Positions 1-38,259 of a stretch of 38,259 bases of DNA are shown here, piece after piece. A program made the translations under genes and the position numbers. Origin of the DNA: a virus; IMG/VR virus record IMGVR_UViG_3300035183_000281, positions 1-38,259 of that record; one strand, given 5' to 3'. Position 1 is the first letter of the stretch. The number at the start of each line of letters is the position of its first letter. The notes below the pieces were generated by a model. The model was not told the origin of the DNA. It made no database searches and saw nothing but the letters and a program-made list of their open reading frames with translations.

Positions 1-95
1 TCGTCATGGGCTTTGAATGAACAAAGCACCTCGCTGCCAGAAAAACGCACTTTGGCGACAATATCGGTACTGGACGCGCTTGGGGAAATAATCAT
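1..95 (-). CDS. Small hypothetical protein, cut by the window edge (33 aa if the molecule is circular)
   Basis: ATG at 95 opens a frame with no stop before base 1 (visible peptide starts MIISPSASSTDIVAKVRF). It lies 6 nt after the stop of the 78-aa gene, on the same strand. If base 1 is joined to base 38259, the frame continues Asp-Val-stop, and its TGA overlaps the ATG of the gene at 38256 in the ATGA pattern used throughout this genome. No good Shine-Dalgarno is visible. Function unknown. Confidence 0.5.
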   Translation of the reverse strand, partial: MIISPSASSTDIVAKVRFSGSEVLCSFKAHD

Positions 96-101
96 AGGCA
101 A

Positions 102-338
102 CTACATGCACTCATCAAAAATTTTTTGATGTTCTTCCGCGGTGTCGGTAATACAACCGCACCAGTAGAGTTCCAATTGTTCCTTCTGGAACCTTTCCCA
201 CTGTTCATCGGTCATAGTTACCTTCACGACGTCTCCCATCACCTCATTGTTCGCTGGCTCAACGATATATCCGAGTTCCTCGAAGGTGTCTACTAATGCA
301 GGAATTCCATTACCGTCAGAATAGTAAATTGTTTTCAT
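102..338 (-). CDS. Hypothetical acidic protein, 78 aa
   Basis: Start chosen at ATG 338 because AAGGAG lies 6-7 nt upstream (inside the end of the preceding gene) and the upstream extension is a translation of the neighbouring gene in the wrong frame. The peptide begins MKTIYYSDGNGIPALVDTFE and has a Cys-Gly-Cys near its C-terminus. Its ATG overlaps the TGA of the upstream 54-aa gene (ATGA, 335-338), so translation is probably coupled. No family recognised; probably an early accessory gene. Confidence 0.65.
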   Translation of the reverse strand: MKTIYYSDGNGIPALVDTFEELGYIVEPANNEVMGDVVKVTMTDEQWERFQKEQLELYWCGCITDTAEEHQKIFDECM

Positions 339-499
339 TGTTTTATCTCCTTTTTTGTATTTGTTTCCGTTTTTGGCGGCCTCCCCGCACCAGGCCGCGG
401 GCCGCCCCACTGACCAGCCATTTCCCCCCGCGCCCGCCGCACCGCCCGCGCGATGTGACGTTTGCACGTTTCGTAGTGCGCGTCACACCGCGCCTTCAT
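335..499 (-). CDS. Small basic protein with GRPP AT-hook-like tail, 54 aa
   Basis: A very short gene. ATG at 499 overlaps the previous stop by one base (TGATG), and its TGA at 335-337 overlaps the next ATG (ATGA). The N-terminal part is basic (Arg/Lys/His with two Cys). The C-terminal part reads WGGPRPGAGRPPK, the Gly/Arg/Pro-rich motif common in phage DNA-binding proteins and AT-hooks. DNA binding is inferred from that motif alone. Overlap on both sides and codon-level fit to the neighbours argue that it is real. Confidence 0.6.
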   Translation of the reverse strand: MKARCDAHYETCKRHIARAVRRARGEMAGQWGGPRPGAGRPPKTETNTKKEIKQ

Positions 500-606
500 C
501 AGTTTCGCCGCGGGCGAATCTCCACCCGCTGGCTCACGTCCACGCCATTCGCGGCCAGTATCTCGGAAGCCAGAGCAGCCAACTGTTGAGTGCGTTGTTT
601 TGTCAT
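499..606 (-). CDS. Micro-protein, 35 aa, unknown
   Basis: ATG at 606 lies one base after the TAA of the 154-aa zinc-ribbon gene, and its TGA (499-501) overlaps the next start as TGATG. The peptide (MTKQRTQQLAALASEILAAN...) has an amphipathic helical first half and an Arg-rich end. No family recognised. The call rests on tight packing with both neighbours. Confidence 0.45.
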   Translation of the reverse strand: MTKQRTQQLAALASEILAANGVDVSQRVEIRPRRN

Positions 607-607
607 A

Positions 608-1072
608 TTATCCAATCAAAGCATGACAGTCACGACAGCGTTCTTTGCCCCGCAAGTCTTCATAGGTGTTTGCGGGCAATTTCCCGCAACCAGGGCATTT
701 CTTGGCAACTTTAGTTTTGTTTTTTATAGTCTCCCAAGAGACTTCCCGAACATGCTGATAAACGTCATACCAGTTTAGCAATTGAGCATCGTCCGCAGTC
801 ATGTAAGGAAAATAATAATACTCCTTGCACCAACTATCGGCTCCCGCCGCGGGGATGACCAAAACAGTCATAGGCGTTTTGTTTGTATAGTGGACCAGAT
901 ATGCTGGTTCGGCTGTCAATGTCCCCATAGATAACTCGTGCTTGCTGTAAGAAATTCCATTCCTATCGAGTTGTTCTGTCAACGTTCCTCCTTTCTTTTT
1001 GTAGGACATATCGTCCACACTGTCCGTTTTCGTGCATCCGTAATCATTTTCAATCGTAAAAACGTGTTTCAT
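608..1072 (-). CDS. Hypothetical zinc-ribbon protein, 154 aa
   Basis: Starts MKHVFTIENDYG with AAGGAG about 7 nt upstream of ATG 1072. The last ~30 residues carry a CPGC...CRDC pair (spacing ~17) typical of a small zinc ribbon; the first 120 residues match no family I recognise. It belongs to the early-left operon fed by the promoter at 1473-1501. Function unknown; nucleic-acid or protein binding is possible. Confidence 0.7.
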   Translation of the reverse strand: MKHVFTIENDYGCTKTDSVDDMSYKKKGGTLTEQLDRNGISYSKHELSMGTLTAEPAYLVHYTNKTPMTVLVIPAAGADSWCKEYYYFPYMTADDAQLLNWYDVYQHVREVSWETIKNKTKVAKKCPGCGKLPANTYEDLRGKERCRDCHALIG

Positions 1073-1199
1073 TTCATTCTCCTTTGCCCCTGCTGTCTGG
1101 GGCCGCCATTGAGATTATGGTGGTCATCCTGTCCACCTGCCCGCCCGCCAACTCGCGCTGACGGGCGGATGCTGGATACGATTACGCAACGGTTTTGCG

Positions 1200-1352
1200 T
1201 TAGCCGCCGCCGCTTTCAGAATTTTCGTCCGCAGACTCTCCGCCAGCGGCGGTCGGGTGCACGCTTTGTTGGGCGGCATTCAAAGATTGCAGGGCTTCCA
1301 GCACCTCATCCATCAACATGATCCCCGCTCCCATAATGGAACCCATGTTCAT
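1200..1352 (-). CDS. Small hypothetical protein overlapping the 43-aa membrane gene (~50 aa, start uncertain)
   Basis: This frame overlaps the end of the preceding gene in another frame. Candidate ATGs are at 1358, 1352 and 1346; GAGGGG and GAGG sequences give acceptable ribosome sites for the last two. The product is Met-rich at the start, helical in the middle (DEVLEALQSLNAAQQS) and ends with an acidic/Gly tail. The stop lies in a GGCTAACGC sequence similar to the attC ends at the other side of the molecule. Function unknown. Confidence 0.4.
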   Translation of the reverse strand: MNMGSIMGAGIMLMDEVLEALQSLNAAQQSVHPTAAGGESADENSESGGG

Positions 1353-1437
1353 CCTCATACCCCTCAGGCGCACCCCGCAGCCACAGCGCGATCCCGCCGA
1401 ACAACACCACCAACAAACCGACTACAACCCATATCAT
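1306..1437 (-). CDS. Single-pass membrane micro-protein, 43 aa
   Basis: First gene after the strong promoter at 1473-1501, with GGAGG 5 nt before ATG 1437. Residues 2-18 form a hydrophobic segment (IWVVVGLLVVLFGGIALW), followed by a short acidic/His tail. It overlaps the next small gene. Such early phage micro-proteins often act at the host membrane, but nothing here shows a specific role. Confidence 0.6.
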   Translation of the reverse strand: MIWVVVGLLVVLFGGIALWLRGAPEGYEDEHGFHYGSGDHVDG

Positions 1438-1472
1438 CGCGCCTCCAATTGATTAGCACATTTGACTAACTT

Positions 1473-1501
1473 AGTTTACACCTTTGCTAACCGTCTGTCA
1501 A
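1473..1501 (-). promoter_or_regulatory. Early-left promoter, TTGACA-N17-TAAACT, with operator-like half-sites
   Basis: On the minus strand TTGACA (1501-1496), a 17-nt spacer and TAAACT (1478-1473) form a near-consensus sigma70 promoter, followed by AAGTTAGTCA and GTGCTAATC. The -10/operator part (TAAACTAAGTTAGTCA) matches the regulator promoter at 13.36 kb in all but one base, suggesting control by the same repressor. Confidence 0.7.
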
Positions 1502-1516
1502 GACCGCTATACAAGA

Positions 1517-1554
1517 CCCTCCCCCAAATATCCCGCAGGGTATTTGGGGGAGGG
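1517..1554. repeat. REP-like palindrome, CTCCCCCAAATA family copy 1
   Basis: Perfect 14-bp arms CCCTCCCCCAAATA / TATTTGGGGGAGGG around a 10-nt loop with an inner CCC/GGG, followed by GCAGGGAGAGGG. Related copies lie at 2380-2420 and 3289-3330. It sits after the last gene of the partition/accessory operon (stop 1568) and before the early-left promoter, so it may act as a transcription barrier. Confidence 0.7.
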
Positions 1555-1567
1555 CAGGGAGAGGGCC

Positions 1568-1864
1568 TCATCCTCTGCTCCTTTCAATAACTAACCGCAT
1601 CATCTCGGCCATCTGACCGTCGCTCAGCCGCAGCACCAACTCCGCCACCGCCTGGCTCGAAGCCGCCCACCAGCGCACATCCCCGCACAGATCACACTGC
1701 ACGGACATCGACCCCACCATCGGCCCCATCACATCCACCTCCGCGGGCCGCTCCGCCTCCATGCTCACCGCGTGACGGTACACCATCAACTGCGGCACCC
1801 CCTCCCCGCTCCAGCGGATCAACCCCAGCGTGTGACCATTTCGGCACTTGAACGACTTCTCCAT
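1568..1864 (-). CDS. Hypothetical zinc-binding protein, 98 aa
   Basis: AGGAGG lies just upstream of ATG 1864. The N-terminus has Cys-Arg-Asn-Gly-His and the middle has CDLCGD, together a possible CxxxH + CxxC zinc site. The C-terminal third is a long helix. Last gene of the leftward run that starts at ParM and its neighbours. No family recognised. Confidence 0.6.
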   Translation of the reverse strand: MEKSFKCRNGHTLGLIRWSGEGVPQLMVYRHAVSMEAERPAEVDVMGPMVGSMSVQCDLCGDVRWWAASSQAVAELVLRLSDGQMAEMMRLVIERSRG

Positions 1865-1879
1865 GCGGCCTCCTGTAAG

Positions 1880-2332
1880 TTACAGACCCAGCCCGCCCAC
1901 GCCCACGCAGCGCCTCGGCATCCACTCCGCCTGCACGATCGCGCATCCGCTCTCCTCAGCATCCCACGCCAGATCCTTCGGCCACGACCCCAAAAACGCA
2001 TACCCAGGCCGCCCCCCAAAGATCCGCTCATACAGACCCGCCGCCAGACGGATGCACTCCCGCCCGCGCTCCCCCTCCGTCACCGTCCACACCACCAGCC
2101 TGCGCGGCTTCGGCCACGTGCAGAAATCCAGCGCATCCCGTGCGGGCCAGCGCAGACTCAGTGTATACAGCCCCAAATTCGGCTCCAGCTCCGCCTCCAT
2201 CCGCGCCAGCCCCCGCGCCTCGGGCGCCATCCACCCCTCGAACATCTCCGCCGAAAGCGCCCCATCTGAAAGCACCCGCGCCACCCGCCAGCCCGTCTCC
2301 ACATCCAACCGATTCTCCAGAATCTCGATCAT
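1880..2332 (-). CDS. Hypothetical protein, 150 aa
   Basis: ATG 2332 directly follows the upstream stop (2333). The protein is Trp- and Arg-rich, without transmembrane segments or a motif I recognise, and ends in a Gly/Val-rich tail. Same-strand operon position supports it; function unknown. Confidence 0.55.
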   Translation of the reverse strand: MIEILENRLDVETGWRVARVLSDGALSAEMFEGWMAPEARGLARMEAELEPNLGLYTLSLRWPARDALDFCTWPKPRRLVVWTVTEGERGRECIRLAAGLYERIFGGRPGYAFLGSWPKDLAWDAEESGCAIVQAEWMPRRCVGVGGLGL

Positions 2333-2701
2333 CTAACCCTCCCCGCCCTGAGCGGAGCGCAGCGCAGTCGAAGGGTCTCCTCCCCCAAATTCGCCGCGCA
2401 CTTGGGCGCATTTGGGGGAGGGCAGGGAGGGGGTCCTGCTCCCATGCCCGAACCGCTCCATGCAATACGCGTGCACTGCCTCCTCTCCCTGGCGCGCCAG
2501 GTCCACCACCAGCTCGATCCGCTGGCTCGGCGTCAGGTGACACTTCTTCTTCGTCAGCCTCGACCGCCGCCAGTAATACTCCGTCGAGCGGATCGCCACC
2601 CAGCGCGTCCCGTCCTGCGCCTGCCCAAACGTCTCCGAATTCTTACCACCCACCTTGCGCACCGCCTTTCCATCTTCGCTTCGATAAAATTTCGCTCGCA
2701 T
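2333..2701 (-). CDS. Hypothetical basic protein with REP-encoded C-terminus, 122 aa
   Basis: Residues ~1-85 look like an ordinary small basic protein (Tyr/Trp/Lys-rich core, then an acidic helix). The last ~35 residues are translated from two repeats (2380-2420 and 2346-2375) and end in the low-complexity DPSTALRSAQGGEG. The original C-terminus was therefore probably replaced or extended by repeat insertion. No function recognised. Confidence 0.55.
   Translation of the reverse strand: MRAKFYRSEDGKAVRKVGGKNSETFGQAQDGTRWVAIRSTEYYWRRSRLTKKKCHLTPSQRIELVVDLARQGEEAVHAYCMERFGHGSRTPSLPSPKCAQVRGEFGGGDPSTALRSAQGGEG
2346..2375. repeat. CCCTGAGCG...CAGTCGAAGGG repeat, copy 1
   Basis: Imperfect palindrome beginning CCCTGAGCGGAGCGC and ending CAGTCGAAGGG. 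Other copies lie inside TerS (33636-33666) and near the late promoter (37381-37400). Here it encodes the C-terminal residues of the 122-aa protein. Confidence 0.7.
2380..2420. repeat. REP-like palindrome, CTCCCCCAAATA family copy 2
   Basis: 11-bp arms CTCCCCCAAAT / ATTTGGGGGAG with a 19-nt GC-rich loop, followed by GGCAGGGAGGGGG as in copy 1. It lies inside the coding frame of the 122-aa protein. Confidence 0.65.
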
Positions 2702-2704
2702 CCT

Positions 2705-2854
2705 CTACCTCCAGATCCACGCAATGAACAACCCCATCAGCACACCCAACCCCATCCATTTGACACGCTCGAAGGCCCAGTCCAGGTTCCGCTTCGCCTG
2801 CGCCATCTTCAACTGCCATTTGCTTTGTCTCTCCGTATGCCGTACTGTAGCCAT
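2705..2854 (-). CDS. Small C-terminally membrane-anchored protein, 49 aa
   Basis: Start chosen at ATG 2854 (MATVRHTERQSK...) because AAAAGGAG lies 8 nt upstream; the longer upstream extension is low-complexity Gly/Lys without a ribosome site. A basic amphipathic N-terminal half is followed by a C-terminal hydrophobic segment (MGLGVLMGLFIAWIW). Function unknown. Confidence 0.55.
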   Translation of the reverse strand: MATVRHTERQSKWQLKMAQAKRNLDWAFERVKWMGLGVLMGLFIAWIWR

Positions 2855-3000
2855 CTCATTACTCCTTTTCAACTCAACAAACTTGCCAATCTTCCAACCT
2901 GTCAACTTCCAAACTCCTCCTCCACCGCCCTCCCCCACTTCCTCCGTCCCCCCCCTGCGGCACCCTATCCGAGCGCACGCTGGACGGTGGGGGATGTTTT

Positions 3001-3036
3001 CGGTTGTTAAATATTTGAGTTAGTTTCTAACAACCG
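3001..3036. other. Stem-loop after the ParR-like gene
   Basis: Arms CGGTTGTTA (3001-3009) and TAACAACCG (3028-3036), 9 bp perfect, with an 18-nt AT-rich loop containing GAGTTAGTTTC. It lies just past the stop of the ParR-like gene. It could be a weak terminator, an operator (GTTAG half-site) or part of a centromere. The rest of 2855-3037 has short CTTCCAA/CAACTT repeats but nothing decisive. Confidence 0.4.
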
Positions 3037-3037
3037 T

Positions 3038-3277
3038 TTATTCAATCAGGCCAGCCAGGATTTCATCCGCTGCGGCCTCAGCTCGTTCCAGGTCTCCGTC
3101 GTGCACTGCTGAGGCAATGGCCTGGCCATTCAGCAACAAGGTCTTGAGGATCGGCCAGCGCCTGCCATGCGGAAGGGACTGGTACCATTCCCATAGTTTG
3201 GCGTCTTCGGGGTCATCCAGATTCAGGTATCCCGCGAAGAAAGCACGCACTCGGTTTTTCAGTCTTGGTCTCGCCAT
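3038..3277 (-). CDS. ParR-like centromere-binding adaptor candidate, 79 aa
   Basis: Start set at ATG 3277 (MARPRLKNRVRAFF...), preceded by GGAAGGAA; the longer frame reads back into a hairpin. The protein is small, with a basic N-terminus and a section resembling the small adaptors of ParMRC systems (LDDPEDAKLWEWYQSLPHG, then a helix ILKTLLLNG). It is the first gene downstream of the ParM-like actin, the canonical parM-parR order. ParR proteins bind centromere repeats through an RHH fold and cap the filament. The role is inferred mostly from context; sequence similarity to ParR is weak. Confidence 0.5.
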   Translation of the reverse strand: MARPRLKNRVRAFFAGYLNLDDPEDAKLWEWYQSLPHGRRWPILKTLLLNGQAIASAVHDGDLERAEAAADEILAGLIE

Positions 3278-3288
3278 ATCAATTCCTT

Positions 3289-3330
3289 CCTCTCCCCCCA
3301 AATACGCGTCAGCGTATTTGGGGGGAGAGG
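3289..3330. repeat. Perfect 19-bp palindrome between parM-like and parR-like genes
   Basis: Arms CCTCTCCCCCCAAATACGC (3289-3307) and the exact complement at 3312-3330, with a GTCA loop: the strongest stem in the window. It belongs to the CTCCCCCAAATA family. Placed in the parM-parR gap, it may attenuate parR expression; no T-run follows on the minus strand. Confidence 0.75.
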
Positions 3331-3349
3331 CCCGCAGGGAAGAGGGGGG

Positions 3350-4327
3350 TTATTTCTTCGCCCTGATCGCCATCTTGTACAGGCCGCGCGAGGTCGCCTC
3401 GACGGGGTTCTCCAGCACCACGGCCTTGCCCTTGAACATCGCGGTCAGGTGGTCCTGCAGCAATACTGCGCCGCCGCCCACCAGCAGTACCCGCTCGAAA
3501 CGCTTGAAGGAAGTTCCCCAGCGACGGTTGATGTCGCCTTCCACGTCGCGCGCCCAGGTATCCAGCTCGCGCTTCGGGTTCAAGGCCCCCGAGCGCAGCT
3601 TCATGTCCAGTTCGCCCAGGGTGTAGTTCTGATCAGAGTCCAGCAGTTCCAACAGACGGCGCACACCCAGGGCATTCCCGCCCGCGAAGCGCTCCACGTT
3701 CTGGCGGTTGCTGATCACCATCAGTTCCACCGTATTGAAGCCCACCGAGACCACGCCCACTTCGCCCTGCAGCACGACGCTGTTGCCAGGCAGCGCGCGT
3801 CCTTCCAGGTCCAGGGCGTAGTCGAACAGCGCACCCAGGGCTTGCGGAGCCAGTTTCACATCCGCCACCTCGACCTGGTATGGCTCACCGTCCGCGGTCC
3901 ACATATGTATGTTTTTGATCCACTTCTTCACGCGGCTCTTGTAGTCGTCTGAATCACTCGCCTTCATCATGGCCAGCGGCAGGCCCACCAACAGCGAGAG
4001 CGGACCCTCGAAGCGGCCATGTTCCAGCTGGTACTGCGTCAACGAGCCGTAGAACAAGGCTCGCATCTCGGGTGTGCCCGTCAGGCGGTCGAAGTCCAGA
4101 GCCTCCACAGGCCGCCCGAACTGGTGAGCGTTCGCGCCCACGTAAAACGAGCCGTGGTCCGTGCCGATCACCATCGGGCGCTTCACGCTCTTCAGCCCCA
4201 AGCCGTCCACTGCGAACGCCTCCGCGTGCACACTCACCTGCGCCAGCGTCTGCGTGCCGCCTTCGAAGCCGTACAGCTTGTTGGCTCCCATACCCAGATC
4301 TTCGCCGAGATAAATCATGTCAGTCAT
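3350..4327 (-). CDS. parM: ParM/Alp-like actin-family segregation ATPase, 325 aa
   Basis: Bacterial actin fold signatures appear in order: phosphate-1 loop GEDLGMG (res ~8-14), a connecting VGANAHQFG region (~63-71), phosphate-2-like VVSVGFNTVEL (~192-202), and the adenosine motif LLVGGGAVLL (~281-290). The usual Asp of phosphate-2 (DxG) is replaced by Ser-Val-Gly. Length fits plasmid ParM/Alp proteins (~320-350). Such proteins form ATP-driven filaments that push sister plasmids apart. With a small basic gene next in line, this suggests a type II partition system, expected for a phage maintained as a plasmid. The MreB/FtsA families fit less well by length and neighbours. Confidence 0.75.
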   Translation of the reverse strand: MTDMIYLGEDLGMGANKLYGFEGGTQTLAQVSVHAEAFAVDGLGLKSVKRPMVIGTDHGSFYVGANAHQFGRPVEALDFDRLTGTPEMRALFYGSLTQYQLEHGRFEGPLSLLVGLPLAMMKASDSDDYKSRVKKWIKNIHMWTADGEPYQVEVADVKLAPQALGALFDYALDLEGRALPGNSVVLQGEVGVVSVGFNTVELMVISNRQNVERFAGGNALGVRRLLELLDSDQNYTLGELDMKLRSGALNPKRELDTWARDVEGDINRRWGTSFKRFERVLLVGGGAVLLQDHLTAMFKGKAVVLENPVEATSRGLYKMAIRAKK

Positions 4328-4341
4328 TGCATCGTCTCCTT

Positions 4342-5079
4342 TTATTTGTTTGCCAGCGGGGTCAGATCCCGCAGAGCGTTGGTCACAACCTCGGGCGCCT
4401 CGTTCAGGTCAGGCACCTTCGTCTCGTACTCATAATCGGCTAGGTTTATCCCGAGATCCAGCGCCACCGTCTCGGGACCCCATCCTGACAACCAGTACCC
4501 AGGCTTGTTCTGCCCGAACGGACGAGTAGCCTTCATCTCCTCGAACAGCAGGCTCTCGAACGCGTCGTACATCTCGTAAGCCGTCACCACCCCCAGCGGA
4601 TCGAAGCGCGTGTCACCATCGCTCAGCAGGCGCTTCGGCATGTACATTTTGGAATTGCTCATATTCAGGAAATGTGCCACGAACCGATCCGTCACCTGCG
4701 GTCGCGCCTGCAGCACCGAGTAGGGACTCTTGTCCTTGCTCTTTGTGCCGCTGATCAGTCCCCAGCGCCGTGCGCGTTCGCCCAGCACCATCGCCAGCAC
4801 CTCGGGATGCACGCCCTTGGCCGCCTCCAGGGTCACGCTCATCGTCGTCATCGATAGCGCCTTCTGTTGCCCCTGTAATTCATAGACCGCCGCCTCGCGT
4901 GCCTCCAGCCAGGCCAGCCATAGACCCCACAGCAGTAACCCTCCGCCCACGATCGCCAGGATGCTCGAACACACGTTCAACCATTCCAGCGCATCCACCG
5001 CAAACGTCCAGGTCCAGCCTGCCGCCGCCAGAAGCACCGCCCCCACGATGCTCATCCAGATATAAGATCGGTCATTCAT
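4342..5079 (-). CDS. Membrane protein of unknown function, 245 aa
   Basis: Two N-terminal hydrophobic segments (res ~8-28 and ~36-58) are followed by a soluble domain of ~180 residues with no motif I recognise. Its start overlaps the upstream gene stop by 8 nt, and it ends 14 nt before the ParM-like start. It may belong to the same transcript and could tether something at the membrane, but nothing shows this. Confidence 0.65.
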   Translation of the reverse strand: MNDRSYIWMSIVGAVLLAAAGWTWTFAVDALEWLNVCSSILAIVGGGLLLWGLWLAWLEAREAAVYELQGQQKALSMTTMSVTLEAAKGVHPEVLAMVLGERARRWGLISGTKSKDKSPYSVLQARPQVTDRFVAHFLNMSNSKMYMPKRLLSDGDTRFDPLGVVTAYEMYDAFESLLFEEMKATRPFGQNKPGYWLSGWGPETVALDLGINLADYEYETKVPDLNEAPEVVTNALRDLTPLANK

Positions 5080-5401
5080 TCGTATCTCCTTCCTGATATT
5101 CGCGGACCTGTCGCATCCACCACGGAGCAGTGACCAGCAGAATCACCGCGTACAGCATCACCCGAGGAGCCTCAACCACCAGCGCCACGATCTCATCGTC
5201 CTCGCAGATCATGTAGTACAGCACCAGTCCCACCAGCACCGCCGCCACCCAAGGCCACCAGGCCAGCGCCGCCGTCCACGCCTCGACCGTGTTCGTGTGG
5301 ACTGTGACCCAGATCGGCGCGCCGATCAATAGCGCCAACAGCCCGTCGATAGTCAGCGCCAGTGGCAGGTGTCTCTGAACCTTCTCAATCTCTTTATCCA
5401 T
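5072..5401 (-). CDS. Polytopic membrane protein, 109 aa
   Basis: Three hydrophobic stretches (res ~12-33, ~44-64, ~74-95) separated by short loops, with a charged N-terminus (MDKEIEKVQRH) and C-terminus. It overlaps both neighbours by 8 nt. No family recognised. Confidence 0.65.
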   Translation of the reverse strand: MDKEIEKVQRHLPLALTIDGLLALLIGAPIWVTVHTNTVEAWTAALAWWPWVAAVLVGLVLYYMICEDDEIVALVVEAPRVMLYAVILLVTAPWWMRQVREYQEGDTNE

Positions 5402-5756
5402 GGCTCGGCTCCTTCCAGCGCGGGTCCTGGGCCTGATATTCCCAAGGGGATATGATCACTCCGTTTGGGGTGGGCCATTCATCACAGGTATGGCCATTTA
5501 CCGTCACCACTCGCGGGTCATTGATGTACTCTGCAGGCACACCCTGCGTTTGCAGGTAGGCCCGCTTGCGCTCCACCCAACTGGGATGCGCATCCTCCCA
5601 GGCCCGCTCCGCCGCCTGGCGCTCCGCCTCGCGCTGGCTGTTCGGATACTTGCTCCGCCATCCCCACAGCGCCCAGACCAGCCAGGCTGAAAATCCCAGA
5701 AACAGGATCCCGCAGATCAACGGCACGAACGGCAGCAACATTTCATCTGTGATCAT
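5394..5756 (-). CDS. N-terminally anchored membrane protein, 120 aa
   Basis: One hydrophobic segment (res ~7-33, ending LVWALWGW), then a charged helical stretch (QREAERQAAERAWEDA) and a Pro/Trp-rich tail. Preceded by AGGAGG. ATG 5756 overlaps the stop of the small frame before it (ATGA). Function unknown. Confidence 0.65.
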   Translation of the reverse strand: MITDEMLLPFVPLICGILFLGFSAWLVWALWGWRSKYPNSQREAERQAAERAWEDAHPSWVERKRAYLQTQGVPAEYINDPRVVTVNGHTCDEWPTPNGVIISPWEYQAQDPRWKEPSHG

Positions 5757-5867
5757 CGTGTCCTCCTCGTGACCTCATGGATCTCCGCCGCCGTCAGATT
5801 GCGGCCTGCCTTCTTGCGTGCATTGAGCAGATTTTTCGTCGCTCGCCGTTCGGTAGACCTTCTTCAT
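5753..5867 (-). pseudogene. Micro-gene with a frame break at an A5 run
   Basis: ATG 5867 has a perfect AGGAGG ribosome site and reads MKKVYRTASDEK. In that frame the sequence turns implausible and stops at 5775. The +1 frame, entered at the AAAAA run, reads NLLNARKKAGRNLTAAEIHE and ends at TGA 5753-5755, overlapping the next ATG as ATGA. The two halves joined give a plausible ~38-aa basic protein. Either a one-base indel (mutation or assembly error) or a short 30-aa gene is possible. Confidence 0.35.
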
Positions 5868-5876
5868 ATCAGCCTC

Positions 5877-6128
5877 CTACTCCATCACACCGCCGCACGC
5901 GCGGCAGTAAGTCAACGCCGTAAACATCCGCCCCCCATGCCAGGCCACCACCAGGTCATGCACTTGCACCCCGCAGCAGCCCAGGCAGTACCGCTCATCC
6001 GCCACTACCCGCACCACCACCACGGGATTTATCGGCTTATGCACCGCCACCTCCCCCCGAACGATCGCCACGAACTGCCGCACCGCCAGCGAATTTCCTT
6101 TTTGACCCGAAAACTGCGCATAAACCAT
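5877..6128 (-). CDS. Small Cys-rich protein, 83 aa
   Basis: ATG 6128 with GGAG ~7 nt upstream. Contains CLGCC and a C-terminal CRACG, a likely four-Cys zinc site. It is the first gene after the origin-like region, and so the first downstream of the iterons. No family recognised. Confidence 0.6.
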   Translation of the reverse strand: MVYAQFSGQKGNSLAVRQFVAIVRGEVAVHKPINPVVVVRVVADERYCLGCCGVQVHDLVVAWHGGRMFTALTYCRACGGVME

Positions 6129-6142
6129 CGTTTTTCTCCAAA

Positions 6143-6425
6143 GTTGTCTGACAACGGTGAACGTTAATGTTCACTTAGTGAGGGTTGTGCTTTTGCAATG
6201 TTCACCGTACATATCCAAAATTTCTAATAAATAAATACTTAAGAAATAGAATGTTCACTCTGCCTAACTTTTGCACGTTTATGCGCATAAAATCACCAAA
6301 AATCACGCCCGCAAACCGTCCCGCGGACCCTCGGTGAGGGTAGTGAGGGTCTTTTCGGAGATCTTCACCGCAGAAAAAAATTTTTTTCAGCAGCAGAAAA
6401 CCCGCCAGAACCTCACCGACCCTCA
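6143..6425. other. Candidate replication origin: iterons plus AT-rich segment
   Basis: No convincing gene. AATGTTCACY occurs at 6197-6206 and 6250-6259, and inside an 18-bp near-palindrome GTGAACGTTAATGTTCAC (6157-6174); a second palindrome GTTGTCTGACAAC lies at 6143-6155. Between the boxes is an AT-rich stretch (~6208-6250), and further on are direct and inverted GTGAGGGT repeats (6177, 6333-6352, 6412-6425) around an A7/T7 run. This combination, beside the helicase gene, fits an iteron origin. No initiator of the Rep type was recognised. Confidence 0.5.
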
Positions 6426-8294
6426 CTATCGCGCTCCTTCCAGCCCAAGTTGACCGTCCTCGTGTCCGTACCACTTCTTCCGCTCCTCACGGAAAGCCGC
6501 ATCCGCAGCCGAAGGTGTGGACAGACTCACCACCACGCCCTGCTCCGACCTCGGCTTGCTCCCGCTTTCCAGCCAGCTCACACCCCAGCGTTCGCATAGG
6601 CCGCGCACCCGTTCCTCCTCGTCCTTCATATTCACGTAAGCCGTCCCCTTGTATTGGGGCAGCCCGTCCGTCGCGCGGATCGTCTTCAGGTTCAGGAACT
6701 TCTTCATCAGTCCGCTCAGCTTGCGGCTCTTGGCCTTGAAGGCCGTCTTTTCCTCGCCATCCTCATCGTCCGAATCCCCCATCTGACGGTTCTGCTCATC
6801 CACGATCTCGTTCGTCGCCAGCGCAATGTCCTTCAGATATACGCGGTCCGCGTCCTCGGGGCGGTCGCTTACAGGGCCCCATGCCCACGCCCGCATCAAA
6901 CCCTCCAGCACCCTTGCCGTAAAGGTCGAATACCGCTCACTGCGCCGTTCTTCCGTCACCGCCGCCAGGTATTGGCGCACCATCTCGCGCCCGCGCTCGC
7001 TCTTCATTACCGTCATCAGGCTCAGCGTCACCTGCCCCGTGCGCGCGTCCATCGCGCGGTCCACCGAGCTCAGGTCCACCTGCGCGTCCTTCTGCATGTT
7101 GTGCATTCGATACGTATGCAGCGCGTTGCGAATGCCCAGGCATTCCCGCTCATAGACCTCCACGGGCGGCAGGTCCAGCGGGATCCTCGGGTGCGGCTGG
7201 ATCGGCAGCATCTCCTTCGTCAAACAGCGGCTGGCCGTCGCCTCGTCTTGGAAGTCCTTGCGCATCCCGATGATCTTCGGCCCGAACACGTCGAACGCCG
7301 CCGCATCGAAGTTCCCGTCCGCATTCTTCTCCGAGCGCAGGATCGGCTGGCCCTTTTCGTTCCCGCCGTTCAGGATCTTCGCGATCATGCTCGCCTCGTC
7401 GCTCTGGCTGAAGTCCGCCTCGTCCAGCACCAGCGTCGAACCGCTGAACATATCCAGGATGCGGAACAGCGAACTTGCGCTCGACCCCGCGTTCGTCATG
7501 ATCGGCTGATGGCAAATCGGCCCCAGCGTCTTCAGCAGGCGGCTCTTGCCCGTGCCATAGTCTCCCAGCGCACGCAGATATGCCACCGTGCGGAACTGCG
7601 TCGCCAGAAACGTGAAAAATGGATAGATCATGCACAACTGTTCGAACGTCTCGTCCGTCCCGAAGTCGAAATATCGATAGTTGTGCGCCTTGATCGCGAA
7701 CAATAATTTCTCCTCGTCCTTCAGTTCCGTCATCTCACTCGGCAGCAGTATCACCCGCTTGCGGATGATGTTATTCGCGGGGATCGGCTTCACGATCCGC
7801 CCCTGGATCATCACCTTGTCCATGCGGTCTTCCAGGTGCCCGTCGGGGAAGCGCACCGCCAGGTAGGTGCGGTCCTGTTCCTGGTCATATTCCAGCCCGA
7901 TCAGGTGCTCGAACAGCCACCCGCCCGTCGTGTACACGGGTTCACCGTCGTCCTCCTCGTCTCCCTTTTTCTTCTTCGGCGCACCCACCTTCAAATGATC
8001 GTTCCAGGCCGCCTTCGAAATCCCCAGCGCCTCGCATAGACCATCCTTGAACGCCGCGCGGTCGCCCTCGTCCAGGGTTGCCACCCCATTCTTGAAGAAG
8101 CCCTTCAGCGCCTCGCTCTTCTCGCTCAGGTTCGGGATCCCCCCGATCTCCTCCGCCCAGTGGAAGATGTACGGCCTGGCCGCCTGCAGCCAGCCCGCCG
8201 CCTTCTCGGCCTGCTTCTCGGGCGCCATCCCCAGCCGCACCCATTCCTGCAATTGCGCGTTCGCGTCCTTGATGATTGCCTTATGATTCGTCAT
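6426..8294 (-). CDS. Phage replicative helicase / AAA+-like ATPase, ~622 aa
   Basis: Walker A GDYGTGKSR (about res 244-252) and Walker B TLVLDEAD (about 287-294) are followed by a region resembling DnaB-fork/D5-type phage ATPases that act after a separate primase. The N-terminal ~120 residues form a helical domain ending in a KKKKGDEEDDGE linker; the C-terminal region has a winged-helix-like section. Start taken at ATG 8294 (MTNHKAIIKD), with GAGG 7 nt upstream and an ATGA overlap with the methyltransferase remnant; ATG 8318 is an alternative. Probably unwinds phage DNA with the adjacent primase. Confidence 0.75.
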   Translation of the reverse strand: MTNHKAIIKDANAQLQEWVRLGMAPEKQAEKAAGWLQAARPYIFHWAEEIGGIPNLSEKSEALKGFFKNGVATLDEGDRAAFKDGLCEALGISKAAWNDHLKVGAPKKKKGDEEDDGEPVYTTGGWLFEHLIGLEYDQEQDRTYLAVRFPDGHLEDRMDKVMIQGRIVKPIPANNIIRKRVILLPSEMTELKDEEKLLFAIKAHNYRYFDFGTDETFEQLCMIYPFFTFLATQFRTVAYLRALGDYGTGKSRLLKTLGPICHQPIMTNAGSSASSLFRILDMFSGSTLVLDEADFSQSDEASMIAKILNGGNEKGQPILRSEKNADGNFDAAAFDVFGPKIIGMRKDFQDEATASRCLTKEMLPIQPHPRIPLDLPPVEVYERECLGIRNALHTYRMHNMQKDAQVDLSSVDRAMDARTGQVTLSLMTVMKSERGREMVRQYLAAVTEERRSERYSTFTARVLEGLMRAWAWGPVSDRPEDADRVYLKDIALATNEIVDEQNRQMGDSDDEDGEEKTAFKAKSRKLSGLMKKFLNLKTIRATDGLPQYKGTAYVNMKDEEERVRGLCERWGVSWLESGSKPRSEQGVVVSLSTPSAADAAFREERKKWYGHEDGQLGLEGAR

Positions 8295-8602
8295 TGCTCG
8301 CCTCGTAATCTGCTCCATGCTTCTCCAGCCACTCGCGGAACCTGACCGTTTCCAATGGCTCTAAGGCGGTCCACCCTGACGACATCCACGAGTCCAGCCC
8401 AGGGCCGCCCGTCGAAGGTGAAGGCGTCGTCCCAGATGGGAGCATCGTCAAGGTATCAGTCTCGGATGCGCGCCTTAAGGACTTCGACGGCATACTTGTC
8501 CCATTCGACATAGCAGAGGTTTCGCCATCCAAGCAGATACTTGGTCCCGAGCAGTCCGCCTCCTGCTCCAGAGAAAAGGGAGAGTTCGGTAAGTGCAGCC
8601 AT
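8291..8602 (-). pseudogene. Remnant of a C5-cytosine DNA methyltransferase (internal deletion + TGA)
   Basis: The frame from ATG 8602 reads the typical start of a Dcm-type methyltransferase: LSLFSGAGGGLLGT (motif I, SAM binding), then CYVEWDKYAVEVL (motif II). After ARIRD comes TGA, and the same frame continues YLDDAPIWDD...GLVDVV. It then jumps directly to the C-terminal family signature VDRLRAIGNGQVPRVA (motif X). The PCQ catalytic motif, target recognition domain and motifs VI-IX are missing, so ~250 residues have been lost. The final TGA overlaps the helicase ATG (ATGA), so this was once a regular operon gene. A 108-codon ORF in another frame (8281-8607) covers the same DNA. Confidence 0.8.
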
Positions 8603-8603
8603 G

Positions 8604-9782
8604 TCATTCTTCATCTTCCTTATCTTCGGACTTTGTAACGTCTTCGCGCGGCATCAACCGTGTCATCTTCACGATCTGCACCTTCGCGCCCAGCAATTTG
8701 GCCGCATCTCGGATCCCCTTCTGCCCCGCTTCGTCCTCGTCCAGGTGTAGGTACAGTGCGGGGTGCTTCCGCAGGTATCCCACCAGCCGCAGCAGCCGTT
8801 CGCGGTCCTCATCCCCCAAATGCTGGGGGTCCCCCAGTAGACCACACCACGCCATCGCGCCATGTCCCCACTGCCCCCACGTGATCGCGTCTCCCTGCCC
8901 TTCCACCATCACCAGCGGGCGGTCCGTCCGATGCGCGCGGTTGAAGTACACCTGCTTCGGACCAGCCAGCAGCTTGTACGGGTTGAAGCTCTTCCACTCT
9001 CGCGCCTTCCCCTCGCTCTTGATCGTGTCGTGCCCTGGCAGATGCCTGCGGCTCAGGTACACCACCTTGCCCTTGTGCACGTGCGAATAGATCACCCCAG
9101 GCACGTCCATCAGCCCGTGGATTCTCCCATTCACAATCCACTCTGGATCAAAATCAGGATGGACCCGCAATCCTTGCAGGCTAGCCCAATGGTCTACGTC
9201 CCCTCGAAACCCCAGCACCGCTACCGCTGCGGGGCTGGTCACATCCACCCCGAACAGGTTGAACTCCCCCACCATGTCCCGCACCTGTTCCTCGCTCTTC
9301 CGCCCGCTGAACCCCACCATCTCCGTCTGGATCGTTTCATCACTCCAGCCCCTACCGCGCACGTACGCCAGCGCCTCGGCATCCGCCGCCGTCCCAACCT
9401 TCTCGTCCCCCACCAGCCACCGATGGAAGACCGCCGCCGCCACCGAAAAAGCATCAGCAGTAGCACGTGCCCGCTGAACCTCACCCTCATTCACCGCCTG
9501 GAATTTCGGCATCTCAATGTGCGTCCGTTGCGCCAGGATGCGCAGCGCCTCCCCGAACTCGCAGCCCTTCTCCCGCATCACCCACCCGAACACGTCCCCG
9601 TGCCAGTTGTGGCTGTACCAGAACGCCCGCTGCATGTCCGTCCGCACCTTCAGGCTGTCATGCTGTACCCCAACCCGCAGCCGCCCATGTCCCCGCAAAC
9701 GGATCCCGCTCTCCTCGATCACCGTCTCGATCGGGTTCGCGTCCCGCACCTGCTCGATAAAATCCTCAAAATTGATGGCCAT
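8604..9782 (-). CDS. DnaG-type primase with Toprim domain, zinc ligands lost, 392 aa
   Basis: The N-terminal 90 residues align in layout with the CHC2 zinc-binding domain (GDVFGWVMREKGCEFGEALRIL matches the end of that domain). The expected zinc Cys positions are occupied by Gln-His-Asp (~40-42) and Tyr-Ser-His (~56-58). The Toprim part has VMVEGQGDAITW (Glu ~294) and LHLDEDEAG (Asp ~348 and ~350), the metal-binding acidic residues of primase catalysis. It makes RNA primers for the helicase encoded downstream. ATG 9782 with GGAG upstream. Confidence 0.8.
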   Translation of the reverse strand: MAINFEDFIEQVRDANPIETVIEESGIRLRGHGRLRVGVQHDSLKVRTDMQRAFWYSHNWHGDVFGWVMREKGCEFGEALRILAQRTHIEMPKFQAVNEGEVQRARATADAFSVAAAVFHRWLVGDEKVGTAADAEALAYVRGRGWSDETIQTEMVGFSGRKSEEQVRDMVGEFNLFGVDVTSPAAVAVLGFRGDVDHWASLQGLRVHPDFDPEWIVNGRIHGLMDVPGVIYSHVHKGKVVYLSRRHLPGHDTIKSEGKAREWKSFNPYKLLAGPKQVYFNRAHRTDRPLVMVEGQGDAITWGQWGHGAMAWCGLLGDPQHLGDEDRERLLRLVGYLRKHPALYLHLDEDEAGQKGIRDAAKLLGAKVQIVKMTRLMPREDVTKSEDKEDEE

Positions 9783-9800
9783 GCGTTTCTCCAGCGTTTT

Positions 9801-9932
9801 TCACAAAATTTTGTAGATTTGCGAGGCCGCTCGCCTCGCTACCCCTGTCAAAACTCGGGCGAAATCCCCGAGCACCCCCTCCCCCCTTCTCCCCAGCCTT
9901 ATGCGACACAACCCAAGCGCCTTATCAGCCAT
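9801..9932 (-). CDS. Small basic protein, 43 aa (doubtful)
   Basis: ATG 9932 overlaps the end of the 42-aa gene by 8 nt and runs to TGA 9801, just before the primase. The product is Arg-rich (MADKALGLCRIRLGRR...). Two hairpins (GCGAGGC/GCCTCGC and CTCGGG/CCCGAG) lie inside the frame, so this may be structured non-coding leader instead. Confidence 0.3.
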   Translation of the reverse strand: MADKALGLCRIRLGRRGEGVLGDFARVLTGVARRAASQIYKIL

Positions 9933-10053
9933 TCTTCGCCGTCAACAACCGCGCTACATCGTGGTTTACGTCGCATAATCCGCATTCTCCGACACACAAA
10001 ACTTTTCTGACGGCTTCCCAGCCCACGCCCCATAACGCATATAAAGTGAACAT
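9925..10053 (-). CDS. Small Cys-rich protein, 42 aa
   Basis: Start at ATG 10053 (MFTLYALWGVGWEAVRK...), with AAGGAAG ~8 nt upstream; the first codons contain the AGTGAACATT iteron. Two or three Cys (VLCVGECGLC) may bind metal. Lies between the recombinase and primase genes on the same strand. No family recognised. Confidence 0.45.
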   Translation of the reverse strand: MFTLYALWGVGWEAVRKVLCVGECGLCDVNHDVARLLTAKNG

Positions 10054-10054
10054 T
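10045..10054. repeat. Outlying AGTGAACATT iteron
   Basis: Exact inverse copy of the AATGTTCACT box at 6250-6259. The boxes therefore flank the primase-helicase module on both sides, consistent with an initiator or regulator binding site that also controls replication gene expression. Confidence 0.45.
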
Positions 10055-10135
10055 GCGATTCTTCCTTCTACTGACTTTAAAATAATGAGCCGTCCACTGC
10101 CTTGACCACTCATCCGCTGGCGTGGGCTGGGATAG

Positions 10136-11107
10136 TTAAATTCCTTCGATGGCCGCTTCCAGTTCTGCCCAACCTGCGCGGAGATAGCGGCGCGTAGTCT
10201 CGACCGACTCATGGCCGAGCAGGTCGCGGATTTGCTCGATGGGCGTCCCGCGCTGTTCGAGCCGCTTGGCGAATGTGTAGCGCAACCAGTGCGGACTCAA
10301 CCCAGGGATACGACACTCCGCTCCCAGGTCAGAGACGACGCGCTCAATATGGCGCGTGGTCAAACGCTCGCTGGATTTGCCCACAAACAATCCATTAGTA
10401 GGAGCATTCCCGCGGACGTTCACCCATCCATCCAGGGCGCGCCTAACGGTCAGGTTGAGTGGAACGCGGCGCTCCTTTGCTCCCTTGCCGTTGCGGACCC
10501 TGACCGATCCACTACGCTCGCCGATCGTAATGTCAGTTATATCCAGCATGGACGCCTCTTCGACGCGCAGGCCAGCCAACAACATTACCGCCACAACTGC
10601 CTGGTTGCGGACCGCAGTCCAATGCTCAAACGCTGTCACTGCTTCGCGCGCGCGGCGTTCAAGACGATGTACCAGGTAGCCAAATTCCTGGTCGGTGAGA
10701 CTGCGATAACGCGCAGGGCGTACGCCTGCCTTTTTCGGCTCGATCCCATCCATCAGGTTGGCATAGGACGCGCCCAGCATGGAATCAACCCACTGGCAAA
10801 AGACGCCGAGCGCCCACATGCGGCTATTCCATGTGTCGGGAGCGACACGGGCCTCCTCCAGGGAGTGATGACGCCAGGCGTGTAGATCGAAATTTGTAAT
10901 TTTGTGCGGCTCGAAGATGTCGCCGTATTTGGCTTCCCACCACATCGCAAATACCCGCACATGCTGGCAAGCCGCCTTGACCGATTTCTCGCTCGGCGTC
11001 CGATGGATAGGGCTGATTTTGCGATAATCCTGCTCCAGCCATGCGCGGAATTGCATTTGCCAATCTTGAGCAATCTGGAAATGGGCAATTGTTTGAGTTT
11101 TCATCAT
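10136..11107 (-). CDS. Tyrosine recombinase (XerC/D-like), 323 aa
   Basis: The catalytic set is visible: Arg181 (LLAGLRVEEA), Lys208 region (NGKGAKERR), His273-x-x-Arg276 (HWLRYTF), His299 (LGHES) and nucleophile Tyr308 (RRYL). The N-terminal ~110 residues form the usual SAM-like core-binding domain. Length and motifs fit Xer/phage integrases. Its ATG overlaps the preceding stop (ATGA). With a large serine recombinase on the same genome, a role as dimer resolvase for the circular form is attractive; integration is the alternative. It lacks the clear extra helix expected of integron IntI between Arg and His-x-x-Arg, but I could not align it. Confidence 0.85.
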   Translation of the reverse strand: MMKTQTIAHFQIAQDWQMQFRAWLEQDYRKISPIHRTPSEKSVKAACQHVRVFAMWWEAKYGDIFEPHKITNFDLHAWRHHSLEEARVAPDTWNSRMWALGVFCQWVDSMLGASYANLMDGIEPKKAGVRPARYRSLTDQEFGYLVHRLERRAREAVTAFEHWTAVRNQAVVAVMLLAGLRVEEASMLDITDITIGERSGSVRVRNGKGAKERRVPLNLTVRRALDGWVNVRGNAPTNGLFVGKSSERLTTRHIERVVSDLGAECRIPGLSPHWLRYTFAKRLEQRGTPIEQIRDLLGHESVETTRRYLRAGWAELEAAIEGI

Positions 11108-11562
11108 TCACCATATATTTTTGCGGAGCGGATAATGGTATCACCGTCATCCATATTTTCAAGTGCATCCGCAATGCGTTTCACTTGAGCGGCGAGTAGC
11201 AAGGTGGCGCGAATTTGAGCCTGGGCGAGTTCGGCCATGACGATGGACTCGCGGGTGGAAAAATCACCCATATAATTTTCCTGCTGTGCCACACGCGATT
11301 CGATTTCCGCCCAAGTCCACAGACTGAGCAGAGTCTCTTTATCCGCCTTACCTAAACCAGTTACATTCATAATTTTTTCGGCGCGCAGATCGTCTCGTTC
11401 CTTTTGCCTGGCTTTCTGCTCGGCTTCATATTTCATCCGCCAGGCAAAGAGTTCATCACGGTGATCTTCGAAACCTTCGGTATTTTCAATATCCCAAATG
11501 GGATCAGACATCCATGAAGCCTTCAAAGCTTCAATTTCCTCACTCGTCTTTTTAGCCATCAT
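11104..11562 (-). CDS. Helical accessory protein before the tyrosine recombinase, 152 aa
   Basis: Long charged helices (AEQKARQKERDDLRAEK and later AELAQAQIRATLLLAAQVK) suggest a coiled coil; no catalytic motif. It is coupled to the genes on both sides by ATGA overlaps (11559-11562 and 11104-11107). It may assist the recombinase, but this rests on position only. Confidence 0.65.
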   Translation of the reverse strand: MMAKKTSEEIEALKASWMSDPIWDIENTEGFEDHRDELFAWRMKYEAEQKARQKERDDLRAEKIMNVTGLGKADKETLLSLWTWAEIESRVAQQENYMGDFSTRESIVMAELAQAQIRATLLLAAQVKRIADALENMDDGDTIIRSAKIYGE

Positions 11563-11738
11563 TCACCATCCTCTCGCACAGCCCCAATATTCAGGATCGC
11601 CGCCAATGTTTGCTGTTCACACCACAGCCGCGCCTGCTCCGCAGTGGGCTTCGAGCAAATGTAAATCTCATGCCCATTCACAACCTCGAAGCAATTCCAT
11701 TGGTTGTTTTGTAAATCGAAATGATATGTATATTTCAT
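11559..11738 (-). CDS. Small hypothetical protein, 59 aa
   Basis: Start set at ATG 11738 (MKYTYHFDLQNNQWNC...), with AAAGGA upstream; the longer frame is a read-back into non-coding DNA. Three Cys and an aromatic-rich beta-like first half. It begins the operon that leads into the tyrosine recombinase. Function unknown. Confidence 0.6.
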   Translation of the reverse strand: MKYTYHFDLQNNQWNCFEVVNGHEIYICSKPTAEQARLWCEQQTLAAILNIGAVREDGE

Positions 11739-11865
11739 GTTGTATCCTTTCTTATTTTTGTTCTGGTCGGTGTGACCTCTGCCGTTCGACAAAGGCCACA
11801 CCATGCCAAAGGAGGAGAGAAACGAAACTTCCGTTTGCTCTTCGGCGGTGGACCAGACCGCCTAT

Positions 11866-12000
11866 GGAACCGTGAAGGAATCGAACCTTCTCACTTGCAC
11901 CGTCCAGTCCGCGCCCTGCGATCCGCAACAATCGCAGGGATGCCATTCGGGAGTTGCGCCGCTTCATGCTGTGCCTTATCGTTTCAGAGATCACGGTCTC
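11866..12000 (-). ncRNA. tRNA-like element 2 (T-arm and closing stem, 135 nt)
   Basis: The minus strand shows a perfect T-arm, GAAGG-TTCGATT-CCTTC (11890-11874), directly followed by ACGGTTCC (11873-11866). This pairs with GAGACCGT (12000-11993) with one mismatch and one G-T pair. A 9-bp hairpin (CCCTGCGAT/ATCGCAGGG) lies in between. The span is longer than a tRNA and the D-arm is poor. It could be a degenerate tRNA, an attachment site derived from a tRNA 3' end, or a novel RNA. The surrounding ~320 bases (11739-12060) hold no convincing gene. Confidence 0.35.
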
Positions 12001-12060
12001 AATCACAACGGGTTTCCGCACACCACCCGCACCGAAACCTACATGACGTACAGCGGCGCT

Positions 12061-12368
12061 TTAGTTTGGTATCTCCACGCGGTTGTGTTCGCGGTCTTCG
12101 AGCCAGATGATGAATTGGCTGAACAGCGTCTTCATTATTTTGAAAGCCTCTTTCGCCTCGGCGGGATTTCCAAACAGGAACGTGCCGTATGCGTGCCTTC
12201 TTTGCGCGGATCGATCCATGCGAAGCGATATTGGTTTTGGGTGGATTCAAAATTCATGGTCATGGCATACTCCTTGATGGTTTTGGCAATCAATTCGATG
12301 GCGTGCCGCCACTCGCCTTCGCGTTCTGCGGGGAGCGGAACCCATTCCACACGGAAGTCGGTTTGCAT
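12061..12368 (-). pseudogene. Hypothetical gene with a probable frameshift
   Basis: ATG 12368 follows the upstream stop directly and reads a sensible protein up to about RFAWIDPRKEG; the frame then becomes Arg-rich and stops at 12135. The -1 frame reads AYGTFLFGNPAEAKEAFKIM and ends VEIPN at TAA 12061. The switch must lie within about 12185-12206. Joined, it gives ~102 residues of ordinary soluble protein. A one-base indel is the simplest reading; a separate 52-aa gene from an internal ATG (no ribosome site) is the alternative. Confidence 0.45.
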
Positions 12369-12860
12369 TTACTGGTCACGTTGAATGTTCTTCAGTTCTT
12401 CGATAGCGACCAATATCGTCATAAGTTCCTGCTGGATGCGGTTCAGTAATTTATCGTCGGGGGTTTCGAGCATCTTGCCGATCAATTGGCGCATGGACGT
12501 TGCCGCCATTTTTATGTCATCGAGCAATCCATTGGCTTTGTAGGGCAAGCGCCTGACGCGCGTCCTGGCTTTACGTTCTGTGCGCCGATATTCCCCGATA
12601 ATCATGAAGATCCCATCAAGACCAAATAAAATCAAAAACAACAGGGCGGACTTCCACGAAACGAGCGCGCCCGCCGCCAGCGTGACCAACACGCCGCCCG
12701 CCACATATATGGAGGTGTGCTCTTTGCCTTTGAGTTTGTCCATAAGACGATTGTAGAAATACCCAAACACTGGCAAAAGGATGGACACCGCCACAATCAA
12801 AGGCAGAAAAATCTGCAAATTCGCCGTAAATTCATTCAAAAAATCGCCCAAATTGACCAT
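12369..12860 (-). CDS. Membrane protein with C-terminal helical domain, 163 aa
   Basis: Start set at ATG 12860 (MVNLGDFLNEFTANLQ...), with GGAAG upstream. The first 29 nt overlap the end of the preceding gene. Three hydrophobic segments (res ~16-36, ~50-66, ~70-86) are followed by a basic stretch and two long helices. Early-gene position after the Cro-like regulator. Function unknown. Confidence 0.65.
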   Translation of the reverse strand: MVNLGDFLNEFTANLQIFLPLIVAVSILLPVFGYFYNRLMDKLKGKEHTSIYVAGGVLVTLAAGALVSWKSALLFLILFGLDGIFMIIGEYRRTERKARTRVRRLPYKANGLLDDIKMAATSMRQLIGKMLETPDDKLLNRIQQELMTILVAIEELKNIQRDQ

Positions 12861-13011
12861 CTGCCACTTCCTTCGAGTATTCTTGGAGTAACTTCTCCGC
12901 GCGCTTACGGACCAGCTTAGCCAGGATCCGCATCCCCTCCCGATAGGCTGCCTCACGATCCGCAGGCAGCGGAACGGCAACCAATGACAAATCGACCTTT
13001 AATTCGTTCAC
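12832..13011 (-). CDS. Small helical protein, 59 aa, GTG start
   Basis: GTG 13011 overlaps the stop of the Cro-like gene in the GTGA pattern (13008-13011), and the frame ends inside the next gene. The peptide (VNELKVDLSLVAVPLPADRE...) has a beta-like start, then a long Arg/Lys/Glu helix. The overlap on both sides and even composition support a real gene. No family recognised. Confidence 0.55.
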   Translation of the reverse strand: MNELKVDLSLVAVPLPADREAAYREGMRILAKLVRKRAEKLLQEYSKEVADGQFGRFFE

Positions 13012-13316
13012 ACATGAATAGGACCGCTCTTCAGCGTGGTCAGCGCTCCGTTTTTATCCCGCTCGAACACCTCGGGCAGTTTGGCGCACAGACAGTCAAT
13101 GGCCCAATCCATCCGCCAATCGTTGTAGACCATCATCACCATCAGCAAATAATCGGTCCGCATATCGCTGTGATATGCCTCCCATTGATGAACAGCCCCC
13201 CGCGTCACGCTGGTATTGACCAGCTTCTCGTTCAAAGCATCGGCAAATTCAGAAAAGCTCTTATTTTGCTTTTCGCGCCAGTATTTCGTAGCCTCGGATG
13301 TGTTTTTGAATGTCAT
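13008..13316 (-). CDS. Cro-like HTH regulator, 102 aa
   Basis: Residues ~17-47 (NKSFSEFADALNEK... GAVHQWEAY) look like the XRE-type helix-turn-helix: a first helix, a turn, and a recognition helix with Val-His-Gln-Trp. Transcribed divergently from the larger repressor across a 62-bp region holding a TTAGTC/GACTAA palindrome, the classic cI/cro layout. Probably starts the early/lytic programme and lowers repressor expression. Confidence 0.65.
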   Translation of the reverse strand: MTFKNTSEATKYWREKQNKSFSEFADALNEKLVNTSVTRGAVHQWEAYHSDMRTDYLLMVMMVYNDWRMDWAIDCLCAKLPEVFERDKNGALTTLKSGPIHV

Positions 13317-13343
13317 GTGTCTGCCTAACTTTGTATAATTTTC

Positions 13344-13359
13344 TTAGTCGTCTGACTAA
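13344..13359. promoter_or_regulatory. Operator palindrome TTAGTC-N4-GACTAA
   Basis: Perfect 6-bp arms in the divergent region between the two HTH genes, just downstream of the leftward -10 box and of TATAAT (13334-13339), the best rightward -10 for the repressor operon. Similar half-sites recur at the early-left and late promoters. Confidence 0.6.
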
Positions 13360-13362
13360 CTT

Positions 13363-13391
13363 AATTTACTACGGGATTATGAAAATGTCAA
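13363..13391 (-). promoter_or_regulatory. Leftward regulator promoter, TTGACA-N17-TAAATT
   Basis: TTGACA (13391-13386), 17-nt spacer, TAAATT (13368-13363), then AAGTTAGTCAGACGACTAA. The -35 lies inside the first codons of the repressor gene read the other way. It drives the Cro-like gene and probably the whole early/replication run. Confidence 0.65.
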
Positions 13392-13822
13392 GAGCACTAT
13401 ACAGAATTAGCAAAACTGGTTATCCTGCTTTTATGCTTAGCCCCAAACCCACCCTTGCGGAATTATTGACGCATCACTATCTCGAATATCAAAAGCGCTC
13501 AGGTGGGATGAAAAAACTGAAACAATTCGCGGAATATCTCGAAATCCACGAGGTAACGCTCAACCGCCTGATCAACGGGAAAAGGAACGCAGGCCCCGCG
13601 ATGCTTGTTCGGCTTGGAAAAAAATTGGAAGACCCGCGCTTCTATGAATTGGCAATGGCTCCCTACTCAGGCGATAAAAGTCCAGTGCTGGATTATGTAG
13701 ATCGAAATTGGGAAAGCGCGCCTGAAGACGTGCGGCTGCGTATTGCAGAAATGCTGGCCCCGTACACCACTGAACCCATCCCCCACGCGAATGAGAAACG
13801 AACAAAACCCTCTGAATCCTGA
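13379..13822 (+). CDS. HTH transcriptional repressor (cI-like role), 147 aa
   Basis: An HTH unit is visible at res ~40-75 (LKQFAEYLEIHEVTLNRLINGKR, an XRE-type helix 1-2-3 pattern). The ~70-residue C-terminal part is mostly helical, with no visible LexA-type Ser/Lys protease motif. ATG 13379 is the first plausible start downstream of the operator; ATG 13433 (MLSPKPTLAELL) is possible and fits the family start better, but has no ribosome site. First gene of the only plus-strand operon, followed by surface proteins and integrase, as expected of a lysogeny repressor. Confidence 0.65.
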   Translation: MKMSRALYRISKTGYPAFMLSPKPTLAELLTHHYLEYQKRSGGMKKLKQFAEYLEIHEVTLNRLINGKRNAGPAMLVRLGKKLEDPRFYELAMAPYSGDKSPVLDYVDRNWESAPEDVRLRIAEMLAPYTTEPIPHANEKRTKPSES

Positions 13823-14111
13823 AACCTGGAAGCGTACCCCGCTTTATATTCGAATAAAGATCGCCTGGCTCATCTACAAAAGTGTGACCTGGTTGCGCTG
13901 GCGTGAGCGCATCCTACGCCTGCTGGTTCGCGTCGATCTCTGGTTTTTCCCGCCGCTCATGTTCTATGGGGCCTATCTCATCTCATCTCGCTACCTCCCC
14001 ATCCATCCCATCCGCATCATCGCCATAAATGCCAACGCATTCATGGCCGCGTCTTTGTCTCTCTTTCTGCTCCGTCCCGCGACGAGATATAAAGCGCACT
14101 GGATTCACTGA
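13791..14111 (+). CDS. Two-pass membrane protein, 106 aa
   Basis: ATG 13791 (MRNEQNPLNPETWKRTP...) overlaps the repressor end by 32 nt. A basic N-terminal half is followed by two hydrophobic segments (res ~55-75 and ~82-98). As part of the lysogeny operon it is expressed in the prophage state, so superinfection exclusion or host envelope change is a reasonable guess. Confidence 0.6.
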   Translation: MRNEQNPLNPETWKRTPLYIRIKIAWLIYKSVTWLRWRERILRLLVRVDLWFFPPLMFYGAYLISSRYLPIHPIRIIAINANAFMAASLSLFLLRPATRYKAHWIH

Positions 14112-14122
14112 AAGGGGTCACT

Positions 14123-14827
14123 ATGCCGTTTCGCTTTCGCCGCATTCTCTCGCTTGGCAAAGGCTTACGCATCAATCTCAGCAAATCTGGCCTTAGCACA
14201 TCTATTGGCAAGCCTGGAGCCAGCCTCAATCTCGGCTCGCGTCCGCGCGTCACTATCAGCGCGCCTGGCACAGGCATGTCCTACTCTCAGCCCATCGGGT
14301 CAGGCCGCGTTCCAGCGTCCAGGCAGACCAAGACCATCATTACCCTGGTCATCAGTTTGTTTCTGCTCTGCTTCATTACCGCCTGTTGCATCGGCGTAAT
14401 ATTCAGCCAAAACGAAGACCCATCTACGAAGACCCGCACGGACCCGATCCCTCTCTCCACTGATTTCCTCCCTACTTACATTGCCGCTACCTACTCTGCC
14501 GCGTCCACACAAACCCGCATCGCTGAACCGTTTACATCTACCCCCTTTATCTACAATTCCCCCGTGCCCGTCATCACATCCACTTATTCTTATCTTCCCA
14601 CCCTCACTCCGATCCCATCCAACACACCTTTCGTCCTCACCAGCCCCACGCTTTACTTCACAGGTGATTCAGATTGTCCATGCACGGGCGACCTGCTCGA
14701 TTGCAAAGACTTTCAAACCCATCAGCAGGCGCAGGCTTGCTATAACAAATGTCTTGCTGCTGGGGTTGGGGACATTCATAGAATAGATCAGGAAGGCGAC
14801 GGGCAAGCCTGCGAATCTCTCCCATGA
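14123..14827 (+). CDS. DUF4236 membrane protein with C-terminal Excalibur-like domain, 234 aa
   Basis: The N-terminus MPFRFRRILSLGKGLRINLS followed by Ser/Gly-rich repeats is the DUF4236 signature. Then come a single transmembrane segment (~res 71-95), a Ser/Thr/Pro-rich extracellular linker (~95-180), and a terminal ~45-residue domain with Cys residues ending DQEGDGQACESLP, the Excalibur calcium-binding pattern (DxDGxxCE). Likely displayed outside the lysogen cell. The combination is host-like and looks acquired. Its TGA overlaps the recombinase ATG (ATGA 14824-14827), preceded by GGAAGG-type sequence. Confidence 0.75.
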   Translation: MPFRFRRILSLGKGLRINLSKSGLSTSIGKPGASLNLGSRPRVTISAPGTGMSYSQPIGSGRVPASRQTKTIITLVISLFLLCFITACCIGVIFSQNEDPSTKTRTDPIPLSTDFLPTYIAATYSAASTQTRIAEPFTSTPFIYNSPVPVITSTYSYLPTLTPIPSNTPFVLTSPTLYFTGDSDCPCTGDLLDCKDFQTHQQAQACYNKCLAAGVGDIHRIDQEGDGQACESLP

Positions 14828-16479
14828 CATACCTCTCGCCACCCACTGCCCTGCCGCCTGGTACCCTCGTCGATTGCTACGTCCGCGACTCGGGCGGCCT
14901 GCGCCAGGAACAATCCACCGAACAGCAACTCCGCCAGATCGAAACCTACTGCCTCCAGCACGGGCTCGTCCTCCGTCACCGCTTCATCGATGCCGCCCGT
15001 TCTGGAGGCTCCGCCGTGGGCCGCGAAGAATTCGAGCGCATGGTCGAACTCTACAGCCAACCCTCCAACCGACCCCACGGCCTGCTCCTCTGGAACTACG
15101 CCCGCTTCGCCCGCAACTTCGACGACGCCGTGTACTTCAAGGCCACCCTGCGCGGCATCTACAAGATGACCGTCCACTCCCTCAACGACCACATCCCCGA
15201 AGGCGACTATGGCCGCATCGCCGAATTCTTCATCGACTTCTCCAACGAAGAAAAGCGCAAGCAGACCTCCAAAGACACCAAACGCGGACTGCGCGAACTG
15301 GTCGAGATCTACCACTGCGTCCCAGGCATTCCCCCGCGCGGATTCAAGCGCGAACCCGTCCACATCGGCACCTACCGCGATGGAACGCCCCGCAAAGCCC
15401 ACCGCTGGGTCCCCGACCCCGAGCTGGCTCCCCGCGTCCTACGCGCCTTCGAGCTGCGCGCCGCGGGCGCATCCCTGCACGTCATCAACAAAGAGACCCG
15501 CCTCTACAAATCCCAAAACTGCTTCGCCACCTTTTGGCCCAACAAATTGTACATAGGTATCTTGGAGTATGGTGATATCGTTGTAGAAGACTACTGTCCG
15601 CCCATCGTACCCCGCGATCTCTGGGAAAAGGTCCAGCAAGTCCAGAACCACTACACCCCCGCCGCTTCCCGCAACTCGGGCAGCATCCACGATCCGCGCC
15701 GCGCCAACAGTCGCTTCCTCCTCTCGGGCCTGGCCAAATGCGGCCAGTGTGGCTCTCCCCTCTTCGGACACTCCTCCAAGAACCGCAGCGGCTCCCTCTC
15801 CGACAGTTACATCTGCACCCGCGCCTACCGCAACCGCGACTGTACCAAAGCCCGCATCCCGCGCGCCATCCTCGAAGATGAAGTCCAGCGCCTGATGCGG
15901 GATGTCGTCCTCCAGCCCGAGAACATGCTCCACCTCGCCGAAGCCCTCACCGCCAGCCAGACCGACCAACTCGAAGCGGACCGCCGCCGCCAGTCTGAAC
16001 TGATGCATGATCTCGCCACCGTCCGCCGCCAGATCGACAACGTCACCGACGCCATCGCCGAACGCTCCAAATCCACCGCCCTCCTCAGCCGCCTCGCAGA
16101 CCTCGAACAAAAGCACGCGGACCTGGTGTTGGCTCAGTCCGAGCATGCCCGCACCGCCCTGCAGCCCCTCCCCGACATCCACCCCGACCTCCTGCGCCAC
16201 ATCCTCGACGACATGCGCGCCACCCTCGCCGAAGGCGAACCCGCCGAACGACAGTTCCTCCTGCGCGCCCTCCTGCACGAAGTTCGTGTAAAGCGCGAAG
16301 GCCACACCCTGCACGGCCAGATCGAATACTTCTACCCGCCCGAATCCCCCCCAAAAGCCCACGGCCCCGATAAGCGCGCAGTGTCTACACCTCGCACCTC
16401 GTCGGGGCCGCCTTTTCGTAGACACAGCATCATCGTCCACGAATTCGCGGCAGAAATAAAACACTCCCATCCGAAATGA
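14824..16479 (+). CDS. Large serine recombinase (phage integrase), 551 aa
   Basis: N-terminal resolvase domain with YVRDSG (nucleophile Ser23) and LLLWNYARFARNFDDA. Next is the recombinase domain (~155-275, PRGFKREP...), then a zinc ribbon with Cys306, Cys309, Cys331 and Cys340, and a long coiled coil (~380-445) that governs directionality in this family. Length is normal. Family members carry out attP x attB integration. It is the last gene of the lysogeny operon, and its stop lies in the loop/right arm of the terminator that follows. attP is expected close by (16.4-16.7 kb), but I could not define it. Confidence 0.92.
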   Translation: MTYLSPPTALPPGTLVDCYVRDSGGLRQEQSTEQQLRQIETYCLQHGLVLRHRFIDAARSGGSAVGREEFERMVELYSQPSNRPHGLLLWNYARFARNFDDAVYFKATLRGIYKMTVHSLNDHIPEGDYGRIAEFFIDFSNEEKRKQTSKDTKRGLRELVEIYHCVPGIPPRGFKREPVHIGTYRDGTPRKAHRWVPDPELAPRVLRAFELRAAGASLHVINKETRLYKSQNCFATFWPNKLYIGILEYGDIVVEDYCPPIVPRDLWEKVQQVQNHYTPAASRNSGSIHDPRRANSRFLLSGLAKCGQCGSPLFGHSSKNRSGSLSDSYICTRAYRNRDCTKARIPRAILEDEVQRLMRDVVLQPENMLHLAEALTASQTDQLEADRRRQSELMHDLATVRRQIDNVTDAIAERSKSTALLSRLADLEQKHADLVLAQSEHARTALQPLPDIHPDLLRHILDDMRATLAEGEPAERQFLLRALLHEVRVKREGHTLHGQIEYFYPPESPPKAHGPDKRAVSTPRTSSGPPFRRHSIIVHEFAAEIKHSHPK

Positions 16480-16490
16480 TGGGAGTGTTT
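16459..16490. terminator. Bidirectional intrinsic terminator between convergent operons
   Basis: 12-bp perfect arms AAACACTCCCAT / ATGGGAGTGTTT with an 8-nt loop; T-rich on both exits (GTTT on plus, TTTATTTC on minus). It separates the plus-strand integrase from the minus-strand tail operon, which converge here. Confidence 0.8.
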
Positions 16491-16492
16491 GC

Positions 16493-16603
16493 TTATGGGA
16501 TCGTGACCACGCATTCGCTTTGACCTCTCAGCCGCGCCAGGTCCAGGTCATACACGCTGACCCACTTCTGCCTCACGAAGCGCACGCCCTGAAAGACCTT
16601 CAC
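16493..16603 (-). CDS. Short C-terminal-like frame after the tail fibre (36 aa, doubtful)
   Basis: GTG 16603 opens KVFQGVRFVRQKWVSVYDLD..., ending VVTIP at TAA 16493 beside the terminator. Upstream in the same frame is RTISPPLLIPQ, then TAG, just after an AAGGA sequence but without ATG. It may be a decayed last gene of the tail operon (or part of the attP region). Only the even composition supports coding. Confidence 0.3.
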   Translation of the reverse strand: MKVFQGVRFVRQKWVSVYDLDLARLRGQSECVVTIP

Positions 16604-16656
16604 CAGACTACACGACGGCGGCTATTGCGGAATCAACAGCGGCGGCGAGATGGTCC

Positions 16657-18732
16657 TTAGTACTCGTAGATTACATCCATGACGCACGTGCTGAAGGTTG
16701 CGGTCGTGGCGGCGGGGGATGCCTCGATGACCGAAAAGGTGACCAGACCGACATCGGTAGAGACGATCGCGCCGCCTACAAATGCGGAGATCTGCGAGGC
16801 GGAAGCGTTGTACCAGTCCACCAGCCAGCCGCCACCACTGGACCAGTTGGTCATCACGTCGCAGGTAGCGCCATTCCTTTGGTTGCCGCCCATAAACACG
16901 GTATAAGGTTTTTCAGCAATGCCGATGACGATCTCTACATCCATCGCCGCCGTATTATTCCACTTGCGATAGGTCGCGCTGTTGTATGTATGACCGTCGG
17001 CAAAGTTTGTCTTTTTGGCAGAGGTCAGGACGCGGTTGTAATAGTTCCACACGTGCTTGCGCGTCGGCGTGGTGCTGTTGACCGTCCCACCGATAATGTC
17101 GCTGGACTTCTTGGCGCCGTCGATGTACACCGTGCCGACGTAGCGTCGATCCGCCGCACCGTTCTTGACATAGACCCCGTCCTGTTTGTCCAGTGCGGTA
17201 GATCGGGTTGTGGTGTTGGCCCAGGCCACAGCCTCCAGCGTGAGCGCGCCGCTGTTGTCATAGACAAAGATGTCGTACGGGCGCGAGGCCGTCGCCAGGC
17301 TGGTGAGCGTTAGACTGATCTCGGTGAGGGTATAGAGTTTCCACGCGCTCGACGTGTAGAGTGAGATGAGATTTCCCGTTGGCAGGGGGGTTAGGTACAA
17401 CGTCGAGCCATCCGTGACCGAGGCCATTGGATAGGGAGTACCCGATGTGAGGGTCAAACGTCCCTGGAAAACGTATTTCGAAAACCCCAGCGGCGTGCTT
17501 CCGCCCTGCAAAATGGCAAGGGCTTGGTCGGCGGTCAAATCGGTGGGGTCGCCTGTACCAGCGCCCGCCGCTCGACCCTTGATCGAAGACTGGGCCATGT
17601 TCGCCGCTTTGTCGTTGGTGACCACATCGTTGGCGATGGTCGTTACATTGCTACCTTGCGGAGCGGTCACGTCGCCAGTCAGGGCAGCGCGGGTAAGCAG
17701 GGGGGCAGCGTCGACATATACCAGTGTCGTGTCGATCATTGCGCCGACGGCGTCCTGCGCATCCTCTGCGGTGAATGCGGCTGGAATGGTCGGCAGGCCA
17801 CTCAAAGACGAGTAGGCGATCTGCGCCCCGTCTCCGCCGTTGTGATCGTGGCTGTCCCCGTTGGTGACGCCCTTTGCGGCGGCGGCATAGATTGAATCCA
17901 ACGAAGTGCGAATGATGGTAACGAACTCTGCCAGGGTCTTCTTGATCCAGTTTCCACTACCGTCGCCGACCTGTACGTCATTCGCTGCCGTTGTGGTAGG
18001 CGGAGCCTTTGCGCCTGCATCGCGCCCCCAGCGCAGGTCTACGAAGTCATTGACCTGCTTGTCTTTGTGGATGCGGTCCATACCCGAATACAGGCGCACC
18101 GCCCATAGTTCCAACTGACCCGCGTCTGGCATGGGGATTTCGTCCATCGTCAACAGTTCGGGCGCTTCTACCTGCGTCCCCGCTTTGGCCGTCAGCGTGC
18201 CCGTGTCATCCACTTGCAACAGGGCATAGATCGCGCCATTGGTCGGAACCAGGCTGGAGAGATTTATCTCGGGCGGCTGGATCTTGACATACTTCGTCCC
18301 GTCCATCCATTTGATGATCGCCGCGTACAACTTGACGTAGAAATCTCCGCCCGTGCCTGGCATGGCCAACAGCGGCAGGAACTGATTCCCATCCACCCAC
18401 ACCGCATCCTCATTCGGCCACTGGTGCTTCTCGCCATGCAAGGGCAGCGAGGCCGTCAGCGGTTTACCGTAGACGTAGCGCTCGCTCAGCACCTGCATCA
18501 TGGCAGGGTTGTACTCATCCTTGCCGATCCAGACCTTCATGTACGGTCGGTTCGGCACCTTCGCATTACTGACCACGATCACGTCGCCATTCCGCAGCGT
18601 GACGTAGACCAGCCCTTCGCCCGCCACCACCGTCCCGTCTGCACGGCCCAGCAGGCCAGGCACCTTCTTTTGTCCGAAGACGCGCTTCTGCAAGCGCCCA
18701 AACGTCCTGTTGATGGCCTTCAGCGGATTCAT
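16657..18732 (-). CDS. Tail fibre / receptor-binding protein, 691 aa
   Basis: Last gene of the tail module. The N-terminal ~240 residues probably attach to the tail tip (basic start, then a beta-rich domain). The centre has SHDHNGGDGAQIAYSSLSGL, a His-rich turn common in phage tail fibres, then helical/Ala-rich and Thr/Ser-rich beta segments. The C-terminal ~250 residues are beta-rich with many aromatics and Asn, as in receptor-binding heads. ATG overlaps the previous stop (ATGA). Confidence 0.7.
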   Translation of the reverse strand: MNPLKAINRTFGRLQKRVFGQKKVPGLLGRADGTVVAGEGLVYVTLRNGDVIVVSNAKVPNRPYMKVWIGKDEYNPAMMQVLSERYVYGKPLTASLPLHGEKHQWPNEDAVWVDGNQFLPLLAMPGTGGDFYVKLYAAIIKWMDGTKYVKIQPPEINLSSLVPTNGAIYALLQVDDTGTLTAKAGTQVEAPELLTMDEIPMPDAGQLELWAVRLYSGMDRIHKDKQVNDFVDLRWGRDAGAKAPPTTTAANDVQVGDGSGNWIKKTLAEFVTIIRTSLDSIYAAAAKGVTNGDSHDHNGGDGAQIAYSSLSGLPTIPAAFTAEDAQDAVGAMIDTTLVYVDAAPLLTRAALTGDVTAPQGSNVTTIANDVVTNDKAANMAQSSIKGRAAGAGTGDPTDLTADQALAILQGGSTPLGFSKYVFQGRLTLTSGTPYPMASVTDGSTLYLTPLPTGNLISLYTSSAWKLYTLTEISLTLTSLATASRPYDIFVYDNSGALTLEAVAWANTTTRSTALDKQDGVYVKNGAADRRYVGTVYIDGAKKSSDIIGGTVNSTTPTRKHVWNYYNRVLTSAKKTNFADGHTYNSATYRKWNNTAAMDVEIVIGIAEKPYTVFMGGNQRNGATCDVMTNWSSGGGWLVDWYNASASQISAFVGGAIVSTDVGLVTFSVIEASPAATTATFSTCVMDVIYEY

Positions 18733-21700
18733 TCGATCACCTTGATGAAATCAATGTTAGGCAAGGGGCAGACATAGCCCAAATTCCCATCCATGTTGGT
18801 CCATGTAGTCCCGAAGTCGGACGTGAAATACACCGACCCGCCCGCCGCCGCCCAGCGCTGCGTGGAATACAGGCCCCACCCGAACGCCTTGGTGCCGAGC
18901 GGCAGCACCGCACCCAGCGACGACCAGGTATACCCGTAGTCGCTGGATTTGTAAGATGCGCTCGCCGATCCATCGGCCGCCATTAAATACTGCCCAGTGG
19001 GATCGACCGCCAGATAATTTTCGTTGACTGAGAACGTCACGCCGCTATGGCCCGTCTCGTCGATGGTTGCCCCGTTGCCCGTCACATATTCAAATACCGC
19101 GCCATGCACTACGAACAGCGTTCCGCTCGACCCCGCGCGATGGTGTAATGTGGGTTCCGCCGCTCCCGCCGTCAGGTCAGTGGGGGCGCTGATTGTGCTG
19201 CCGTTGATCGTCCACAAGGCAGGGTGCCAAAAAATTGTTCGCTTCTGGCCCGTCAACACCCACAGGCCCGCGCCATACGAAAGCGATCCACGGCTCTTAT
19301 TCACCTCCGTCAAATGCGCGCCCTTCGTGAATCCGCCCGCGTTTCCCGTATAGATATACCCTTCGTCGGTGAGGGGCCAGCCGATCTTCGTCTTCAACAC
19401 CGCGAAGCCGATCTGATCGTCTGCCAGCGCGTTCATCCCCAGCGCGTCCAGCTCGACTGTATAGCCTGTCGTCACGCCCAGCGCGGACTTGATCCAGTCC
19501 GTGTCGATCAGTCTCGTGAACACGCCGCCAATGCTGGCCGCGTACCAGATCTCGTTCCAGACCGCCTCGGACGGGCTGTAATATCCTAAATAGATGCGTC
19601 CGTAATTGGTCACGAGGATGCGCGTCATGGCCGTGCCTTTGTGGTTGGTATCCAGGCCGCCGTTGACGAATTGCCACTGGATATCGGCGGGATCTTCCGC
19701 GTCGCCGTTCTCGGTGTAGAGCAGACCGCGCGTGCGCTCCTTGATCAGCACCTTTTTCGGACGTAGGCCCGTATTTGTGCCAGGCAGCAGCGGAGGGGCG
19801 GTGGGCGGCGGTCCCGAAGGGGGCTCGCTCAGGTCCTCATCAATGCCAGGGATATCCCCGTTGCACGAATTCAACTCGAACGTCTCAGCCTCGGCCTCCA
19901 GCACGGTCTCGATGCAGCCTGCCTCCTCATCGTAACTGAAGCGGATGCCGCGTGGGATCAGGTTGAAGCTCAGCGCCACGCCGCGCGGATTTTCCTGCGC
20001 GGCCACGTCCAGCGCCACATATTGATGCGGCACCAGGTCCATCACGCGGAAGTTGCTCGGCAGCCGCAACTCGATGTCGGGGTATTCGTTGTTGCGCCAG
20101 CCATCCAGCAGTCCCGCCAGTTGATTCAGTTGCACCTGTCCGCTGATTACGAACTTATCGGCCTGCATACCCCCGCCCTCGCGTCCAGGGATGTGGCCGT
20201 AGGAAAGCGAGTAATAACTCTTCTCGCGTCCGCTGTTGTCGCACGCGATGCCACTCAGGTCGATCTGGCTCGTGTCCTTTGCGGTCACGCGCTTGATGTC
20301 CCAATCGTTCTGCAGGTCCGCGCTGGTCAACGTCATCACCGTGGGCCAGGCGGAGCGGTCTGATTCGGGCACCATTTGCGGATCGACCCTCAGCCAGAAG
20401 CGTCCCAGTCCATCCACGAACGGGATCGAGAAGTTGCGGTCCGCGAAATTGCTGATCAAGTCCCACAAACTGCCCGCCGAGGAATCCAGCTTCTTGACCA
20501 GGTTCGTGTCGCCTGTCAGCCGCACGTCCATGAGGGTCGTGATGTTCGAGCGTACCGCCAGCAGATGCCACACGCCGCGGTCCACCGTCATGCCCGCCAT
20601 CTCATCCCAACGGCTGGGCGTGTTCGTCGCCAGATTCAGCACGGGCGCAAACCCGTCCATCTTGTTCAGCCACCAGTTCGCCCCCTTGACCGAGAAGCGT
20701 ACCGCCCCGCCGTCCACATCCACCTGGATGCTATCGCCTGTCACCCAGCCGCCCATCAGGATATGCTCGTTGCCTTCCTCAACGCCGATGCTGCCTTTCA
20801 CGCCCCCGAACCAGTCCTCCGTCCACAGGATGCAGCGCGCGCGGTCGCGGACCGTGGCCTGGTCCACGCCCGTGTACAACTCCACGTCGAACGAGGCTCC
20901 GCCGTCGCTCAGGTCCACTTGCGCGTTGCGCCAGCGGCATGGGACGGGCGTCCCCACCACGTAGATCGTGCGCACGCCCTTCTTGGTCTTGCCGTTGTCT
21001 GCTTCCACCGTGCAGAAGATGTGATACGTGCCCGCCGTGCGATAGGTGAACGACGGCGTGGCCGTCGCCAGCCCGCTGGTAGAGTGTGCGCCTGGCGCGC
21101 TCCACGTGTAACCGGTAATGGTCCCATCGAAGACCCACGAATCGGATGCATCTCGATTCACCGTCACCTCGGTCGCGTCCTGTTCATATACGAACGAGAT
21201 CAATTCGCAGTAATAGCCAGTTGAGAGCGCATTTTTCGTCCCTGTCACCACGAACTCGATGGTATGCGAGCCTCCAACTAGGTCACCGCTATCGTATACT
21301 TCCACGTCCCAATCCAGAACGCTGTTGTAACCATCCACCGTGGCCACTACGTTGCCATCCAGCTTAATCGTGGCAACGCCTTGGTTATCGGCCTGCACCG
21401 CGTGGACCTTCACCCGTCGTCCCGTGAACGTATAGCTGGCTTTATCTCCTGTCGTCGAAGAGAATTTGCCATGCGCCTCGTTTGTCCATGAACCCGTGAA
21501 GGTCGGAAGTCCCCCCAGTGCCGTCACAGTGATGGTATCGATGACATCCTCCAACACTGCCACCACGTCCGCACCCATCACAGGCACAGGCTCATAGTTC
21601 TCGTGCTGGTCAGTATAGGCATTGTCATAATCTGCAAATGTTCCATCATCCACGTGCATGTGGATCGGCCACGGCAGGAACTCGTCCAGCACGGTGATGT

Positions 21701-22031
21701 ACTGGTCATCCGCCAGCGCCAGCTCGGACGTTTCGCCGATGAACAGCACCGTGCTGCTGCCTGCCTTGCGGACTCGGGCAATGCCCACGTCGCACGCGCC
21801 CGCGCTCGTCCCGATCCAGACCGTCATCTCGGGCAGCACGTCCAGGTACGACCCCGCCGTCACCGTGTCGAACGTGATCTGACCCACGCGGTCCAGGCTG
21901 GGGAAGGTCTGGTTGATGCGCGCCTGCAGCACGATCTTGGGCATCTCCAGCCCTGCCACATACCCCTTGCTCCATTGCCCGTTCGAGCGCAGTTTGGTCT
22001 GCTCGCCTGCGGTTGCCACACCTCCGATCAT
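18729..22031 (-). CDS. Large tail-tip hub/adhesin with PKD-like and Asp-box regions, 1100 aa
   Basis: Residues 1-160: tail-hub-like beta domain. ~185-285: a jelly-roll/CBM-like segment (FTGRRVKVHAVQADNQG...). ~290-365: a PKD-like Ig domain (YTWSAPG...FTYRTAGTYHIFCTVEADNG). ~370-770: a domain comparable to minor tail/hub proteins. ~770-795: Pro-rich linker. ~800-1100: a beta-propeller-like region with two Asp-box/BNR motifs (SSDYGYTW and TSDFGTTW). These modules bind carbohydrate in other proteins, so it likely combines tail-tip structure with host surface recognition. ATGA overlaps on both sides. Confidence 0.7.
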   Translation of the reverse strand: MIGGVATAGEQTKLRSNGQWSKGYVAGLEMPKIVLQARINQTFPSLDRVGQITFDTVTAGSYLDVLPEMTVWIGTSAGACDVGIARVRKAGSSTVLFIGETSELALADDQYITVLDEFLPWPIHMHVDDGTFADYDNAYTDQHENYEPVPVMGADVVAVLEDVIDTITVTALGGLPTFTGSWTNEAHGKFSSTTGDKASYTFTGRRVKVHAVQADNQGVATIKLDGNVVATVDGYNSVLDWDVEVYDSGDLVGGSHTIEFVVTGTKNALSTGYYCELISFVYEQDATEVTVNRDASDSWVFDGTITGYTWSAPGAHSTSGLATATPSFTYRTAGTYHIFCTVEADNGKTKKGVRTIYVVGTPVPCRWRNAQVDLSDGGASFDVELYTGVDQATVRDRARCILWTEDWFGGVKGSIGVEEGNEHILMGGWVTGDSIQVDVDGGAVRFSVKGANWWLNKMDGFAPVLNLATNTPSRWDEMAGMTVDRGVWHLLAVRSNITTLMDVRLTGDTNLVKKLDSSAGSLWDLISNFADRNFSIPFVDGLGRFWLRVDPQMVPESDRSAWPTVMTLTSADLQNDWDIKRVTAKDTSQIDLSGIACDNSGREKSYYSLSYGHIPGREGGGMQADKFVISGQVQLNQLAGLLDGWRNNEYPDIELRLPSNFRVMDLVPHQYVALDVAAQENPRGVALSFNLIPRGIRFSYDEEAGCIETVLEAEAETFELNSCNGDIPGIDEDLSEPPSGPPPTAPPLLPGTNTGLRPKKVLIKERTRGLLYTENGDAEDPADIQWQFVNGGLDTNHKGTAMTRILVTNYGRIYLGYYSPSEAVWNEIWYAASIGGVFTRLIDTDWIKSALGVTTGYTVELDALGMNALADDQIGFAVLKTKIGWPLTDEGYIYTGNAGGFTKGAHLTEVNKSRGSLSYGAGLWVLTGQKRTIFWHPALWTINGSTISAPTDLTAGAAEPTLHHRAGSSGTLFVVHGAVFEYVTGNGATIDETGHSGVTFSVNENYLAVDPTGQYLMAADGSASASYKSSDYGYTWSSLGAVLPLGTKAFGWGLYSTQRWAAAGGSVYFTSDFGTTWTNMDGNLGYVCPLPNIDFIKVIE

Positions 22032-22405
22032 GCCAGCGCCTCCAGCATCGTGAAGCGGATCGACAGGCTCTGCTTGACGCCCGCCATCCAGCGCTCTTCC
22101 TTTTCGGGCCAGTGCATGACCGCGCTGAAATCGGCATACGTGTCGTCATTCAGCTTCGTGCGGATGTAGATTGTCGTGCTCAGGTCGGTACAGAAGGTCT
22201 TCAGCATGTCCCGCTCTTCCAGCGTGATCAGCGGGAAATCCCACTGCGCGATGGGTGCGCCCAGCCCGCGCATGGAACCATCCCCCATCCGCACCGTCTT
22301 GGCATATGGCAGGTACCCGCTGCGCGGCGCCGTCACAGGCGTCGCCAGTGCAGACAGGTTGGTCATCGTGCCTTTGCTCGTTCCGATCTCAAATTCGTGT
22401 GCCAT
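22028..22405 (-). CDS. Small tail protein, distal-tail position, 125 aa
   Basis: Located between the tape measure and the large hub, where siphophages encode Dit-type or tail-tip proteins. Starts MAHEFEIGTSKGTMTNLS and is beta-rich with a central IAQWDFPLITLEERDMLKTF. AGGAAAGGAA provides the ribosome site. The role is assigned by position. Confidence 0.6.
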   Translation of the reverse strand: MAHEFEIGTSKGTMTNLSALATPVTAPRSGYLPYAKTVRMGDGSMRGLGAPIAQWDFPLITLEERDMLKTFCTDLSTTIYIRTKLNDDTYADFSAVMHWPEKEERWMAGVKQSLSIRFTMLEALA

Positions 22406-22460
22406 TTTCCTTTCCTCTCGTCAACCCCAAAAGAGTGGAGCCGATCTTGAAATCGCTCAT
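22389..22460 (-). CDS. 23-codon frame bridging tape measure and small tail protein (doubtful)
   Basis: ATG 22460 overlaps the tape-measure stop (TAATG), and the frame (MSDFKIGSTLLGL...) stops after entering the next gene. Its start resembles that of the next protein (EFEIGTS), so it may be a leader peptide for coupling or a leftover of a duplicated start. Confidence 0.25.
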   Translation of the reverse strand: MSDFKIGSTLLGLTRGKENGTRI

Positions 22461-24199
22461 TATATATTCTCCAATTCCCGCGCCAGACGCGCAAAGATAC
22501 GGTCGTTATTTTCTTCCATCATTTCACGCGCCTGGCGGATGGTAAGTCCGCTGGCAAAATGGAAATTATTAAATTGCTGGCTCGATGAACTTTGATTCAA
22601 GATCGGGTTCGCCATCGCCTGAGCCATGGCGTTGGGGTCATTCTGACCCCAGCCACGCAGATAGCCAAGCCAGGAATATTTTCCGCGCTTCTCGAATTCT
22701 CCCGAAGGCGAATGAATGGCCAATTTGCTGTCAAACGCTTTCATCAATTCGCTGGCGGCTTTTATTCCCGCGGCGATCAGCGCAGGAATGCCTCCCAAAA
22801 GGCCATTGACGATACCTATGATGACAAATTTACCAACCTGTGACCAGTTCACACGCTGGAAAATCTGCACAATATAATCCCGCGCCCGCGCGAAAAAATT
22901 GAGAACATTCTGCCAGGCAGTTTGTATCCAGCCCGCCCAGCCTGCAAATGTCGCTTTGTTTTGCCCAACCCAGGCGTCCCATGCGCCGCGTAGATTTTCG
23001 AGCGCTTTCGCCGTCCCTAATTTCAAATCCGTCCACATTTGCGAAAAGCCCCATTTGACAATGAACCAGAGTTGTTTCGCTGTCGTGGTAATGCCCATAA
23101 AATTGTTTTTGAAAGCGAGATAAACCAATGCAATCGTGGCGATGATTAACAATAACGGGAGAATAACAGTCAGGGCAGAGGCGGCAATGCCAACAATCGC
23201 CGTGCCAGCCGCGCCTGCTGCGGCCGTGATGGAGCCGAGAGAAATGCCCAGCTCATTGAGTATGCCGATAAAACCGATGAGCGAACTGACGACGCCAATG
23301 ACTGAACCTGCAAACGAAATGAGCGGGCCCATAAGCGCAAGGAACCCCAATAAAATCAGAATTCCCTTCTGCACAAATGGCGGCATATTATTGAATGCTT
23401 CCAGCATTTTATTGATTGCTTTTACGCCATCCAGCACAATCGGCAGCAGATTTTTGCCAAGCGTAGCCATTGCATCAGCAAACTCTGCCTTCAAAATGCG
23501 GGTCTGATTCGCAAGGCCATCCGATGTGCGGGCAAAATCTCCCTGTGCATTGGAGGTTTGTTCCAAAATGAGCGCATAGCGCGCCTGTAACAGAGCGGCC
23601 TGCGATACCTCTCCATTGGCATCGGCCAGTCCCATCTGCACTGCTTTGGCTTTGACCGCAGTCATCGTCAGGTTTATACCCAACGTCCGAAGCGGCTCTA
23701 CTTCTCCAACCAGTCCCGAACGCAATTTCTCCAGCACGACATTCGGGTCCAGATTGTTGAAAGACGCCAGGTCTGCGGCCAGTTCCACCAGGCCTGTGGA
23801 CATTTCAGCCGCTTTATCTTTTCCAAGCCCCATACTGGTAAACAAATTTCCAAATGTTCCCGCCGCCTCGAGCGCCTGTTGTTTGCTCATGCCGAATGCG
23901 GTGGCTGAATCCTGCGCCCATTTCAGGACCGATTCAGACATATCTCCAAAGACAACTGAGACCTTATTCCGCGTTTCTTCCAGATCGCTGGCCGCTTTGA
24001 CTGAGGCCGTACCCAATGCCAGGATTGGCAGAGTCAATCCAATCGTCATTGCATTACCGACAGATTTCAAAGCTCCTGCCACCTGCAATCCAACCGAAGA
24101 AAGATTCTGCAAATTGGTCGTTGCCGTGGAAACGCCGCGCTGGACGCCGCTGGCGTCCAGTTCCACTTTTCCGTATGCGCTTCCAAGTTGGATTGCCAT
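22460..24199 (-). CDS. Tape measure protein, 579 aa
   Basis: Begins MAIQLGSAYGKVELDASGVQ, the typical TMP start. Then come Ala-rich helices, a TMP signature around AASDLEETRNKVSVVFGDMS (res ~69-88), and several hydrophobic segments (~285-365) that form the membrane-interacting part. At ~1.5 angstrom per residue a tail of roughly 85-90 nm is expected. Directly follows the tail assembly chaperone genes. No C-terminal peptidase domain is seen. Confidence 0.9.
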   Translation of the reverse strand: MAIQLGSAYGKVELDASGVQRGVSTATTNLQNLSSVGLQVAGALKSVGNAMTIGLTLPILALGTASVKAASDLEETRNKVSVVFGDMSESVLKWAQDSATAFGMSKQQALEAAGTFGNLFTSMGLGKDKAAEMSTGLVELAADLASFNNLDPNVVLEKLRSGLVGEVEPLRTLGINLTMTAVKAKAVQMGLADANGEVSQAALLQARYALILEQTSNAQGDFARTSDGLANQTRILKAEFADAMATLGKNLLPIVLDGVKAINKMLEAFNNMPPFVQKGILILLGFLALMGPLISFAGSVIGVVSSLIGFIGILNELGISLGSITAAAGAAGTAIVGIAASALTVILPLLLIIATIALVYLAFKNNFMGITTTAKQLWFIVKWGFSQMWTDLKLGTAKALENLRGAWDAWVGQNKATFAGWAGWIQTAWQNVLNFFARARDYIVQIFQRVNWSQVGKFVIIGIVNGLLGGIPALIAAGIKAASELMKAFDSKLAIHSPSGEFEKRGKYSWLGYLRGWGQNDPNAMAQAMANPILNQSSSSQQFNNFHFASGLTIRQAREMMEENNDRIFARLARELENI

Positions 24200-24460
24200 T
24201 TACCAAACTCCTGACTTCGGTATCCTGATTTTCTTCGTGACGCGCGCTTTTGCGCTGGCAAATTTCATGTTCCCCTTCCCAATGGGGGTGGGGCTGTCGC
24301 CGTGCATAACCGCGGCCTCCGTTCTGAGGCCGATCAGCGCGCACGCTTCATCAATTTGCCAGGCGGTCCAATCGGTATGCAGATTCAGGATCGAGCTCGG
24401 CCTCGTCGAGTACCGTTTTCCCAGCACGTCCAGCCTGAGCAGGTTGTCTCTCGTCGCGAA
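24200..24460 (-). CDS. Frameshift extension of the tail assembly chaperone (86 codons)
   Basis: This +1 frame continues without a start of its own and contains YSTRPSSILNL...WQIDEACALIGL, the pattern usual in the C-terminal part of long tail assembly chaperones. It ends directly before the tape-measure ATG. It is probably reached by slippage at CCC-TTT (24464-24459; CCC to CCT) or at GGG-AAA-A (24422-24416), giving a product of about 225 residues. Confidence 0.65.
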   Translation of the reverse strand, partial: FATRDNLLRLDVLGKRYSTRPSSILNLHTDWTAWQIDEACALIGLRTEAAVMHGDSPTPIGKGNMKFASAKARVTKKIRIPKSGVW

Positions 24461-24878
24461 AGGGCTGCACCGCCGCCGTCTCACGATTGATCCAGTTGAA
24501 AACGGCCATTTTGTCATCGCCTGGCAATTCATCGAGACCCAGATGTTCGTCATCTCCATGATCGGCAATCGGCGGGTCTTTTATGGCAATTTTCATGAGC
24601 GCATCCATCAACTGCCCAAATTCAGCCGCATTCTGCGAAATCGCGTTAAGATCCAATTCCTGTCGCCCATTTCGCGCGGCTTCCTCGCCCAGCGCCAAAA
24701 TTGATGGCGGCAATTTGCCCGTGAATATCAGATCGGTGATGGTCACATCTGCGACCATCACCTTCAACCCGCTGGGCAGCGTAAGCTCATGCATACGTCC
24801 CGCCCGCCAGTTTGCCAGTTCCGCGCGGCGGTCATTTTGAGATTGAGCAACATGCTCGAGATCGTTTTTTTTCGGCAT
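24351..24878 (-). CDS. Tail assembly chaperone, short form, 175 aa
   Basis: Sits between tail tube and tape measure, the constant place of the lambda G / G-T type chaperones. Acidic helical protein starting MPKKNDLEHVAQSQND. The short form ends at TGA 24351, while the downstream +1 frame carries the expected long-form extension. The chaperone coats the tape measure during tube polymerisation and is absent from virions. Confidence 0.75.
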   Translation of the reverse strand: MPKKNDLEHVAQSQNDRRAELANWRAGRMHELTLPSGLKVMVADVTITDLIFTGKLPPSILALGEEAARNGRQELDLNAISQNAAEFGQLMDALMKIAIKDPPIADHGDDEHLGLDELPGDDKMAVFNWINRETAAVQPFRDERQPAQAGRAGKTVLDEAELDPESAYRLDRLAN

Positions 24879-24894
24879 TTCATCTCCACTGATT

Positions 24895-24907
24895 ACTGAT
24901 CACTGAC
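24895..24907. repeat. ACTGATCACTGAC repeat, copy 1
   Basis: 13-bp sequence between the tail tube and chaperone genes. It recurs exactly at 26642-26654 inside the gp7-like gene, each time in a wider GATCACTGA-rich stretch. Confidence 0.5.
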
Positions 24908-25434
24908 TACGAAGTGGGTAAATCATGGGCAGTTTCGTTTTGGACCCAATCGTAGATTCCGTTCACCCCGTCATCAATACCGATACCCTTGATGCTGGGT
25001 TTGGCGATTTCACCGTATTTCAGCGAGCCGTCCAGCCCGTCGGTGACTTTGGCTTTGTAGATAATGCAATGCACATCATCATCGCCCTCGCCGAGCGACT
25101 TGCCGTAGATTTTGAAATACGGCAGACGCACCGCGCCAGCATGATTCAGGGTTTTGGCCTGGTTGGGTGTCGTGCCAGTGGTAGTGGTGCTGGTGCCATA
25201 CATGATAGCCAGCGCTTCCAGCGGCATGGAGGAAAACTCCAGTTCCCATTCAATGGCGTCACGGACAGCTACTACGCCGCCCAATTTGTCGTCGCCCTGC
25301 GCTTCTGCCGAACGAATGCGCTCCTTGAATTTCAGCGTCACAGATTCGGGCAGGTCTACCTGCGTGGTGCCGCTGATATTGGTCAGTTTGATGTCGTTCA
25401 AACCGTAAACGATGGGGGTGGTATTCAAAGCCAT
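24907..25434 (-). CDS. Major tail (tube) protein, 175 aa
   Basis: Beta-rich protein of tube-protein size (MALNTTPIVYGLNDIKLTNIS...), encoded between tail terminator and chaperone. It contains an EWELEFSSMPLEALAIMYG section and a Gly/Asp-rich C-terminal half, as common for HK97 gp6/lambda V-like tube subunits. Good ribosome site AAAGGAGAT. Polymerises into the tail tube around the tape measure. Confidence 0.75.
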   Translation of the reverse strand: MALNTTPIVYGLNDIKLTNISGTTQVDLPESVTLKFKERIRSAEAQGDDKLGGVVAVRDAIEWELEFSSMPLEALAIMYGTSTTTTGTTPNQAKTLNHAGAVRLPYFKIYGKSLGEGDDDVHCIIYKAKVTDGLDGSLKYGEIAKPSIKGIGIDDGVNGIYDWVQNETAHDLPTS

Positions 25435-25446
25435 TTCAAATCTCCT

Positions 25447-25860
25447 TTACAATTTTCGCTTTGCTACAAATCGCAGCGATCCCAGCGCGCAATCCAACGC
25501 CGGGTCATGCTGTCCCTGGATGGTTACATCATGCTCGATATTCCATACGCTCACTCCTATTTTCTGCTCATTCAGGTCATTGAAAACATAATTCATCGCC
25601 TGCTCGATCACGTCATAACCTGAACGTTGATAAAAATAAACCGTGACGGGCGTTTGAACGCCGCGCCGCGTCGGTCGCAATTTAATCTCTGTGCCTTCCC
25701 TGATCAGCGCGCATGGCTTGATTTCACCATTCGCGTCGAAGGCGGCAGGTGTTAACTGCCTGCTGATCTCCATCACATCTGCATATATCCCGCCTGTCAA
25801 CAAATCCATCAAAGATATATCCGCCTCGAGAGCGCCCTTGATACTATTGCTTAGAGTCAT
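25447..25860 (-). CDS. Tail terminator / completion protein, 137 aa
   Basis: Start set at ATG 25860 (MTLSNSIKGALEADISL...), which overlaps the upstream stop as ATGA (25857-25860); the longer frame lies in the previous gene. The size, position before the tail tube gene and mixed alpha/beta sequence (VYFYQRSGYDVIEQAMNYVF) fit gpU-like terminators that cap the tube. Confidence 0.65.
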   Translation of the reverse strand: MTLSNSIKGALEADISLMDLLTGGIYADVMEISRQLTPAAFDANGEIKPCALIREGTEIKLRPTRRGVQTPVTVYFYQRSGYDVIEQAMNYVFNDLNEQKIGVSVWNIEHDVTIQGQHDPALDCALGSLRFVAKRKL

Positions 25861-26999
25861 TTCAACCACTCCGACAACTCTGTACCCAACAGCCACACCG
25901 CCAGGCCAATCGCCTGCGGCAAAATGGACGCCTCTACATTTCCGCCGATGTCCTGCGCGTATTGATCCATTTCAGGCCATGCCTGTTCGCCTGTCATCCA
26001 GCCGCGCAGTTGAGAAATAAATTCTTTCTGATCCATCAACACTGCGGTTTTGAAGCAAAAACAATGCGGGTGAATCGGCAGTTCGATTTCGCCCTTCGGA
26101 TAAACCCCATCACCATTCTCGCCGCCCTCCACAATATCATCGCATTCATCGCGCTCCGGGTGCGCCGCCGATAGATGGATTTTTTCCTGCTCAACCCAGG
26201 GCTGCATCGCCATCACCTTGTCTGTGGCCAACGAATGGATTTTCTGGATTTCCGTGCGCGCCAATCGCAGGGCGTTATAACTCACGCCGCGCTCGTCGCA
26301 CGCATCGCCCGAAAGCAAACCGGTTGTTGATGTAGTCTTTTCTTTGGCGGTCATCCCATATAGGCGCGTAGATGTCCAGCGCGGGCAATCTGCATTCGCG
26401 CCCAGAAATTGTTCGAGCAATTTCGCCGTGTCCCATGCGCTCGATCCATTTGCAATCGCCTGCATCAACACCTGATTGATACCATCTCTGGTTTCGCGGT
26501 CCAGATTCCAAATCCGGCTGGATAGATTCAGGCTCGACCCGCCATACAGATAATTCTCGGCCACATCGAGCAAAATACGGATCTGCGGACTGAATACTCC
26601 ATCCTTCACGGTCTCGGTCAGCGCTTCACTGACCACCGATGACTGATCACTGACCACCGGCCTGATCACCCTCTCATGCATCACCGCCAACACCCCAAAT
26701 GGAATCCAGGCCGCTTCCCTGCGGGCTTTTAAAAATTGCGCTTGCCATTCCTTAAACATATCTCCCCAGGCTCTCAGGAGATCGGTCTGCAATGCAAATC
26801 CGCTTGCACCATCCAACACGCCATCCCTGCCGCCCGCTTTTAGAATCAATGCGGTCGCCTCACGGCCAAAATCAAGCAGCATTTCATGCGTCAGCGATGT
26901 GAAATAAATCTGCAAGCGCATTTGCGCCTTGAATGACGCCTGGTATAGTTTTCCCAGCGGAACCGCTTCGAGCTGCTGGAGCAATTTCCTGGTATCCAT
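25857..26999 (-). CDS. SPP1 gp7 / Mu gpF-like head morphogenesis protein, 380 aa
   Basis: Directly after the portal gene (TAATG overlap). The C-terminal region has the family's metal-site pattern: ALRLARTEIQKIHSLATDK, then HPERDECD, then LPIHPHCFCF. Such minor head proteins attach to the portal and help DNA entry. Around residues 112-125 the repeat at 26.62-26.66 kb encodes VVSDQSSVVSEALTE, an inserted low-complexity patch. Confidence 0.8.
   Translation of the reverse strand: MDTRKLLQQLEAVPLGKLYQASFKAQMRLQIYFTSLTHEMLLDFGREATALILKAGGRDGVLDGASGFALQTDLLRAWGDMFKEWQAQFLKARREAAWIPFGVLAVMHERVIRPVVSDQSSVVSEALTETVKDGVFSPQIRILLDVAENYLYGGSSLNLSSRIWNLDRETRDGINQVLMQAIANGSSAWDTAKLLEQFLGANADCPRWTSTRLYGMTAKEKTTSTTGLLSGDACDERGVSYNALRLARTEIQKIHSLATDKVMAMQPWVEQEKIHLSAAHPERDECDDIVEGGENGDGVYPKGEIELPIHPHCFCFKTAVLMDQKEFISQLRGWMTGEQAWPEMDQYAQDIGGNVEASILPQAIGLAVWLLGTELSEWLK
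26642..26654. repeat. ACTGATCACTGAC repeat, copy 2, inside a coding region
   Basis: Exact copy of 24895-24907, within a stretch of GGTCAGTGATCAGTCAT-type sequence. It is read in frame and adds a Ser/Val-rich insert to the gp7-like protein. Confidence 0.5.
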
Positions 27000-28279
27000 T
27001 AGATACTAAGCCCTTTCAGCGTCGCGGCAAATTTCTCGCTATCCATGCCGTCACCGGTTAGGATTTCGAGATCAACGCCGGGGATGAACTGCGCCGCTAA
27101 TGATTGTATTAATTCTTCCTTGACGCCCAACACGCGCAGGCGCATCAACGCATCTGCCAGGTCTCGCAAGCCGGTGGGAGTCAGTCCCTTTGCCTTGCGC
27201 CATATGATTTCATATTTCAAACTGGCTGGCAGAATACCTTTCAAAGTCCATTGCAACTCCACCAGCGGTTTGACGAATTCCTCCGTCAGCCATTCGCGCC
27301 CATCCTCAAGCGTTTCCTCATATTCGGCTCTTTTCTCGCCCAGCACATCGCGGTTCAGCCCGCTCCCATAGCCAATCAATTCCATAGGGGTAGGAGACGC
27401 AAAATACATCGTCTCTATATGATGGGTAATATCCGCAATTTCATTCAAATGCGCGTCTCCCTGAATCATTGCGATCGAGCCTGGTTTATTGGTGTAATAA
27501 TTGCGGACCGCCGCAAAAGGATTGGCTTCGGCGGCTTTATTTGTCTCTTTGTAAGCCTCTAAATCAGCCACAGAACCCTCTACTACATGGTGCAAAATTG
27601 TTCCGGCGCGTGTCTTCCGCCGCACCGATACGTCAATTTCTCCTTCACTGACGCGTTTGAACGCGCCTGTGGAAGACGCCCACATAGGCATACCATAGCG
27701 GTCCTCCTCATCATGATCCCAACGGACATGGATGATCTGCCATTGGGCAAACCAGATTGCATCACGTGGCGGCTCAGCCGTCATCCAGGATTGCGGAGAC
27801 ATCCAAAACGCTTTCTGCGGATTATCAAATTCATCGTAAGAATTGCTTGCCCGGCGCATCTGCAAAGTCGGTTTACGCGAAAGATTGACGATGTCCATAT
27901 TCTCGTCTACCACTACCTCATAGAACGAATCGCCATCCCTGCCTGTCAGACGGGTCACATCCTGTAATTTTTTGGCAAGTCCCAGGCGATTAATCAATGC
28001 CTGCGAAATTTCCAGCGCCTGGGTGTTCGCTGTTTTGACAAAAAAGCCCGCTCGCACGAGATCGGTCGCGTAGACGCGCAGAGCTTTCTTTACGCGCGGA
28101 TCGGTTTTGTACATCAACCTGCAAGTTTTGATAATAGCCTGGCGCTCGGTATCCGCCTTCAAACGTTCATACACAGATACCGTTTCCGACGCGCTGCTGC
28201 GTTGTTGAGATATGGCTGTAGTTTCAACAGCCGCAGGCGGATTCATAAAAGCATTGATTCGATCTCGCAAAGACGCCAT
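26999..28279 (-). CDS. Portal protein, 426 aa
   Basis: Shows the portal clip/wing pattern: VKKALRVYATDLVRAGFFV, TGRDGDSFYEVVVDENMDIVNL, and later IETMYFASPTPMELIGYGSGLN with a long downstream helix region. Followed by the gp7-like gene, its usual partner. Forms the dodecameric ring at the capsid vertex through which TerL packages DNA. One base separates it from the upstream stop. The gene lies downstream of the capsid and connectors rather than before them. Confidence 0.8.
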   Translation of the reverse strand: MASLRDRINAFMNPPAAVETTAISQQRSSASETVSVYERLKADTERQAIIKTCRLMYKTDPRVKKALRVYATDLVRAGFFVKTANTQALEISQALINRLGLAKKLQDVTRLTGRDGDSFYEVVVDENMDIVNLSRKPTLQMRRASNSYDEFDNPQKAFWMSPQSWMTAEPPRDAIWFAQWQIIHVRWDHDEEDRYGMPMWASSTGAFKRVSEGEIDVSVRRKTRAGTILHHVVEGSVADLEAYKETNKAAEANPFAAVRNYYTNKPGSIAMIQGDAHLNEIADITHHIETMYFASPTPMELIGYGSGLNRDVLGEKRAEYEETLEDGREWLTEEFVKPLVELQWTLKGILPASLKYEIIWRKAKGLTPTGLRDLADALMRLRVLGVKEELIQSLAAQFIPGVDLEILTGDGMDSEKFAATLKGLSI

Positions 28280-28280
28280 G

Positions 28281-28718
28281 CTATCCTCTGAATAAATCCT
28301 GCACCATGCGCTCTAAACCCGGCAGGTTTTTTTCCATCGTTGACATGATAACGGCATATCTGCCGCCGTTGGATAATTCCAGAAATTTTCCATAGAATAC
28401 GCTGTGTCCAAGCGTGATGATCAACGTATTGTCGCTTCCGCTTTCGATGGTCACATCGCTAATCAGGCCCTGCGCCTCAGGCGTGACCGTCCCAGTGACT
28501 GGCGACAACCCGAAACCATCCACTGCAAAGAATAAACCGCCGCGCGCATTGCCGGTACGATCCATCCATGGCGCATTCACACGCGCCTCATCCTGAATGG
28601 ATTGGCCCCAATAGGTAGCCGCAGCCTGCACCGCCACGAATATTTTTTGCCCATACGCCCCGATATTTGGAACCAGTTCCTTTTCAGGCGGTATTACCCA
28701 TCGAAAGCCAGTATTCAT
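28281..28718 (-). CDS. HK97 gp10-like head-tail/tail completion protein, 145 aa
   Basis: The section YWGQSIQDEARVNAPWMDRT followed by GNARGGL matches the gp10 family motif (helix, AP...TG.L). ATG overlaps the upstream stop as ATGA (28715-28718). Acts at the neck where the tail joins the head. Confidence 0.7.
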   Translation of the reverse strand: MNTGFRWVIPPEKELVPNIGAYGQKIFVAVQAAATYWGQSIQDEARVNAPWMDRTGNARGGLFFAVDGFGLSPVTGTVTPEAQGLISDVTIESGSDNTLIITLGHSVFYGKFLELSNGGRYAVIMSTMEKNLPGLERMVQDLFRG

Positions 28719-29029
28719 TCCACTACCACTGCTTCCGCAATCGTAGCCGCCAGGCGGTTGGGCTGGACAAACACTACCCGCAGCAACAATCCGTTCCAGT
28801 TAAAGCGATCATCCTTCGCGATGTCCGCGTCATATTCCATCAGCACAAATGCGGCCTGTCTTGCCTCACGCGCCGCCGCCGACTGAAAATTTGCCGCCCG
28901 TCCGCCCGCCATCTCGACACGCATGGCTTGCTCAGGCAGAACGGTCTCGCCGCGCCGAATGGCGATGTTTTGCTCATTCTCCGCGCGCACAATTCGCAAA
29001 TGGTGACGTGCCTTCGTCCAATTCATCAT
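28715..29029 (-). CDS. Head closure (stopper-like) protein, 104 aa
   Basis: Small mixed-fold protein between the adaptor and gp10-like genes, the usual stopper position. Starts MMNWTKARHHLRIVRAENEQ and ends with beta-rich GLLLRVVFVQ. ATGA overlaps both ways. Assigned by position and size. Confidence 0.5.
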   Translation of the reverse strand: MMNWTKARHHLRIVRAENEQNIAIRRGETVLPEQAMRVEMAGGRAANFQSAAAREARQAAFVLMEYDADIAKDDRFNWNGLLLRVVFVQPNRLAATIAEAVVVE

Positions 29030-29646
29030 GAGATTGCCAGCCTCGTGCCAGTATATTGCTTACAAGCCGCCTCATATTCCTGTCGTTTCGATTTGGCACT
29101 ATCCTGATTCGAAGAACCGAGTTTCACGCTCACCGCTCCGAACGAATAGCCTTCCACTCCGCCCGCCGAAGCATCCGCCTGTTTCTGGAAACAAATTTCC
29201 GCCGCCTTCAATAAAATAATTCGGACTTCCTCATCGCCCGCATTCAGCAGATTATCATTGCTGTCGAATACCCACGCGGATTTATATTTGAAATCTCGCG
29301 TCATGGAATATGTGGGCGTAGGCTTGAAAGTAATCTGTTTGTTTATAATCACATATTCCTCTTCCCAATCTGCCGAAACGGGAATAATCCCATTGTTGGT
29401 GATGATCACGCCGTCTGCGCTTACCAGGCTTTCCAGCATCACCAGTTTCATAAAATCTTCGGGCAGGGAATATGTCGTGGTGCCGGAAACAATGGGCAGC
29501 TCGCCGAATTTCATCAATCCGCACCGGCGCGAAAAATCCAGCGCGGCATCTTTTATTGCCTGCTGATATTGCGCCATAGATGGCACGCCATCCACCGCGG
29601 GAACTTCCTGATGCAAAAGCGTGACCAAATCTGCAAGAGTGCTCAT
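29026..29646 (-). CDS. Head-tail adaptor/connector protein, 206 aa
   Basis: Start set at ATG 29646 (MSTLADLVTLLHQEVP...), with AAAGGAAA upstream; the 124 residues before it come from the wrong frame of the capsid gene. Alpha-helical first half (AIKDAALDFSRRCGLM) and a beta section (TTTYSLPEDFMKLVMLE), as in gp6-type connectors that dock under the portal. Confidence 0.7.
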   Translation of the reverse strand: MSTLADLVTLLHQEVPAVDGVPSMAQYQQAIKDAALDFSRRCGLMKFGELPIVSGTTTYSLPEDFMKLVMLESLVSADGVIITNNGIIPVSADWEEEYVIINKQITFKPTPTYSMTRDFKYKSAWVFDSNDNLLNAGDEEVRIILLKAAEICFQKQADASAGGVEGYSFGAVSVKLGSSNQDSAKSKRQEYEAACKQYTGTRLAIS

Positions 29647-29664
29647 GGTTTCCTTTCCCTTTTC

Positions 29665-29698
29665 CCCTTCCCCCACATCCCAGAATATGGGGGAAGGG
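29665..29698. repeat. Palindrome between capsid and connector genes
   Basis: Arms CCCTTCCCCCA / TGGGGGAAGGG (11 bp) with a 12-nt loop, related to the CTCCCCCAAATA family. No T-run follows on the minus strand. It may reduce transcription or stabilise the capsid mRNA 3' end. Confidence 0.6.
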
Positions 29699-29717
29699 TT
29701 TAGGTTATGGATCGGGA

Positions 29718-31448
29718 CTACGCCTGAATCTTGATGTACGCGCCCTTGTTCGCCACAGGTGATTCGGTCGCGTTGAATTCCTCGGTGTAATACTGATCGG
29801 CGGCAACCAGTTTGCCGTTGCTGTAGGTCGGGAATGGACCGCGCACCTGCATCGGCTGGAAAACGCGGTGGGCCACCAGCTGGCGGTTCACCACCAGCGC
29901 ATACGACTCGCTGAATTCCGGCGATGAGAAAATGGGCAGGCCCTTGATTCCGCCCGCGAACCCAGCCGCGTTCAGGAACGCATTCGGGAAGCCCGTGCGC
30001 GTGAAGCCCGTGGCCCAATTCGAGAGCAGGTCAGCATTCGTCATGCTCATGATGATCGCGGTCGGCTCCCAGAATCGGTTCGCCACCAGAACTTTCGCCG
30101 AACCCAATTTTGCAGCCATCAGGCTGATGTCATCGGCAGAAATATCATGCGTACCGCCGCTGTTATTGGCCACAGAGAGCACGGAAGTCAGCGCCTTGTA
30201 CAGGATACCCTGGTCAATCTTGCGGCGTGTCTGACGGATCAGGTTTGCCATCGTGCGGGCAACCGCATCCCAGCCGAGTTGCGAGCGGCTGAATACCACC
30301 GCCTCGCGCGTGATCCGATCGGCCAGGCGGTCCGCCGCGGCCTCGATGGTTACGTACGAAAGAGTCACCTTGGCGCGCTCGATCTCGGTATTTTCGCCCT
30401 TGCGGATGGCAGTGTACTGATAATCTACCAGCACGTCATTGGTATCAATGCTCCCAGCCGCCAGAAACATGATTTTGCCATTGGCATAATCAACCACGTA
30501 ATCCGTCCCTTCCACATACGTGGTGCCAGCGGGATTACTGGTCACAGTGACTGTGCCAGGAGTCAGGCGCTTATTCGCCAGGTCATACCACACGCCTTCC
30601 GCGCCGCCCGTTACCACCTCATCGGTAACAGAGGCAGAGTAACCCGTCTCGCCGCTGAATGCTTCGAAATACAGGCGATCAGGGCTGTTATCCATGACGC
30701 CAAAATCGAACACGTTGGCGGCAATCAAATCGGGGAATGCCTCTTCGATGATGGCACGGCTGACGCTGTACGGCAGATTCAGGTCGCTGGTAGTTTCGGC
30801 CTCATTAAATTGACGCGCCTCGTTTATCAGGTGATGTTGATATAGCCTATCGAAACGCGCCAGTACCTGTTGAGTGAAAACCGCGGCAGGCGTTTCAGCG
30901 CGCTCTTCCAGTTTGCGTTTGGCGCGCATTTCGCTCTTCCGCACCGATTCGGTCAGCTCGAATGCCACGCGCCCGAACTCAGGCGTGCCGGTTTCGGTTT
31001 CCAGCACATCGCCAACAACCTTCACGCTGGGCTTATTGAAGCCCATATTGTTCAACTTCAAAGCCGCGGCAATGGCGCCATACTCCTTGCGTTTGGCTTC
31101 GGCAATTGCCTTCACTTCATCAACAGATTTTGCGCCGCTGGCTTTCATGGCCTCGACAAACTGCTTGTTCAATTTCTCGCCAAATGGCAGGTCTTTGCAA
31201 ACCTCGGCAATGGTTTTTTCGATTTCAGCCTGCCGTTGCGCCTCCTCGAATTTGCGCGCTTTTTCAGCGGTCGCTTTCAAGGTTTCGGCGATATTGGCGG
31301 TCTCGTCAATGCCCAGCGCCTTGCGGACGTTCTCTTCCAGCGCCTTCAATTGTGCATCACCCAGTTTCTTCACCTGGGCCTCGGTGAGGCCCTCGAATAA
31401 TTCGGGGTGCTCTTTCATAGCTTTCAACAATTCTTCCAGTGTCGTCAT
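29718..31448 (-). CDS. Nested scaffold + major capsid protein from an internal start (576 aa)
   Basis: Inside the protease-capsid gene, GGAGG (31458-31454) stands 5 nt before ATG 31448 (MTTLEELLKAMKEHPELF...), a textbook ribosome site in frame. Independent initiation here would give scaffold-MCP without the protease, needed in far larger amounts. Compare the nested C/Nu3 arrangement of lambda. Confidence 0.6.
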   Translation of the reverse strand: MTTLEELLKAMKEHPELFEGLTEAQVKKLGDAQLKALEENVRKALGIDETANIAETLKATAEKARKFEEAQRQAEIEKTIAEVCKDLPFGEKLNKQFVEAMKASGAKSVDEVKAIAEAKRKEYGAIAAALKLNNMGFNKPSVKVVGDVLETETGTPEFGRVAFELTESVRKSEMRAKRKLEERAETPAAVFTQQVLARFDRLYQHHLINEARQFNEAETTSDLNLPYSVSRAIIEEAFPDLIAANVFDFGVMDNSPDRLYFEAFSGETGYSASVTDEVVTGGAEGVWYDLANKRLTPGTVTVTSNPAGTTYVEGTDYVVDYANGKIMFLAAGSIDTNDVLVDYQYTAIRKGENTEIERAKVTLSYVTIEAAADRLADRITREAVVFSRSQLGWDAVARTMANLIRQTRRKIDQGILYKALTSVLSVANNSGGTHDISADDISLMAAKLGSAKVLVANRFWEPTAIIMSMTNADLLSNWATGFTRTGFPNAFLNAAGFAGGIKGLPIFSSPEFSESYALVVNRQLVAHRVFQPMQVRGPFPTYSNGKLVAADQYYTEEFNATESPVANKGAYIKIQA

Positions 31449-32027
31449 TTCATCCTCCATAGATGATTGATTTGATTCGATTAACATGGCAGCATTCTCG
31501 AAAGACGGCTCCAACACCAGGTCAAACCCGGTAATATGTAGCTCAGTCACCTCAAAGATTTTCTCGCTGCCTTCTTTCACGATCTTGCCATCGCCATAGC
31601 CGCGCAGACTCACGCCTGGCATAACGCCGCCCTCCATCAGAGTCAGGATGTCCCTGCCTTTGCTGGTTTCCAGAATGCGCCCCGTCACATCCACGCGCTG
31701 ACCGTCGAATGAAACTTCATCCCATTTCGTCACGGTCTCCAGCAAATTCGGACGCCCGCCTTTGTCGGACGGATGTTCCGCCTCGCCGAGAATCTGAACC
31801 GCTCGACCCTGTCCTGCGCTCTCGTTCAGATGACCGCGTAATTCGGCGACCGCCGCTTCGAGTACAGGACTTGGATAACGGCGACCATTGCCATTGACAA
31901 TATTCGCCGTGATAGCCCCTTCGATACGGATCCTGCGCGGTTTTCCCTCCTGCGCCTCTTCCAGCGCAACACGCGCATTCACTCGTTCTTCAAATCTTTT
32001 TCGTCTCTTCCCAGTTCCATCATTCAT
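29718..32027 (-). CDS. Prohead protease - scaffold - major capsid protein fusion, 769 aa
   Basis: Residues ~30-180 resemble prohead core proteases of the T4 gp21 type: NGNGRRYPSPVLEAAV, ILGEAEHPSD (His85) and MPGVSLRGYG (Ser140) are the likely catalytic positions. Residues ~195-340 are Glu/Lys/Ala-rich coiled coil, a scaffold (delta) region. Residues ~345-769 are an HK97-fold capsid: PYSVSRAIIEEAFPDLIAA, a beta insertion (~500-550), and a C-terminal FRVFQPMQV-like spine. In most phages these are two or three genes. Self-cleavage after assembly would be required to free the mature subunit. ATG overlaps TerL's stop (ATGA). Confidence 0.8.
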   Translation of the reverse strand: MNDGTGKRRKRFEERVNARVALEEAQEGKPRRIRIEGAITANIVNGNGRRYPSPVLEAAVAELRGHLNESAGQGRAVQILGEAEHPSDKGGRPNLLETVTKWDEVSFDGQRVDVTGRILETSKGRDILTLMEGGVMPGVSLRGYGDGKIVKEGSEKIFEVTELHITGFDLVLEPSFENAAMLIESNQSSMEDEMTTLEELLKAMKEHPELFEGLTEAQVKKLGDAQLKALEENVRKALGIDETANIAETLKATAEKARKFEEAQRQAEIEKTIAEVCKDLPFGEKLNKQFVEAMKASGAKSVDEVKAIAEAKRKEYGAIAAALKLNNMGFNKPSVKVVGDVLETETGTPEFGRVAFELTESVRKSEMRAKRKLEERAETPAAVFTQQVLARFDRLYQHHLINEARQFNEAETTSDLNLPYSVSRAIIEEAFPDLIAANVFDFGVMDNSPDRLYFEAFSGETGYSASVTDEVVTGGAEGVWYDLANKRLTPGTVTVTSNPAGTTYVEGTDYVVDYANGKIMFLAAGSIDTNDVLVDYQYTAIRKGENTEIERAKVTLSYVTIEAAADRLADRITREAVVFSRSQLGWDAVARTMANLIRQTRRKIDQGILYKALTSVLSVANNSGGTHDISADDISLMAAKLGSAKVLVANRFWEPTAIIMSMTNADLLSNWATGFTRTGFPNAFLNAAGFAGGIKGLPIFSSPEFSESYALVVNRQLVAHRVFQPMQVRGPFPTYSNGKLVAADQYYTEEFNATESPVANKGAYIKIQA

Positions 32028-33610
32028 GGATACACTCCTTCAAATAATGATTCGGCATAAATAACTGCCGCAGGCGCGCTTGCCGTCCGTAGCGGCCCGC
32101 CATCCTCGGCAATCATCTGCACGCCGCCGCTGACCGTATCCACGTCATCGTCGTGCCTGCCCTTCGGGAACGAAGTCGCCTCGCGGATGAAATCCAAATT
32201 CCAACCGCCGCGCACCAGCTTCACATGTCCCTGCTTCGCTCGTAATTGCCAGGCCCTGGCGCGTTCCACCTTGTCTCCCAGCGGCTTCACCCCGCGGATT
32301 CGCACCTTCACCAGCGCAGGGTTCTGCAAAAACTGCTTCACCACCAGCCGCTGGAACGCCACGTCCTCGATGCCCCACTCCACGCCTTGCTCCGCATCTG
32401 AAAGCATCGCCGCGCGGACCATGCCTAGAAACCCGTCCAGGTTGCGCTCCTTGATGCGGTCCCGCAGCCACAGGTCACCCGTCTTTTCATCCAGCGCCAC
32501 CGCGATGGACGAGTTTCGGTCTGCCGTCGTGCTCTCTCCCAGCGCCAGGTCCACATAACGGAACCACTGCAAACCATCGGGCGCCCGCTCCTCGATTCTG
32601 AAATCCACATCGTCGAAGAACTCGCCCACCGCCATGCGCGGCATCTGTTGGAACAACGCCTCGAAGTCGTAATCCAGCATGTTCGACTTCGTGCGCAGCA
32701 CCTTCTCCGCGCTCGACCGTTCGGGCCATAGCGCCTCGCCTGCCTTGCGTCCCAGCGGATCCCCCTCCATGGGCAGGTACGTCCCGCGCAGCAGGTTCTC
32801 ACGGAATTCTTCCTGCGTCTTCGGGTACTGGTTCTCCTCCAGCGCCAGCGCGGGCAGGAACACCACCTCCCACTGGTCTGAATCGGGGTCGCTCACCATC
32901 TGCGTCAGCAGTTGACCCACCAGGTCTTCCTGATCCCAGCGCGTGTGCATGATGATGATCGCCGCCCCTGGCGTGTTCGCCACGCGCGGATACACCACGC
33001 TGCGGTACCAGCTCATCACCTTGCGGCGATACGTCTCGCTCTCGGCATCCTCGCGGCTCTTGAACGGGTCGTCGATCACCACCAGGTTGGCGGGGCGTCC
33101 TGTGATACCGCCGCCCACGCCTGCCGCGAACACCGACCCGCGATGCTCCTTCAAGTTCCACGAGACTACGCTGCGGCTCTCCGAGCTCAACTCCACGGGA
33201 TCATCCACCGCCGAGCGCGCCCCGAAGATGTTGGCATACGGCTCGCTTGCCACGTAATTGCGCGTGATGCGGCTGTTCTCGGTCGCCAGGTCTGCGCCGT
33301 AACTCGTCAGGATGATGCGCGAATCGGGCAGGTCGCCCAGCAGCCAGGCGGGGAACAAACGGCTGGTCTGTTCCGTCTTGCCATATTGCGGAGGCTCGCA
33401 CACGATCAGCCTTCCAATCCCCTCCCTGCCCTGCGTTTCGATATACCGCTTCACCGCTTCCAGCTTCTTCGCCAGATAGATGTGATGCTGCGCGGGCTTG
33501 TACCACGGCGCTACATACACGCTGAAATCGATCAGGCTGCGCCGCGCCAATTCCCTGCGCGCCAGCTCGACCTGCGCCTGCGTCGGAGTGACCTTCGCCC
33601 GTCCGCTCAT
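32024..33610 (-). CDS. terL: Terminase large subunit, 528 aa
   Basis: ATPase: Walker A-type PPQYGKT (res 73-79), Walker B LVVIDDP (176-182), and coupling-like IIIMHTRWDQEDLVG (218-232). Nuclease: RYVDLALGES (Asp354), GIEDVAF (Glu/Asp ~414-416) and HDDDVDTVSG (~490-498) give the RNase H-type acidic triad. Length is normal. Belongs to the broad group typified by SYGADLATENSRITRNYV. It packages DNA into the portal. ATGA overlaps with TerS upstream and capsid downstream. Confidence 0.93.
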   Translation of the reverse strand: MSGRAKVTPTQAQVELARRELARRSLIDFSVYVAPWYKPAQHHIYLAKKLEAVKRYIETQGREGIGRLIVCEPPQYGKTEQTSRLFPAWLLGDLPDSRIILTSYGADLATENSRITRNYVASEPYANIFGARSAVDDPVELSSESRSVVSWNLKEHRGSVFAAGVGGGITGRPANLVVIDDPFKSREDAESETYRRKVMSWYRSVVYPRVANTPGAAIIIMHTRWDQEDLVGQLLTQMVSDPDSDQWEVVFLPALALEENQYPKTQEEFRENLLRGTYLPMEGDPLGRKAGEALWPERSSAEKVLRTKSNMLDYDFEALFQQMPRMAVGEFFDDVDFRIEERAPDGLQWFRYVDLALGESTTADRNSSIAVALDEKTGDLWLRDRIKERNLDGFLGMVRAAMLSDAEQGVEWGIEDVAFQRLVVKQFLQNPALVKVRIRGVKPLGDKVERARAWQLRAKQGHVKLVRGGWNLDFIREATSFPKGRHDDDVDTVSGGVQMIAEDGGPLRTASAPAAVIYAESLFEGVYP

Positions 33611-34347
33611 TCAACGTCCTCGATTTCCTCTTCGTCCTGAGCGGAGGCGTCAGCCGCAGTCGAAGGACCCTCAGCCTCGGGCTGTTCCCGTCGCTTCATT
33701 TCATCCCGCGCCAAAGCCGCGATCTCCCGCAGTTCCTCGGTGCTCATCTCGCGCTCATCCCCTTCGGCCCGCTTCAAGCGCTTCACCATCTCCGCTGATA
33801 ATTTCGAGCTCTGAATGTACAACCCACCCATCTCGAACATCAGCTTGCGGTCATTGAATCCCTTGTAATTCGCCGTAGTGGCCACTTCCACCATGGCCTG
33901 CATCGCATCGGGCAGCGCGTCGAAGATGATGCTCCCCTGCAGCATCGTCACCGTCTCATCGATGGCCGCGTTCTTCTTGCGCCAGCTAGCGATCGCGCGG
34001 TCGCTCGTCAGCCCCAGGCACTTCGTTGCCAGTTCCTCCTGTGTCTCGGGCCAGCGATACTTCTTCGGCTGCGCGGCCCAGGCGATATACACCGCTACGC
34101 GCCAGGCCCAGCCCGCGTCCTTCAGGCGGCGGTACAACTCCATCCACTTCGGCTCCGCATCCCGCTCCCCGATTTGCTTCACCTCCCCGTCGATCTCCGT
34201 CCACATCGGCTCCTTGACGCGCAGCGCAGAAAGAGCCGCCAGCGCCTGCTCGCTGCGCTCGCGCTCGTTAGTCTCCAATGCCTCATCGATCCCATCCAAC
34301 GGCATCGGCAACTGATACACTGGCTTCGTCAATCGACCGTCCATCAT
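33607..34347 (-). CDS. terS: Terminase small subunit (HTH type), 246 aa
   Basis: Directly before TerL and coupled by ATGA. Middle section (WRVAVYIAWAAQPKKYRWPE, then an HTH-like LGLTSDRAIASWRKKN) resembles small terminases with a DNA-recognition HTH. C-terminal helices are highly charged. Residues ~225-245 (GPSTAADASAQDEEE) are encoded by a dispersed repeat, so the original tail has been altered. Confidence 0.7.
   Translation of the reverse strand: MMDGRLTKPVYQLPMPLDGIDEALETNERERSEQALAALSALRVKEPMWTEIDGEVKQIGERDAEPKWMELYRRLKDAGWAWRVAVYIAWAAQPKKYRWPETQEELATKCLGLTSDRAIASWRKKNAAIDETVTMLQGSIIFDALPDAMQAMVEVATTANYKGFNDRKLMFEMGGLYIQSSKLSAEMVKRLKRAEGDEREMSTEELREIAALARDEMKRREQPEAEGPSTAADASAQDEEEIEDVE
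33636..33666. repeat. CCTGAGCGG...CAGTCGAAGG repeat inside TerS, copy 2
   Basis: Same family as 2346-2375 and 37381-37400. It is read in the same frame as copy 1 (PSTA...SAQ in both proteins) and forms part of the TerS C-terminus. Confidence 0.65.
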
Positions 34348-34511
34348 CTACTCCACATCACAAAAGCGTCCCAGCTCAACATCCAACAACCCATCCCGAT
34401 CAGCCCGCCGAACATCAGCACCACCCACACGCCCAACCATTCCCAGTCGCGCTTCAACACCGCCCGCCCGCTCAGCACCAACCCAAACGCAAACACCACC
34501 ACGTAATTCAC
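34344..34511 (-). CDS. Two-pass membrane micro-protein between lysis and packaging genes, 55 aa
   Basis: GTG 34511 overlaps the previous stop (GTGA 34508-34511), and its TGA overlaps the TerS ATG (ATGA 34344-34347). Two hydrophobic stretches (VNYVVVFAFGLVLSG and WLGVWVVLMFGGLIGMGCWM) flank a short charged loop, a size and topology common for class II holins or antiholins. Position after the endolysin supports a lysis role; the holin call is tentative. Confidence 0.65.
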   Translation of the reverse strand: MNYVVVFAFGLVLSGRAVLKRDWEWLGVWVVLMFGGLIGMGCWMLSWDAFVMWSR

Positions 34512-35347
34512 TCGCCCCCCTCTCCTTCAGGAGAGTGGCTGGGGGTGAGGTTTTGAACAAGGGCCACATCTCCCATCCACACCCAGCCGCGCTTCCCCGT
34601 ATCTCCCCACCCGTTCATCTGATCCACCACCCCGAACGCCTCGCCCGCCATCGCCACGTACAGCTTCGGGCTGGTCGCCCGCGGACCCTGCCGCAGCACC
34701 GTGCGCCGCAGGGTCTTCACCCGCAGCGCGTTTACTGCCTGCCCGCCGATGGGAGGCATGGGCGGGTCCACCACCCATCCCGTATATTGACCCCTAAGCC
34801 ACATCCCGCTGATCGTTCCCTTTGCGTGTCTGCGTCCCTCGGGCGAGAACAACGGCATGAAGAAGATGCCCTTCGGCGTGTCATAGGTGATGCCCTTCGC
34901 GTTGGTCACGAACACCCGATGGATCAGGTACGGGTGACTCTCCAGCGTGATGTGGTCGTAATTCGGCAGTACGGGAATCGTCTCGATCTTGTGATAGCCC
35001 TTCTGCATGAACAACGTATGCACCGAGTTATATTCGCCGCTCTTCGCGCTCTTGCTGCCCATCACGATCGACGGCCAACGCCACGGCGCCTGCTTGCGGT
35101 CTACTGCGTAATAAATGCCGCCCGCCCGCTCCCACACCGCCCACTGGATCTTCTCCTCCGTCGAGAAGCCCCCGCTAGGCGGGTTCAGCCGCTTGATTAG
35201 TTCGATCTCCGCCGTGGACAGTTCGATCCAGTTCGTCACGCCGCTGCAGTTGCCAGCCTGCGGAGTCCAGCACAGACCGATTTGGTCCGTGTCGTTCTGG
35301 TCCGCATCCTGCACGTCGAACAGGCGCCGCATCTGGTGGAAGGTCAT
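34508..35347 (-). CDS. Hypothetical protein with C-terminal SH3-like domain, 279 aa
   Basis: Start set at ATG 35347 (MTFHQMRRLFDVQ...), exactly overlapping the endolysin stop (ATGA). No catalytic motif recognised in the Trp/Tyr-rich ~200-residue body. Residues ~215-272 (LRRTVLRQGPRATSPKLYVA ... GWVWMGDVAL) look like an SH3b cell-wall binding domain, as in the adjacent endolysin. The last residues come from a REP-like hairpin. Probably a second wall-acting or wall-binding protein. Confidence 0.55.
   Translation of the reverse strand: MTFHQMRRLFDVQDADQNDTDQIGLCWTPQAGNCSGVTNWIELSTAEIELIKRLNPPSGGFSTEEKIQWAVWERAGGIYYAVDRKQAPWRWPSIVMGSKSAKSGEYNSVHTLFMQKGYHKIETIPVLPNYDHITLESHPYLIHRVFVTNAKGITYDTPKGIFFMPLFSPEGRRHAKGTISGMWLRGQYTGWVVDPPMPPIGGQAVNALRVKTLRRTVLRQGPRATSPKLYVAMAGEAFGVVDQMNGWGDTGKRGWVWMGDVALVQNLTPSHSPEGEGGE
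34520..34535. repeat. Small hairpin CTCTCC-TTCA-GGAGAG at a gene end
   Basis: 6-bp arms followed by TGGCTGGGGGTGAGG. The same GGAGAGG...CTGGGGGTGAG composition recurs at 37103-37140. It encodes the last residues of the SH3 protein. Confidence 0.5.
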
Positions 35348-36291
35348 TCGAACACCTCGATCAGCTTCATCCCGTTGTAGGCCGTGCACATCCAGCCCTC
35401 ACGCGCACGCCCATCCACCTCCACCACATGCACCCAGGCGCCCTCGGTCTTGTCGAACAGCAAATGCCCGCCCTTGCGCACTGCATTCCCCAGCGGATTC
35501 GAATCCGTGGTCGGGAACTCCCGCACCTTCACCCCATCCCGCGCCACCACCAGCCCCTCGCGCCGCTTCGTCTCACTCGGAGGCGGCTCGACGGGTGGGA
35601 TGTAATCCGCATCTAGATACATCTTGAACTGCTCTTCGGTCCCGTTGAAGAAATTGAAATCTACGTTAGCGGGCCGTGTGACCACCTCGCCCGTGATGCC
35701 TGGCAGCGTCTGCTTATCGTCGTACTGCCAGAACGTCCAACTCTTCCAGCCCCGCAGCGGAACCAGCCCTGCCTTCTCGGGCGTCATCGTCGTATCCGCC
35801 GCATGGGGATAGAACGCCAGCCACAGGTCATACTGCGCGAAATATTGGTGCCGCAGCACGTCCACCGCCCACGGACCCTGATCGCGCCAAAAATAAAATC
35901 CTGTATAGATGATCTGCTTCTTGTCTGGCACCAGGGTCTTGACCCGTTCCAGGAAGTCGTACCAGTTGCGCCACCCATGCCACGGACCCTTGGCATATTT
36001 CTCGATGTCGATCACTAGTGGCAGCTCGCCCAGGTCCCCGCCTAATACCTCCACGAACTTCTCCGCCTGCCGCTTCGGGTTCACCGTCTGATAGCGCGGG
36101 TCATAGAACCAATACGCGCCCCACGGAATGTTCACGCTCTCCGCCCCTGCCCGATGCCGATTGAAATGCGTGTCAGGCACGATTCCCTGCCCCGCGCGGA
36201 TGAACGCAAAATTCGCCAGGCCCGTCCCCTTCACGGTCTCCCAGTCGATGTTCGGCTCATAGAATGACACGTCAATGCCGTGATACATCAT
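35344..36291 (-). CDS. Endolysin: GH25 muramidase with C-terminal SH3 domain, 315 aa
   Basis: GH25 signatures: YHGIDVSFYEPNIDWE (Asp7), PLVIDIEKYAKG (Asp95, Glu97 catalytic) and ANVDFNFFNG (Asp211). Residues ~1-225 form the TIM barrel. A Pro-rich linker (~230-240) leads to an SH3b-like wall-binding domain (~245-312). It cleaves the N-acetylmuramic acid to N-acetylglucosamine bond of the host wall. No signal peptide, so export needs a holin. ATGA overlaps on both sides. Confidence 0.9.
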   Translation of the reverse strand: MMYHGIDVSFYEPNIDWETVKGTGLANFAFIRAGQGIVPDTHFNRHRAGAESVNIPWGAYWFYDPRYQTVNPKRQAEKFVEVLGGDLGELPLVIDIEKYAKGPWHGWRNWYDFLERVKTLVPDKKQIIYTGFYFWRDQGPWAVDVLRHQYFAQYDLWLAFYPHAADTTMTPEKAGLVPLRGWKSWTFWQYDDKQTLPGITGEVVTRPANVDFNFFNGTEEQFKMYLDADYIPPVEPPPSETKRREGLVVARDGVKVREFPTTDSNPLGNAVRKGGHLLFDKTEGAWVHVVEVDGRAREGWMCTAYNGMKLIEVFE

Positions 36292-36608
36292 TCACCTACA
36301 AAATCGCTGTGATGATTGGCGATCTTCCTGCGGATGAACGGAACGGGCGTCCCTCCCATGTCGATCACCTGCTTCGCTAGTCGTTCAGCCCAGCCGCGCA
36401 GATCGTCAACCTCATCCTCCAGCTCTGGAACTTTCTTTTCAAGGTCAGCCAGCCGTTGCATCAAGGGTTTTGAAAACTTTTCCCAGGCGCCAGATACATC
36501 CAACGTGTTTTGCGCCTTAGCGCGTTTCATGCCCAATAAATAGGACAGGATGCCGCCCCCGCCGAACAAGATCGCCGCAATGCTCAGAATTCTGTCGATA
36601 GCGTCCAT
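36288..36608 (-). CDS. Membrane-anchored coiled-coil protein of the lysis cassette, 106 aa
   Basis: N-terminal hydrophobic segment (res ~6-25, IAAILFGGGGILSYLLG), then a heptad-rich stretch (LMQRLADLEKKVPELEDEVDDL). The layout resembles phage antiholin/spanin-like small proteins next to endolysins. GAGGGGAC ribosome site; ATGA overlap with the endolysin. Confidence 0.65.
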   Translation of the reverse strand: MDAIDRILSIAAILFGGGGILSYLLGMKRAKAQNTLDVSGAWEKFSKPLMQRLADLEKKVPELEDEVDDLRGWAERLAKQVIDMGGTPVPFIRRKIANHHSDFVGE

Positions 36609-36621
36609 CCTGTCCCCTCTT

Positions 36622-37086
36622 TTATTTGTTTTCAGTCCTGGACTTCAACCACTTGACCGCGCTCGGCAGTCCCTCGAAGACCTTCTGAAACAAAATGTTG
36701 TAGATCAGCATGGCGAACGCCGTCGCGGGCGCAATGGCCGTCAGCAGGGCCTGTGCATAATTCAACGCCGAAGACACGCACGTCAGCGGGTCTGTGCAGG
36801 ATGTAAAGGTTGGAAGCGCGATGCCGTCCCATTGGATGGCCAGCCCGAAGGCGATCACATACAGCAATACGGTCAGCCAGTCGCCCTTCAGGTTGATCTG
36901 AGGCCAGCGCTTCGCAGCCAGCTTCAGCAGGTACACCAGCACCGTCGAGACCAGACCGATCACGTACAACTGCACGGGGTCGGTGATCCCGCCGCCCTCC
37001 TGATGCAGACCCAGCGCCATCACAGGCACAGCCAGAATCAAACTCAACAGAACGACCATGCTCACGATTGCCGCAAACTTTTTCAT
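36622..37086 (-). CDS. Holin-like polytopic membrane protein, 154 aa
   Basis: Start set at ATG 37086 (MKKFAAIVSMVVLLSLILAV...), with AAGGAG upstream; the longer frame reads a REP hairpin. An N-terminal signal-like hydrophobic segment is followed by three more (res ~38-58, ~72-90, ~110-132), with a Cys pair in the loop between the last two. First gene of the late operon, just before the coiled-coil protein and endolysin. Holin role inferred from topology and place. Confidence 0.6.
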   Translation of the reverse strand: MKKFAAIVSMVVLLSLILAVPVMALGLHQEGGGITDPVQLYVIGLVSTVLVYLLKLAAKRWPQINLKGDWLTVLLYVIAFGLAIQWDGIALPTFTSCTDPLTCVSSALNYAQALLTAIAPATAFAMLIYNILFQKVFEGLPSAVKWLKSRTENK

Positions 37087-37102
37087 CTCGATCTCCTTGT
37101 TT

Positions 37103-37128
37103 CCTCTCCCCTCGCCCATCGGGAGAGG
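37103..37128. repeat. REP-like hairpin before the holin-like gene
   Basis: Arms CCTCTCCC / GGGAGAGG around a 10-nt loop, followed by GGCTGGGGGTGAG. Related to the element at 34520-34555 and lies in the late-operon leader. Confidence 0.6.
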
Positions 37129-37145
37129 GGCTGGGGGTGAGAGAA

Positions 37146-37181
37146 TAAAAAGCACCCGATGTCACGAAGACATCGGGCGCT
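37146..37181 (-). terminator. Intrinsic terminator in the late leader
   Basis: On the minus strand a 13-bp stem (AGCGCCCGATGTC / GACATCGGGTGCT, one mismatch) with a TTCGT loop is followed by TTTTTA: a standard rho-independent terminator. It lies between the promoter at 37371 and the first late gene at 37086. The remaining leader (37184-37340) holds further short hairpins (CCCTC/GAGGG types) and no gene. Confidence 0.8.
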
Positions 37182-37341
37182 ACTCGACATTCCTTCCCTC
37201 ACGCGGAGGGATTGCGCTCTGATTCTCTCCCTCCTGGAGGGTGACCGCATCTGGGGGCGCAGATTGACCTCTCGGTCGCGCGGCCACCCTTGGCAGGGGG
37301 GTGGGGGCTCGGTTAGTTGTTAAGGCTAACCTACATAGTCA

Positions 37342-37371
37342 TTTTTAACATATTTGGCTAATTCTTGTCAA
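37342..37371 (-). promoter_or_regulatory. Late promoter, TTGACA-N17/18-TAAAA, with GGTTAG/CTAACC operator
   Basis: TCTTGACA (-35 at 37371-37366) and TAAAAA (37347-37342, 18-nt spacer), then downstream GGTTAG-N9-CTAACC (37332-37312). Shares the TCTTGACA core and CTAA/TTAG half-sites with the other two promoters. Expected to drive the ~20-kb lysis-head-tail operon. Confidence 0.6.
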
Positions 37372-37380
37372 GAGTATCCA

Positions 37381-37400
37381 CCCTGAGCGCAGTCGAAGGG
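37381..37400. repeat. CCCTGAGCGCAGTCGAAGGG repeat, copy 3
   Basis: 20-bp imperfect palindrome, shortest copy of the family at 2346-2375 and 33636-33666, just upstream of the late promoter. Confidence 0.65.
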
Positions 37401-37455
37401 CCTCACCAAAACACAAACCATTTTGCTGACCTCGGCAATATGGTTGAGCGAAGCC

Positions 37456-37545
37456 GCCCAACGGCGAGCGTTACCCGCATGGGCGGATAGCACTCGTCCA
37501 AAAATTACCTACGCCCGCCCATGTCGGGTGAACGCATTGTTAGCC
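37456..37545 (-). other. attC-like recombination site 1 (90 bp)
   Basis: Minus-strand ends are GGCTAAC and GTTGGGC. The arms ACCCGACATGGGCGG and CCGCCCATGCGGGT pair, with one extrahelical A (+37524), and outer GCGTTC/AACGC pair with an extrahelical C. The loop is ~28 nt. The bulged base lies exactly 15 nt from the plus-strand right core (37539), as in the other two sites. The 3' end of the 68-aa gene lies inside it, as in integron cassettes. Confidence 0.8.
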
Positions 37546-37715
37546 CGCGCCACTGCTTCGGCAAATGCTTTAGCCATAGCGATACCAACATCGTAAATCG
37601 CAATGCCGAGTAAAACGCCTTGATAAACCGTAGTTCCTTCAAGTTCTTTATTTTCATCAAGCCATTTTTGCTTTTCGGATTTTTCTTTTTCGTAGTACGC
37701 AATAATATCATTCAT
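37509..37715 (-). CDS. Cassette protein, 68 aa, unknown
   Basis: ATG 37715 (MNDIIAYYEKEKSEKQKW...), with GGAG 10 nt upstream. Charged helix, then a hydrophobic section (VYQGVLLGIAIYDVGIAMAKAF). The last ~11 residues (NNAFTRHGRA) are encoded by attC site 1, the usual architecture of an integron cassette ORF. The start region is more AT-rich than the phage genes, in line with separate origin. No family recognised. Confidence 0.65.
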   Translation of the reverse strand: MNDIIAYYEKEKSEKQKWLDENKELEGTTVYQGVLLGIAIYDVGIAMAKAFAEAVARANNAFTRHGRA

Positions 37716-37751
37716 ATTCGTTTTTCTCCGTACGCTGATTATAAGACAGCA

Positions 37752-37842
37752 GGCTAACGGTTTGCGTTAGTTGCGGTGGGCAAAGCCACCTGTCCGATTG
37801 AATCGCCAGCCTGCCCACCGTCAACTGCACGCGGTATTGGGC
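37752..37842 (-). other. attC-like recombination site 2 (91 bp)
   Basis: Minus-strand ends are GCCCAAT and GTTAGCC. The arms GTTGACGGTGGGCA and TGCCCACCGCAAC pair, with an extrahelical A (+37821, 15 nt from the core at 37836). The outer GCGTGC/AACGC part has the two-base versus one-base asymmetry also seen in site 3. It follows the tRNA-like element 37850-37998 and closes an ORF-less cassette. Confidence 0.75.
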
Positions 37843-37849
37843 GGCTATT

Positions 37850-37998
37850 TCTGCCGAGAATGACTCGAACCTTCACTTCGCAAGTATTCCCGTATCCCGC
37901 GCAGTACGTTTATTTCACCGCTTCATCTGCGCCAGTCACGCTTTATTTCTTGCGCTCCCCTTTATCGGGGTGCGTCTTGCCTTTCCGCCATCGGCAGA
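37850..37998 (-). ncRNA. tRNA(Leu)-like element with expanded anticodon region, 149 nt
   Basis: Minus strand: acceptor strands TCTGCCGA (37998-37991) and TCGGCAGA (37857-37850) pair perfectly. They are followed by TG (positions 8-9) and a Leu-like D-arm GCG-GAAAGGCAAGA-CGC. Near the 3' side are a variable-arm hairpin ACTT-GCG-AAGT and a T-arm GAAGG-TTCGAGT-CATTC (one mismatch) directly abutting the acceptor. Where a 17-nt anticodon arm should be, there are ~75 nt starting CCCCGATAAAGGGG and ending CGGGA. No CCA is encoded. It could be an intron-bearing or degenerate tRNA, or a tRNA-mimicking RNA. It fills the whole cassette between attC sites 3 and 2; no ORF of note. Confidence 0.5.
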
Positions 37999-38006
37999 GG
38001 ACAGCC

Positions 38007-38132
38007 GCCCAACGGTTATGCTTTACTGGCGGGGCGGTTCTAGCAAAGTATCATCGCCAGCCAGTACATCAGCGGGCGTGTTCCCGCTGACTTTCGGGGC
38101 AGTAGCCCCGTCCAGTGCAAGCGGTGTTGGGC
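38007..38132 (-). other. attC-like recombination site 3 (126 bp)
   Basis: Best-formed site: both ends are exact core consensus (GCCCAAC at 38007-38013 and GTTGGGC at 38126-38132). The arms ACTGGACGGGGC and GCCCCGCCAGT pair, with an extrahelical A (+38111, 15 nt from the core). The long central part has a secondary hairpin (AGCGGG/CCCGCT). The 3' end of the 77-aa gene lies inside. Confidence 0.85.
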
Positions 38133-38256
38133 GTATGTGACAAGTGCAAGACCAGAAATACCGCCTAGTTGCAACAACGATGGGGGTTTCGCATTCCTTG
38201 CAAACCCACACCCATTGCAGACCGATTGCTTTTGGTTTTACAAGGTTATTATTCAT
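38023..38256 (-). CDS. Cassette zinc-ribbon protein, 77 aa
   Basis: ATG 38256 (MNNNLVKPKAIGLQWVWVCK...). CKEC and SCTCH form a possible four-ligand zinc site in the first ~40 residues; the last ~35 residues are read through attC site 3. No Shine-Dalgarno, but in the circular form its ATG overlaps the preceding stop (ATGA), so translation would be coupled to the early-left operon. Function unknown. Confidence 0.65.
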   Translation of the reverse strand: MNNNLVKPKAIGLQWVWVCKECETPIVVATRRYFWSCTCHIRPTPLALDGATAPKVSGNTPADVLAGDDTLLEPPRQ

Positions 38257-38259
38257 ACG

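Follow-up and report, generated by a model that had tools for sequence, protein, structure and literature searches.

Integron cassettes at an operon boundary in an Anaerolineales phage, and complete integrons in its relatives

The attC sites and cassettes of the window

The stretch of DNA analysed here (the window) is an entire IMG/VR virus record of 38,259 bp. It is the nearly complete, circularly permuted genome of an Anaerolineales (Chloroflexota) phage, and the contig is broken inside an integron cassette array. The phage is tailed and probably temperate, its markers being terminase, protease-capsid, portal and tail genes, a serine integrase and a separate XerC-like recombinase. Three attC sites lie within 677 bp near the right end of the contig, and a fourth is found at the opposite end.

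The sites were searched for with a covariance model (R1) that was trained on 35 attC arms from other IMG/VR contigs, with the window and its terminase relatives left out. When both strands of the window were searched, R1 found exactly four attC sites, all on the minus strand (E 1e-11 to 1e-15), and no fifth site on either strand up to E = 10. The E-values are rough, since calibration was short, but the gap to anything else is large. All three sites that the original prediction had placed inside a phage genome are real (E 8.6e-15 to 5e-11); the fourth, at 1184-1274, had escaped it.

Site attC 1 (37456-37545; R1 60.8 bits, E 6e-14) has R'' GGCTAAC at 37545-37539 and R' GTTGGGC at 37462-37456, with extrahelical bases at 37530 and 37524. 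Its top strand reads GGCTAAC-AAT-GCGTT-c-ACCCG-a-CATGGGCGG ... CCGCCCATG-CGGGT-AACGC-TCGCC-GTTGGGC, where lower case, here and below, marks unpaired bases. Site attC 2 (37752-37842; 64.1 bits, E 8.6e-15) has R'' GCCCAAT, a variant of RYYYAAC, R' GTTAGCC and extrahelical bases at 37827 and 37821; it reads GCCCAAT-ACC-GCGTG-c-AGTTG-a-CGGTGGGC ... GCCCACCG-CAACT-AACGC-AAACC-GTTAGCC. In attC 3 (38007-38132; 49.6 bits, E 5e-11), R'' GCCCAAC and R' GTTGGGC enclose extrahelical bases at 38117 and 38111, the top strand being GCCCAAC-ACC-GCTTG-c-ACTGG-a-CGGGGC ... GCCCCG-CCAGT-AAAGC-ATAACC-GTTGGGC. The newly found attC 4 (51.2 bits, E 2e-11) combines R'' GCCCAAC and R' GTTGCGT with extrahelical bases at 1259 and 1253. 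Cores of the RYYYAAC / GTTRRRY type are thus present in all four sites; attC 2 has AAT for AAC, and R'' of attC 1, R' of attC 2 and R' of attC 4 each show one or two departures at degenerate core positions.

The two extrahelical positions are 6 nt apart in four of four sites, with C and A on the top strand corresponding to G and T on the bottom strand. The attC top strand corresponds to the minus strand, so the plus strand of the window is the folding bottom strand. A single unpaired base per site had been predicted: the T at +37524, +37821 and +38111 was correctly seen, while the G at +37530, +37827 and +38117 was missed. The same two-base layout is present in a known Shewanella phage integron that served as a control. 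A geometry scan built on two extrahelical bases (an earlier one-bulge scanner performed poorly) never reached the scores of the four real sites in 40 dinucleotide shuffles of the window. Bottom-strand folding, one of the checks suggested beforehand, gave more stable structures than shuffled sequences at all three sites examined (z -4.15, -2.57 and -4.49 for attC 1 to 3). Covariation in the training set is high, and was excluded as evidence because its sites had been chosen by a structure scan. No Rfam family matched at gathering scores, and BLAST of the array against plasmid and phage collections returned no matches. By structure and model match the four are attC sites; their recombination by IntI is inferred.

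As read from the sequence, the minus strand of the window carries no fewer than four attC sites, together with parts of three cassettes. Cassette 1 (37462-37757) runs from the TTAGCC after attC 2 through the G of attC 1, and encodes a 68-residue protein (37509-37715) whose stop codon lies inside attC 1; a protein 93% identical is encoded in IMGVR_UViG_3300009503_000382. Cassette 2 (37758-38012), bounded by the crossover points of attC 3 and attC 2, has no clear gene longer than 40 residues on ORF inspection. Cassette 3 (38013-38259) starts beyond the contig end; its 77-residue ORF (38023-38256) stops inside attC 3, and the protein is 96% identical in IMGVR_UViG_3300035183_000242 and 62% identical in another contig. 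The predicted order of ORF then attC, with two ORFs on the same strand ending inside attC sites (37715-37509 and 38256-38023), is borne out. Directly after attC 4 lies a 154-residue ORF (608-1072, minus strand), the probable gene of the next cassette, with a homologue downstream of a phage-type intI in another locus (L412). None of the cassette proteins of the window has a Pfam, PHROG or NCBIfam match.

When cassettes are integrated, the R' of one attC is part of the next cassette, and should therefore pair with the R'' of the next site. R' of attC 2 (GTTAGCC) pairs fully with R'' of attC 1 (GGCTAAC), and R' of attC 3 (GTTGGGC) pairs with R'' of attC 2 at 6 of 7 bases. Over all loci, 108 of the 164 pairs of neighboring sites showed full pairing between R' of one and R'' of the following one, where shuffled partners gave 19.6 +/- 3.9 (maximum 32 in 2000 shuffles); R' matched the R'' of its own site in only 18 of the 164.

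The boundaries of the cassettes are also visible where they recur. The separate contig IMGVR_UViG_3300009503_000382 has cassette 1 (window 37762-37453) at 95.8% identity, and IMGVR_UViG_3300035183_000242, which bears a 101-bp terminal repeat, has cassette 3 (38259-38011) at 98.8%. For cassette 3 identity ends at ...AACCGTT, after which the window continues with GGGCGGCTG and the other contig with AGACCCATA. The break, between CCGTT and RRRY, is at the integron crossover (G|TT). No chromosomal host array carrying the cassettes of the window was found, and the MAG contig that matches attC 1 (G280:C46) has phage-like genes too.

Complete integrons in related phages

Relatives were collected with the terminase large subunit (32024-33610, minus strand; phrog_38, E 1e-92). 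The first conserved gene on the late side of the array (36622-37155, minus strand, 177 residues) is 34-47% identical in seven of them (G003, G004, G010, G013, G019, G328 and G348), and gene maps of several relatives place it at the downstream border of the cassette region. The upstream border is formed in the same maps by the last conserved genes of the early operon, 1568-1864 and 1880-2332 (minus strand). In G010 the late genes are followed by the serine integrase, early genes down to the homologues of the 1880 and 1568 genes, the cassette region, the homologue of the 36622 gene, TerS and TerL; its map can be closed, since the homologue of a window gene at 25857 spans the contig ends. The window has the same order, with the break inside the cassette region. 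Taken together, the G010 map and the matching order of the window place the array within the phage genome, at the boundary of the early and late operons and on the coding strand of both. The original prediction was thus right to set the array among phage operons, but its position is between the early and late operons and cut by the contig end, rather than simply at the end of an early operon. Phage genes lie on both sides of the array in G010, G017, G328, G348, G349, G356 and G364, and in the window by way of its two ends.

The capsid to tail tape genes of the window (29718-32027) are 95-99% identical to those of G017 (L029), while the terminase is only 56% identical, a gap that amounts to strong mosaicism adjoining the cassette region. 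With G349, otherwise much more remote in its genes, the window shares an actin-like (ParM/ALP) gene (3350-4327) at 96% identity, which indicates recent exchange. The XerC-like tyrosine recombinase (10136-11107) accompanies the serine integrase (14824-16479) in most relatives as well.

Integron integrases were called with TIGR02249 at its curated cut-off of 265 bits. Among 55 viral records tested, 11 exceeded it: six terminase relatives (G010, G328, G348, G349, G363 and G364) and five other viral contigs. In all six relatives intI is codirectional with the array and the late genes. The layout of a complete integron in the relatives is early operon, intI, an attI core at its 3' end, cassettes and late operon, on one strand. 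Divergent intI and attC sites are the usual integron layout. Seven phage IntIs searched against IMG/VR gave 95 relatives, of which 80 were listed. Among the matches listed, attC sites follow intI on its own strand in about twenty loci, for the most part the ones nearest to the phage IntIs, and lie on the opposite strand in about fifteen others. The contigs G343, G345 and G348 have 127-bp terminal repeats, as in circular assemblies.

The catalytic residues R, K, H, R, H and Y are invariant across the seven aligned phage IntIs, whose profile matches VchIntIA (2a3v) over its length at 1.7e-108, and the IntI patch is present in the IntIs of the relatives. The intI of G010 (G010:C1:26923-27870) has a single in-frame TAG in place of a tryptophan codon, and its three-site array is intact; this stop codon may be a step toward the intI-less state. 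Divergent IntI-like proteins that score 204 and 257 bits, below the cut-off, precede attC arrays at G356:C1:13305-14261 and G333:C1:895-1875, and may form a third phage lineage.

Where a first attC had been detected for a phage-type intI, the complement of the R'' of that site was searched for as a candidate attI core. Such a core, pairing with the first R'', lies -5 to +23 nt from the intI stop codon in 13 of 18 loci, mostly immediately after it (TGA directly followed by GTTRRRY), or, in the second group, at +13 after GATAAGGATA. As expected for insertion at attI, the variable RRRY of the core changes when the first cassette does. From the position of the core, attI appears to overlap the 3' end of intI.

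One complete case is already in GenBank. Virus Rctr41k (KX853513, L432) has an intI at 4680-5678 that is annotated xerD and six attC sites at 6641-10101 with methyltransferase cassettes, and then TerS and TerL; no integron is annotated. One base past the intI stop lies GTTATGC, the partner of the first R'' (GCATAAC); pairing holds at the later junctions too. This phage belongs to the same group as the window (TerL about 55-57% identical), with the same gene order and an attC array, and differs in having intI, which the window lacks.

Related phages had been proposed as a comparison, on the argument that conserved hairpins never varying in position or content would refute a cassette array. What they show instead is turnover of content at a fixed place. 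A point against the cassette reading is that no attC sites were detected in several close relatives (G006, G007, G013, G018, G009 and G020).

Integrase lineages and the state of the array

In a tree of 53 IntI sequences, eight phage sequences group with a MAG copy that lies among phage genes (G294:C6) and one long-branch MAG sequence. A second group, with modest support at its base (83/44), joins three phage sequences to G224:C11 and G029:C89, and 36 chromosomal Anaerolineales IntIs form a third. The three MAG IntIs checked within the two phage groups, on contigs G224:C11, G294:C6 and G029:C89, are all surrounded by phage genes; G224:C11 is a prophage within a 340-kb contig. The correlation between IntI and TerL identities is weak (r 0.23, p 0.04), so that strict vertical inheritance with the phage is not demonstrated. 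On these comparisons, the integron module moves between phages yet remains within phages in the sample.

Terminase relatives of the window phage are present in Anaerolineales MAGs. IntI above the cut-off was found in 103 of 301 Anaerolineales genomes, so a host IntI could act in trans on phage cassettes. R1-type attC sites occur in at least 26 of the 301; R1 misses the attC sites of a Shewanella phage and of a cyanobacterial plasmid, and because it is specific to attC sites like those of the window, this count, made with a ceiling on the candidates scored, is a lower bound. In the host integrons inspected (L302 and L307), intI and array are divergent.

No IntI was detected with TIGR02249 in the window contig, which breaks inside the array. 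The predicted CALIN state (attC sites without a neighboring integrase) fits the window as assembled, with the qualification that relatives have the full integron. In G349, intI at 35889 comes directly after the homologue (35771-35878, 69% identical) of a small early-operon ORF at 1306-1437 (minus strand); in the window attC 4 stands there instead, beginning 32 bp after the ORF. From this substitution a deletion of intI and attI is inferred, and the window phage has probably lost both between ORF 1437-1306 and attC 4. The explanation favored with high confidence is that the contig of this phage was broken inside an inter-operon integron array whose cassettes are traded by way of IntI, with intI itself probably lost. 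No recombination has been observed, and IntI activity is deduced from sequence alone. In the proposed scheme, IntI would recombine the folded bottom strand of circular cassettes into the attI directly behind its own gene; the newest cassette would then be expressed by read-through of the phage operon, a point that rests only on strand and order, and small accessory genes would be traded among phages through cassette exchange. Without intI, the cassettes of the window would depend on IntI from another phage or the host, or be frozen.

Because the contig ends inside the array, neither the end-to-end join nor the absence of intI is directly seen, and the integron of the window phage might be complete, with intI in an unassembled gap between the contig ends. 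Repeated attC sites are known to break assemblies (PMC9024848), and the break does fall inside the array. In the relatives, however, intI comes directly after the early genes and before the array, where the window has attC 4; an intI in the gap would be possible but in an unusual place, and this reading is considered improbable. That the XerC-like recombinase of the phage (11107-10136), rather than IntI, moves the cassettes has little to commend it beyond the presence of a tyrosine recombinase in the window and most relatives: the enzyme scores 53.7 bits against the integrase cut-off of 265, it is equally present in the attC-less relatives G006, G007, G013 and G020, and a separate IntI is present in phages whose arrays look active, all of which makes the idea very unlikely. 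It is slightly harder still to believe that the cassettes are a host chromosomal CALIN flanking an integrated prophage. An array at a contig end, REP-like repeats near 37,100-37,400 and the IntI carried by a third of Anaerolineales genomes would suit such an origin, but phage genes flank the array in G010, G017 and other relatives, some on terminally repeated contigs, attC 4 sits at the other end of the window beside early genes, and phage-type IntIs are separate from chromosomal ones. Finally, ordinary conserved hairpins (terminators, REP-type repeats or a regulatory RNA), for all that inverted repeats are frequent between phage genes and REP-like repeats lie nearby, are already contradicted, as far as sequence can tell, by the R1 scores, the two extrahelical bases at fixed positions, the pairing of adjacent sites, the break of similarity at the crossover and the intI genes beside arrays in relatives, and retain almost no credibility.

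Relation to known integrons and cassette cargo

Integrons are regarded as bacterial platforms for gene capture that phages pick up only occasionally. The original prediction took CALINs to be rarely described in phages; they have in fact been published, along with a few integrons. Qi et al. (2023, PMC9892861) reported 17 CALINs and 4 integron or In0 cases in 10,705 genomes, several of which were traced to host or plasmid integrons, and attC sites of virulent phages recombined with IntI1 in E. coli. Those phages have in common with the present ones attC arrays with or without intI and methyltransferase cassettes. No Anaerolineales phage is mentioned there, and the phages described here differ in being related to one another, with intI, attI and array at one operon position and IntIs apart from the chromosomal ones. 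In Treponema, atypical integrons with codirectional intI, and loss of intI that leaves attC sites behind, have been described (PMC3607928); those are chromosomal and not tied to phages, whereas here intI belongs to a phage operon and its 3' end appears to be overlapped by attI. The chromosomal Anaerolineales integrons found in this work share the TIGR02249 IntI and R1-type attC sites, and differ in the divergent arrangement seen in L302 and L307 and in their separate IntI group. The literature search found no report of a phage-resident integron lineage, though most subscription papers and preprints lay outside its scope. Relative to the published phage CALINs and integrons, what is new is a resident, codirectional phage integron lineage.

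The cargo of these arrays is varied. Clustering of 81 distinct cassette ORFs gave 73 clusters, most without known function. Six of the ten larger cassette ORFs match DNA methylase families (N6_N4_Mtase, C5 twice, D12, Dam and MT-A70), and one of the ten, in L363 from 9916, matches DpdA, of the DNA 7-deazaguanine type of base modification. Methylase and DpdA cassettes could shield phage DNA from restriction, which is a natural inference and has not been shown. Methyltransferases in phage cassettes are also known from Qi et al. (PMC9892861).

A broader proposal, thought likely though with distinctly more reserve, is that Anaerolineales phages maintain a phage-resident class of integron, with IntIs confined to phages and prophages, a codirectional intI that has attI at its 3' end, and a place between operons where cassettes would be expressed at once, the whole serving as a gene-trading system for which DNA modification against restriction is one main cargo. 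If so, phages would be owners of integrons, keeping an integrase, attI and array of their own at a set position relative to the operons; cassettes would have a direct path between cells, and the renewal of small accessory genes such as DNA methylases in these phages would be explained. The loci form a natural series that begins with the complete integron, passes through G010, whose intI has a stop codon, and ends with arrays without intI (the window and G017).

Two further observations concern arrays elsewhere. In L355, L363 and G001:C1:1-435, attC sites lie upstream of a primase gene, not before the late operon, which points to a second insertion place; intI accompanies these sites in L355 and L363. 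Three other IMG/VR records with terminal repeats (G323, G350 and G354), in which intI was not detected, combine other terminases with attC arrays, and one of them, G323, has a cassette in common with the window.
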